64,000 nt of DNA from Lepraria neglecta (Eukaryota; Ascomycota; Lecanoromycetes; Lecanorales; Stereocaulaceae): the NCBI GenBank assembly GCA_033220425.1, contig CM065649.1:1178001-1242000 (forward strand), read 5' to 3'. Below, piece by piece: positions 1 to 64,000 of the stretch (the first letter of the stretch is position 1; the number at the start of each line of letters is the position of its first letter). The position numbers and the translations under genes were made by a program. The notes under the pieces were generated by a model. That model was not told the origin of the DNA. It did not search any database and saw nothing but the letters and a program-made list of their open reading frames with translations.

Positions 1-1309
1 TATCTTTATCTATTATATTAAAGCTCGCTACTTTTAATCTTTCGACGGCTAAACTCACCTACTTATAACTACTCTAATATACTATTCTATAGAGAAGGGT
101 CTATATCGCCCAATTACATTAAGTGTTAAACTATTTCATAATATATTTACCTTACTAGCATTGTATTTACTAACTACCAACCAATCGCTATTATAAATAA
201 AAACCCGGTATAGACCCTACTAGTCGTATTACCCGCTTTATCCCTCCAACTTAGCGAAGAATCCTTAACTTCTCCCTATTTTATTCGTCCTATTATTATT
301 CTTCTTATTATAGACGTATTAGAATCATCTATAATATTATCTAATATAGCCGGTCCTTCTCTAATCGACCCTCAGGTCGATATGACGCTAGAGCCTACGC
401 TAACCGAGGCCAATTTCTATACGCTTATTAGCAGGCCAAAGTCTAGTAATCCGCCTGGAATCCTATAGAACCTCCCCAATGTCCGTAGAGGCTTATAGTA
501 CAGTAATAGCTTGTTCAATACCCTCTATCAAGTACTTGAAGACCGCCTGCGGGGTACCGCTATTTAGGGCGAAAATCTTCGAGGTTCTAGCCAGGACTTT
601 ACTAAGGTCCTTAACTCCGTTACTACTAACTTCATTCTACCTAACTATATACTACCTTTTAGAGACGAAGTAATATATATATTCGTAAGACTACTTAATA
701 AAGTACCTAGAGTAGCTAACCGATATACTAGTAAACGACCCTTAGAGGAGTCTTACGACTCGTTTAGTTCAAAAAAGCCTAGACACGATGATGCTCGTGC
801 TAAGCAACCCGATTACACTAGACCATTCTTCGCACTAGCTCCAGCCCTAGATAACACCTACCCGCCTTATATTATCCTTAGAATCGGTTATATACGCGAT
901 AATAAATTCTATCTTGTCTAACTACGGTATATTATATATAATACTTCGCTTACTAACGCTAACTAGCTCTAGGACTAACTCAGTTACGATACTCTAATCT
1001 AGTTCCTAGAAACTAAGAAATTCTGGACCGCCAAAGATAATGCCCGGGGGAGCACCCTTATCTACATATCTAATAGGATTATAGAGGTAACTACAAACGA
1101 AGATCTACAAAATACCATCCGTGATATATATTCATGTGGTCACCGGCGCTACGAGCTTTATATCGTGCGAGGGGCACTCTGTCAGTCATACTATATTAAT
1201 CAATAGTCAGGATATTAACTAACAGGTGTAATAGCATCTATCGAGGGCAATACGGCCTATCCAAATCAACCTTACCGAGGCAGTTTTACCCTCTCCTACC
1301 GCTTAAAAT

Positions 1310-4080
1310 ATTCTTCTCTTATAGTAGGACCTAAAGAGAAAACCCCTAATATACAGGATCCTCTAGGCAAAGACCCTACTACCTCTTCTACCAAACCCTC
1401 TACCCTAAAGCCTTTTATCGATCCTTCCCTTCTTACTAATAAGTATACTAGTCCGTCTACCGGGAATCTAAAGGAGCCTATAGATATTAGCTCTAGCTTA
1501 GATAGTAGTAGCGGTATAAATAATAAGGAAGAGAATGATAGAAAGGAAGGGGATTTAATAGATAAGGACGAGTAGAAGGCGTTATAGATTAATAAGGCCT
1601 ATATAGGCAGGACTCCAGGGTCATATAATATCGAGATAGGTAGGGTAGTAGCAGCTAGAGTAGCTGCGAAAGATATAGAGGCGTTAGAATAGGAGGATCG
1701 CGACAGGATATAAGTACTTCAGCCTCTACCTTATTATTTACTTACTACTAAATACTACCCTAGTATTAATATAACTAAGGTAGAGGACCGTCCGTAATAG
1801 TCTCAGAAAACGTAGTAGTATATAGAGTTATTATTCTAACTATAGAAGGGAAACCAGTCTATTAAGAATATACAAACCCTCCGTAGGTTATTATCTATTA
1901 TAGCCCCTAACGGCAAGATGAAAAAGATTATACTATATATTCATCAACTCTACTGCGCTGCTTGGATATACCGGTATACTTACTAGTAGGGGGGGTATTA
2001 ATAGGGACGATCCCGGCTTTGGCAAGGTTCGTATCTATTCCTAGCTTTTAATAAAACCTACTATCGACTCGGACAATACTAATGTCCGACTTGAACTAGA
2101 CTCTAACGATTTTTATTATATATATCCTTAAGCGTTAACTCTCCTTATAATAGCGCGAGGTTTTCGAAATATATAAGTAGGATTATAAAAACCTCGAATA
2201 GTTTAAAGCGTCAATCTATTATACTAAGTATCTCCTACCCTCGAAATTAAAGGTATAGAGCGGTAATAATATATATCCCTCTGCTAATAAATAGGATATC
2301 GGTTATCCGTATATCGAGAAAAGCGCCGCCTATTTAACTAGCGTACCGAAGTAAGGTATTATTCTTATTATCGTACCAGCAAAAGTAATAGGCAACTAGT
2401 TACAAGAGTAGACGAAGATAATCGATACTCAATATCCAATATTGAAGCTACAGTACTTCTATACCTATATAGGCAAAATATATAATAATATTAACGCTAC
2501 CCTACTTATATCGGAAAATACTAAACTACTTCGATATAAAAAGGATAGAAAACCTAAACCTGGACAGGAGCGTATTCTACTCCTTACAACTAAGGGCTTG
2601 TATAATAGGTATATTAAGGAAGTGCTACAGGACTCTAAGTCTCTATTCGTCCACAACTTCCGTATTAGCCAGATCTTTATTAACAAATTCTATAAGATAA
2701 GGATAGTAAAGGGTGAATATCCTAAGATAGTCCTTGGTATTAAGGATAAGATTAGTACCTGAGTCCTGGTAAAAATACTAGAGGATAACGAGAACGAGTA
2801 GAATACTATAGATGATCGGCGTATAAAAATATACTAATCATCTTTGCCCTGGGTGTAGGGTTTCTCCGCTATACTATAGATATATAACCTAACTAACTGC
2901 TCGGCTATAATCTATATAATCGAGCAGCCTTGGTAGTACGCTGTTAAAGAGTATCGATATATAACTTACGACGAAGTCGAGGTTGTTAGGAAACTAACCG
3001 CTAGCTACCAAAAGCGAAAGAATCCGGTTAATAAGAGCGAGAATAATAAGAATATCGTAGATATAAAGGCTATCTTAAACTCTATCGAAATTAAGCGGAT
3101 ACCTATAACTATAGATATTAATAGGACTACCGAGCTTATTAAGCTACCTCCGCACGAGACTTATCATATTATATACTTACTTAATCTAGAGTAAAAGGCA
3201 GCTCTTCGTACTAAGGATTAGAGGATCTAAGACGCAGTAAAAGCCGAATATACTAGAGAATATATAATTGCTCGTAAGGCTAGCAAGGAGATACCTACGC
3301 TAGTAATCAATAACTACTTTAAACGCGCCTATAAGCTACGCGCTGCCACTGTTATCCTAAGCCTTCTAGAATTCTCTCAGTATAACTACCTTACTCTTAC
3401 TTAGGACGAGCTTAAAGGGGGGCCTTTATATAACGGCGGAAAGGGTTATATAGATTTTGTAGAGTTGGCTAGCCTAATATAGAATTAGGCCAAGATACCG
3501 CTGGATAGTATTTATGCTAAACATATCGATGAACTTACTAGTAATACACCGAAGTTAGTAAAACTTAAAGAGTTAATCGGCTTGCTAGGGGAAGATATCT
3601 ACGGGTGACCAGAGAAACTGGTTATATTTACCAGTTCTCCTATTATCGCATACATTCTGGCGGTAGTAAGTCTATATCTCTTCCGCTGTTCTACCTTGAC
3701 CTTATACTAACCTTGCTCTAGTAGTTTGAAAAGTATTTTCCTAGTAAATGGCTATGGTATAGCTCGACCGTACCTTCCGAGAAGCGAGATAAGTTATATA
3801 TATAGCTATTCTAAGAAGAGGATAATAAGCGCTTCCTTATCTCTACGAAACGTATCCTTAGAACTAGTATTACCTTAACCCGTACATTTAGAAGTATGAA
3901 TATAGATACAGACTGGATATAATTCTATAATATTCAGTGCGATAGGTAGGTAGTTCGGTTATCTCAGCGAAATCTAAAGATATATAACTACTACTTTATT
4001 ACGGACAATGAATATAGAGTAGATTAGAAGGTATTATTCAAACAGAGCAGAGATAATATAACAAGGTAATAGGCGTATAA
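1310..4080. repeat. degenerate element, copy A
   Basis: Copy A of a decayed repeat. Stretches around 1567-1850, 2311-2420, 3081-3250 and 3641-3800 match, with many transitions and small gaps, the sequence at 6139-6440, 6847-6960, 6955-7120 and 7511-7660. Reading frames are destroyed. A short piece near 241-300 also resembles 5790-5850, so the element probably begins left of 1310 and copy B lacks about 1 kb of it. No terminal repeats or coding domains could be recognised. Confidence 0.6.
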
Positions 4081-5884
4081 ATAAGCTAGATATTTCTAGC
4101 TAAGTAATGGCGCGCTTTTGCAGGTTTCTTTTCTTCTACTCGGCGGTACTTTAACTTTGTATAAGATAGATATAAGACTCTTATTACCCTTCTATAGTAA
4201 TATTAAATCTAATCTATACTAGTTCGGGAAGACTTGAAAGTACTTAGATTGCTAGCTATTCCCCTTTGCTTTCTCCTATCTTTAGTAGATATTTCGCGCT
4301 ATAGTCTTCCTTGAATGTCCGCTACTAAAATCTAGATATACTATATACTTATATACTAAATACAAGCTATAGGTAAAAGGGAATATAATTTATAGCCCTA
4401 ACTTGCTAGATTGTAATCGTATTTGATACGAACTATATATGCTACTATACTCCTTTATAACGTATTGTCTTAAGTTGTAATCTTCCTTATAATACCCTTC
4501 TATTAATATAGACTCTTTTAACTAAGACTATTATTAAATAAAGGGAGAAACCTACTCGAAAGTCAAGTAGTTATACCTATACTCAATATAGATACTATAT
4601 AGGGAACAGCCTACGCGTCGAATAATATCGAGTATTAGATAGTATTCGAGTCGGATAACTCTTAATATCCGAGTCGAATAGCGCTTGATATACTTGGTAT
4701 TCGAGTCAGACATCGCTTATTACACGCTAATTACTATAGGCTTAGTACGGAATTATTCTTTATATATTATATATCGACCTTTTAATCCTTTCCTATACTC
4801 CTTTCTCTTACTACCGACATATTGATCAATACTCTATATCTTATATATATGCCCGCTATAGAATATTAGTACAAGCCCGTAGCCGTCGCCGCCGGTGTTT
4901 CCCCCTCCTCTCTAGCCTCTTTACCTTCTACTAAATTCTATAAAAACACTAACCCCAGAAATTAGACGGTCTTAGTTATTTCGTGTAGCCTTATAGTCAA
5001 ATAGGCCTACTATAAGGAGATTCGAGTAGTATTAAAGAAAGAGATAGAAAGGAGATATATTATTAGCATATCCCTAGGGATACCGGAGAACCAGGCCAAG
5101 CTCAGCGAGGCCTTACAGCAGTTAGAAATAGTATTTCCCTCCGTTTTCACACCTAGAATCCCCTAACCCTAGCTAGAGAGTTATAAATTAGGTATGGCCA
5201 GAAAGATCAATAATACCTACAATCACTATCGTAATTATAGAAGGTATACTATACCGTCTCTCTCTACGGATAGTACTCTATATATAGTATATCCGCTTAC
5301 CTTCGGTGAAATAGGATTCTATATCCGGTCGACAGAGATAACAGCGAATACGCTTTTCTTCGCCTCCGATATTATTAAGGAGAAAAAACCTCTAGCTAGT
5401 ATTATATTAGACAAGATCGAATTTAGAATATTTAAAGAGGTCTTACGCGAGGACGGTATCTATAATAGCTCGACCGACCGAATTCTTTATCGTATTAGCA
5501 AAAACGATATTGAAGTTAATCACACCTGCAAATTCAAGGCGGCTACCTTATAGATATATAATATAGGCGAGAATCCTATCTTATTTCATATTAAGACGCG
5601 CCTGCAAGGTATATATCTTATACTTTACTTCGATCGCGCTCCTACTAACTATACTCTAGTAAAATAGTAGGCCCGCATAAAATATTGAATAATAGGCATA
5701 CCTCACGTCCGTTTCCGCGGTACATTAGTAAACCCAGTTAATTATAGTACGCCGATACTACTAAATTATATACTCTAGTATTCTTCTTCGTTCCAACTTA
5801 GCGAAGGGCCTCTACTTCTTTATATTTTATTCTTCCTATTATTACTATCCCTGTTACACCTCTATATAACCTTACTAGGCTAGA

Positions 5885-7980
5885 TATTCTTCTCTTACAG
5901 TACGACCTAAGAATATAACCTATAATATATAGAATCCTCTACGCGAAGACTCTACTACCTCTCCCGCTAAATCCCCCGCCCTAAAGCCTTATGAATTCTC
6001 CCCCTTAATTAAGTAAGCCTACTAGTATTTCCTACCTGGCCTCCAAATGATCCTATACTTATCCGTTCCGATATAAATAATAGTAGCTATACTAGTAATT
6101 AGGAAGAGAAGGAGTAAGAGGAGGAAGGGGATACTATAGAAGAGGACAAGGAGAAGGCGTTAAAGGTTAGCAAGGCTTATAATAGTAGGGTTCTAAGGTT
6201 ATATAATATCGAGATAGGTAGGGTAGTAGTAGCTAGAGTAGCTGCGAAAGATCTAGAGGTATTAGAATAGGAGGATCGCGATAGGATATAAGTACTTCAA
6301 CCTCTACCTTACTGTTTACTTACTACTAAATACTACCCTAGTATTAATATAACCAAGGTAGAGGACTATCCGCAATAGTCTTAGAAAACATAGTAGTATA
6401 TAGAGTTATTATTTCAGCTATAGAAGGGAAACCGGTCTATACAGAATATACGAAACCTCTGTAGGTTATTATCTATTATAGCCCCTAACGGCAAAATAAA
6501 GAAGATTATACCGTTCATTTATTAGCTATACTGCGCGGCTTAGATAAGATAGCAGGCTTTCTGATAGGGGGGAGCCATCTATAGGCGAGATTCTGGTTTG
6601 GGGATGTCTAAACTAAATTATTACTTCTATTAAGGACTCTAGTTAACTCGGATAATATAGATGTTCGACTTAGGCAACACTAACGTCCGACTCTATCTAG
6701 ATCGAAATCCATATATACAAAATCATCTAATAATTCGAAACGTCGCCTTATTATAATAAGTATCTCTTACTAGAGAGATTGAAGCCACGGAGTTATTACG
6801 ATATATATCTATCGGCTCATAAATGGAATATTAGTTATCCGTGTGTCAAGAACAGCGCCGCCTAGAATATTAGCGTAGCGAAGTCAGGTATTATTCTTAC
6901 TATCGTACTAGCGAAAGTAGTAGGTAATTGGTTATAATAGTAGACGAAGATAATTAATATAAAGCGGATACTATATACTTAAGATATCTCTGGGACTACC
7001 GATCTAGTATAACTACCTCCCCACGAGATTCGTTATATTATATACCCGCCTTCGCTAGTATAAAATATAGCTCTTCGCGCCGAGGATTAAAGGATCTAAG
7101 ACGAAGCGAAAGTAAAATATACTAGATAATATATAATTACTCGTAAGGCTGGCAAGAGGATACCTATACTAACGACTACTAACTACTTTAAACGTATATA
7201 TAAACTACGCGCCGCTACTATAGTCCCAAGCCTTCTAGGATTCACTCGGCTCGATAACCTATCTCTATATACGGATAAGCTCGAAGGGGGGATTTATATA
7301 ACGGCGGCGAGGGTTATATAAACTTTATAGAGTTAGCTAATCTAAGAGAAGACTAGACTGAATACCCGCTAGCTAGCATCTATATCTATTATATCGAATA
7401 TTTTGTTAACAATAGTCCGAAGTTGGTTATATTAAAGGATTTAATTATCAAACTAAGGGAGGACATCGTCAGAAGACCGCAATAACTATCTATAATTACC
7501 AAGCTATCTACTACTATATATATTCTGGCGATAGTAGGTCTATAGCTCTTCCGCTATTTCGTCTTGGCTTTATACTAACCTTACTCTAGTAGTTTAAAAG
7601 GTATTATCCTAATAAATGACTATAGCGTGGCTCGGCCTTACCTTCCGGGAAACGAGATGAATTATTCGTACAGACATGCCAAGGAGACAACTATCATCAC
7701 TTTATTCCCCCTACGAACTGCGTTCTTAAAACCGGTATTACCCTTACCCGTACCTCTAGAAGCGTAAATATAGATACAGACTAGATAAAGTACTATAGGA
7801 TTTGATACTATAGGCGGGTCATTCGGTAGTAATAGTAAAGATAGAAGGTATACAAGTACAGTATATTTCTAGATGAGGCAAAGGGATCTTGATTCGATTA
7901 TTATCTAGATAGGCAGATAGAAAGCTCTTAGTAAGAGTAGGTATAATATAACAGAATTAACCTATAGGTATTACCAGTAG
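5885..7980. repeat. degenerate element, copy B
   Basis: Copy B of the same decayed repeat as 1310-4080, in the same orientation but shorter. The matching words, for example the region around the gagataggtagggtagta motif near 6200, are separated by C/T and G/A differences, as expected when two copies are mutated independently by RIP. The segment corresponding to about 2420-3080 of copy A is largely missing here. No functional frame remains. Confidence 0.6.
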
Positions 7981-10900
7981 TAAATTTAAGGACTAGTTTA
8001 AATATTGTAAATAGTAGACCCCGTTATTCGAATTAGAGACTAGAGAAACCACACTATTCAACTTAACGTCACCGAGATAATATTTATATCCCAGAATCCC
8101 GCTATAAAGACCCAGCCAATACTACCCGCCGCTTTTCCCAACCTAGATTCGTCTTCTCCAACAAATCCAAACGCTGTTACCGCTATAGAGGATATAGTTC
8201 TACTAACTCAATATATATCCGCTAGTAGAGATTCTCTTTATAGGACGTATTATAAATAGAAGGAGGTATCTAATCGTTATTAACTAAGCCGAAGAACTAA
8301 TTTAATCGGTTAAGCTAATAATGTAACTCCACATCCTACCCGTACAACTCAAGAGCCGGCGGTAAAGTATATATTATTAACGTACTACAGCGAATCCGGT
8401 GAGTCCGGCTCCGTATATATTCATCGATAGATACTCGAGTAGGTAGTATCTAAGGTCTTAAGGTCCCGGGCCAATAGGGCGGAGGCGGCGTATACTTATC
8501 AAGGATATAGAAGAAACGGCGATATTCGTTATACGTAGGAGAACTATAGCTAGAGATATAGTCCTAGTAGTAACCTGTTCAAAAAGGTAGGAAAATTTCG
8601 TTCAACTCGGATAGACTTTTATCCGACTCAGCTAAGTTTCTATCCGACTCAATTAATAGTCTTTAAGCTAACTCGATTTTATATTAATATTATATTAATT
8701 AAAATAATATAACAATAATACGCTAAAGAAGCCTATCCCTTTCCGAAAACCTTCGCCTTCTTCCCCTAAGAACCTCGCCTATCTAGCCACCTATAACTAG
8801 CTATATCATCGTGGATCATACTCCTTAATACCTTATACCACCTTGTTACTAGTGAAGACCCTTATATATATTAGATAGATAATAGGGATCTTCTAATAAT
8901 GGCTAAGATAAAGGGAGAATGACTGGCAGCTACTAGAAAAGCCTAGGAGACTAAAGCGAATAAGCGAAAGGTACGATTCGAACCGAGTAACTTATTCTAT
9001 ATATTAATATATTAGTAGATTAAGGCTATTATAGAAAAGTAGCTAGAACCCGAGAGAAGTACTAAAGGGGACGACGGAGTGGTAGAGCCTAGGAAATATC
9101 AAAGACGTAATAGTAACCTTAGCGAGGATATCTCTGAAAAAATACACGAAGAAGAGGTCTCTTTAAAGATAACTAGCGTCGAGGATATCGAAATATCTTC
9201 TAATAACCCTATAACCAGCCCTGCGAAGAGACCAGTGCCTACTATCGTTATAGGGGTATAACTTCCCTATACTCCTATATTCGGTCCGTTAGATAACTCT
9301 ATATTTAGGAGACGGAAAAGATGGGCTTCTCCGTTATAAGTACGATTAGTGTATAATAATAGATATAACCTATTTACCGTACAGCGTAAACAGACGCGGC
9401 TATCGATATCTAGAATCGATACTATATTACAAAGTAATACGAGTATTACCCAAAAGAAGACCGTAAGTTACCTATCGATATTACACGTATATTTAATACG
9501 CTAATATAGAAAGAAGGAAACAATATAGAACTATATAATAAAACGAGGTCCTTAAGGGAATATAGATACTAGGAACTACCTACGCAGCTCGGTAAATAAT
9601 AAATTAGAGACGCGTATTTATTAAATATAGCTAAAACAGCCGATAGTGCAGGAACAACGAAACCGAACATCTTCATATACAGAGTAGAATGGCCAGTATA
9701 CCGGACGACCTACCTAGACGCCCCAACAGATAATAACTAATAAGTTTAAATCTGCTAGTAAGAAATATCGAAAATCAAGAGAGAATCTAATCAGCAGACG
9801 GAAGGATGAATTAATAGTATATTTACCTCAGCATATAGGTCTTATAATAACTAATCGTTATAGTCGGTACAATATAAGTAGCGATAGCTAACCCGCACCG
9901 CACTACCTACACGGCGCAAGCGGCCGAATTCCAGTACCGCGACCACGGGACGATCATCTAATCCTAATGATCGGGTTCTATTATCTAAAAAGACAAGGCC
10001 TAGACTATTATTAACTTCGTTGCCTATACCTATATATATATTAGATATTGAATCTGAAGACGACTATAAGGAGGTAACTACGGAGGAGGCGGCGGGACCT
10101 ATCGCTTAGGGTAGTTCTAGGCGTCGCTAAGCGCAAAGATACCAATCCTTACAGGAATATTAATATATTTTCTACGCAACGAAGCCTATATTCCTCTCCA
10201 AGATTATGGGCGGTAATGATACTGATAGCCTATCACTATGGCCAGAATATAACCCGGTAGCTCTAAGTAACCTTATAATAAGAATATAGAGAGAATAGAA
10301 GGCTAAGCTCTAAAGAATAAAGGGGCCTTAAGTTATCGGCGATCTAGATACCTTAGGTAATATACTAACTCCTAAAGAAGCTCGCAAGGTTATCACTCCT
10401 AAACCCCTACCTATTTATATAACGCCGCGTAATAGCTAATATCTTCGTAGCTTATAGATAGCCTAAGCGAATTCAGAAGTTTTATAATAAGGAAAATAAG
10501 ATTAACCATTAAAATAGTAGTAGAATAGCTATACCTAACAGTCAAGGACCGGAAGAATAATATATCGAACCTACTATTTAATATATAATTTACTTTCGCG
10601 GATCTAGAGAAAGGTATAAGTATTCTTCTTTCCTAAACGAGAATGAAATATATAGCTAATAGGTCTAAGATAAGGGTTATTTTCTAGTACCGATAATTAT
10701 AATAAGTCTATATCGCATTTTTTTTTCTAATAGAATAAGCGCTATTAGACTCAGGTATAAGAGTATAGATCTATAGAAACCTTTACCTGCTAGTACTATT
10801 ATTTTCGTTATAATAGCGCTTTATTATATATTCGAAGAATATAAATATAGCTCCTATAGGATCAAGAGATAGGATAGTATATTAGTTAGTAGTAAGTTAA

Positions 10901-11884
10901 CCTGATACTCGAAGAATAACCTATATACTAATAATACCTTAAGCTATATTCGAATATATAATAGAGGTATAGTACGATATAGGTAAAATTAAAACGCGGA
11001 TAGTTACGGGACTACTTTATCATCGAATAATAGACTACTACTACACAAATAGGTATAGTAAGAACCATTAACTACTAGTCACTAATACGTTCAAGGATTC
11101 CCTAGAAGATCTAAAAAATTAACCGGACCTTTAGAGCGTTCTAGAGGAGATAGAAATAAATAATACTAGTATAATAGGCTAAGAAGAAGAGTACGGAAAT
11201 GATAAAGAATATACGGTATATATAAGAAGCGATTATAGGTATATATTATCGGCTAACACTGAAATCAAGGCTAAAGAACTATCTCCTGAGGAGGGTCTCG
11301 ACAAGACCAATTCAGAGTTTAGAAACTAGGATAGTTTTTTCGCTTCCCTTACCTTCAGTAATAATTCAGCGGAGATAACAGACATCTAGGTATTTTTAAT
11401 ATAGGACTTCGAGCGTATATAGAAGGAGGCCGGCCTATAAGTAGATAAGAGTCTTTAGGAAGAGGATTATATTATAGACATCGAAGAGTAGAGTAGGTCA
11501 GTAGAGAGGTAGATTATAGAGGATAAAATAGTATATCTGAATATTATTCCAATAGGAGAAGAACCTGAGGACTAGGCTACTAAGGATACTATAGAGGGGA
11601 TAGAGGATGGATCGATAGAGTATGAAGCTTAGGCGGGAGGAAGCCTGACGGAATCAAGCTATTAGCAATCGAATATATAGCTATTGAACGTATAATATGA
11701 AAATGATTATCGTATTGTCTTTTAAAATTGCCTAGCTCGGATAATACTGCCTACAGGTTAATTCTAGATAAGATGTCTAACTCAAACATACCCACTACAG
11801 CGGAGGATATATCCGAACTATCCGACTCGGATGACTTCTTATCTACTGATATTATCGATATACTACCTGAGCGTATATGTTTCG

Positions 11885-12160
11885 CATTCCGGAATAAATG
11901 CGTAATGGTGGCGTTGGTCCACGAAAGCAACTTTTGATACTGATATTGTAGGCGCCCAGCGCAGCAATTTGAGGTTGCAGATGCTGCTGTCGGCAACCTC
12001 GAGTTGCTGATTTGGCTGATTTCTCGGTCCGCAATCGACATGGGATGCAGACCCTGATCGCCATACGGCCTGCTGATAGCGCAAAACTAGCTGCGACGCT
12101 AATGACATAATCTTTTGGGAAAGCGCGATGAGATCGCTACGAGTTACCTTCGTCAAGTAC
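11885..12160. other. non-RIP island inside the AT-rich block
   Basis: About 275 bp in which TG, CA and GC dinucleotides are common again (for example the words tgctgctgtcgg and gatgggatgcag-like runs), bounded on both sides by TA-rich decayed sequence. Overlapping minus-strand frames of 70-97 codons cross it but show no domain. It may be a later insertion, or a unique sequence that RIP did not recognise as repeated. Its identity is unknown. Confidence 0.5.
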
Positions 12161-12436
12161 TTATATTACTCGGGGTAGAAGGTTATTATTCAGGACACTC
12201 CTTCCGCAGGGGGGCCGCCACCTCCGTATAAGAGGTAGGCCTTAGTAACGAAGAAATCCAGCTACTAGGGCGATAGAAGTCGGACTCCTATCGTCTATAT
12301 ATAGTTACTTATCCCGAGCGAATACTTATAGTATTATATCGGTACCAGCAGCGCTAGTGCTAGCGATACTCGCTAGGAGCTACCCTACGAGGCCTTCCTC
12401 GGAAACCCTCTACGGGGGCGTCATTTAGGTGTTGTT

Positions 12437-12564
12437 TGGGAGTTTTCTAGCGCTAGGGCACCTGTTGTAGCCTTTCTAGGCCTGCTAGCCCTGGCGTTAG
12501 ACCGCCCAAGCATCTATTTACATATCCACTTATACCGGTATATATAGCTTCAGGAGTAAGAACA
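12437..12564 (-). repeat. 128-bp terminal repeat, copy 1
   Basis: It is a near match to 12820-12947 and 52372-52499 and carries TA changes where the 52-kb copy has CA or TG (for instance ataccggtatatat instead of gtgccggtgtgtat). Confidence 0.75.
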
Positions 12565-12819
12565 CTAATCGCTATAGTAGGACTGTAGGTTAGTATATCT
12601 TATAATCAGATGCGGTTTCAGCCATGCGCCATGACCATAGGCCATAGCGAGAGATCCGTACTTCCTGAGAGCACTATTTATATGAGTATCCTACCAGCAG
12701 TTGGCTCTTCAGTCGAGTTCATCTCTTTCAGAGCCATAGCAGTTCTTTCCCGCCCACCCGCACCTTATATATAGCCTATATATAGCCTATCTACACTCCA
12801 GGTCTATACCGCCTAGGTA

Positions 12820-12947
12820 TAGGAGTTTTCTAGCGCTGGGGCACCTGTTGTAGCCTTTCTAGGCCTGCTAGCCCTGGCGTTAGACCGCCCAAGCATCTAT
12901 TTACATATCCACTTGTGCCGGTGTGTATAGCTTCAGGAGTGAGAACA
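12820..12947 (-). repeat. 128-bp terminal repeat, copy 2
   Basis: It has the same length as copy 1. Its body is closer to the 52-kb copy than copy 1 is, but its outer end reads CCTA where the others read CCCA, a RIP-type change. Confidence 0.75.
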
Positions 12948-13459
12948 CTAAACCGCAATTTAAATTCCGGACGTGGAAGAGGAGGTGGCCTAACGTAAAG
13001 ACTTGTACAAGGAGAGTGGTGGCTTTTTACCTTTCAAGAAGCAAGGGAGGCGACAGAAGGAACTCACACTTTCGTGAACGCATTCATGAGCACCAGTAAG
13101 TCTCAGACTACATGTGAAAAGAAGCTAGGTATCTGACGAAAGAAAGGCGCTTTACGCGAGCTGAGCTTCCCTGAGAGTAACGATGGGAAAAAGGTTTTGC
13201 TTGGTGGTGGAAACTGATTTTGGTCTTTTTAAGCCTGATTTCAATGCTATGGTTCGTGCTATCCACTGGACTGACTCTGGCTTGGAATTCCATTGTAGGC
13301 GTGTATAGTTATCGGCCAGCTGATAGATACCCTTCATCATCGGCTTGTTGGGACTCTTACGAGCTATACATTTGATTTTCCTAGATTTTATGGATGCGGT
13401 AGCTTCTACGCTACATTGGTGCTAGAAGATGACGATACTGATTTGAATAGAGAGAAAAA
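12948..13459. other. intergenic, no gene seen
   Basis: This is the transition from the repeat block to ordinary composition. Two overlapping minus-strand frames of about 60 codons (13108-13340) have no recognisable content and I do not call them. Confidence 0.5.
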
Positions 13460-14223
13460 ATGTCATCCAAGCCTGCGATCCGCTTAGAAAAATCATCCGT
13501 ACACTGGAAGTACAAACTTGACGACGAAACAGTGGCTCAGTTCGACGCTTCCAATGAGATCAAAACAAGATGGAGCTACGATGGAAGAGACGAGGAAGAC
13601 GGCCTAGAGTCTTACAAGATGGCGGTCCAGCTGTCAGGCCTCACGGCTCAAACTGGAACGCCGATTAAGATGAAAGAGTCCTAAGCCTCCGCTAGATGCC
13701 TGGCAATACCGTTTAAAGGACGGAACCACCGTGGGTTGTTGGAGCAAAGGGTTTTACTGAAGATGGCAGAGACCCCTCCAGGCGCCGGAGCCTTGAGGAC
13801 AAGGGCGACATAGCTTTTTCTTGGTACAAAAGGCTCCTAGACGATGTCGACTCTGAATGTAATACACATTCCGACGAGGCAAAACCATCCTTGTGGGAGG
13901 ACTTGATCAGCAGTATCCTGTCGTTCTGCTGTATACTTTTCTGCTTCCCTTGCCTCGTTGATCGGTACCATTCGCACAGATAGAGGAGATGTCAAGGCCG
14001 AGACACGCGCGAGCGACAACGGAAACGTGCGGCTTTGGATTTAGCATATTTCGAGGAACATGGCGAATACCCACCATCTTCAATGTATACAGCATACGCT
14101 CGCACGCTGCCTGACGTTCCAATTAATGAAGACAAGGATCTAATACCCTCTTTCATTGCGACCGTCCTGAAGCACTATTACCAGGAGTTTAAAAGAACAT
14201 TCTTCGGGGGGGTAGTGACGTAG
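13460..14223 (+). pseudogene. decayed gene for an unknown membrane protein
   Basis: Three pieces of plausible protein lie in shifting frames. Piece 1 (13460-13681) starts with ATG and is charged. Piece 2 (about 13671-13760) continues in another frame with KPPLDAWQYRLKDG. Piece 3 starts near 13756 with TEDGRDPSRRR, contains one hydrophobic Cys/Phe-rich segment (about 13905-13955, likely a membrane span) and hits TAG at 13981-13983. The same frame then runs on to 14223 with LAYFEEHGEYPP. The TAG could derive from CAG. At least two frameshifts and one stop argue for a dead gene, although unrecognised introns could explain some breaks. I do not recognise the family. Confidence 0.5.
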
Positions 14224-14623
14224 CCAAATGTGATAGGTGGGGAAATATCCTTTCGAGACCGTGGCTGCTGTTTCGCTGCAGTAAGAACAAACACTGGAGA
14301 GAGAGGCCAAACTATTCCGCAATGGCGTGAGACATACACAGACTAAGCGCTATTTGGGCGGTCGTAATGGCGACCTATCACTTGTGTCTCCTTGAGCTGC
14401 AATCTTGGGTATTGAATTATATGAATGTAAAAATTTACAAAGAAGTTGTCTTCTGTTGAGAGTGGCGACCGAGATACCGCGTCCCGTGACGCCTTGCAAA
14501 TACTCCTTTTCTACCTCAGGACATGGGTTTGAGTAATGTACAGTATGAAGACGATCGCTTTTCATGCGCGCTAAATGCAAGACATACGGCTCCGGTAGAA
14601 GGTAGAGGAGCCAATCCTTCAGA

Positions 14624-16396
14624 TCATATATAATCCCTGGCGCTCTTCTGTAGCTCAATCAATCGCCATCCCCTTGTATCCGGATTATTCACATCTTCCG
14701 CAAGTCGAGTGACGCCAATAGCGTACGTGACGAGCTGGACCTTATCTTCCATGCCAGCGGCGAGCTCGTTCGTCTTCGAGTTCCGGTAGACGTGGACTTC
14801 TTGTGTTCGGCAGGTAATGATGAAGACTGGGACTTCATTTTCCAGCATACGGGCGGAAAGAATATCGACGTGCCGTATATCCAGGATCCGTCCGTCGGAT
14901 TTGAGGCCAGCTGTGGTGTATTGCTGCGTTAGCGCTGCGTAGACTTGGTATTGCGCGGCCGACAGCCAGAGCTTCAAGGTCTCCGTGTCGCCTTTTACGT
15001 ATGCGTCCAAAACTTCTGGAAGGATATACTCTCGCATCTCTCGAAGGAAGGGCTCGACCTGAAAGGATGGATCCATCTCTCGGAATGCTTTGATCACCAT
15101 GGCCGTTTCGTTTTCGGCGAAAAAGCCGGCGATTCTGTCTGTAACGCTGCGGGCGGTGGAGATAAGGGGGTTTTCGGATTCGTTGTAGGAGGATTTGAGG
15201 GAAAAGATGGACCGCATGACTCGGCTAGAGTCTTTGAAGTTTTTCCATGATTCGCGGAGCTTGGAATCTTTGTGGAGTGTGACATTTGTGCCGGCGCTTG
15301 GATTATGTTAGCAATTTTCTTATGCATATTCTGAGTGCGAAAAGACGTACTTGGGATCTTCTTCCATCTTCTCCACCTGCCTCCCTGGCCTGCCACTTGG
15401 CCCAGCTTCGTTCATTTCCCGCAACTCCCGCTGCCTTCGTCGCTCCTCCTTCTCCATCCAACCGCCGTACTTTGAGCTGCTGCCATCATCAATGACATTC
15501 TTGACTCCACCAACAGCTGTCTTGTAGACTGTCGTCTCTCTCACTGGCCGCGTAGCCACTTCGATTCCTCGGCCAGTGGCACTCACTCCAGAACGCACCA
15601 CCTTCACTGGCGTTGAGTCCCACGTCCATGCAGCTCCTTGTCCTACAGCTTTGCCTGCACCCTTGAGCGCGGTCGCGGTACCGGTGGTTGCTGCACCAGA
15701 CGCAGCCGTGTATGCTGCTCGGGCGCGCTTGACGGACTCATTTTCTGTGAACTGATGAGCTGATGATGCTAGCTGCTTTGTCGATTCGTTCCACTCTTTT
15801 GATGCCTGGAATTCCGTCTTCAAGGTCTCGGTGAAGACCTGCCAGGGTGATTTATTTCCATGCGGTGGTGGAGGCGGCGCCTCTTCTTTTCTCCCCCGTT
15901 GTCGTCCACCTTCTCCGGTACCCTCCTCTTTGTCGCCTGCACTAGACTCGTCCGTCTTTTGCCCTTCTTTTTGTTTTTTGAAATTTGCTTGGCTCTCTCG
16001 CTGGGCCTCTCGGTATGCCTTCTCTGCAGGGTCTTCCTCTTTTGCGGACGAAGTATCCTTCTTCGAAGCTTTGTCTGCTTCTGGACTTGGAGGTGTTTTG
16101 CCTTTCTCGTTTGACTTCAGGTCCCTAAAGCTAATTGCATATGGCCGCGGTGTACTTGAGAAAGCTCTGCTAATGAATGGGTTTGAAAGGGTATTGAGTC
16201 GGAGGGAGAGGAGGATTTGTGAGGAGGGTGGCGATGACTGCGTTATGGGATTATTGGAAAGCGAACTCTGTATCCGTCGGTAGGGGGCAGTCCTTCCACT
16301 GGGGAGTAATGCTACTGAGTTGAAGCATCGTATAGATTGTACAGCTAGACTGCCCCTAGAACGAACATTCGGCAGCAGACGCAATGGCGGTCTCAT
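14624..16396 (-). CDS. tim44: TIM44, mitochondrial import motor subunit
   Basis: Tim44 anchors mitochondrial Hsp70 to the TIM23 channel on the matrix side of the inner membrane and drives protein import. Two exons (16396-15351 and 15296-14624) joined across a 54-bp intron with GTACGT donor and AAG acceptor give 572 residues. The join restores DPNAGTNVTLHKDSKLRE, typical of the family. The N-terminus is Arg/Ser-rich with AFSSTPRPYA, a likely matrix-targeting presequence and cleavage region. Residues about 100-180 are charged and low in complexity. The C-terminal Tim44 domain (about 350-572) carries FREMDPSF, LRHVDI-like and WRLIELQ motifs. It is divergent from the WBP4-like gene across about 350 bp. 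The identification is strong. Confidence 0.93.
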
Positions 16397-16742
16397 GCTA
16401 TTGTAACAGAATGCCCACTACAGCATAAGAGGTCCTGAAATGACGTGGAAGAACAGACAACGAGGGTATCAGAATGTTTATGAGATGGGAATATCCGGCG
16501 GCGCAAAAGGTTACGATTTTCGGCGAAAACGATGCAAGGTTGTAGGGCTGATCAGCCTTATTGCGCTAGTGTATTGTAACATCTTTGGACAACCAGCTTT
16601 CTTCATCAGTACGACTCTCACCAACATCTTTCTTACTTACTTGGAGGGCCACTAGGTGAGCCAAGGAGCTGAAGGTACTCTAATTTTCCATACTATAACA
16701 ATTTGCTTTCTACAAGTAAAAGATCGCCACGAATCTTGCAAA
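16397..16742. promoter_or_regulatory. shared upstream region of TIM44 and the WBP4-like gene
   Basis: About 345 bp lie between the two divergent start codons, so both promoters must be in here or overlap the 5' ends. I see no convincing TATA box or other defined site. A 71-codon frame (16440-16655) crosses it without recognisable content. Confidence 0.4.
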
Positions 16743-17699
16743 ATGTCTGAATACTGGAAATCTACGGTCAGTATGCCAGTCCTCCACGCATACAAGCTCT
16801 CGCTGATATTTGTACAGCCAAAATACTGGTGCAAACACTGCAAGATCTTCGTCCGCGACACCAAACTTGAGAAAACCAACCATGAAGCAACCCCCAAGCA
16901 CCAAGGCAACCTCAAGCGTTTCCTGCGTGATCTACATAAAGGCCATGAACGAGAAGAGCGGGATAAGCAGAGAGCTAAGGACGAAGTGGACAGGCTGAAT
17001 GGCGTGGTATCAGGATCTGGATCAAAGGTTCCACCATGGGAGGGAAAAGCATCAATACCTGCCCCAAGTGAATCGAGGCAAGCGACTCCAGCGGACAGGA
17101 AAAAGCAGCTCGCACAGTTAGCAGAACTGGGCGTAGCTGTGCCGGAAGACTTTCGCAAAGAGATGGCTATGGCTGGAGACTGGCAGACTACATCCCAGAG
17201 GCTGATCTACGATACTGTGAAGGAGGAAGATAACGAAGATGTCAAAACAGGTGCACTGAATATCGGAGTACGGAAGAGAAAGTTTGAAGGTCAGGAAGAA
17301 GAGGAGGCCGCTGGTGAGACTGTTGTCAGGAGAGGATGGGGATCGACGATTCGGACTTATCCTGGGGCAGGGAAAGATGGTGATAATGATCTGGATGCTC
17401 TGCTGAAGACAACGAAAGCCTTGAAGTCAGGTGGAGGCGGTATGGGACGAACAGCCCTTACAGATGGATCTTCGCGGTCTGAACAGAGCGGCAAAATTTC
17501 CGGCGGAAAAGAAGTCCAACCTCCTGCATCAGACCCACCGCAAATCAAGCGCGAAGAATCTTCAGGCGATGCTGCTATTGCGGAGATGGTCTCAGAGCAA
17601 GGTGCGACCAAAGAGGTTCCGATCAAGCATGAAGAGGAAACAGCAGTCCCAGGGGTGATGTTCAGGAAACGCAAAGCGAAGCCAACACGACAGAAATGA
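16743..17699 (+). CDS. WBP4/FBP21-like spliceosomal U1-type zinc-finger protein
   Basis: This is probably a component of the activated spliceosome, related to human WBP4 and fission yeast Saf1. The start is the ATG at 16743. A 51-bp intron (16767-16817, GTCAGT..ACAG) splits MSEYWKST from PKYWCKHCKIFVRD. Spliced length is 301 residues. The N-terminal U1-type/matrin C2H2 finger is visible as WCKHC..H..KHQGNLKRF (about residues 11-45), followed by a charged helical stretch RDLHKGHEREERDKQR. The rest is Lys/Glu-rich and of low complexity, ending in basic RKRKAKPTRQK, a likely nuclear signal. I do not see a WW domain, which is usual for short fungal members. The intron is 3n long with no in-frame stop, so an unspliced message would still read through. 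Confidence 0.82.
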   Translation: MSEYWKSTVSMPVLHAYKLSLIFVQPKYWCKHCKIFVRDTKLEKTNHEATPKHQGNLKRFLRDLHKGHEREERDKQRAKDEVDRLNGVVSGSGSKVPPWEGKASIPAPSESRQATPADRKKQLAQLAELGVAVPEDFRKEMAMAGDWQTTSQRLIYDTVKEEDNEDVKTGALNIGVRKRKFEGQEEEEAAGETVVRRGWGSTIRTYPGAGKDGDNDLDALLKTTKALKSGGGGMGRTALTDGSSRSEQSGKISGGKEVQPPASDPPQIKREESSGDAAIAEMVSEQGATKEVPIKHEEETAVPGVMFRKRKAKPTRQK

Positions 17700-17917
17700 T
17701 CCGCACATTGACTGCTTAATAAAGGATTTTTCTATGCTACGTCTCGTCTTGAGGCCTTTGAGGTCTAACACCCTCGTGAAGGTGAATTGCGAGGCTCTGT
17801 GCGGTTCTGTTTGGGCTTAACTCCGGAATCACGGACATTAACTGACTAATGTGGGGAAGGGTTTGAAATCATCTCATCGATTAACAGAACTGTTTACAAC
17901 TCCCTTCTCTTCCTTCA

Positions 17918-19133
17918 ATGTCCTTCTTACGAACCTCCGCAACCCGCAGACTCTCTATGACCGCCAAACAATTGATATCGCCAACCTACCCCGCCGAAAT
18001 GAAGGAAGCAATCATCCACAAAGGCCCCAAGGTCGAGATCATCGACTCGCCCATTCCGACCCCCGAGCCTGATCAAGTTGTGACGAAAGTCGTCGTTTCT
18101 GGGTCAAATCCCAAGGATTGGAAGCGGCCAGAATACACGGGAAAGAGCTCGAATCAGGGTGACGATATTGCTGGGGTGGTTCACACGGTTGGGTCGAATG
18201 TTGTCGAATTTAAGCCGGGCGACCGAGTCGCCGCTTTCCACCAGATGATGTCCCCTGGTGGGAGCTACGCCGAGTACGCTGTTAGCTGGGCGCACACCAC
18301 ATTCCATATTCCCAAAAAGACCAGCTTTGAAGGTAACATTCGCCATGATAGGGCTCAAAATCGTCCAATCTAACATTTCTTCCACAGAGGCTGCAACGAT
18401 TCCGCTAGCTGCAATGACGGCCGCTTTTGGTCTCTACCAACGTCTCGGTCTTCCTCCACCATGGCGTCCCACTGTGACGCCAATCCCTGTGGTCATTTAC
18501 GGCGCCGCTTCTGCCGTGGGCTCATACGCAATCCAGCTAGCCCAACAATCCAACATCCACCCATTGATCTGCATAGCCGGGAGGGGAATCCCACACGTCG
18601 AGGGGCTGATAGATAAAAGCAAGGGCGACGTCGTTTTTGACTATCGAGAGGGGCACGAACAACTCGTGCAGAACCTCAAAGCAGCCGTTCAGAACGCGGG
18701 CGGCAAGGTCGAATACGCCTTTGACGCTGTGAGCGAACACGGAAGTTATGAGAACATATGCCAGGTCCTTGACCACAAGACGGGCAAAATTACTTTGGTA
18801 TTGCCAGGCAAAGAATACCAAGAGATCCCGGACAGTGTTAAGAAATCGCTTACGAGCGTGGGGTCTTCGCAGATCGGGACGGATATGGATCCATGGCAGA
18901 AGAAGACAGGCATGCAGACGGGCAATGAGGAATTCGCCATGGCTATGTTCAGATACTTTGGGCGCGGCCTGCAAAAGGGTTTCTTCAAGGGGCATCCATA
19001 TGAGGTGGTTCCAGGAGGACTAGGAGGTGTACAGGCTGCTTTGCAGAACCTGAAGGATGGGAAGGCGAGTGCTGTGAAATATGTCTTCCGGATCGAAGAA
19101 ACGGAGGGCGTGTCTCGATATAATACCGATTAG
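17918..19133 (+). CDS. medium-chain reductase, toxD/enoyl-reductase-like
   Basis: This is an NADP(H)-dependent oxidoreductase of the medium-chain dehydrogenase/reductase superfamily, in the zinc-independent group found as stand-alone toxD-like enoyl reductases; the substrate is unknown. Exons 17918-18332 and 18388-19133 flank a 55-bp intron (GTAACA..CACAG) and give 386 residues. The GroES-like N-terminal domain shows EIIDSPIPTPEPDQ and PGDRVAAFH. The cofactor-binding fold shows VVIYGAASAVGSYAIQLA (about residues 200-217). The Cys/His ligands of zinc-type enzymes are not evident. The first 15 residues (MSFLRTSATRRLS) could be a mitochondrial presequence; the internal Met in SMTAKQL is an alternative start. 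It sits between conserved genes, not in a metabolite cluster. Confidence 0.82.
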
Positions 19134-19381
19134 ACAATTAAAAGATTGTCTCCTATTAGAAAAGTACCAATTTTCTGAGATATTGTTATAGTAGAACTTC
19201 CATTGTAGAGTAAAATGTGTTCCAAAGTGCAGCAGGCCTAAACTGCTTCGTCGCGTTTACGCGCCAAGCTAAACCTCTCTTCGACACCCGCTCTAAAAGT
19301 TAGGCAATACATTTATTTCTATGCTCCATTTCATGATCATCTAAGACATGCGCCGCAAGTTGAGAGTTTCATACTATTGCC

Positions 19382-22300
19382 ATGCGCTACATACGCCCCG
19401 TATGGCTCACCCATAGCGGAGAGAAGAAGGACTTCGAGGTGTACAGCTGCCATGTTTCGCCAGATGGAACGAGGCTTGTTACGGCCGCTGGAGGTGCTCT
19501 AGATTCCTTCAGACCCTACGAAATGAACTCGTGCTAATGTATTTGTTTGCAGATGGCTTCGTCCGCATATGGTCCACCGAGGCAATCTACAGCGCGGCCG
19601 ACCCGAGCTATAGCAAGCCCAGGCAGCTGGCCTATATGAACTATCACTCTGGCACTATACATTCCGTTCGATTTGCTGGCAATGGGAAATATTTAGCTTC
19701 AGGGGCGGATGACAAGATAGTATGCGTCTACCAACTAGAGCCAGGTCCTCCGTCACACTCTGGTGGATTTGGTACGCTGTGCGGTCCAATCGAAGCAAGA
19801 TGGAAGTGCTGATAGCTAGCAGGAAGCAACGAAGCGCCCCCTGTGGAGAGTTGGAAGATATTCAGAAGGCTCATCGGCCATGAAAACGACGTACAAGACT
19901 TGGGCTGGTCTTACGATTCCTCAATACTGGTCTCCGTGGGGTTGGATTCCAAAGTCGTGGTCTGGTCGGGCCATACATTTGAGAAGCTCAAGACATTGGT
20001 CAGCCACCAGAGTCATGTCAAAGGTCTCACTTTCGATCCAGCCAACAAATACTTTGCAACAGCAAGCGATGACCGGACGATTAAGATCTGGCGCTTTACA
20101 TCCCCCGGGCCAAATTCTTCGGCCCATGACCAGATGAACAACTTCACCCTCGAGAAGACTATCTCAGCACCTTTTGTGGCTTCTCCCCTCACAACATACT
20201 TCCGGCGGTGCTCCTGGTCGCCGGATGGCAATCACATAGCAGCGGCCAACGCTGTCAATGGACCGGTCAGCTCGGTGGCCATAATCAACCGCGGCACTTG
20301 GGACGGTGATATCAATCTGATAGGTCACGAAGCTCCCGTAGAGGTCTGTGCATTCTCGCCTAGGTTGTTCAGCAGATATGATACAGTTAAGAGCAGTTTC
20401 GATCCGAAAGTAAACCCCGTACATACAGTTATTGCCTGCGCTGGCCAAGACAAAGCTTTGAGCGTATGGATCACAACCAACCCCCGGCCGTTAGTCATCG
20501 CACAGGATATGTCTGTTAAGTCAATAACGGATCTCGCTTGGACGCCTGACGGCAAATCCTTGTTCCTTTCGACTTTAGATGGCACTGTGATCGCCGTGAT
20601 GTTTGAGACAAGCGAGATTGGGTATGAAGTCAGCTTGGACGAAAATGAGAGGGCGTTGGCCAAATTTGGAGCTGGAAGAAGGGGCGCTGGTATCATTGAA
20701 GGTACTGATGGGCTGTTACTTGAAGAGAGGAGCAGGCAGGGCGAAATGCGCGGCGTAGAAGGTCGCATGGGCGCTCTGATGGGAGATGCTATACCACATC
20801 CGCCAGCGCTCACAAATGGCAATGGGTCATCTCCTATCCCCGCAGGCATGCTCACGAATGGCGCAGGAGGTCCTCCGAACCTTCCGAACGGACAAAGTCA
20901 TGACCAAGACGTAGGAAAGCCCGATGAGCAAGCCTCGAAAGCGAAGGAAGACCCCAACGCCGCGAAGCTGGAGAGGCTCAAGAATCGTGTCACAATTACC
21001 AAAGACGGAAAGAAGCGCATAGCTCCGTTGCTCGTCTCGTCTGCTGGGACTGAATCATCACTTCCTCGACCTCAGTTAATGGCCTCCTCGAACGCCGGGC
21101 AGGGTGCCCAGAACGACCAGCCTCAGACGATTCTGGACCTTTCAAAACCCTTTGATGGTCTACCAAAAGGAGGCCTATCATCACTTCTACTAGGAAATAA
21201 ACGACGGTTTGCAAGGCTCGAAGGCGTTGAAGACGATCACATCGACAAGAACATTGCCATTGCCAGTCAGGATGGGGCGATTCCCATTGTGTCAAATACT
21301 CCCAACGGACTCATTCCCGCAAAGACGGTTGCAGCTCCAGCAGGTCAACAACAAACACCTGATTTCATACGGCCTGCGGTGACTAATCCTAGCTTGACTG
21401 TAAGTCAGATCAGACTGGCAGTCCCTAAGATCCGATCACATATCGTCCGATCCTTTGGTGGAAGCAGCGTCACTAATGGCACGAATGTAAATGGATATGA
21501 TTCGCCCGATAACTCAAATACGCCTATGGAGATCATGATCGAAGCTCGAAACCCGACCCAGCTTCCAGCTTCTGGAAGGACGCAGGACCCAGATCCATGT
21601 CGAATCATTGTCACTAAACGCGGCCAGCCAGTGTTCCAAGACTATCTATCTAAGAACGCTCTTCTTGTCACGGGAAATAAAGATTTCTGGGCAGTAGCTT
21701 GCGAAGACGGGAGTGTGTATGCTTGGACGCCTGTGGGTAGAAGGCTCATCAACGCTTTGGTACTTGAGAGTCAGCCAGTTGTACTGGAATGCCAAGATCA
21801 ATGGCTGCTTTGCATCACAGCGGCTGGCCTGTGCTATGTATGGAACATGAAATCTCTCAGTTCGCCTCATCCTCCTGTGTCGCTTGCGCCCATCCTCGAC
21901 ATTGCAGTACACAGTCTTCAAGATCACCCTACTAAAGCTCCAGCTATCACCGGTGCCCGCCTCAACTCCGAGGGCCGCATTGTGGTAACACTGACGAACG
22001 GCGAGGGTTATGCGTACTCGCCAACAATGTACGTCTGGCAGCGCTTATCGGAGCTCTGGTGGATGGTTGGCAGTCAGTATTGGAACTCTACGGACTCCTC
22101 CGTCGGCAACCTGCGATCGACGACTGCACTTGGCAACGGGACCTCGAGCTCCAACGTCTCTGCCGGTGTTATACCATTCCTAGAGCGCACTACTACCAAC
22201 GAAGTTCTCGCCAGAGGACGAGCTCAATTCCTGAACCGGCTCGTCAAGCAGCTACTGTCACGAGAAGGCTTCGAGGGCTTCGAATCAGGCGTCTCAATAG

Positions 22301-22744
22301 CTCATCTCGAGAACCGCATAGCAGCTGCTATGATGCTCGGAGCAAAGGATGAGTTCCAGGTGTATCTATACATGTATGCTAAAAGACTAGGCGTGGAAGG
22401 CTTGAAGATGAAGGTTGAGGAGCTCCTTCGAGGTTTGCTGGGAGGGATCTCCGAGGGTGTCGATGGTGACGAGGAAGTTCAAACAGCACTGGCAAATGCA
22501 CCGGAGGATCGACATTGGGGTAACAAAACGGACTTGCTCTGTGGGTGGCCGCGGAGTAAGCTCTTGAAGGATGTGATATTGATATTGGGTAGGACATCGC
22601 ACCATCTGATTCTAGTGGCTAGACTGACGCGCTGCAGGCAAAAATCGTGATCTGCAAAGGATCACTGTACCATACGCGAAGGTTCTCGGAGTCGTAGATG
22701 AAGTGGAGGGAACGGGCGCAGATGGTGATGCTATGATCTCATAA
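19382..22744 (+). CDS. hir1: HIR1/HIRA histone chaperone subunit
   Basis: This is a subunit of the HIR complex, which deposits H3-H4 independently of replication and represses histone genes with Asf1. Four exons (19382-19493, 19553-19771, 19823-22588, 22638-22744) with introns of 59, 51 and 49 bp give 1067 residues. The start MRYIRPVWLTHSGEKKDFEV matches the family. WD40 repeats fill about residues 1-360 (for example LASGADDKIVCVYQ, TASDDRTIKIW). The Asf1-binding B motif is seen as RVTITKDGKKRIAPL (about residue 490). A TUP1-like/Hira C-terminal domain follows (KDFWAVACEDGSVYAW). The last intron is needed to reach the end GKNRDLQRITVPYAKVLG. The gene looks intact. Confidence 0.94.
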
Positions 22745-23607
22745 TTGGACAGCTCCTCTCTCACATAGCGAGGCGTTCGGGGTAACAAGATATCCAGGGA
22801 AAGAGAAGGGGCATAACAGGGTTCATCTTCTTGTATACTAACGTTTACAGCATTTCTTGGTAGGGAATAATGGTCCAAGGGCTAGTTGTACATGTTTCTT
22901 AACTGCATTAAAGTACTTCTGATGAAAGCAGAGGCTTCTGGAGAGTTGCAACGTTATGAGAGTCTGTGACCCATATAAATATGCAATGCGTGACTCTCGA
23001 ATGTGAAAATCGTTGCATGTAACACTCGATGGTCCCTCCTACGAAGGAAAATGGCCCCGGTATTTATTGATTTAGAGGCATAAAAGGGATAATAACCCTC
23101 GCCTGCCTCAGATTATCGCGTTTAACAACCGCAACACGTCGCAACTTCCCGGGCCTCAACCCCATCATTTGCAAATCGCCAACTGCGGCCTTCCACCCAA
23201 CTTCCACTCCTCCACGCGAGGACGGAGACGTCAAAGGCACCGCCTAAATCCCCAATTTTTACGTGACCATAAACACCAGATCTCCCACTGCCGTTCCATT
23301 TATGATGTGTCCTCCACTCGTTCCATCGGATCTCTCATAGCCCCGAAGATTCGAGGCCCACATACTCACAACCGCATTCCCCGCCGATGTAAACCTCATC
23401 TTACAGCTGTAAGCACATTCTGATATTGTTCTAATCTTCTCAATCTAGAATATCGAGGCTCTCTATACTGCGACCAGCTACTGGCCCCCGTTAGGACCCT
23501 CAGATCTTTCCTCTCAGCCGTCGACTGTAACATACTGGGGAGCAGGCACCTTATTCTATCCATCCCCTCATACGGTCTTCAAGCAGTGACTTGAGCCCTT
23601 TTCCGTC
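22745..23607. other. HIR1 / membrane-protein intergenic region with one doubtful spliced frame
   Basis: 22745-23168 holds nothing I can call. 23169-23408 plus 23449-23589 can be joined across a 40-bp GTAAGC..CTAG intron into 126 residues on the plus strand. Its second exon has protein-like composition (ALYTATSYWPPLGPSDL, TYWGAGTLFYPSPH), but the first is oddly Arg/His-rich, and a neighbouring frame (AHILTTAFPADVNLILQ) looks more natural. A real short gene with a different exon structure is possible. I do not recognise it. Confidence 0.25.
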
Positions 23608-24975
23608 TTAATCTCCGAGCATCTGTATGTCAGCGTATACATTTCTCCAGGCTCCTCCAGGCTCCTCAGCGTTTCCGCTGACAGACCTCAACCCAGTATG
23701 GGGACTAAGACCAAAATCGTCCCCGTCTCTAGTAACGGAAGATTGAAGCAGAGGCAACCCCGACCTGTTCTTTTCAGCATCGTTCAAGCCTCTGAAACGT
23801 GTTTCCTCGGAATCCTCGTGTAGTCCTAGGCGATTGGCTTTGTCCTCCGCAGACTCTCTTTGGCTCCCAGCTAAATTATCTTCTAGACCTCGGAGCTCGA
23901 ACGACAAGATGATCTGGCACACAAGAGCTGATGCCACTAGTCTAGCGACGACGAAGCTCGCATCCCTGACGGAGATGTAGAGCAAGGACGAGAAGACCGA
24001 AATGCCCCAGACTAGCTGCGCATATCCATTCATGCCAGCCAGGTAGTTGAGACCGATTGCAAAATTGCTCGTCTCACCATCCTCTATTACCAGGCTAGGC
24101 ACACTCGCGCAGGGTTGAAACTCCTTCCAGAAGGCGTATCTTAGCTTTTCTCCAATCGATTGTGCAAGGTCTGGCCGTCTGAATATCGCCGCAAGACTCG
24201 AAACCTTTAGCTTCGAGCCTTTCAAGAACCTCAGTGCTATAGTTGCAGGAATGTGGACCGCCAAAGCTATTAAGACCCATAGGAACGGAAAGATGAAGGT
24301 CTCGCATCCAATAATTGACAATGTCCACAGTCCCAGGGTGATAGTGCAGTGGAAGACATTGGCGATAGCTGCTGCGGCGATGAGATATTCTGTAACACTG
24401 ATGACGACAGCGTGTTGTTTCTGCAACGCCAAGGGGAGGAATTTCGATTTGGGTGAATTCGTTCGCAGAACCTCGAGCGGGTTGTCATACCGAAGAAGTC
24501 TTGTTAGGTAGATAGCCGGAGCTCCAAAAGCCAGCATCAAGGTCAAAGGAGGCCGCTGAGTCGACATGACCAATATCTTCGCTATGGTAGGTCCAAAGTT
24601 CGACAAGATCACTGGAAGGAGGCCGACCAAGACTTGGGCCGTTCCCATGTCCGATTTGATGCTTTCCACCAGGTTGTCCAATATGCAGTCGTTTTGATTG
24701 AAGCAGTACTCGATGACATCGTCAGGAAGGCTCTCTCTGTCGGTGTGATTGCCCAGATATGCTTGCAAGTTGACTTGGCAGACTCTAGCGGATATGGCAT
24801 CGATCCTGCCACCGAATTTGGGGAACCATTTGTTGAATTTATGGGGACGCGCGACTAAGCCGTTGATGAGGAAGTCGTGGAATTGGCTAGCTGTTCGGCG
24901 CTTTTGGAGGCATTCGGTAGCAAGCGTGGGCCATGGAAGAACAGAGAATAATGGGAGGAATTGCAGCCAAAACAT
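23608..24975 (-). CDS. multi-pass membrane protein, uncharacterised
   Basis: A single open frame of 455 residues. The first 20 residues (MFWLQFLPLFSVLPWPTLA) look like a signal peptide or first membrane segment. A lumenal or extracellular part with several Cys follows (about 20-105). Hydrophobic segments lie at about 110-137, 142-161, 191-222, 227-251, 312-345 and 348-366. The C-terminal about 85 residues are polar, with LSPHTGLRSVSGNAEE near the end, and probably cytoplasmic. Proteins of this layout are common in filamentous ascomycetes without an assigned role; I cannot name a family. No intron is needed and the frame is intact. It is convergent with HIR1. Confidence 0.75.
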   Translation of the reverse strand: MFWLQFLPLFSVLPWPTLATECLQKRRTASQFHDFLINGLVARPHKFNKWFPKFGGRIDAISARVCQVNLQAYLGNHTDRESLPDDVIEYCFNQNDCILDNLVESIKSDMGTAQVLVGLLPVILSNFGPTIAKILVMSTQRPPLTLMLAFGAPAIYLTRLLRYDNPLEVLRTNSPKSKFLPLALQKQHAVVISVTEYLIAAAAIANVFHCTITLGLWTLSIIGCETFIFPFLWVLIALAVHIPATIALRFLKGSKLKVSSLAAIFRRPDLAQSIGEKLRYAFWKEFQPCASVPSLVIEDGETSNFAIGLNYLAGMNGYAQLVWGISVFSSLLYISVRDASFVVARLVASALVCQIILSFELRGLEDNLAGSQRESAEDKANRLGLHEDSEETRFRGLNDAEKNRSGLPLLQSSVTRDGDDFGLSPHTGLRSVSGNAEEPGGAWRNVYADIQMLGD

Positions 24976-26780
24976 CGCGATTAATGAATGAATGCGCGGC
25001 GATTGCGTTCAAAACAACAACATAAAAACAAAGAAAGGAAAGCGTCTCTTTAAGATGAAAGCAATTTCAAGAGATGAGGTCCAGCAATCTTCAGCCCCGG
25101 GTTACATACTAGACTATCCGGTCCGGCGTTGAAAATATATGATTACTTGTTGGCATAGCTCGCATAGTGGAAGCATCAATAAAGTCCGCGCTTTGCCTCA
25201 CGATCAGCATGCACTGCCTGCTCTTAGCAACACTACTGTATTTGGTGTCGTTGTCCCGCGCTTGGGAGTCGTTATTCTGCTTCAGCTGAACCATATGCAG
25301 CGTCAGTTTGTTGGACAGTCTGATGCTCAGGGACTGAGCTACTGCAGGCCTTCTGCCGCTCCTTTCAGCGGTTCCTTGGTGTCTGGACCTTGTTTGTTTA
25401 TTAAACCATGACTTGATGCTTCCAAATCAGCGGCTGATTCCATTAAGCATCAGATATGATTGGTTGAGAATTCCGTTCCAAGCAGAACGGAGCCAAGACC
25501 TGAGGCGCACGTCAGCGGCGGGAAGCCCCCAAAAGCCGGCCCGAGAATGCCTTAGATTGCTTAAATTCGCCCCCTGTAATCGAGGAGCTTCACCGGATTG
25601 ACTCGGGGTACCTTAAGCAGTCTTCATTCAGCCAAAACTTGCCGTTTTATCTCCGGACGATCCCACTCAAAGACCCGAATTTTGACCGCATACAGGTGGC
25701 TAATTGACCCCCATAGTATCCGCGCTCTAACAGACCATGATTCTGCTCAAGGTCCTGGACCGGTGCCTTACGACTTTACCAAATAATCAACAAATCCGAA
25801 TACATATTTGACGGAAAAACGTAGAAGCCTCTTAAATGTCATTACTTCAGCGCTTAATTCTTGATAATTGGGCAAATTGTTTACTGATTGCTATACTCAC
25901 GGGACTATCTCAAGCTTCACATCTCTCCTAGGCACGTTCTTTCAAGCACAACCTTTGCTTAGAAGGCGAAGTGAGTGCTTCATAAATGCGAGTAATTGTC
26001 GAAGATTATGATACGGGGCCGGTCCCTCAGTATCTTTTCGTCTGGACAGACCTCCGCATTTCAGAATCTTGCGGGTACCACCCTTTTGGCTGACTCAATC
26101 ATTGACAACAATCTGAGGCGCGCAGTGGATTGCATGATGCTTATCAAGCAGCTATCAAAGTCTTGGGAATCAGTGCTGAGCTTGTAACGGGTTTTTCGTG
26201 CCCCAGTACTAAGTCAGACGAGTAAGATTAAATTCCGCGGCATCTTTGAGATATAGACTCGTAGTGAATCTCAAGAAAATGATGCTAGGCTTTCCGAGGC
26301 CATCACCTGCTGGTGGTGAAGATGATTGCTACAGAGATAATTTCAAGTGAGGCGTTTCGAGATGAAAGTGAAGGTAAACAAACATACCACTTGCAAAACA
26401 TCCCCACTTTTCACCACCATCAAATTTCACCTCTTGGACGTTCTGAGTTGGTATCTGCACACGCCTTCCACCACAAAACTTCACTCTCATCGTGTTTCGC
26501 CCCCACACATCCAAGACCTCACTCTCACTATCCTTCGAACGGGCTTGTGCCTGATACCCTCGTCACTAACCCGAGTTGTTTCACCACTGACAACTCATCC
26601 TTCGATCTCTCCCATCTTTGCCGCCGGTTCAGAAGACACCAGGAACTTCAGCCGTAGACTGCATCACACGCTCCCTCGAGGTCAACGACATCTGGCGGCT
26701 TGCCAGCACAGTCGCTCGTCAAATTTTTGACGTTGACTTGATTCCTCTACACTCGTTCATGGTCCGTTTTGCATTACAAG
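24976..26780. other. 1.8-kb intergenic region, no gene seen
   Basis: Only short overlapping frames (60-127 codons) on both strands, none with domain-like content or credible splice joins. It marks the switch from conserved genes to the accessory stretch. I see no tRNA or repeat in it. Confidence 0.5.
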
Positions 26781-28662
26781 ATGTTGGGTACTGTGCCGAC
26801 TGAGCTCTTAGAAGCCGTGGCGAAGCAGGTAAGCAAATGCTACCAAGTCAAGAAGCTTGGAGGTTCTATACCTGACTGCTAAGATCGTACCGCGCAATGG
26901 TCTCGCATCCTTCCGCTCAGTCTCCCAGAGATTCTGCAAAGTCGCAACCCCACTACTATTCGCCACAATCTATATCGGGGCATTGTATTTTTGATCTCGA
27001 CCACAGGCCCTTTGAAGCCCTTGGTAAATCAGCACCTCTCGGATGTTTCAAATGGGTCAAGCATGTGGAGCTCAAAGCACCTTTCCACGAACTTTTCGAC
27101 CGCCGCTGCCCGCACGGAGCTGCTAGTTCGGAGCCTGGCTGCGAGATCTTAAGTGGAGGGCCTCACCGTCTACACCATCCAGACTATTGACAACCATCGT
27201 TACAACGGAGTCGATCTAATAGGGATCAAGCTTATGTCATTGATTAGGCAGCTTTAAGAAGATATCCTTCTCAGCTTTCGGTAAAGACCCTGATAATTTC
27301 CATAGGGCATTGACTGACAACAGCGAACAGTTGGAAATTAGGGTCATGTGTCCCGGAAGCGTTGCTCGGCCCCAGCGAGTACCTACCAATCATGCAACCT
27401 GGTATCGAATCCCTATCTCTAATCACCGGCGCTTCGACAGATATAGGACCAGAAAACCAGAACTTGTGGCAGTTTAATCCAGAAACTATGATACTGGGCA
27501 ACTTCAAGCGACTTCGGTCCTTTTCGTGGAAGGGAATCAGGGTGCCAGCCGAGCTACGGACTCTCCAATACTTCCTCAAAGCAAATCGAGCATCCTGGAT
27601 ACGCTCGAGCTTGGCTTCAGTAGTTGGGACGTGGTCCAAGACGCTTGGATCCTGCACTACAGAACTCAGGCAGTGGGCAACAGGAGATATTTGTTCCCCA
27701 ATTTTGTGCTACCCGTCGACGCCAATGGCTTCAATATCGCCTTAAACTCGCTCAAAACCCTCTCTCTATCCGAGGCTTCCTCGGATATGGCGATAGATCG
27801 CTTGCCGTACGCTTTGAACTTTTCACAGCTATAGTCTCTGACCCTTCACGACTACCGTAATACGTCAGCCTTTCTCAATCACATTATCGACTCTGGGCAA
27901 TCGATCGTGCTTTCATCTCTCGAGTTCGTGCTAGATGACACTGAATCAGCGGACAGGAAAACGTCTGCATTGAATGAATCCTTCCAGTGTTTCGAGGGTC
28001 TCAAGCGATTTCACCTCCTTGTCAAAATTGGACTACCAACAAGGGTTTATTGGCAATCTGCTAGGAAACACCGAACAATGTTGAGCAGTTTTGTCTACCA
28101 TGAAAGGGACTTTACCGGGAGACTTCGTGATGTCTGTTTATCGTGGAATCATCCATTCATTAGTAGGGAAGATTTGAAAACGTTGACCGCGTTGGAATGT
28201 TCAGGAGTCTACGATAGTCCGGCAAGCTTCAAAAAGAACATTGAGATCTACGCGTTGAATATTGCCCTGAAGATGCTACACTTCAGGCGCTGGGATCTGA
28301 GAGTTTCGACTACCGGCAGTGAGAAAATGCTCACATGGATCAGAAGAGGCTATGTTGGCGTAACTACCTGGCACCCTCCAGAGCTTCAGGCAGATCTCGA
28401 CATAGTCTGCGAATTCTTCGACTTCGCCCAGCGGGCTTTTGGCCCCAAGGGTTTGCCGCAGCTTCGCGTCTTGGCTCTCCGTGATTTTTCACACGGTGAT
28501 CTTGGGCATAACCCAGATAAGAACATGTTATTCTGTAGGCAGCGCTCGGGATCGTCTAAGAGCGCGTTTCGGTTGGTAGCGAAGTATGAGACTGATATCT
28601 TTGCTGGTATCGAACGGCCGTTTGGCTTCCTCGGCGCTTGTCCTAGGGACTCAATCCTATAA
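26781..28662 (+). pseudogene. F-box-like gene, frameshifted
   Basis: The start MLGTVPTELLEAVAKQ, a 55-bp intron (26829-26883) and NGLASFRSVSQRFCKVATP form an F-box-like N-terminus of the kind found in large fungal families that feed targets to SCF ubiquitin ligases. After ATIYIGALYF a stop occurs and the protein continues in another frame (FEALGKSAPLGCFKWVKHV, about 27001-27180). Further on, pieces at 27362-27590 and 27580-27834 are in different frames (join near KANR/SSILDTLEL). A TAG at 27832-27834 interrupts NFSQL/SLTLHDYRNTS, and the frame then stays open to 28662. I count at least two frameshifts plus one stop. The long 3' frame (about 275 codons) could mislead an annotator into calling a gene. 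Confidence 0.65.
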
Positions 28663-28793
28663 AAGGGCATGCTGGAGTAGTGGTTTGGTTAAAATGAAGG
28701 CATACGGATTGCTGAAGTTTTTCAATGATTAACGCCCTCTGCAAAAGCAGAGAACGTAGACTGCACTACATGCCCGAGCCTCGATCGAGATCA

Positions 28794-28829
28794 AGAGAAT
28801 GATGCAATGGTGTATATGAATCATTCTCT
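28794..28829. repeat. 10-bp inverted repeat (hairpin)
   Basis: AGAGAATGAT and ATCATTCTCT are separated by 16 bp, just downstream of the F-box-like pseudogene. There is no T-tract of a defined terminator and the function is unknown. Confidence 0.4.
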
Positions 28830-29122
28830 ACGTGTTGCGGACGGCCAGGAACCAATCCTAAACTTGAACAGTAAGTATGCTTGATGTAAGCTCATGTAAT
28901 CTGTGTGGCGGCCATCATCACGACGAGATGACCATTACTAGGGTTGTTCCGCGGATGAACAATGCGAACCCTCAAGAGCTCACTCTGACTCCTCCCAACA
29001 ATCATCCTAGACATATCTGCTGCTCTGCGATACACCTCGCCACTGTCTTCGGAAGGCAAGCTTCAATTGGATACTCAGCCTACCAAGGTCTCCACCGCTC
29101 ACAACCTCCATCACCCTCCCCA

Positions 29123-30698
29123 ATGTCGCAGTCAAACTCACCTCGACCTGACTCACTCTCATCAAAAGAGGAGCAACTTCGGTTTCATCAACATTGTATC
29201 GAGAAGCTGTTCAATACTGATGGCACGCACATTGAACAACTCGAATCGGACATAACACACACCAGCAGGAAAGGACCAGGATCTCCGAGAACAATGACGC
29301 ATACGTCGCCTGGTATAAACAGCATGGGAAGGAGAACAAAGTGCTTCAGAGGAACTTGGGAGTCCAGCGAATTTTGAGCAAGTAGGCCCGAGAGCTGATC
29401 AAAAGCCTTCAAGAAATACAATCAACCTTGAGCAACAGGTCATAGCTTTGTCAGCGGAAAATAAGACTCTTGCTCGCGAGTTATAAGACATCAAGCAAGC
29501 TGCAGAGTAAGGAATTAACAAACCTTGTCCGTCACATGAAGGGCTCAACGAGGAGAACACTCGAATACTGGAGTGCATAGATGAGTTGAGGAGTTATGCC
29601 GAATCATTCGAAACAGGAAGGAAGCAAGAAGTCAAGAAGATTCAAGCTGATAAGGAAGAAGTCTCGTGCAAACAAAATGCTCTGCGTCGGAACCTATAAG
29701 GAGAGAACCACCTGCTACAAGAGCACGTAAAAGAGTTGGAGGCTGAAAAGCTGCGCCTATATGAACGGTTGGGAATCAAAAGACGTCTGCGAAAGAGACG
29801 ATCAGTAAGCTCGAGCTGAGCTCCAATAGAACTTCCGATAGTGCCGACTTCTACAAGAGCCTCTATCATCGCGATGAACAAAAGTCCGTCTTCGGGGCCC
29901 AGGAAAACGGCTCATCAACCTACTAGCCTCGAGAACGACCTTTTGGCTGCTCTGGCAGAAATTTCACAGCTAAAGGAAACCATTCAAGAGAAACAGAGTA
30001 TCATTGACGGGTACGAAGAAAGCTACGACGATGAATACGAGTGTGAAGGGGAAGACGAGAGGGAGGTGGAGGCGAAAAGGCGAGGGTAGGAGAGATAGCA
30101 GAGATGGCTGAAAATCTGCGCGAGGAATCTACAGTGCACAAATCAGCTAAGGTACGCACAGAGACTACTAGTCAACAGCCATGCGATATTGTGACGGAAC
30201 CGGAATCTTCGAAGGCCAAGGTTGCTTCTGAAGACGAGCTTACAGATACTGATACCGAGATCATCGAGCTAAAAGAGGAGACAAACCGGCTCAAAGAAGA
30301 AATGGCAACTCTCAAAGATTCCAAAGCACTCCACGAACTCGATAAAGAATTGCAAGCCAAAGTCGACATCCTCCAACAAAGGGACCAGCGGGCAAGTCGA
30401 AACCGTGAGCGACTCTTGCTGCATGCCCTTAAAGTGAAGCAAGACGATCTACGGGACCATCGGTCAAAGCAGGCTTTCCAAAGCATTGTAACGGTCTTGC
30501 GAGAGGATAAAAGAGCGCAGGATTCTTGAGCCTTTACCAACGGCAGTCGACAGTCTGGCAGAGCCGAGCCCGCTGTTCCACTATTTGGTCAACTCCATTT
30601 CCGTCACATACACGGCATTCTCCGTACCGCCGGTCGCTTTGGATGTACTCATTACATGGGAGGATCGCAATGAGGGAGATAGAAGGCCGGCTAGGTAA
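29123..30698 (+). pseudogene. coiled-coil protein gene, heavily broken
   Basis: A plausible start is MSQSNSPRPDSLSSKEEQ at 29123. Coiled-coil sequence then continues in changing frames: ISENNDAYVAWYKQHGKEN with TAG at 29383-29385, then LEQQVIALSAENKTLAREL with TAA at 29484-29486, 29508-29510 and 29697-29699, then DLLAALAEISQLKETIQEKQ to a stop at 30087, then EIIELKEETNRLKEEMATL to 30529, and a last piece FHYLVNSISVTYTAFSV ending at 30698. The four stops sit where Gln (CAA/CAG) would suit the heptads, so they look like C-to-T changes. At least three frameshifts are needed as well. The protein was probably about 500 residues. The family is unknown. Confidence 0.6.
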
Positions 30699-30958
30699 CT
30701 CGGTGAATGAGTGGGCAGAAAATGTGTTGAGCGCATAGGTTGAGCGAGGGCCCTTGGTTCTAAACCCAATTCCTTCAAGGTAGCACCAAGATTTTTAATA
30801 TCCAAGCTATCGCAGATCCCAGACCAACACAACGCGAATCAAACCAGGGAGTACCTGGAGAGCTGATTGTAATGAGTTACAATTGAGCCACTCACTCCTC
30901 CCTTCTATTACACTTTATGGTAAACACTCCCAGGCAACAACCAATCAACTCATGACTA

Positions 30959-31574
30959 CTACAACGCAGCTAGCATACCCACCAACCCCAACATTCCAGC
31001 AGCAGCCAGAGGAATTTACGTAGGAACAGCGAAGGCGCTCTTTGAGTTTGTAAAAGAATGGGCAACACCCATAGTCATCTTCACCTAGAGAGAAATATTA
31101 GTAACGAGAACTTCGAGGAACTTCTGACTTCAACTTACTCCCGTGGCGTTTCCCACAGTGCCTCCAGCTGTAGAGGATGCTTTAGACAAGGCTGTTCCAG
31201 CCTCCAAAAATGTCACTATGCTCGGCATCGAAGAAGAGGTGTAGACAACAGGTTCGGAGACAGACATGGAGGACAATTTCCTAGCTGGGTTCGTGCCAGA
31301 AACGGTGGCAGCGGCCGCGATATTCGTCTCCATCGATGCGTTCGCTGCCATCGGTCCAGCTGCTTTTCCGGTGATGATAGCGCGGGGTCCTAGTCGATGC
31401 TGGGAGGTTTTGGGACATGATGGCGAGGTAATTAGACGAATCAGTCCTGCCTGTGTCAGCCAAGTCGGAGTCGAAGAGACCCAGAGAAGAGACGAACAGC
31501 TGAATATTATCGATGGCTTCTCCGCCAACAACAAGGACGAAGAAAATGTAGTAGAGTAGGGACAGCAGATGCAT
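30959..31574 (-). pseudogene. secreted, probably GPI-anchored Ser/Ala-rich protein, broken
   Basis: Reading the minus strand, ATG at 31574 starts MHLLSLLYYIFFVLVVGGEA, a good signal peptide. Near 31400 the frame must shift once to continue into a Ser/Thr/Ala-rich stretch (KAAGPMAANASMETN, ASSTAGGTVGNATG). A 50-60-bp intron with GTAAGT donor and CTCTAG acceptor then leads to MTMGVAHSFTNSKSAFAVPT, a TAA at 31018-31016, and beyond it in the same frame IPLAAAGMLGLVGMLAAL and a stop at 30961-30959. The hydrophobic tail is what a GPI signal looks like, so the TAA (possibly from CAA) truncates the gene just before it. I infer a small cell-surface protein. Confidence 0.5.
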
Positions 31575-32451
31575 AGTTAGCTTTGTTAACGTAGGATTAA
31601 AGGAGTGTTTTCTAACGGAATGCAACAATTACAGTAATTCAATACAGAGAACTCAGGAGAGGATAAGCTACCACTGCAGGCATGAAGTACTAATACGGGG
31701 TCTCAGATATCACAACAAGCGGAACATTCATCTGTCATTGTCTCAGGACTTCTGCACGCACCCCCGGCGCCTTGACTGTCACAAGCAGCCATCAAGTCTC
31801 GATTGGGCTGTCCATTCCCGATGAAGAAGAGCATCACACGGCTGATGTCTTGAGTCTCGGGAATGTCAAGTACTTAGAACGAAAGCAATCGCTCAAAGCA
31901 TAGCGCTTCTGCATCGTCCGACAACCGAACGAAGTGGGTGTTTAGGAATGTCGCATCGCAGATTCATGGGTCGTGACCCTCGCAATATAGCCGATTTCTC
32001 ACCTTTGAGAAGCTACAGGTCCTTTCCTAGCTCGTCTGGAGCAGAAACAGAGGGAATTTTCTGCTCCTTTGTGTAGTGAATACTCTGTTTGCCTACTCCA
32101 CTCCTGTAAAATTACATCCGCTTCCTACTTTTTCTAGTCCAGGAAATGATCACTTCTTGTATTCACCAAGTCGGAATAGTTTCACTCCTCACTGCTCTAA
32201 AGCAAAATGGAAACCACGATGCCCAAAAGTTGAAAGAAATCCGAATAAGGAAGTGCCATAGGTTTTAGTGCTTCTTGACGGTTTTCTAGATAGTTTCTCT
32301 CAACGAGTAGCAATCTGGCAGAAACGTCATTTCCAAGGTTCCTCTTGCCCAGGGTAGCAAGAGCAGGGAGTCATCAAGACAGTACAGCTCATACCATATA
32401 AGATTCGGTTTCTGGCTCTCGACCGCCATTCGCGTCTATCAAGTCAACAAG
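31575..32451. other. intergenic, no gene seen
   Basis: No credible coding sequence, RNA gene or repeat is visible. It probably contains the upstream region of the small Tyr/Ser/Gln-rich gene that starts at 32452. Confidence 0.45.
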
Positions 32452-33053
32452 ATGTCTCAATATTCCGGTTCCCAGTACTACGATTCCCAATATTCCAACG
32501 CCTAGTATTCAGAATCCCAAAACTCCCGATCCTCCTACACCCAGTACACAGAAACTCATTACACCAAGTCCCAGTATTCAGAATCCCAATCTTCAAATAC
32601 CCAGTACTCGAATTCTCGGTACTCAGCTCCTCAGAGATCCAGCCATGAGTCCCTTGGCAATAGCGGGAAAGGATACAATGTAACCAGCTCTAGCACGAAT
32701 AGCCAGGTATATACATCTCCCAGAATATCTTTGAGGTGCTCACTGACTCAACATCTAGGGCAACCATTACTGCAACCGAGACTATGCAACTTCTTTGGGA
32801 GATACTCCAGTCAATAAAGAACGCTTCTCACTATTCCCAGTCAAAACGTTAAGTAGCTCTTAAGTTGCGCGGTGTCTTCATCGAGCGAGCCAACTGAGTC
32901 AATGCAGGAAGCTACTACTATAGCAACCCTGATGGATCCAAATACTACAACAACAGCAACGGAGGCACATGCTATGAGAAGCCCGACGGAGGAGGGAAGG
33001 AGTACGGAAACTTTGCACGAGATGGGGAATTAGTATTGTGCAAGTTTCTCTAG
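32452..33053 (+). pseudogene. small Tyr/Ser/Gly-rich protein, broken paralogue of the gene at 33860
   Basis: ATG at 32452 opens a Ser/Tyr/Gln repeat (SQYSGSQYYDSQYS) cut by TAG at 32503-32505 where CAG would fit the repeat. The frame goes on through GKGYNVTSSSTNSQ, a GT..AG intron (about 32707-32759), GNHYCNRDYATS, then shifts frame near 32805 to give NASHYSQSK. After a second intron it reads SYYYSNPDGSKYYNNSNGG and ends at 33053. Domain order and intron positions match the intact gene at 33860-34224 (GKGYDVTSSGTNSQ, GNHYCSRDY, SYYYSNSNGSSYYNN), so the two are tandem duplicates. The long Gln/Tyr/Ser N-terminus is peculiar to this copy. One stop and one frameshift make it non-functional as read. 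Confidence 0.65.
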
Positions 33054-33058
33054 AATGC

Positions 33059-33595
33059 TTGGCGCTGCGCCCTATTCTCTCCCCCAACACCCCTAAGGAA
33101 CATTTTAAAGCAAGATAATTCTGAATTCTGCTTAGAAATTATTTATAGAGCTAGCGCTCGAATAACTAGATTTTATTAACTATAGTAAAAGTCATCATTT
33201 AAAGATTAAATATAAATGTTTTCGGAAAACATTAGGGAAATTGTCACGGTTACATACATGCAAGCATGCCTCAGGCATTTGCATCTGGCTTGGCGCATGC
33301 CTTCTTAGCTAGATTTTGCTCCATAGATTTCTCATCATATATATATTCAACATCTTATTCAAAACAACTGCATAGAGAGCTCTTTTGCTTCTTCTCTCTG
33401 ACAGAAATCTCCCGAACGACTAAAAATCTTTTGAATATTACTTTAAGAGTAACTTCTGCTATAGTTAATAAAATCTAATTATTCGAGCAGCTTTCTCGTC
33501 GCGGGAGCTAGCTCTATAAATATTTTTAACTAGCATATACCTTACTTAGAGATCCGAAATCTTAGAGGTGGGGGAGAGAACAGGCGCAGCGCCAA
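33059..33595. mobile_element. foldback / MITE-like element with long imperfect inverted repeats
   Basis: The ends are TTGGCGCTGCGCC and its complement GGCGCAGCGCCAA. Inside, the left arm (about 33070-33215) and right arm (about 33425-33585) are complementary with interruptions: CTATTCTCTCCCCC against GGGGGAGAGAACAG, and a stretch including CGAATAACTAGATTTTATT against AATAAAATCTAATTATTCG. About 200 bp lie between the arms. No transposase frame is present, so it would be non-autonomous. It lies six bases beyond the stop of the broken 32452 gene and separates it from its paralogue. I could not define a target-site duplication. The superfamily is not assignable. Confidence 0.7.
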
Positions 33596-33859
33596 ATCGG
33601 ATTATCGGATGACTGCGGGGTTCTACCCCTCAAACAAAGATTGGTGCGGAGTTAGGTGGGAAATTGCGTTTGCAGAGACTCAGCTGCTTGAACACAATCG
33701 GTGAAAGCTAAATAAGTAGCTATAAGACCTCTTCCAAATCCTCTTCAATCACTTCCTCCTTCAGATTTTTTGCATCAACACATCGAGCAAAATCACAACA
33801 CCAAAAACCCCAATACAAGTCCGAATAGTCTTAGATCTGACTATTTACTCCAAGCCACC

Positions 33860-34224
33860 ATGTCTCGATCATCCGGATCCAGCGGAAAAGGCTATGATGT
33901 TACCAGCTCAGGCACCAATAGCCAGGTAAAACGCCCTCCTATCCCGGCTTGACCAAGGATTACCTCCCTGATTCAAATCCAGGGCAACCACTACTGTAGC
34001 CGAGACTACACACCCTCATCCGGCGGGAGCCAAGCCAATGACAACACTTACCACTACTCCAATAATGATGGTAAGTCTCAGACAGCCCCGGAAACGGCGC
34101 GGAGACTTTGGGCAGGCTGAGGGATTCCACAGGCAGCTATTACTATAGCAACTCGAATGGGTCGAGCTATTACAACAATGGGAGTGGTGGGTCGAGCTAT
34201 ACGGCTCCTGGGGGGAAGAAGTGA
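33860..34224 (+). CDS. small Tyr/Ser/Gly/Asn-rich conserved fungal protein
   Basis: Three exons (33860-33925, 33983-34070, 34133-34224) with introns of 57 and 62 bp (GTAAAA..CCAG, GTAAGT..CACAG) give 81 residues. The sequence is SGSSGKGYDVTSSGTNSQ, GNHYCSRDYTP, YHYSNNDGSYYYSNSNG and a Gly/Ser tail ending PGGKK. There is no signal peptide or membrane segment. Small proteins with this Gly-Tyr-Ser-Asn pattern occur widely in filamentous ascomycetes, but I know of no assigned function. The broken copy at 32452 shares exon structure and motifs, so selection has kept only this one. The upstream region has CT-rich tracts typical of fungal promoters. Confidence 0.75.
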
Positions 34225-34766
34225 GCTGGTGGAGGTGGGAACTCCCGGGGGCAGGTTTGGTGTCGGTGAAGGCGTGGGTGTGATGTAAGGATTTGAAGCG
34301 TCGACCGACTGAATATGAAATTTCAAGCCTCAAGACCCGCCAAGGATAAGTAGAAGCTCGTGGTATGTCGTAACTGGACCATTGAAAGCGTTGTTGAGTG
34401 CATAAAAATCGTGTTGTTCGTGTAGTGTCCCTATGTGCATAGGTTTCGCTGCGATCTCAGAGTCGAGAGAGACACTGCAAAGGTGACAGGGTCTTGTAAG
34501 CGCAACAGAAAGTCATGAAGCGAATGCTACCAATGCGTAGCACGGGCGGCTAGCTTAAAAAGTTTATTTGAAGTACATGACGGTTCCTCCCTAATAATAT
34601 CTCACATTGGAGCGCAAAACGCCCTCTCTTCCAAACACGAAGAACCAACGAAATGAATAATATACATAAGGAAATGCATGCAAAGCAAGCTCTTTCCAGC
34701 CATGCCAACTGCATAACGCCCACGCCGAGGCACTCGCCTAAGACTAGAACATGTCATGTACACCGA
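34225..34766. other. convergent 3' intergenic region
   Basis: It lies between the small Ser/Tyr protein gene and the HMG-box gene, which face each other. No gene or structured element was recognised. Confidence 0.45.
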
Positions 34767-35922
34767 TCAGGCTGCTGATGCTGCTTGAGGCCTATGCCTG
34801 ACGTCCCGATTGTAGACGGTCTTCACCTCCTGTGCGTACCTCGCTTGGTCTTGCTTCTGCGCATCTTCGTAAGGCTGATCAATAATTAGTAAGAGCATTC
34901 AAGGAAAACCATCGAAAAGACGTTGCTCACCTTCTTTTCGCTCGCTGAGAGACCCTTCCATTCCCTGCCTGCTAATCTCGCTGCTTCCTTAGCCTTCAAT
35001 CCTTTAAAATCGCCGGACGCCTGGCGATCTATGTAGAAGCGCGTGTAAGCGCCTGTCACTCCCTTGACCTGTCTGTGATCTTGTAGCATATTGTGACGTT
35101 TCTTCTGTCGCCGATTGAGGTTGTGTCGTGCAAGATTGGCCTCGTAGATGACGGTTGGGGTATGTGACTCGATCCATTGGCGGTAGGCTTTAGCGTTTGC
35201 TGCTTTGTTCTGATTGGCAAGGTGGTTGTAATGCTGTCAGGTTTAGTGCATGAGATGTCAACCATGGCTGTCATCAATCATACCTCAAGACGCTCTGGAC
35301 TTAGATTTTTGTATTCCACACTCGCTTGTGAGGAGATACTTCCGAGAGAATTGTTTCCCTTAGGTCCTGTGGTGGCTCCCTTTGACGCTTCGCCGAGGAA
35401 AACCGTCCATGCATTCGAGGGAACTCCACCAGGAGATTGGAGCGCAGCGATCTTAAGCTTTTTGATAGATGCAGCATTCTTCTGTGCCTCAGTCAAGACC
35501 TTCCGTTTGGGCTTCGCCTTCGCCTTCTTCGCTGGCTTTGGCTTTGGCTTGATACGAAGCTTTGCTTTCGGCTTCGCTTTCGACTTGGCTTTGGGCTTTG
35601 CTTTGGGGGCTTTGGTCTTCGAAGCGGGCTTCTTAGCTGCCTTTGTTTTCGAAGTGGTTGGGGCCTTCCTGGCAGCGGTGGTGGTTCTTCCAGTATGAGC
35701 TTTCGGTCGGGATACAGGTTGACCTGCGTATGTGCGGCGGAAGTTTGGTGTTATGAGACTAGGTTTGAGTGCGAGGTCGAAGATGTGTTGAGTTTGGAAG
35801 ACATTGTGGAGAGCTGCTACGCGTTCGACATTCGAAGAGCTGAGAGCTGCGCGACGACCCCCTAAGCATTGGAGGCTCAATTGGGGCAGGCGACCGATCG
35901 CTCGACCTCCCTGGAAGATCAT
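34767..35922 (-). CDS. two-HMG-box DNA-binding protein, probably mitochondrial
   Basis: Exons 35922-35284, 35233-34931 and 34874-34767, with introns of 50 and 56 bp, give 349 residues. The N-terminus (MIFQGGRAIGRLPQL, then a second Arg-rich part ending NFRRTYAGQP) resembles a mitochondrial presequence. Residues about 75-145 are a Lys/Ala/Pro repeat (KAKPKAKSKAKPKAK). Two HMG boxes follow: the first around NAWTVFLGEASKG..YKNLSPERLEHYN, the second around GAYTRFYIDRQASGDFKG..WKGLSASEKKPYEDA. This layout suggests an ABF2/mtHMG-type nucleoid-packaging protein, though a nuclear role cannot be excluded. It shares an upstream region of about 500 bp with PRP5. Confidence 0.78.
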
Positions 35923-36426
35923 GACGGTGCTGTGTAGGAATTGAAAGCGAACTCACGTCATGTAGAGAGCGATTGGTGGAGAGTAGACGAGGAATGACGA
36001 GAGAAAAGGGACGTTTCATCACGCACGCGATCCAAGTTCCTGGGAAAGCGCCAAGGCGTGGCTGGTAATTGCGCTAAAGGCTGGACGCTAGACTGAGAAA
36101 AGATTAGCATTTTTCAGCCTTACTGATCTTCACTGCATACCAATGACACAGGTTGCAGATTTCTACTCCCTACCGCACCCCCGCTCTACAAGATCTCAAC
36201 GACCCTCCACCCATTGCGATCTGGGAATGTCTGGACACACTCAACTCACAGATCTACTTGGATGACTTAAAGGTAGCTCACCCTGCTTCTGTGGACCTTC
36301 TCACCTTACCAACAGTCCACAGGGTCCCCAGCGGGTTGATGAGGGGTCCAAAAACCGTAGGAATATCAGAACGACCTTCGAACATAACATCTTGAAGTAC
36401 TACTCACCGGTCAAAGGCGGGATCTT
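35923..36426. promoter_or_regulatory. shared upstream region of the HMG-box gene and PRP5
   Basis: About 500 bp between divergent starts. An 80-codon frame (36153-36395) is present but without recognisable content. No specific regulatory site could be supported. Confidence 0.4.
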
Positions 36427-39400
36427 ATGCCTCGCCACGGGGATGTCCGCTCACCTTCGCCTGTAGGCAGCGCCCATTCTTCCTCAAAGAGACACCACAG
36501 GGATGATGATCGTTACGAGAGGAGCCGGAAGGATGATGGGCGAAGTCATCGACATCGAACCCGATCACGAAGTCCGGATGTAGGCTATTCGAGACATGCT
36601 CACATTCGAATAGACGCTGATATTAGCATTGTGCAGCGGCGGTATCGAGACCGCGACTCGCGCCACCATCGAGATCGGTCAAGAGACAGATACAAGGATG
36701 ATGAGGCATACCGATCGAGTCGAAGAGATCGTTCGAAAGAGCGAAGGAGATCTCGGGATAGAGACGTCGTGAAAGACTACCGACGACGGAGCCGGGAAAG
36801 GGATTCTAGATCATACAGGGATGACTCTCGTGATCGAGCCCGAAGACGACGAGACGGATCTGCTGACTCTAGGCGGAAGGGTAGAAGGGATGACAGTAGG
36901 GACCGACCATCAAAGGTGTCAAGTGGGAAAGATGTGAGCTTCCATGCACATGCACCGGCTAAATTTGCTTTACTAACGAGCGTTGTTCTACAGACGCCAT
37001 CGACTCCCACGCAAACAGACGAAGCTAAAAAAGCCGAGCGATTAGCTAAATTAGAAGCCTGGAAGCAGAAGCAAGCGGCAGAGAAAGATCGCAAGCAGAA
37101 GCTCGAATCTGCTGGTGGTACTAGAAGCCTCCTTGCCCAAATAGACAAGAAAGAGCTGGGCTCACCAGCCGTCGCTTCGCCCATACCTCCATCTACGCCT
37201 GCGGAAACGAACGGGAATACATCATCTGCTCCTTATGCTGGCAAGTTCGATCCAAAAGCTATCGCCAAAAAGGCAACGACCGCTTCGTCAAGCACAAGCA
37301 AACTAGGGACAGATATTGCCTTGCTAGACATTGCCAAAGCGTCCGCCACCAAATCCGATGTAAATGGTTTGAAAGCTAACAAGACCCCAGCGCTAGCAAA
37401 CGGATCGCCAGGTAAGAGCATCATTCACCAGACCGTGTCTACTGTGCTAATGAGTCATTTAGCTTCTTCTGCAACACCCGTAAAAGCTCGCGGACATGTC
37501 AGTGGCTTCGGGCTTGCTAGCAAAGCTACAACAGACCCAGAAAAACCGTCGGCTAAGCCAGGCCTTGACTTTGGCGAGGAGGAAGGAGGAAGGAAGAAGC
37601 TAGAGAAGCTACCGACCCCTCCACCTGAGGACGTCAACATGGAAAATGATACTGCAATGGCTAACGGTGATAAAGAAGACGACGATGAAGATGACGAGGA
37701 TATGCAAGATGCTGGCACTGAAGAGGAAGCAGCCGCCGCTGCGAGGGCCGCTGCAGAGAAGCGTGAGGAGCGCCTGCACACCCAAAACCTGGCATACCAA
37801 GCAGGCGAAGATCCAGTGGCATCTGCTCCGGAGCAGGCGGAAATAAATGGAGATGTGCCAATGGCCGAAGCTCCCAGCGAGTCAAAACCAGAAGAAGTCG
37901 CTGAAGATGAGGAAGAGGAAGACCCTCTCGATGCATTCATGACAGGTCTTGGCGATCCGATGATCGCACCGAAAGTCACGAACGGTATAAAGATCAAGCA
38001 TGATAAGACTCAGCAGCCAGAGGCTATGTTTGGAGATGACGACGTTGATCTCAGCACCGTGGGCGCGGATACAGACGACATTTTAGCAATGGCAAGCAAG
38101 CGGAAGAAGAAAGATATACCAACGGTCAACCATGCTAAAGTGGCGTATCAGCCGTTCAGGAGGAGCTTCTACCACGAGCCGTCTGAGCTGAGCGAGATGA
38201 CAGAAGCAGATGTCGCTGACTTGAGACTAGAGCTTGATGGAATCAAAATAAGAGGTGTTGATGCTCCAAAGCCTGTGGTGAAGTGGTCTCAATGCGGCCT
38301 AGGGGTACAATCGCTCGAGGTCATTCAAAAGTTGGGTTACGAGAAACCATCCTCGATTCAATCACAAGCTATACCTGCGATCATGTCTGGCCGAGATGTC
38401 ATCGGAGTTGCGAAGACTGGTTCTGGCAAGACTATAGCATTTCTCCTACCCATGTTTAGACACATTAAAGACCAAAGACCCCTCGATAGCCTTGATGGTC
38501 CGGTTGGGTTAATACTTTCACCAACTCGAGAACTCGCAACGCAGATTCACAAAGAGTGCAAGCCGTTCCTCAAGGCTTTGAATTTACGAGCTGTTTGTGC
38601 TTACGGAGGTGCGCCCATCAAAGACCAGATCGCCGACCTCAAGAGAGGAGCAGAGATCATCGTCTGCACGCCTGGTCGGATGATCGATTTGCTAGCTGCG
38701 AATTCTGGTAGAGTAACTAATCTGCGCCGAGTTACTTATGTCGTCCTAGATGAAGCCGATCGAATGTTCGATATGGGTTTTGAGCCACAAGTAATGAAGA
38801 TCCTAGCAAACATACGACCAGATCGGCAAACAGTCCTCTTTTCGGCCACCTTTCCCCGACAAATGGAATCTCTAGCCCGCAAGACGCTGGCTAAGCCAGT
38901 GGAAATTATTGTGGGAGGCCGAAGTGTGGTAGCCCCGGAGATCACTCAGATCGTTGAAATTCGACCTGAAGAAAAGAAGTTTATTAGACTTCTAGAGCTA
39001 CTTGGCAATTTATATGCAGAAGAGAAGAATGAAGATGACCGAGCTCTAATCTTCGTCGACCGCCAAGAATCCGCGGATGGCCTGCTGCACGATCTACTGC
39101 GAAAAGGCTATCCATGCATGTCTATCCATGGTGGCAAGGACCAAATCGATCGAGACTCTGCTATTGAGGACTTCAAGGCTGGCATCACTCCCATTTTGAC
39201 TGCTACATCTGTTGCCGCCCGTGGTTTGGATGTCAAGCAGCTGAAGCTGGTGGTCAACTATGACGCACCTAATCATTTGGAAGACTATGTACATCGCGCT
39301 GGGCGGACTGGCCGCGCTGGAAATACGGGTACTGCAGTGACCTTCATAACCCCTGATCAGGATCGCTATTCCTTGGATATTGCTAAAGCTCTGAGGCAAA

Positions 39401-40241
39401 GTGGTCAGGAAGTATCGGAAGATCTCCAAAAGCTCGTCGACGGTTTTATCGAGAAAGTCAAGGCGGGTAAGGAGAAGGTCAGCGGCTCAGGCTTTGGTGG
39501 AAAAGGCCTTGAGCGTCTCGACCAGGAGCGCGATGCTGCCCGAGCAAGAGAACGCAAGACTCACAAGACCGGCGACGAACCTGATGACGATGACAAAGAT
39601 GACAAAGACAAGGACGACAAGGGCGATGACATTATTGCTAAGGCTGCTTCTAGCGTACAATCCGCTTCTGCACTGCCTGCTACCCTGCCGGGTGTTCCAA
39701 AGGGCATCGATCTCGACGGCAAGATTACCGTTCATAGGACCGAAGCGCCATCGGATGGCTCCAAGAACCCGCTTGACAAGGTCTCACGAGCCGTTGCTGG
39801 AATCCATGATCGTCTTAGCAAGAACCGCGAAATGCGTACTGGAGTACCTATCGATAACAAAGGTCCTGATGCGGGTGCTTTCCATGCTACTCTGGAGATC
39901 AATGACTTCCCTCGTATGTCCCCTCCTTACTCCTCTTTTACGTACACTATGCTAACACTCAAACAGAAAAAGCTCGTTGGGCTGTCACCAACCGCACAAA
40001 CGTCGCCAAAATACTGGAAGCTACAGGTACATCCATCACAACCAAAGGAAGCTTCTACGCTACTGGCAAAGAACCTCAGCCTGAGGAGAATCCTAAGCTA
40101 TATATCTTGGTGGAGGGCGATACCGAAGTTGTGGTCACTAATGCCATGAGGGAGCTCATGCGGCTGCTTAAGGAGGGAACCATTGCTGCTGCGGACAGTG
40201 ATGCTAGAGCACCTGCTAGCGGTCGGTATAATGTAGTTTAG
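36427..40241 (+). CDS. prp5: PRP5, DEAD-box RNA helicase of U2 snRNP
   Basis: Prp5 remodels U2 snRNP and proofreads branch-site pairing at prespliceosome formation. Five exons (36427-36579, 36637-36933, 36994-37411, 37463-39913, 39967-40241) give 1197 residues. The N-terminus is Arg/Ser/Asp-rich (RS-like). EEDPLDAFM (about residue 450) is the DPLD motif that contacts SF3B1/Hsh155. Helicase motifs: [54 protein letters not shown] and [10 protein letters not shown]. The C-terminus [17 protein letters not shown] is typical of the family and is reached only by splicing the 53-bp last intron. Introns 1-3 (57, 60, 51 bp) are multiples of three without stops, so a frame-only reading would wrongly translate them. 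Confidence 0.94.
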
Positions 40242-40510
40242 ACGAGTCTAGAACTGCTATAAATATTCTTAATCATTCAAATGCTAGACCGCAGGCCGCC
40301 GATTCCCACATTGCTCCAAAAGTAAACCAATGCCTCGTACAAGCTCTTAGACTGCGCTCCATGCTCCAAAGTCCCCCGAAATCTTCCCATGTCAAGCTGA
40401 ATCCAGCCTTTTTCCAATGCCACATCATCAGTCGTCAACTCATATCTCTCATGCCCATATGTCCAGTTCCCAAAGCCGCTCCCAAGAACCACTCTTCCTC
40501 ATCCCAAGCC
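40242..40510. other. convergent 3' region
   Basis: It lies between PRP5 and the small acylated-protein gene. Nothing is recognised in it. Confidence 0.4.
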
Positions 40511-40961
40511 TCAATTGTAGCTAACAGCCTGCGCCGTCTGATCCGCATCCCTCCTCCTCCTCTCATCCTGACTAATATTCTCCAGTGTCCCCACTCTCGT
40601 CTGTGCTTTCTGCTTCGCCAGATCCCGTTCCAGCTTCCCCTTAGGCTGGTTCGCTTTCGCTGCTCGTTCCTACAACACCATACCGTCAGCACCTTCCCAC
40701 TTCTCCACTCCTCTCACGCTTCCATGTGGAGATGCATGCAGTACATACCTCCGCCGCTCGCGCAGCCGCTCTCCTAGCTTCATCTCTATCTCCGGACGCT
40801 GCATTCGACCCCCCTAATGTTTGGCCTTGGCCTTGGCCTTGGCCTGTTGTTTTGGGGATAGTGGCGCGGAGAGTTGAGGAGGGGGTTGGGGCAGAGCCGA
40901 CTGTGCGGCCTGGTTGGGAGAAGGGATCGGGTTTGGAGGGTTTACCGCAGAGGTTGCCCAT
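40511..40961 (-). CDS. small, probably N-myristoylated conserved fungal protein
   Basis: Two exons (40961-40749, 40669-40511) across a 79-bp intron (GTATGT..TGTAG) give 123 residues. The start MGNLCGKPSKPDPF has Gly2 and a nearby Cys, the pattern for N-myristoylation and palmitoylation, so the protein is probably membrane-tethered. Pro/Ser/Thr-rich sequence follows, with GRTVGSAP, a GQGQGQ run (encoded by a short tandem repeat near 40823-40843) and RTLGG-like QTLGGS. A charged Ala/Arg helix (DEARRAAARAAEERAAKANQ) spans the splice join. The rest is helical and rich in Lys/Arg/Gln, ending TAQAVSYN. Proteins of this layout are conserved in filamentous ascomycetes; I do not know a function. Confidence 0.75.
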
Positions 40962-41522
40962 TGTTGGGGCTTAGGGGGAGAGGGTGATGGTTGCGGCAGA
41001 CACAAGTGTTGTTTCAATCAAGGGTATGCGGGGTGAATTGCGCGTAAAAGGAGGACATATCATTGAACCATTGGGTCGTTATCCCTCAGTTGAACGTCAT
41101 AGCAGTAGCGAAAGGGAAGGATTGAATCGGAGAGCATTATGTACATAGGTAACGATGAGGGGTGTTATCAAGAGGTGGGGGGAGTGAAGGTTTACCCGAA
41201 CAGACGACCCGCGAAGTGCAGCTTGGCTCACTAGTGTGAAAAATATCCCATGAACAAGATACTCCCTAGCTCAAACATGTGCGAAAGTATGGTCATTGGG
41301 TGATCCTTTGCGCAGAGGAGAGCAGGAAATGGAGTATTTAGAGCAAAAAACATGGATGCATTTACGGCCGATCAATTTAGCTACCATCTATCGAATGATA
41401 AAATTTACTATCAACACAGTCAAGAAAGGATGTCATAGTATCGTCGGGGTATCTCTCAATGCAAATATCATACTATCTCATCAAATCCGTTATTCATGCC
41501 TTGGCCCCTGTTTCGCGGTTGG
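40962..41522. other. intergenic, no gene seen
   Basis: It holds the upstream region of the small acylated-protein gene and the 3' end of the zinc-finger gene. No supported feature. Confidence 0.4.
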
Positions 41523-43165
41523 TCATGCATTCGTCATCTCCACGTACCCACGCTTTCGTCCTGCGGCCTTATCTGGCTCGTGCTGCTGCATGTGACGCTT
41601 TAAAGAGTCTCCCCGACAGAACCCTTGGTTGCATATTTCGCAAAAGTTTATTGGAGACTTGTGTGCTAGACCTCGTTCAGCAAGAGTGTTTCTGGACGAA
41701 GAGAAGCGCATGCTTACTCTTGCGATGCTTGCTCATGTTCGACGCGTCTCCAGTGCGGTAGCCGCAGATATCACACTCCAGAGGCTTGGCGCCCGTATGT
41801 GTTCGCATGTGAGTAGCTAGCTACATGTCAGCTTTCGTGGGTTGCTGAAGAGGGTTCCAGCCGTACTTAAAGCCTCTTTACTGCTGAATTTGTTTGGACA
41901 TTGCTTGCATTGGAATGGCTTCTCTTTCGTGTGAGAACGTTCGTGATTGCCGAGTTTTGCTCTATCATCAAATTGTTTCGAACAATATTTGCACATAAGC
42001 GTATAGACTACCACTAAATCAGAAATGAAATCTTCTGGAAATAGGTAGATTTACACTCAGCGTGTGAGCGCATGTGTTTATTCAATGCTGCTTTATGCCG
42101 CATTGGCTTTCCCTTCCGCTTACACAGGTGCCATCGGCAGACAAAGGCGTCAGGCCCAAGCTGCCCACGCGGACTCCAAGTTTTGGTATGGACATTTTCT
42201 ATGTGTGCCTGCAGTTCATTTTGGTACCCATAGGAAGCTCCGCAAAGAGCGCCCGTGGAATTGTCGTTGATCCATTTGCAGACATGAAGAGCTGGTCGCT
42301 GAGAATGCTGGCTAGTAGCGTGTGGCGATGGTGGCCTCGTAACGGCCGATGAAGCTGACAGTTGAGGGTCTTGAGGTTCTTGTTGCTCGGATGTTGCTGG
42401 AGTTGACGAATGTGAGCCGCTGCTTTGTGACGAAGCGGTAAGCGATATGGAGGGAGAATATGGAAACGTTTGGTTTGATTCCATGTTGAGATGTTCGTGA
42501 TTGACATGGCTTGTCAATTCCGCTGGATCTGCCCTGGCCACTTCGCATCCTCCCCAATGGCAATTAAGACTAGGCGTATGCATGACCTCCATGTGCTGCG
42601 CAAGTTGCTCCGCGTCCGGAAATTTGTGCATACAACCCTGCCATAGGCAGATATAGCTTGAAGGGTGGTGTTTATGCAGCAAATGTTCTGTGAATTGCTG
42701 CGAGTCTACTGTTAGAGAACAGTCATCCCACCAACATTTCTGCTGCCTCTGAGGTCCGATATGCTCCTGAAAGACATGCTGACTAAGTGCATCCTTCGTT
42801 GGTGCAAAGGCTTCACATGGCTGGTCAGTCTCTAGCCAGCGACATGGCATAAAATCCTCCGTATCGTAGTCGAGAAGATCTGAGAAGTCGTCGAGGTTGA
42901 GATCTTGTGCGCCATGATTCCATTCGTGCTCACATCGAGCTGGAAGTTCGGGTGAACGAAGACAGTCGGAGTCTCTGCAGCATTCGTCATCTGAGCATTC
43001 TTCTGGGTTGCGGCAGACCGACTGGCAGCATGTTGTGGCTGTGTGACTTGAGGCATTGCATTGAGATTCCCAGTCAGCGGCGGAGCAATCGTCCTCGCAA
43101 GAGCGTTGACTGGCATGATTCGAATCCATCGGAGCAGTGGAACATTTATCACCAGCGTTTTTCAT
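41523..43165 (-). CDS. C2H2 zinc-finger protein
   Basis: Four exons (43165-42055, 42013-41867, 41816-41718, 41665-41523) with introns of 41, 50 and 52 bp give 499 residues. The N-terminus is rich in Cys, Ser and Asp (CQSVCRNPEECSDDECC). Several fingers follow: CWWDDCSLTVDSQQF..H..H, CLWQGCMHKFPDAEQLAQH, CHWGGCEVARADP, CKWINDNSTGALC, CRWHLCKRKG..H, then after the first intron CKYCSKQFDDRAKLGNHERSH and CKQCPNKFSSKEAL/TTHMRTH, CDICGYRTGDASNMSKH and CEICNQGFCRGDSLKRH. The splice joins restore complete finger and linker patterns (THTGAKP), which supports them. It is likely a nuclear DNA-binding regulator, similar in layout to Zap1-type proteins, but the target is unknown. It is divergent from PRP31 over about 370 bp. 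Confidence 0.82.
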
Positions 43166-43531
43166 GATAAAAATGTAGGGCGAGGAGCTGTTTATATAAA
43201 AAGAATACCGGCGACATAAGGCTCTGGAGCCAATTTGGACAGCTTCGGGGAAGCGCTCACAAACAATAGAGGTCTAGTGCAGACAATGATGAGTCTTTTC
43301 CCATTACTTGAGTACACTTTGATTAAACAGGCAGATTTAAAGCTAGACAAGGCTGTTATCATGCGGCCTCTTCTGCCGGATTATTTTGGGATTAGAGATG
43401 TGCCTGATTCGACGCTAAGGCGAACTAGTGAGAGTTTGATAGGGCTGAATGCCAAGACTTTGGGTCATGTCGCGACTGAAATTCCTTTGAAGGCCAACTT
43501 CATTCTCCTTCCATACGCAATATCGTCCGCC
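43166..43531. promoter_or_regulatory. shared upstream region of the zinc-finger gene and PRP31
   Basis: About 365 bp separate the divergent starts. The PRP31 frame remains open upstream for 99 codons (43235-43531), with in-frame ATGs near 43286, but the family start MSTLADELLNDFEDSG at 43532 argues that this is leader sequence. Confidence 0.45.
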
Positions 43532-45433
43532 ATGTCTACCCTAGCAGATGAGCTTCTTAACGACTTCGAGGATTCTGGTTCAGACGGAGAAGGCGAACAG
43601 CAGACTGGCTTCCTTCAAGATGACGCAACACCACCAGCAACAAACGGCGCTCACGCGCCTGAAGGGTCCATGGTCTTAGACGGAGACGAAGAGGATGTGG
43701 ATGAAGATGAAGAGATGGATGGTGCGCCACTGAACGGCGCGGTAGCGGATGTCGAAGATGAGGAAGAAGCCAAGGCTAAGGTGGAAAAGATGCAGCTTGG
43801 GGGCGTGAATGATGTCCGGAGTGTTGCAGGTCTAATGAAGACGCTGGAGCCGGTTTTAGAGGTATGTGCGTTCCTTTTACCCTTCGTGTATTCCACACAG
43901 ACCAGCGTTTACATCTTCTGTGGACATAGCCCTGACGTTTGCCGTCGTCGACAGAAAATCGCACATTATCAGAATCTACCGCCTGGGCAACAGACTTCCT
44001 TCGTCGGCTCTGTTGAGGATAACCCAGAGTATCATCTCCTTACGCAGTCGAACACGCTCTCGACCTCGATCGATAACGAAATCATTCTCGTCCACAAGTA
44101 CATCCGCGACCACTACTCCACCCGCTTCCCGGAACTCGAAACCCTTGTCACAAACCCCCTCGACTACGCAAAGTCAGTAGCTATCATAAGCAACGGCCCG
44201 ATGGACAATATCAAAGAGCTGGCACAGAAGACAGACAATATTGTGGGGGCATCACTAAAGTCCATTTTGGATGGGCCCTCATTGATGGTTGTCACTGTTG
44301 AAGCTACGACTTCTAGAGGCCGGGAGATGACAGAAATTGAGCTCCAGAGAGTCTTGAGAGCTTGCGAAATGACTTTATCGCTGGATCGAGCTAAGAGGAT
44401 ATTGACTGAATACGTTCAATCACGGATGAACCTCTTCGCCCCAAATCTGACAGCCTTGATCGGCTCTCTTACGGCTGCCCAGTTACTGAACTTCGCTGGT
44501 GGACTGGCTGGCCTAGCAAAGACACCAGCTTGCAACCTCCCGCCTCTTGGCTCAAAGAAACAATCACAGACCGGCTTTGCTACCAACGTTGGCGTCCGAC
44601 AGCAAGGCTTCCTCTATCACTCACCCATAATTCGAGGCATACCTAATGATCTTAAGCGCCAAGCCATGCGTATAGTAGCCGCCAAAGTGGTCCTAGTTGC
44701 GCGCGTGGACCGTGTCCACAGCAGCCCTGACGGCCACACGGGCGAAGAGCTGAAATCAGACTGCCTAGATCGACTCGAGAAATTAACAGAGCCTCCACCC
44801 AATAAAGGTCCTCGTGCCCTGCCTGCTCCAGATGACAAGCCCTCCCGCAAGCGAGGTGGCCGCCGAGCACGTAAAGCCAAGGAAGCAACGGCTATGACTG
44901 ACCTCCGTAAGGCACAGAACAGAATGGCCTTCGGCAGAGAAGAGAAAGAAGTAGGCTATGCCGAAACCACAAAGGGTCTAGGCATGATCGGTCAAGCCAA
45001 TGAAGGCCGCATCCGCAACCAGCAAATCGATCAGCGCACAAAAGCTAAACTTAGCAAGAACAACAAAGGTTGGGGTACCGCCACTCCAGTTGGTTCAGGA
45101 ACTGCGTCCTCGCTTCGGGGATTCGGTCAATCTGGGGGGAATGCAACCATGCTGCGTGCTCAACATGGACTACGAACATCCGGTGTGGGAGCTGGTACGA
45201 GCGGAACGGCCAGTAGTATTGCTTTTACGCCTGTGCAGGGGTTGGAGCTTGTGGATCCGAAGATGCAGGCTGAGAGAAAGAGGAAGCTGGCCGAGGAGGG
45301 CGATCGATGGTTCAAAGGTGGGACCTTTACGCAGATGGGATCTGGTAGCGCAGCCCCGAATGGGTCTGCAGGAGAGAGTAGAGGCTTCAAGGTTCCTGAG
45401 TTGCCAGCGAAGAAGCTGAAGAAGGAGGGTTGA
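43532..45433 (+). CDS. prp31: PRP31, U4/U6 snRNP assembly factor
   Basis: Prp31 binds the U4 k-turn with Snu13 and is needed to build the U4/U6.U5 tri-snRNP. I take ATG 43532 (MSTLADELLNDFEDSG) as start because this is the family N-terminus. A 93-bp intron (43862-43954, GTATGT..GACAG) joins MKTLEPVLE to KIAHYQNLPPG, giving 602 residues. The Nop domain spans about 210-330 (NPLDYAKSV, NLTALIGSLTAAQLLNFAGG). The Prp31 C-terminal domain follows with RKRGGRRARKAKE, MAFGREEKEVGY and KNNKGWGTATPVGSG. An acidic stretch lies at about 40-85. The intron is 3n with no stop, so an unspliced transcript would encode a 31-residue insertion. Confidence 0.94.
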   Translation: MSTLADELLNDFEDSGSDGEGEQQTGFLQDDATPPATNGAHAPEGSMVLDGDEEDVDEDEEMDGAPLNGAVADVEDEEEAKAKVEKMQLGGVNDVRSVAGLMKTLEPVLEVCAFLLPFVYSTQTSVYIFCGHSPDVCRRRQKIAHYQNLPPGQQTSFVGSVEDNPEYHLLTQSNTLSTSIDNEIILVHKYIRDHYSTRFPELETLVTNPLDYAKSVAIISNGPMDNIKELAQKTDNIVGASLKSILDGPSLMVVTVEATTSRGREMTEIELQRVLRACEMTLSLDRAKRILTEYVQSRMNLFAPNLTALIGSLTAAQLLNFAGGLAGLAKTPACNLPPLGSKKQSQTGFATNVGVRQQGFLYHSPIIRGIPNDLKRQAMRIVAAKVVLVARVDRVHSSPDGHTGEELKSDCLDRLEKLTEPPPNKGPRALPAPDDKPSRKRGGRRARKAKEATAMTDLRKAQNRMAFGREEKEVGYAETTKGLGMIGQANEGRIRNQQIDQRTKAKLSKNNKGWGTATPVGSGTASSLRGFGQSGGNATMLRAQHGLRTSGVGAGTSGTASSIAFTPVQGLELVDPKMQAERKRKLAEEGDRWFKGGTFTQMGSGSAAPNGSAGESRGFKVPELPAKKLKKEG

Positions 45434-46715
45434 GCAGGCTGCAACACGGCCCCATTTGAATGCATAGGATCGGCGGTCGGCTGAGCTACTGGAGCCTCAA
45501 ACAACGTGGAGTGATAATTAGCGTGGCGTTTAGGCCCTCAATGACATTATTTCTGGTAATATTTTCGCCCTTTGGCAAGACATCGTTTCAAACAGTCGGC
45601 TTACGGATCATAGCTCTTCCCAGATATGTAGGCAAAAACGCCACCATTCGCGGGCCTAGTTATATTCAATGTTTCATCCGCGCCTAGCAACGGTACCAGG
45701 TTGCTCATCCTAGACGTGCGGCCGTATCAGCCCCCACTTCTGGTCAGAAGACTCCATAATCGGCATTTGCTGTTCTCGCTGCCAGCATATTTAGTATAGA
45801 ACACCCGCCTCCTATGCTGCCACTTGACATCGTGCGGCCGTTTTACCTCCCCTAGATGGCCCATTCCCAGCTAAAAGCCCACATATTACAATTTGTGCTG
45901 TCAACAGCGATAGCTTAGCCTTCTAGGTGCTGATCACACAGGCCAGTGCCTAGCTGAACAGTTCCGAAAAGAGCCCTTTGCATGAGACTGCTTCCTTGTT
46001 CTGGCGATAGTGGCGCTAGAGGGGCGATATGTTTGGATTGTTCTTATTGGTGAATCTCCGATCTTACGTGCGTTTGGAAGTAACAGCCCCTATCTTTTTG
46101 AGATTTCTCTCGCAATGATTACATGTGTTCTGTACGTGGCCTTTACTGCTCTAAGGTGACCCTACCTCCTACTCCATTACCAGTTTGATATCTCAGTAAC
46201 AGGGTCACACGATGCCATTTTTTGCGGTGAACTTTTGATGCTTAGCCTTACTATGGCTTGAGCAGGTGTCTCCTTCGGTGGCGAAGTTGGAAAAAATCCA
46301 GGACATGAGACCGCTCGCTGCCCTGGATTCAGTGGCGATTGAGCGGCGAGGCCTCTGATTCGTTCTGATAGACTTTACGTGCGTATTCGAGAGGCCACAG
46401 CTTTATTTTTGGAATGCCTTCTCAGTCTGGTCTCATAGGGACTTTGGCCGCTCGACGTGGCCTTTCGTATTCAGTTTAACCCATACTCCGAAGTCTATGT
46501 ATTCAGGCTCTTTTCGTTCTATTCGTTCTCAAACCCAAACCCCAAGAACTGCTGGCAACCTGAATCATCCTTCCGATTAGCGATCGTGCTCTTGACCCTT
46601 CCAACCCCACAAGAACTACCCACGCCTCAACCAAATCCAGTAGGCACTCTGAGCGTTGAATTCCTTGTCCCGGAATGTGCGCTTACATTAGTGACATAGA
46701 ATACCAAATCCCACA
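45434..46715. other. intergenic, no gene seen
   Basis: About 1.3 kb of ordinary composition with frames under 80 codons. It separates the conserved block from the paralogue cluster. Confidence 0.5.
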
Positions 46716-47468
46716 ATGCCGCTCTGGCCGAGACCCCACAATCCAGAGCAAGATGAGATCAAAAAGCGCCGCATAGTCCGAGAGCAAGCGAAGGGGGTTC
46801 CTCGGGGGCCTTGGGGACCAATTTTGCCGATAGAGATCAGCCATGCTCTATCACAAGACGAAGCGCGATATGGAAGAGGAAAGCCCCGCAAAGTAAAAGC
46901 CTGGCGATTACCCTGCAACCCGAATGAAGCTGGCATGGTCGAGCTTGCCACTCTTAACGCCACGGTAGAGCATAATCCTGCAGATGGAAGACTACGCCAC
47001 ATACCTGACTGCGATGGCTTCTGGGATGAGAATGAGTGGAAACGCCGTCAACACGTACACTACGAACTCAACAGGGATGAGGAATGTCCATCCTTGGAAG
47101 GCTACTATGTTGTCTTCTTCACCGTCGAAAACGCGGAGTTACGCCATCAGAATGACAATTTCGATAGCTTGGACGTTGTGCTTGTACGTGGAGATGCATT
47201 CACCGTTGAAGTGTCAGATGTGGGTTATGATCTAGATAGTTGGGCAGTATACGAGGACGTACCCCAAGAATTTCTGTCTGACGAGTCGTCCGCCTTGAAG
47301 GAAACGCTCATCAACGTGATAAAGAAAGGAGCGATCGGTAGACTCGGTGTTGGTCAATCCCGATTCACTGGGTTTCGCACTTGTCGCGACTTTTCCGCCC
47401 ACCAGACGAGTGTATGTTCCGTTCCTGCTTCATGTTTAGAGGGCATTTTACATAACAGTCAAAGCTGA
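46716..47468 (+). CDS. cluster-family protein 1 (unknown function)
   Basis: 250 residues with no signal peptide or membrane segment. The charged N-terminal about 60 residues are followed by the family domain: KVKAWRLP, GRLRHIPD, W..W, PSLEGYYVVFF, LRHQND, VRGDAFTVEV and VYEDVPQEFLSDES. The same motifs in the same order occur at 48050-48712 and, more loosely, at 49304-49890, 50016-50606, 51231-51653 and 62215-62700. The last about 35 residues after QSRFTGFRTC have no counterpart in the other copies and may be read from what was an intron or downstream sequence. I know no function for this family; a small mixed alpha/beta domain is a guess. The frame is open throughout. Confidence 0.6.
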   Translation: MPLWPRPHNPEQDEIKKRRIVREQAKGVPRGPWGPILPIEISHALSQDEARYGRGKPRKVKAWRLPCNPNEAGMVELATLNATVEHNPADGRLRHIPDCDGFWDENEWKRRQHVHYELNRDEECPSLEGYYVVFFTVENAELRHQNDNFDSLDVVLVRGDAFTVEVSDVGYDLDSWAVYEDVPQEFLSDESSALKETLINVIKKGAIGRLGVGQSRFTGFRTCRDFSAHQTSVCSVPASCLEGILHNSQS

Positions 47469-48049
47469 GCTTGCTTGACCTACCAAACGTGTTCGAACCT
47501 ATCACACTCAACGTTCTTTCTCCGTATGTGTATGTCAACCGAGGCCTCTAAGTATTGTGCAACCAGTTGAGCGCCTTGCTAAACAGCGGCTGTGGAGGGG
47601 CGAAGCATTTAACTCGCTCGGGTGGACGATGAGTCGAGGCTATGTGCGCTGCAGAGTGACCACCTCTCATCTTTGGCCGGGCATTGTTATACTCCTTCAA
47701 TATTATGGCTCCTATCAAACGTGCTTCGTCATCCAAGGATTTTTGTACAATGGCTTTCTTGCAAGCCGCGTTTCATGAGGCTCAGGTGACTCTGTGCAGT
47801 TCTCGCCCCTTCGGTGTGGCCTTTGTGGTCATTCAAACGTCTCATCCAGCTTCTTCTCTTTCTTTTCAAGTTGGATTTCCAGAATTTACTGACCTAAAGT
47901 ACACGTTTCAAAAAACGGCCATCATCTTCACACTTGCAATATCCACGAGACATACAATACGTATCCTTTTCAAGGACAGTGCACACTTCCTACAGCCGGT
48001 CGAGGTTGTGCTGTGATTACACGGACGATATAGCGCACCCAATCCTACG
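47469..48049. other. spacer within the paralogue cluster
   Basis: Short frames only (62-110 codons). None carries the family motifs. Confidence 0.4.
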
Positions 48050-48712
48050 ATGCCATTCTATTTCAGCCAGCAGAAAAGCCAGGAGCGGCACGAAGCTAAA
48101 GAACGACGTCAAAACAAAGAGAGAGAGGAAGATCGAATCTTAGGGGAAGAACGCATGCGTGCTGAAGGATAAGACGAAGCCCAAACTCAATCTCGAGATG
48201 GAAAACCTCCCACCATCAAAGTCTGGGTACTCCCTTACGACTTGAGTCAAGAAGATAAGCTTGTCGAGCTCACCACCGCCGATACCAGCGAGGAGCATCA
48301 TCTTCTAGACGGAAAGCTCACCCATATACCGGACCTCCGCCACTGTTGGAGGGTGACACCAAATGTATGGTGTCTTCGTGAAACTGTCCAATACACACAT
48401 GCCTACGACAAAGGGTGCCCGTCTCTGGAAGGCCATTACATCGTCTTCTTTGCCCTTTCGAAAAGTACACGCCATCAGAACGACGAATCTGGCAGCTCGA
48501 CGCCTGTTTACGGAGATGTGTTCGTGGCCAAGGTATCAGGGCCGAGACAAGATATGTCCTGCGAGACCGCGTACGTGGATGTCCCAGAGGAGTATCTGTC
48601 TGAGAAGTCTTTTGTCTTACGCAATGCACTGATACTTTGTGTGGCACGGCGTGTGGAGGAAGCGCTGGTCGTTAGACACGTTGATGGCCGACTCAGAGCC
48701 ATAGGACTCTAG
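48050..48712 (+). pseudogene. cluster-family protein 2, with one in-frame TAA
   Basis: ATG at 48050 starts MPFYFSQQKSQERHEAKE, a charged N-terminus like that of the copy at 46716. TAA at 48170-48172 stops it after 40 codons, but the same frame then continues without a break for 180 codons through KVWVLPYD, GKLTHIPD, CPSLEGHYIVFF, RHQND, VYGDVFVAKV and YVDVPEEYLSEKS to 48712. It is the closest relative of copy 1. The surrounding codons (EG*DEAQ) would suit Gln, so CAA to TAA is the simplest history. The gene could be dead, could use a downstream start, or the TAA could lie in an intron I did not recognise. Confidence 0.55.
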
Positions 48713-49303
48713 GCCTTCCAGCGACTTCTTAGTCTGCAGAATAGGTACTTTCCTATTATTGTGATGACACTCTTAACGATACCTAATTTCGATTGTGACT
48801 CTATTAGATAAATCGGTCTGACAGCCATCAGATCTCCAACTGTTCCGTTTTGTACATCTTTGCACTTATACATTTTCCTTTTTCTGATTATGGTCTGTAA
48901 TAATGGGAACAGTGGCAACCGAGGGTATCTTTCCCGGAGAACTCAGGGCCCATGTAACGTTCTGCCAAATTGTAGCCCTCCGTATCTCGCACTGTTGTCA
49001 AGTCTAAGATTTCTCAGTCATCTTCTGTTGACATCAGCTCTAGTCCTCTTTACATCATCAAAATCTCTCACGTCCGTAGACTTCGTTGCTGTCCTTGTGA
49101 CACTCTTTTTACGGCCGCTAGGTGTCGAGAAGAGCCAGACATCTGACCAATCTTCGTCATCAATCGTAGTACAAGGACAGGTGTCGAATGCTCGGTCCTA
49201 AAGACCCTGGACCTGAATTCATCTTCTCACACATCACTGAAGCGTTCAGGCCTCAACACTCGGTAGCAAAATTCACCCTGGAGCCCACCAAACAGCGCCT
49301 AAG

Positions 49304-49890
49304 ATGTCAGGCTATCAACCGCTTCAAAATGGACCTACGAAAGTGCCCTCGCTGCCCAGAAGGGGACACCACCGGTCAAGAAGAAAGCCAAAAACAAAAC
49401 AGGACCCCACACCACTCGGGAGTGTTATGCGCTCACCCGAAGCCCCGTCTCAGAGAACAGCCTTAGAAAGCGCAGCCAAAATCTGAACAGCATGCCTGAC
49501 CCCCGCTCCGATTGGGGTCTTGGCTGGAACGACCGCAGAGTAGTCTGGTTCTTTACGAGTACCAATAATGAAAGAAACCCAGCACACGGCTGGTACGCCA
49601 TCTTCATGTCCGGGGACACCGGCTATACTCCAAATAGGAACATCAACTTCAAGAGTGAAGGAAACTCGGTACACAAAGATGTCTTCATTGCGAAGGCTGT
49701 GTATCAGGGGAAGGATAAGCAGGGGAGGATTTCTTATATGGACATTCCGAAAAAGTTCATCGAGCAAGATGCGCTCAACACGGTGACAGGAAATTATCCG
49801 ACAACAGGGGGCTTTTTGTCGTTGCCTTGGATGGACGAGTCTCCGGTCGAATTTGAAGAGAAGGTTATGCGGCAAACTTTGAGTGGATGA
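49304..49890 (+). pseudogene. cluster-family protein 3, frameshifted at the 5' end
   Basis: From 49492 an open frame of 132 codons carries MPDPRSDW, WYAIFMSG, HKDVFIAKAV and SYMDIPKKFIEQDA, the spaced equivalents of the family's HIPD, Y-x-x-F, G-D-x-F and D-V-P boxes, though G is replaced by K in KDVF. Upstream the same frame stays open (KKKAKNKTGPHTTREC) to about 49325, but a natural start, MSGYQPLQNGPTKVPS at 49304, is in another frame; the two could join by a single shift near 49360. Alternatively the protein starts at 49492 as a short form. It is the most diverged plus-strand copy. Confidence 0.42.
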
Positions 49891-50015
49891 GCGGAATGAT
49901 TATATGGGCAAATTCATCAATTGCGCTCCTATCTCTAACCTTGTTTCAAGAACTCGGCCTCCACCTGCAAAGCTCAACTCTGAAACCCAATTAAGATGCC
50001 AAGGAAAATTGCTGG

Positions 50016-50606
50016 CTAGCGATTCCCAATAGCGCGACGTGTTCTAAGCCTTAGTGCCATACCCTCACTGTCCAATTTGACGGCATTAAGTCGCTGCCCA
50101 AGCTCCATAGCAAACGCGCTCTCCGCGAGCACATAGAATAACATTGTGTCCCAGCCCGACCCAAGGTATCCCCTCGGAATGTCCGCATAATCAGCCCAAC
50201 CAAACGAATTCAGCTCGTGGCCCTTCAATTTGAAAACGAAAGCATCGCCATACACATGATTCCAGCTGTGTCGTTTCAAGAAATACTTATTACAAGGCAG
50301 ATCAGGTGTAGAGCCGTTCTTGGGTGTGACGCATCTGCACATAAGCCAACGCCCATTGAATTCTCCGTTTGGTGCATTAACGCCGTTGCGTCCGACGACG
50401 ATGTAGTTGCGAGTCCTAGTTCCTCCTAGGATGGCGTTGAAATCTGGGACGTGTCCCAGCATTCCCATGGTGAAGCTGTTTCCGCTGCTGGTGGTTGGCA
50501 CAATGGTTGTATGTATGTCAGAGCCGTCGGCTGGAATACGGATTACTCGTATGATGGAGGGTTGGTCGGCTTGGCCGCGTGCTCTCAACGTGAGGGTGGG
50601 GATCAT
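50016..50606 (-). CDS. cluster-family protein 4
   Basis: 196 residues in one intact frame, opposite in strand to copies 1-3. Motifs in order: IIRVIRIPADGSD, GMLGHVPDF, FNGRWLMCR, HVYGDAFVFKL, YADIPRGYLG. The N-terminal charged extension of copies 1 and 2 is absent; the domain starts within 20 residues of the Met. Overall closest in layout to copy 6 at 62215-62700. The C-terminus is basic (RLRTRRAIGNR). No signal peptide or membrane span is evident. Function unknown. Confidence 0.6.
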   Translation of the reverse strand: MIPTLTLRARGQADQPSIIRVIRIPADGSDIHTTIVPTTSSGNSFTMGMLGHVPDFNAILGGTRTRNYIVVGRNGVNAPNGEFNGRWLMCRCVTPKNGSTPDLPCNKYFLKRHSWNHVYGDAFVFKLKGHELNSFGWADYADIPRGYLGSGWDTMLFYVLAESAFAMELGQRLNAVKLDSEGMALRLRTRRAIGNR

Positions 50607-51230
50607 GGTGAAGGCGTGAGAGGACTATGACGGAGACTGTTCCACTGCGAGCCTGTTTCAAGGTCCGGATAGGATGCGGTCAATCTATGTTTGCTCGATG
50701 GCGCTTTCCGATGGCGTGCAATATGAAGGTTCGATATGCTCTTGTAATCTAGTCAGTATCACAGAGCATAGAGTAAATTCTAGAATACCAACCTTATAGG
50801 AATGGCCGTAAGGAACCTGTTCAGAAGATAAGACGTGCTCAATGTTCGCTTTAAACGGGCGGGAGTGTTTAGAGAGAGCGAAGTAGCAAGGTTCCCAACC
50901 CGCTACTGAGTAAATGGGAAGAACGATAAGGAGGTAAGAATCTGAAGCAGTGGCAATCGCAGAGTGACAAAAGAGGAAAGCATGAGAAATAAGGGAAGTC
51001 GCAATCCAACAAGCTCACAATAGCGGCTCGTCAGCTTGCTGGAACCACACTCCCCTCGCATTCGGCGTAAGTCTGCAATCGTGTTTTCTCACTGAGTTTC
51101 CTGGTCTGGTCGATTAAAATCAGCGGCGACTGATTAAGTGCATACGCCACCCACGTCTTGTTCGAACCATACCTGGAAGCTTCCATCAAATGCGAAATAT
51201 GCAAATAACCCTGACACTGGCTTCTAAGTC

Positions 51231-51653
51231 CTAGTATTGTTTGATAATTGCAAACAATTCCTTGTATACCACTGGCTCCTCAAACTCTTCCGGCATGTCC
51301 AAAAACTCCATTTGCCGCGCGTCAAGGTCTACATCCTTGAGTATGATGACTTCGCCGATGATGCCCATCGAGCATCGGTGTTCAAACACCGGATTGTGAT
51401 CGCCTGGAGTACCCCAAAGGACGTAGTAAGAGCCATACGCCGCGGGCGAAACTTGACTCTGGTGCACAAATCCGAATGCTCTGGCCTTGTCGCTCATTTT
51501 GCGGAAGTCTGAGAGGTTTAGTGTACCACCTTTCTTGTGAGATACCTTGATAGGATCGACGTTTTGCCGCTCGGGTCTGGAGTGAGCATGTGGGGGGACC
51601 TTGAGGCATACGAGGGTTCCCTGCGAGCTCTTCGAGATGGTTTTGTGGGAGTC
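51231..51653 (-). CDS. cluster-family protein 5, 5' end uncertain
   Basis: The frame is open from 51653 to 51231 (140 codons) but has no ATG until 51497. Before that Met the frame already reads GTLVCLKVPPHAHS and KKGGTLNLSDF, which correspond to the family's first strand and G-x-L box, so either a first exon is missing or the gene is truncated at its 5' end. After it come GSYYVLWGT, IIGEVIILKDV (G-D-A-F box degraded to G-E-V-I) and FLDMPEEFEEP. From the ATG at 51497 the product would be 88 residues. It is the most divergent copy. Confidence 0.42.
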   Translation of the reverse strand, partial: DSHKTISKSSQGTLVCLKVPPHAHSRPERQNVDPIKVSHKKGGTLNLSDFRKMSDKARAFGFVHQSQVSPAAYGSYYVLWGTPGDHNPVFEHRCSMGIIGEVIILKDVDLDARQMEFLDMPEEFEEPVVYKELFAIIKQY

Positions 51654-52371
51654 TTATTGAGTCTAACATTCTAAAATTTGGCCCGTTGACTTTATTGTAC
51701 TCGAACTTTTTAGAAGTCTTTGGCTTTTGTAGACCAGTATAGGGCCCTCACCTTGGTTTTGAAAATGTTTGTAGCAGATGCTGAATTTCTGAAATAGCGA
51801 GGAAAGCACCCCGTTGATTGTGATGTTGAAAGTCGATCGGTAATGAATTTTGTTAAAGAAAAGGACGAAGAGGGATATGTGTGTTATGTTATACGTGTCA
51901 AGAAGGCACTTGGCCTTTTGTGTAGCCTCATAAGACCTAGAGTTGCGGGATATCAACTGAGTTGTAGAAACACTTGCACAACTCCGGCCATAAGTGAAGG
52001 GCAAACGATCTTCTCCTAGATCTCAGCCGAATCGTGAATGTTCCTCGCTAGTACACATGAGGGTAAGATTACAAACGTCTTCAAGTTTCACGACAGGCTC
52101 TGGACCGCCTGCAAGAAGATAAGCCATGGCATTTGACCGAGTGACGGAGTCCTCCGTGATAGTCTTGAGCCACATAGCACAAAATGATCATCTCTTACGA
52201 GGACTCATATGCTGACTGAGCTCGCTGGCAACAATACAAGCTGGGTTGGAGCTCTTTGGAAGAGCTTGTCGTTTAGGGACTGGAACTTCGCCGGCTGAAA
52301 AGTTTGGGCGCTCACTGATAGCTTGGGTTAAACGTATCCTGTCCTTGAACATTAAGGAGCTGGACATTCAG
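51654..52371. other. intergenic, no supported gene
   Basis: A 113-codon minus-strand frame (51663-52004) is Ser/Ile/Phe-rich without domain features. I treat it as chance. Confidence 0.4.
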
Positions 52372-52755
52372 TGTTCTCACTCCTGAAGCTATACACACCG
52401 GCACAATTGGATATGTAAATAGATGATTGGGCGGTCCAGCGGCAGAGCTAGCAAGCCTAGAAAGGCTACAACAGGTGCCCCAGCGCTAGAAAACTCCCAT
52501 GCCTAGGCGGCATAGACCTGGAGTGTAGATAGGCTATATATAGGCTATGTATACGGTGCGGGTGGGCAGGAAAGAACTGCTATGGCTCTGAAAGAGATGA
52601 ACTCGACTGAAGAGCCAACTGCTGGTGGGATGCTCATATAAATAGTACTCTCAGGAAGCACGGATCTCTCGCTATGGCCCATGGTCATGGCGCATGGCTG
52701 AAATAGCATCTGATCGTGAGACACGCTAACCCACAGTCCCACTGTAGCGAATAGC
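52372..52755 (+). mobile_element. partial copy of the TRIM-like element
   Basis: A 128-bp terminal repeat (52372-52499, TGTTCT..CCCA) is followed by about 255 bp matching the internal part of the 12437-12947 element in inverse orientation. The second terminal repeat expected after about 52755 is missing, so this copy is truncated. It keeps CA and TG where the 12-kb copy has TA, so it escaped most RIP. A 103-codon frame on the minus strand (52545-52856) runs through it and is probably not a gene. Confidence 0.65.
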
Positions 52756-53479
52756 CTTTGACTGGTATTGGGAGCGTGAAATTTGTCCAATTTTCGGCAC
52801 ATCCATTTCATGTGCTGTTGTGAGCCTGGGTGCACCCGCCACAGAGACGTTCCCATAACAAAGATATTACTCTATGTAACCCGCAATGAACCTTTGACGC
52901 ACGAGATAGCATGATCGATGAAGACCACAATGTTGATGACGGAGTTACCAGAAGGGAAGATCAGATTTTCTTGCCAAGGTGACAAAAATCTGCCCCGACC
53001 TCACCCCCCTCTGAGCATAGGGTGAGCGCCGCTTTACTCTCGCGTGAGACCGAATATTTTCAGAGGTAAGAGTACCTATTGGAAGTTTGTCACGAGGATG
53101 GAAGGCGCCTCGGCTAATTCTGCCCGATGAAGCCGGAGCTTTATACTAAATTTAAACATACTGTATTCCTAGCTCACTTGTAGTCATACCTCTATGATGA
53201 TTCAATCGCTCCTCAAAGAATTCTGTGCTTTGTAAAAGACCCTTCATAGCCATCAACGTGGATGACGAGCCTACTATATTGCTTTAACGTCGTCATGTTT
53301 ACCATATACGGACTACTCGATACAGACTCAAAAGTATCCTCCTTTCTCTATCACCATCACCATCACCATCCTTAGGGTTCTCCCATCTATATGACTTGAC
53401 GTATACCTTTTATGCTGGCGCATCCCAGTTCGAAGGGGGATGACAACATATATTCTCACGGCGATGCCAATCCTTATGG
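52756..53479. other. intergenic, no gene seen
   Basis: It contains a short ATCACC-type microsatellite at about 53350-53371 and lies 3' of the first P450 gene. Nothing else is recognised. Confidence 0.4.
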
Positions 53480-55147
53480 CTAAAGCGACGGGTCCGGGCT
53501 GCCGTTTGATTCACACCATACGAATTTCCAACGAGCATGTTCATACCCTTTTCTCTCGGTAATAGCGACCTGTATATCTTCTACCGGCGTCAAAATCGAG
53601 GTTGTCATATGAGGACGACTCTTGGGCAAGGGCCAAGACCCTCCTGATACAGGTCTCAGATCGTACTTCAGTACCATCATCACGAGCATGATCATGATCT
53701 CATTTGCAGCGAGGAAGCGCCCTGGGCACACTGAGGCTCCGCTTCCATACGCTCTGTACGCCGATGCCGGTCGCTTGCCTTCATCTCGCTTTTGCACGAA
53801 TCGCTGAGGATCAAAGTCTTTGAATGAAGGACCCCATACTGAGATATTGTTGTGCAGTTCGGCAGACGGTATCAGAAGTATAGAACCTTCCTTCAAGAGG
53901 TACTGATCCTCAATCATGGTATCTTTCAGGACTACGCGCCCGGATGCGTTCGTCGACTGTACTCGGAGCGTTTCTAGAACCAATGATGCTAATTGAGGAC
54001 AGCCGGCAACAATTTCGGCGATGTTAACACGATACACAAGACCCTCAGCAGAATCCTTTGAGGGATGAATATGAGAAGGTCCTTTCGCCCGTGTCTCTTC
54101 CAAAAGAGATGGCTGTGAGTAAACATAATACAAGGCCCAAGAAACTGCGGGAACGGTGTTTACCAGTAGTCCATAGCAAAGACTCAGGTCGAAACGCTCG
54201 ATGTCCTCGATTGAAACGCCGTGCTTGCGGTTGACTTCATAGCGGGCTTGGACTATGCGGGAGGCCTCTTTGTGACCATCACGCGCATAATATTGGTGGA
54301 AGCTTTGGAAGAGCGTTTTACGGCCTTGGTGGCCTTTAGGAGCGATGATATTTGGGAGAACGTTGAGTCCCAAAAGCGCAAATTCCTTGTCAATATTCCT
54401 GAGGTAGTCAGTTCTCCTGGACAAAGCTCTCGTACGTCGCAGTTTATATAATTGACTCATCAGAACCCTGCTTCGACTGCGGGGTCCTGGAATGGATTTT
54501 TGCCTGCTCCATATATGGCGTCTGTGCTAGCCCGGGTAACAAGCTTTCTGACCCATAAGAAAAGATGGAAATCCTCGTTGCTGGTGATAGTATAAACAGA
54601 GTCTAGAAGACTTGATACACTGTCTAACATGGCTTGTGTATTACGATCCAAGTCCTCCCCCGGAGCCAAGGTAACGTGCATAGGATGAAGGGTTTCAGGT
54701 CGGCAGCCCCAAGCACCACTCTCTTCATCCAAGTTCGCTTTGAGAGCCTCCAGTCCATTTGCGCTAGGAACAAGGATTCGCTTAGCGAACTCTACAACGT
54801 GAGGGGCGAAAGAGACTGATTTTGAATGGCGATCTACAGCTGCCACAAGTTTCGGTGAGTTGACGATATAAATTTTGCTCCGAGGCACGCGAAGAGTATA
54901 TATTGGCAGTGAGTATTTAGTGCTTTGACGGGGTTAGATACGTGGATGGAGAGCCTCGTCCTTGGTAAACTGACCTGATCTTGGTATAGTAGCGCGACCC
55001 ATCCCGAAGCATTCCAAGTAAGTGACCCACGTAGGGAACGGATTGAGGTATCAGTGGCGGTTCCTTCGCGTCATGAGAAATATTCAGGTAGTTTTCCAAC
55101 AGCAGCCAACAACCAAAAGCAATCCCAAAAGCTATGAGCCAAGCCAT
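53480..55147 (-). CDS. cytochrome P450, membrane-anchored
   Basis: A heme monooxygenase whose substrate is unknown. Exons 55147-54975, 54922-54467 and 54398-53480 give 515 residues. The first intron (52 bp, GTCAGT..AAAG with a CTAAC branch site) joins YYTKI to STKYSLPIYTLRVP. The second (68 bp) uses a weak GTTCTG donor to join EAG to NIDKEFALLGLNVLP; its boundary is the least sure. Residues 1-20 (MAWLIAFGIAFGCWLLLENY) are an ER membrane anchor. Visible motifs: ETLR (K-helix ExxR), FVQKRDEG region, and heme loop YGSGASVCPGRFLA with the Cys ligand. The pattern recalls fungal P450s related to the CYP7/CYP8 type, which is a tentative placement. Together with the methyltransferase and second P450 it may form a small metabolic cluster. 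Confidence 0.82.
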
Positions 55148-55533
55148 GAATTTAAAGGGCCAAATCCTGAAGGAATGTCACGACACATGAACGGGATAGC
55201 CTCGGGGTTCCGTCTCTTTACTACTAAATAGCCCCGCCCGAAGGAATGGGCACTCTACCTGCAATGTGCAGCACACCGTACCTTCTAGATCAGTTTCGGC
55301 CCGTGTGACCATTTGCAATTAGCGCGATGCAAGTCAGCACTGCGCAGCCCAAGATATCCTATCACGTCTACAGTAGCCTACAACCCGGGATTTAGGCTCA
55401 GGTCGAAGCCTTGCTACTACCTTACTTTCTTCTGTTTCCTCTCGTAAGTGTGCGGGTGCACTCATTGGCTTGATATAATTTCTAGCTATTCAACTTGGTC
55501 TCGAAGTCCACGTTGCCCCAACAAACGGTAGCA
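55148..55533. promoter_or_regulatory. region between divergent P450 and methyltransferase
   Basis: About 385 bp between the two start codons, which should hold both promoters. No defined motif is supported. Confidence 0.4.
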
Positions 55534-57027
55534 ATGGCATCTGGCAGTGTCAGTCAGTATCTATCACAAATTGAAGAAAACGTCAAGAATTATCTTGAAT
55601 ACTTCAAGTCCCGAGATCTACCAGAGCCGTCCTACGATGCAGGTGACGGATTGGATCCGCAGCAATCACCACCGAACGACATCATAGCAAGTAGAAATGC
55701 TGCAGTAGAGGCTGCTAATGAGCTACATCATCTTCTCCTTGGCCCACTCGGCCTTTTTCTCAGCTCACCCGGGGACGTAAGTGCTCTGTGTATTCATTCC
55801 GTACCTTTGACTGATGCCTCCAGCAATATCTGCTGCTCAGTATGCAGTACATCTACCGGTACAAAATAGCTCATCATGTTCCCAAGGAGCAAGCAACGAC
55901 GTTTGAACACATTGCTCGTGACTGCGGATTAGATTTGCTATAGCTCGTCACGTCTTCAAAGAGCCCGACGTAGGCTCAATTGCGCATACGGCTGCATCCA
56001 AGCTTTTGGTGGACAATCCACTGTTGGAAACCTGGATCCTCAACATTGCCGAGGAGTTCTGGCCTTCCCTGACCCGAGTAGGTGGCCCTTTCCATCTGTG
56101 TTGACCAGAGGCCGTTCTGATCATATTTGCAGATGGTGGACGTGACTGCGACATGGCCTGGATCTCAGGAACCGAATGAGACGGTATGCGTTATGCCCTA
56201 GGTCTGAATGTGGTGCTCCTCATAATGTTCATCAGAGATATTCATTATCGCACAATACCAATGAGAACCCGTTTGATATCATCAGAAAGGAACCCAAAAG
56301 GCAAGAGCAATTCGTAAATGCCATGAACTACTCCCACCTTCACTCGTCCTACAGCATGGATCACTTGACCGACAATTTCGACTTCGGCTCCATAGAGGCC
56401 GGAACGATTGTCGACGTCGGCGGCTCCCACGGTCAGGTCAGCATTCCGATAGCGCGAAATAATCCACAAGTCAAATGCATCGTTCAAGATCTACCTGACA
56501 CGATCGTTGGCCTTGACAGCAGATTGCCAGAGGACCTCAAAGACCGCATCTCTGGCATGGCGCACGACTTCTTGACTCCACAACGAGTGAAAGGGGCCGA
56601 CATCTATCTGTTTCGGTGGATCCTCCATGATTGGTCTGATAAGTATTGTGTCAAGATACTGCAAGCTTTGACCCCGGCATTGAAAGAAAGGTGCAATGAT
56701 CGTCATCAACAACATCTGCATTCCGCAACCAGGGCAATTGGGCATTGCTGCGGATCGATCCCTAAGGTAAGTCCACGAATTCAGATTATCCATCTAGCCA
56801 ACCGTCTTGGTTCATGGCCATGAAAGGATAAGTCTTTATACAAGCTAAAACATCTTCATAGGCTTATGGACATCTCAATGAAAGCTTTCAACAATGCGAG
56901 GGAACGTGACCCTGAAACCTGGGCGACTTTATTTTCAAAGGCCGATCCACGCTTCCAACTCAAGGGAATCACCTTGCCCCCAGAGGCCAGGATGGCAATC
57001 ATTCTCGCAGAGTGGCAAGGGGAGTGA
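55534..57027 (+). pseudogene. class-II O-methyltransferase, frameshifted
   Basis: A SAM-dependent O-methyltransferase of the COMT-like family, broken. Exons by family pattern: 55534-55776, 55824-56077, 56133-56183, 56236-56766, 56862-57027. Exon 1 has EAANELHHLLLGPLG. Exon 2 reads HIARDCGLDLL then TAG at 55941-55943; the sequence resumes one frame over with AIARHVFKEPDVGSIAHTAASKLL, so a frameshift plus loss of a few codons occurred. Exon 4 carries the SAM site VDVGGSHGQVS and RWILHDWSD, then shifts again near 56690 (ALKE / KGAMIVINNICIPQPG). Exon 5 ends MAIILAEWQGE. Everything between is well preserved, so inactivation is recent, or there are assembly errors. Confidence 0.72.
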
Positions 57028-57281
57028 TGCGAGATTGGCCTCGGCACATCTAAGCTAGATCTATCAAGCGTTGGCGGCTGAAGGTGACTTAATTGGGAAC
57101 ACTGTATCCCCCTTACGGTTGCAGCAATCCTGGAGGGAATTCTGGTGAAATTCGCCTTCGCTTTAGAACATACATACAATTGACATTCTCCTATTGAGAA
57201 ACATTCTTCGATCCATTCCGTATACGTTAAATTGCCCCACTTTCTATCTCTGAAGATAGGACAACCCAGCTTGGTCATCAT
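57028..57281. other. convergent 3' region
   Basis: It lies between the methyltransferase remnant and the second P450. Nothing is recognised. Confidence 0.35.
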
Positions 57282-59124
57282 TCACACTCGCCTACATTCC
57301 AAATGAACGTTATCCGCGTTGCGCATCCTCAATAGCAACTCCAAATCACAATCCTCTGTCGTAGTCAAAGCTCTCTTCGCGGCCATCTCCGCGCTCTCCC
57401 CAGGCTCCTGCATAACCCCGACACGATGATCGCGAAGAATACAAGCCAGAACAGCGACGAACTCGACCTGGGCAAATTTGGCACCGGGGCAATTCTGTGG
57501 ACCGTCTGACCAGGGGAAATAAGTACTCTGCTTGTGATCGACAAGTGTTTCCTGATGCAGTCGGGTGCTCAGGTCAGTCTTCTCGGAATGCTCGGCCATT
57601 GAGGCCACAGAGTGAGAAATCCATCGGGAGGGTTGCCAGTGCAGAGGATCCTGCCAGTATTTAGGATGCGTTTGGACAGTGAGTAGGCTGGGCATGACGC
57701 CTGTGTGGGGTGGGATAGTGATTGTTCTGTCGCCCATTCGGAGTGTTTGTGGATGCTGACTAGTCCATTTTGGAAGTGCTAAGATAGGTGGATAGAGGCG
57801 AAGAGTTTCGAGCTGTACATTATGTTAATTTTTTGACATTCGATTAGCATTTCCAGGTAGTCAATATATACCAGTACTGCACGGCATCTCTTAAGATCCG
57901 AAAAGACTTGGGTGTAGTCCCAATTTTCGCTGTGATCATTCACGGTAAATTCTCTTACTTCTTCACCTACCCAATCTTGAACCTCAGGGTTTGCTGCGAG
58001 TAGAAGCATACTAAAGGCCAAAGTGTTGGCGGTGGTGTCATGCCCGGCGAAATTAATAACGAAAATGTTCCCGAAGATTTCGTCTACTGTGAGACCTTTG
58101 GACTGTTGATCCTCCTTAGCTTTCGCAGTCGCCTCTTCCTTTTGATGGGTCCCTAATGCCCGCACAAAAGATGTCATCAAGCTCCCTGTACCCTTCTCGC
58201 CGCGGTCCATCAGGGATTTCTCCTCGTCCAACATGTGAACCATGTACTGTTTGAATTCAGCGGCGGCCCTGCCCAGGCGTGCCCAAGATCGTGGTATTGC
58301 TGGAAGCCGTAATAGTCGAGGAGGCACAAGCATTAGGAATATAGCGTTATCCAACACCGTTTGCAGTGCATCCCGGTAAGTACTTGCTTCATTAGTTTCT
58401 TTTTGGCTAGAGCTGCGGAATTTATATGACTGGTTAAATCCAGTTGCTGCGAGTACATTGAGTGAAAGAGTCCGCGTATCTTTGGCAACACTGGATATCC
58501 CAGACTCTGTACTACTAATCCACGACTGTAGCATTTCTCTTGTCTGTTTCAAGGATTCTTTCCAGACGAAACTCATGATGCTTTCATTGAAGGGCGTGGC
58601 GAGGACCTTCCTATGGCGCGGCCAGTCCGTCCAGCTAGCTGTAGAAATACAAGGTCCGTAGACTTCGAGCAACTCTATGGCCAAATTAGATAAGTCTTAC
58701 GATGATTCTGAACTTACTTACTGTACATCTTGCTCGGACGTTGGAAGTCACCTCTCCGTATAAATATGTCGTGGATTGCATCAGGGTCAGCAACGTAAAC
58801 GTAGATGTCACGAGGGCTCACGAGAGCCCAGGCAGGGCCATATTTCAGGTGCGATTTCGCCTTGTCATGGAAATGCCAGCCTCTGCGAGAATATCGACCA
58901 AATGTGCCCCAGTCAATGCGGAGGTAATCTAGCAGACGCCAAAGCGTTGGCTCCAGCAAGATCCAAGCTATGTTGATAGGATCGACAGGTATTCGAACCA
59001 AAGGGATCCCCATAGAAGAGGCGCGCTGGTAGTTGATCTCCATAGCAGCGAGGCTCCAGGTGAGGTAAGCCAGAGCAAGGCATAGTAAGAGTTGCACGAT
59101 CATCCTTTTGCAACACGTTGTCAA
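57282..59124 (-). CDS. cytochrome P450, second of the cluster
   Basis: Exons 59124-58722, 58674-57872 and 57812-57282, with introns of 47 and 59 bp (GTAAGT..CATAG, GTATAT..ACAG), give 578 residues. The N-terminal segment (MIVQLLLCLALAYLTWSLAA, from a Met eight codons in) is an ER anchor; either Met could start. Motifs: WPRHRKVLATPFNE (C-helix), NFAGHDTTANTLAF (I-helix oxygen-binding AGxDT), ETLRLYPPI (K-helix ExxR, restored by the last splice), and heme loop FPWSDGPQNCPGAKFA. It looks intact. The type resembles fungal CYP3/CYP4-like clan enzymes, but the substrate is unknown. It is convergent with the methyltransferase. Confidence 0.87.
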
Positions 59125-60090
59125 ATCATGAATGGGTAGCGGTGCCTGCTTGTGTTGCTTGTGTTGCTTGTGTCGTAAAGCTGGCCTGAGGACGATTGTT
59201 TTGGTGCCAAGCTTTGGTCCTTCATACCTACGTAAAATACTCTAGCCGTATCGTAAATATCAGTATGATCGACATGTTCCAGGTGACGTGGCCCCTCATT
59301 AGTACCTTAATGTTCTTTCTTTGCTAGGCATCTTAAACAACTCTTGACGTTGTTCTCATCCTTGCCTCCAACTTGCAGCAAATCCTGTAGAATTTAAAGC
59401 GGCCTTATCAGAAAACTCATCAGTCAAGTATGCGATAACTTTTTGAAGCGGACCAAGAACTCTGGGCGCTGGAGACGCGCTGCTTCTGGCGCGTTATTTG
59501 GGGCGTTGCTGGGCGCGTTCCTAGCGCCCGCGCCCTAAAACATCAATATTCCAGCGCTGCGCAGTTAACTCACACAATAAGCTACTTGTCGGGGAAGCGC
59601 TTTTAGGAGCATTATCATATAGGTCTTATATAGCTGGCCTTGAAATTTGGGGCCCAACGGAATCGATTTGGGGCTGCCTCTTGCTGCCTCGTGACTACCT
59701 CGGGGTACCTTAGTAGCCCTAGAGGAGAAAGGGATAATATACTATATTCTCCGGGTCGCGATTGTTTTTCACCTAACGCTGGTTAATTCGATATATCGAT
59801 TTCTATCTACTTGTCGCTAAGCGCAGTGCCCCTTATGGGCCTCGCTCCATCTTGTAGATCCATAAGAATCAATACATTCATGATCTGACCTAAATGCCCT
59901 GAGCAAGTCCAGAAGCACTGTTACAGAGTCCAGAAGCACTGTGTTACATTGATTCTTCCTATTACAGAAGCTCGGCCCATTGTCAGACTGCTCAGAATAC
60001 GGCCTCAGAGACACTCGTATCCTCGAGTGTCCGTTGTGACTCATACCAAATTCACCGCACCCTTCACACTCAACAGCGTCAACAGCCGAG
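59125..60090. other. upstream of second P450 and of the gag gene
   Basis: It includes a 9-bp tandem repeat (gcttgtgtt units, about 59148-59175), a GC-rich stretch with repeated gcgc words (59465-59560) and a duplicated word (gtccagaagcactgt) near 59910-59943. I looked for a terminal repeat matching the sequence downstream of the gag gene and did not find a convincing one. Confidence 0.4.
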
Positions 60091-61206
60091 ATGGCTCAGC
60101 AGAATCCTAGACCATATATGCCAGGTATAGACTTCGATAGCCTTTCATCATCCCAAATTCGCGATGGTGGTCACGGACACTCACAGGAGTCCTCAGAGTC
60201 CAATACCCGACGGCTACAAGCTCGTATTGCAGCTCTCGAGGAGCTGGTCAATCAACGCCCTAACACTACACCTCTGCGGCGGGGAAGAACACCAATGGAC
60301 CTTAGCGTTCTTGCACCCAGAACTGCTAGTAATGCCCCTACAACCCGCACAGTCGATGGCCGCCTACCGCTGGGTGAAATACCCGCCACGATGACCAATA
60401 TCTCCCAGCCAGACCGGAGAAAGATCAAATGCGCGGAGCCCCCAGTCTTTACAGGCCCCCCTATGGACGTCCGATTATGGATCATAGACATAAACGATTT
60501 CTTCAACCTACAAGTCATCGAAGGCCCAGCTATACAGGCATCTACGGCCTGCACCTATCTTGACCAAAAGATCAGAACCAGGACACAATTAATGAGGCTA
60601 CAAGGACAGAGAGAGACGTTTGAGGATTGGGAGAGACTACAGGTCTGGCTATTGGAGAACTATTCGGTAGGGGATGTCCAACTGGACGCGGAGCTCAAGA
60701 TAGAGCGTATCCGAATGAGATGGAACGAGTCAGTACAGGACTTCATCAACCGGTTCGAGACCTTGGCAACAGATTTAACCTGGAACGATGCCGCTATCTG
60801 TCACGCCTTCCGACGGAAGCTCTCGGCAGAGATCCTTGAACGGATCCATCAATCTCGTTCAGAGCTTCCGGACACATTTACGGCATTCAAGAAGGCGGCT
60901 CAAGCCGCAGAAAGCCACATTAAAATAGGGAAACGGACCTTGGAGGATCGCGAGGGATGGGAACAACGAGGACAAAAGAAGGTCCGCTTCGCTAATAGTA
61001 ATCGACAGCCCTTATCGAATGACACTAATCAGGGTCAACCTCAAATAAACCCTTTCCACCCCACTAGCCCTAATAGTCGTAAGAGGGCTGACATTACTGC
61101 GGAAGAGAGGAAGAGACGACGTGATAAAGGCTTGTGCATGTGTTGCGGGGAAAAAGGTCATTGGGTGAACATTTGCCCCAACGAGCCAAAAAACGTCCGC
61201 CCATAA
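60091..61206 (+). mobile_element. gag gene of a Ty3/gypsy-type retrotransposon, pol missing
   Basis: Intact 371-residue frame. An N-terminal coiled-coil-like part (NTRRLQARIAALEELV) is followed by the capsid-type gag domain (PPVFTGPPMDVRLWI, EDWERLQVWLLENYS, ESVQDFINRFETLATDL, AFRRKLSAEILERI). A basic linker ends in a zinc knuckle CMCCGEKGHWVNIC (C-x2-C-x4-H-x4-C) near residue 350. Downstream, another frame continues for about 40 codons (IIPEAVS, TAG at 61224-61226, then AKEASKDIPAPTELGLASPPS) and ends; no protease, reverse transcriptase or integrase motif follows. It is therefore either a truncated insertion or a retained gag-only gene. The frame shows no RIP-type stops, unlike the 5' repeat block. 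Confidence 0.75.
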
Positions 61207-62214
61207 TACCCGAGGCGGTATCATAGGCAAAAGAAGCCTCGAAGGACATCCCGGCACCTACCGAACTGGGACTCGCATCACCCCCTTCGAGACAGGCTAG
61301 ACGCAACCTGCCACACTAGGTAAGTACACCTCTTTGACTAGGATAAGGGCTGATATTGGTACTCACTTCTCATAGCGTCCTAAAGCAATATTCTGATCTC
61401 TTAGGGTCTTATCCACATACTTTGTATTATCTTTCTTTCTATCCTTTTCTTGATAAGCTCCCTACTTGTAGCCGTTGGCGATAGCTTTCGCCAGTAGCTC
61501 TGCTGGTGATATGTCGTTCCGACCCATGACCGTATAAAACAGAGGGAAGATTCCAGGATGACTGAGGGGGAGATGGTCGCCGTATTCTGTTGGTCACAAG
61601 AGTAAGAATTGAGGAGCCAGGATAGGCGGCGCACCGCCCCCTCTTATACCCCACGTCAGTGGCCATCTCTAAGGCCCCTAAAGTGGGCTGTGCGAGAGAA
61701 CGCGCTTTCTGGATGCTTGAACGTGGGGGTTTGGGTGAGTTGGTAGGTGAGAGGAGAGCGTACATCACCCAGATCGGGTGCGGCACCACCCTTGCTCACC
61801 CGGCGCGCTTGCTAAAGCGGCAGGGCCCGGGCGAGCCTCGAGTGAGCTGGGGGCAGATTTCTGTCGCCTTATATTGCCAAGGCGCCAGAACCAGCTCCAG
61901 TTTTCCTAATGCTAAAAATACAATGTCATACGGATCAATTATGATTCTTACCAACTCACTCTAGAAAGCAGGGAAAGAACCTTGGTTTGACAAGAATCTG
62001 ATCAGGTCATTCTAGAGAGAAGAAATGCTCATTCAATGCCCGAATTTCGGTCGAGAGCCCAAGCTTATGTTTTCATGGCGGCTTCTATCGTGTGTGCTGC
62101 TCTATCAACGATTGAAAACCTCCGCGACCCTCTTCCCAACCTCCTCCCTTGCCCACTCTCCAACATGCTTGACGACTTGATTCCAAAGGCTCCAGGTTTC
62201 CCCTTCCTCGCCAT
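61207..62214. other. downstream of gag, no pol recognised
   Basis: GC-richer words such as ggcgcgcttgc and gggcccgggcg occur near 61800-61840. Frames of 77-116 codons carry no retroelement domain. Confidence 0.45.
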
Positions 62215-62700
62215 CTATTTTTCCGTCGGCTCGCCAAGCTGCATCACCATCTTCTTCACCACATTGCTCCTTAAGATCTCCTTCGGCACATCCTCGTACG
62301 CCGCATCTCCCTGCCCATCCATTCCATCATCAAGTACTTTCACGACGAAGGCGTCCCCGAAGCAGTGATCTCCGACGTGCTTGTTGGGTTCCAGATGCGC
62401 GTCGGCCAGGGATCGGAAGAGGTAGTATTTGCCGTTCAAGCTCGATATCGTGGAGCCTTCAACTTTCATGGGTGTTGCAATCCGGCGTTCCCAGCCTTCG
62501 AGACCCCAGTATCTGTGGAAGTCGGGGTGGTGGCCGAGTTCGGAGTTCGGGGCATTTTCTTCGAGGGAGACGGTCTTGATGTGGATCATATGAAATTCGT
62601 AGCCATCGGATGGGATGACGAGGACTCTGATGTGGCGTCCCATCACTGAGCTGGGTAAAGGGTGTGTGTCTTTTGTGATCGGAGTCAGCGTATCAGGCAT
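62215..62700 (-). CDS. cluster-family protein 6
   Basis: 161 residues, intact. It repeats the family layout: HIRVLVIPSDGYEF, SELGHHPDFHRYW, LNGKYYLFR, HCFGDAFVVKV, AYEDVPKEIL. Closest to copy 4 (50016-50606): both have the short N-terminus, the IP-x-D-G start and the GDAF box, and both lie on the minus strand. It lies about 11.6 kb from the main cluster, beyond the P450 group and the gag remnant, so the family is dispersed by duplication or by later insertions. Function unknown. An antisense frame (62036-62368) overlaps it and is not called. Confidence 0.6.
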   Translation of the reverse strand: MPDTLTPITKDTHPLPSSVMGRHIRVLVIPSDGYEFHMIHIKTVSLEENAPNSELGHHPDFHRYWGLEGWERRIATPMKVEGSTISSLNGKYYLFRSLADAHLEPNKHVGDHCFGDAFVVKVLDDGMDGQGDAAYEDVPKEILRSNVVKKMVMQLGEPTEK

Positions 62701-63700
62701 GTCTGATACTCAAAATGCGCAGCACTTACTCCAGAATCTGGTTGTGTTGCTGAAACTTTAGAAAGTGAGCCAGGGGTTTCGTGGCTACAAGAAAGAAGGC
62801 AGACAAGAAGTGGTACCCCATTTTATATCCACCGTTGTCATGATTGGGACGCTGCTGGATCCACCCGTAAGGCTGCAACGGTGCCTTACCACGTAGCCGC
62901 CAGCTATTTCAGGAGAACCCGAGCCAATGGAAATAGTAGAAAAAACAAGGCATCAAACAAGAGACCGGAAAGATGGAGCAATGACACCATGGGGGAAAAA
63001 TTGGAGTGTCGCTTATCCGGAAGCAAGTGGGAATGGCGGAAGTTGGGTAGCGTTGGTTGCAAAAAGATTTGCTTTACTCCTATCAAATCCAGCACACCTC
63101 ACACATTCTCAAAACTTGCAAGCCTAATACTTGATGGTACTCTTCAAACCGTTAAACTTTTTCTAGCAGCGCTGTTAGAAGTCACTGCTCGCATTCGCAA
63201 AAGGTCTTGAGCCACCATCAAGAGGCAGTGCCTGAGAGAGGCTCAGATGTTAGGGGAAATTCATAACGATCATCGCAAAGTTCGTCCTCGAAACCATTCT
63301 CATTGATGCTCCATTATTGTAGGCGAAATGAGCTTGAGCTCGGTCAGCTATGAATTTGTTCAAGATCTAGGCGAGGTATGTTAGAGTGGATGATCATTTC
63401 CTTAGTATATACCGTGGGAGGAGGTTGAAGGATTTGACGTACCTTTCAGTGGTTATCACCAAAATGTTTAAGTAAATCAGATATCGCACATCAGAAGCGT
63501 CAACAAGATTACCAACGAAGCTCCGCATAATTCTTGAGAGGATCCGGCCTTGTATAGAAGAGAGCTTGCAATCGGCTATATAGGAGACTAGCCCAGTAGA
63601 GACTGCGACCTCTCTATCCTGAAAGCGCCAACAAAATCGAAACAGAATTTTTTGGAGCTCTTAAAATACTGATTTGGAATAAAAGGCAGCTCCGGACTTG
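62701..63700. other. intergenic, no supported gene
   Basis: Several short frames (62881-63210 and shadows) are Lys/Arg/Ser-rich with no domain. Nothing else was recognised. Confidence 0.4.
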
Positions 63701-63728
63701 GCAGTATCAGAGGTCGATTGAGTGGGGA

Positions 63729-63971
63729 TTGTTGTTTCTATATTTCACTTCTCTGGACTTGTCAATGGAACTGCGAAGCAAGCTCTTCGAGACCATTAAA
63801 CCATCGATTCTGGTTGACTCCCAAATGTCGAGACCTGCAAACAAGACTGCTAAACATCTCCCAACTGTGCTTTGTGATACAAACAGAGCCAAAAGCGCCC
63901 TCAATCAGTCTGGCAAATGTGCCAGAACAAATCTCGCGCCTGCCATACGAAGCGCTTCCTCCAGTCCATGA
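63729..63971 (+). pseudogene. possible 2EXR-like fragment
   Basis: The frame reads YFTSLDLSMELRSKLFETIKPS and later KHLPTVLCDTNRAKSAL, spaced like the F-x-x-L-P-x-E-L-R-x-K-I-W start and the L-x-x-x-x-R-E-S/A region of fungal 2EXR-domain proteins. There is no good ATG at the proper place (first in-frame ATG 63763), Pro/Glu residues expected in the motif are replaced, and the frame stops at 63971. An overlapping frame stays open to the end of the window. Weak call; probably a remnant. Confidence 0.25.
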
Positions 63972-64000
63972 AGATTACGGCACCGCTCGCAAACCATGCA

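Follow-up and report, generated by a model that had tools for sequence, protein, structure and literature searches.

Six genes that lie inside 16 kb of a 64-kb stretch of DNA (the window, C4:1178001-1242000) are, as judged from profile comparisons, members of one real gene family, and a search of the 42.0-Mb genome (11 contigs) places at least four further copies elsewhere, for a total of at least ten. Fungal genomes contain many unnamed, multi-copy, half-broken gene families. For one such family we provide a working profile, a minimum copy number, an inventory of the copies that are still open, and a structural lead toward the phage/plasmid domain DUF3846, which is testable and not established. 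We also correct the picture of the cluster: it is not a recent local burst. We consider, with moderate confidence, that the family is old, dispersed, and partly decayed, and that it encodes small (~150-250 aa), single-domain proteins that are probably not secreted and would provide a non-catalytic binding domain.

The six window copies (A to F, three per strand; Table 1) were found where an earlier note on this DNA had placed them. Each copy was scored with a profile built from the other five, and the score was set against those of 5000 composition-preserving shuffles of that copy. In this leave-one-out test A, B, C, D, and F were recovered at 33-82 bits, with 0/5000 shuffles scoring as high in each case. 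Copy E reached 3.8 bits with the window-only profile, a score that was also reached by 24/5000 shuffles (25/5000 in a repeat); addition of the four dispersed copies to the profile gave 23.6 bits and 0/5000 shuffles. The single BLAST partner of E is weak (E 0.048) and lies on contig C6; this C6 copy (I) was found independently of E when F was the query (E 0.014). Single-protein searches within the genome connect B to A (E 1.5e-27, 44% identity) and F to A, D, B, and C (E-values of 7.1e-10, 3.1e-7, 1.3e-5, and 1.6e-5, respectively). Since five copies are recovered directly and E is recovered via relatives elsewhere in the genome, all six can be assigned to one family; thus, the proposal in the earlier note that the six genes belong together stands, for E solely after the dispersed copies join the profile. 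Amino-acid identity between copies is 13-40%.

Table 1. Copies of the family in the window (A to F, window positions) and elsewhere in the genome (G to J, contig positions).
Copy	Position	Strand	State	Profile score
A	46716-47468	+	250 aa; frame opens with an ATG before box 1; boxes 2-5 exact	77.4 bits
B	48050-48712	+	ATG at 48050; in-frame stop 48170-48172, between ATG and box 1	82.2 bits
C	49303-49890	+	open over 195 aa; box 1 degenerate, with no ATG in frame before it	34.5 bits
D	50016-50606	-	196 aa; frame opens with an ATG before box 1	33.1 bits
E	51231-51653	-	open over 140 aa, with no ATG in frame before box 1; most divergent copy	
F	62215-62700	-	161 aa; frame opens with an ATG before box 1; query of first fold model	78.7 bits
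G	C2:4031696-4032166			36.7 bits; 0/5000 shuffles
H	C3:1258681 onward		two overlapping frames	31.0 and 8.6 bits; 0/5000 shuffles each
I	C6:4605419-4605808		two pieces	7.5 and 23.3 bits; 0/5000 shuffles each
J	C4:2416346-2416853		two pieces	17.3 and 14.5 bits; 0/5000 shuffles each

The copies had been described as ranging from intact to frameshifted, and their frames, which are in differing states of decay, bear this out: those of A, D, and F begin with an ATG and stay open, B is interrupted by an in-frame stop, and C and E lack an ATG in frame before the first motif box. Downstream of the stop in B, a 179-aa open frame (48173-48712) contains all five boxes in exact form. No consistent coding signal is seen in codon usage; the copy's own frame is best in three of the six (C, D, and E), by small margins, in a test that is low in power because the reference genes show little bias.

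The five boxes, for which the earlier note had claimed a shared order, were counted as literal patterns. Box 1 is exact in three of the six window copies (B, D, and F), box 2 in three (A, B, and D), box 3 in four (A, B, C, and F), and boxes 4 and 5 in four (A, B, D, and F). Copy C deviates at two positions in box 2, two in box 4, and one in box 5, and E, with 0/5 boxes exact, is 3 positions off in each of these. The closest literal match of E to boxes 2 and 4 is out of order (residue 12), and the closest match to each inexact box 1 (A, C, and E) and to box 3 of D is also misplaced. By this count the literal boxes fit A, B, D, and F well and C fairly, but E poorly.

The dispersed copies (G to J) were scored with a profile built from A, B, C, D, and F, again with 5000 shuffles. 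Copy G contains a 48-nt putative intron with GT and AG ends, signals seen in the sequence, after its fifth codon, and the gene would be open if this 5' intron is spliced. The other three are broken when read by eye: H by a frame change, I by an in-frame stop, and J by a stop and a frame change. Read without introns or further upstream exons, six copies (B, C, E, H, I, and J) contain a stop or a frame break or have no usable start. Copy H lies between frames resembling Lon protease and Hsp70, and J lies near CLASP-like and LIM-domain-like frames (both by eye, with no family scan).

Synonymous differences among A to G (pS 0.60-0.90 in 21/21 pairs) are near or at saturation, which argues that the copies are old; with such saturation, "fast-evolving", the description previously given to this family, is indistinguishable from "old". 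In a ten-row tree, in which two rows are pieces that cover no more than half of the columns and the branches of C, H, and E are long, G pairs with J (99/97), the sole starred branch of seven and one that joins two copies outside the window. The A-B pair (94/99) and the grouping of E with I, the C6 copy (92/88), fall just under the starred level, and the remaining branches are weak or unresolved. A seven-row tree that omits the broken dispersed copies has 0/4 branches starred (C with E, 86/94). The window copies are not shown by these trees to form a clade. Consequently, the earlier term "local expansion" is apt for A and B, the only window copies that look like local duplicates, but not for the family, given that at least four copies reside elsewhere, E groups with a copy on another contig, and pS is near or at saturation. 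The pS values across all pairs and the grouping of E with the C6 copy also rule against a recent local burst. Old duplications would instead have given rise to the copies, which may now be in the course of being lost; if so, each is probably dispensable.

Structure prediction and hydropathy offer some indication of the type of protein encoded. The AlphaFold model of F, made with six rows, is weak, with a pLDDT of 61.3 and a pTM of 0.60. It places strands at residues 22-28 and 36-44, a short strand at 56-58, and a helix at 60-64, followed by strands at 71-79, 89-96, and 116-121 and by C-terminal helices up to residue 155. With modest confidence, the fold is predicted to start with a β hairpin, to continue with a short helix that follows the P-D box and with three more strands, and to end in a C-terminal helix. 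When A served as the query, the resulting second model was poor (pLDDT 48.0, pTM 0.40), with a broadly similar order of elements. Over the first 40 residues of the ATG-started copies (A, D, and F), the highest Kyte-Doolittle mean of any 12-residue segment is 0.72-1.16, and, as judged by hydropathy, none of the three has a signal-peptide-like hydrophobic N-terminus. By the same measure no transmembrane-like stretch is present in any of the six window copies, which contain 1-6 cysteines. Since a hydrophobic N-terminus is missing, the protein probably stays inside the cell, and since the residues conserved throughout the seven rows of a MAFFT alignment are limited to Asp, Gly, and Pro, with no candidate catalytic set, a binding domain seems more plausible than an enzyme. 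Such a non-secreted, binding role is our guess from the sequences.

By sequence, Pfam and NCBIfam contain no match to the family, so that it is indeed unnamed, as had been supposed, and no relative of solved structure was found. Viral scans (three queries) and one prokaryote scan, which rely on short peptide patterns and for the most part detect close relatives, confirmed no relative. Foldseek comparison of the F model with BFVD gave 273 matches at E <= 10; among the best 50 of 273, which were examined, none has E <= 0.001 (query pLDDT ~61). The top two are the Pandoravirus proteins A0A2U7UES5 and A0A811BSW1 (annotated "Rho binding incomplete domain" and "TOP2c incomplete domain"; E 0.0039 and 0.041). 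These are longer (478 and 384 aa) and align to the model with gaps at rmsd values of 13.8 and 16.8 Å. Among PDB entries, PH-like and lipocalin-like β folds were matched, all below the level regarded as telling.

One alternative, which we regard as unlikely, would make the family a remote eukaryotic offshoot, acquired long ago, of DUF3846 (PF12957), a domain of bacteria, plasmids, and phages. DUF3846 was suspected from the order of motifs ahead of any fold search, and in the subsequent fold search with F two DUF3846 proteins ranked third and fifth among the best 50 of 273 BFVD matches (E 0.087, probability 0.77, and E 0.18, probability 0.35; model pLDDT 61). However, these matches have TM-scores of 0.30-0.40 and rmsd values of 7.3 and 10.2 Å, and neither is at E <= 0.001. 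By eye, DUF3846 resembles the family in being a small single domain with a similar broad order of hairpin, helix, and strands and with a G-[DN]-A-like box near the end; it differs in its V-D-D-E-G-like box ([VL]-D-[DE]-[EN]-[GA]), for which no counterpart was seen by eye in the family. The comparison set comprised 12 DUF3846 proteins (5 phage, 7 plasmid), all 12 of which are matched by PF12957. Although the best local stretch found by hhalign is the first hairpin of both, its probability is 0.23% (E 0.27), and this score is reached by 3/150 column shuffles in the default mode, with 2/150 in each of two other modes; as a positive control, DUF3846 split into two halves gives 98.8%. With six family rows hhalign gives 0.28%, on a single column. 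Model searches between the family and DUF3846, in both directions, produced negative bit scores only (7/12 and 10/12 rows reported), and PF12957 (cut-off 27.5 bits) matches 0/6 window proteins. Membership in DUF3846 is thus not supported by sequence. PF12957 has no match in the genome at E <= 10; 14 control genomes are likewise empty, so this alone does not show absence. The family and DUF3846 may nevertheless have a fold in common. In the fullest version of this idea, the family would be a eukaryotic, intron-bearing branch of the DUF3846 fold, possibly common to the pandoravirus proteins, whose uptake was so old that sequence similarity is gone and which was kept as a small multi-copy binding domain; we think this decidedly improbable. 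In this analysis DUF3846 was seen in bacteria, plasmids, and phages only.

The remaining alternatives concern the setting of the genes rather than their fold. Birth-and-death families in accessory regions might be expected to encode secreted, host-contact effectors or toxin-like proteins, and such a role would suit copies that are clustered, divergent, and in part broken and that have P450s, an O-methyltransferase, and a gag gene nearby. Nevertheless, we consider it very unlikely here: by hydropathy the ATG-started copies show no hydrophobic N-terminus and none of the six a transmembrane-like stretch, the proteins contain 1-6 cysteines, and two copies (H and J) reside near frames that by eye are housekeeping-like. 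Equally doubtful is the suggestion that the copies were spread by an unrecognised mobile element and are what is left of it. The copies are scattered and many are broken, and a 388-bp repeat that adjoins the gene cluster (52367-52754) matches 12565-12952 at 92% in opposite orientation. Yet no DNA is shared, at E <= 0.01, between the window and the 9-kb surroundings of the four dispersed copies, the repeats within 45500-52500 are short only (16-31 nt), the six window copies contain no Pfam domain, and one copy (G) has a canonical-looking intron. An old family of small, probably intracellular proteins, dispersed and now decaying, remains the reading that we prefer.

Its surroundings are of mixed character. 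A family scan identified as window neighbours PRP31 (with Nop and Prp31_C domains), a DEAD-box helicase, P450s, and a retrotransposon gag gene; these, together with an AT-rich, RIP-like block, fit a probable fungal origin of the DNA. The earlier note had placed the family in an accessory region next to transposons and P450s; the nearby P450s and gag gene agree with that view, but the splicing gene PRP31 and, for H and J, the housekeeping-like frames seen by eye do not. The gag frame (60040-61206, 388 aa; PF03732, E 1.4e-7) lies 1 kb from copy F and ends in a zinc-knuckle-like motif (by eye). P450 frames (53480-54526; 57282-57824 and 57779-58696) and an O-methyltransferase (56146-56823) lie side by side, and the genes at 53480-58696 are perhaps part of a secondary-metabolite cluster.

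Several other features were observed. Proteins on Rhizobiales plasmids (NZ_CP072872.1, NZ_CP064190.1, and others) are weakly like a phage DUF3846 protein (E 6e-4 to 0.9), and their naming is inconsistent, some being annotated "protein psiB" and others DUF3846. Within 12437-12952 of the window there is a shorter direct repeat (12439-12568 and 12822-12951, 95%). Positions 1-12000 form an AT-rich block with a GC content of 0.35-0.38 and a composite RIP index of 0.80-1.19; this index is negative in each 2-kb step from 14001 onward. The block contains diverged repeats, 1308-2422 with 5884-6954 (74%) and 3090-3959 with 6959-7827 (72%), and looks like RIP-mutated repeats.
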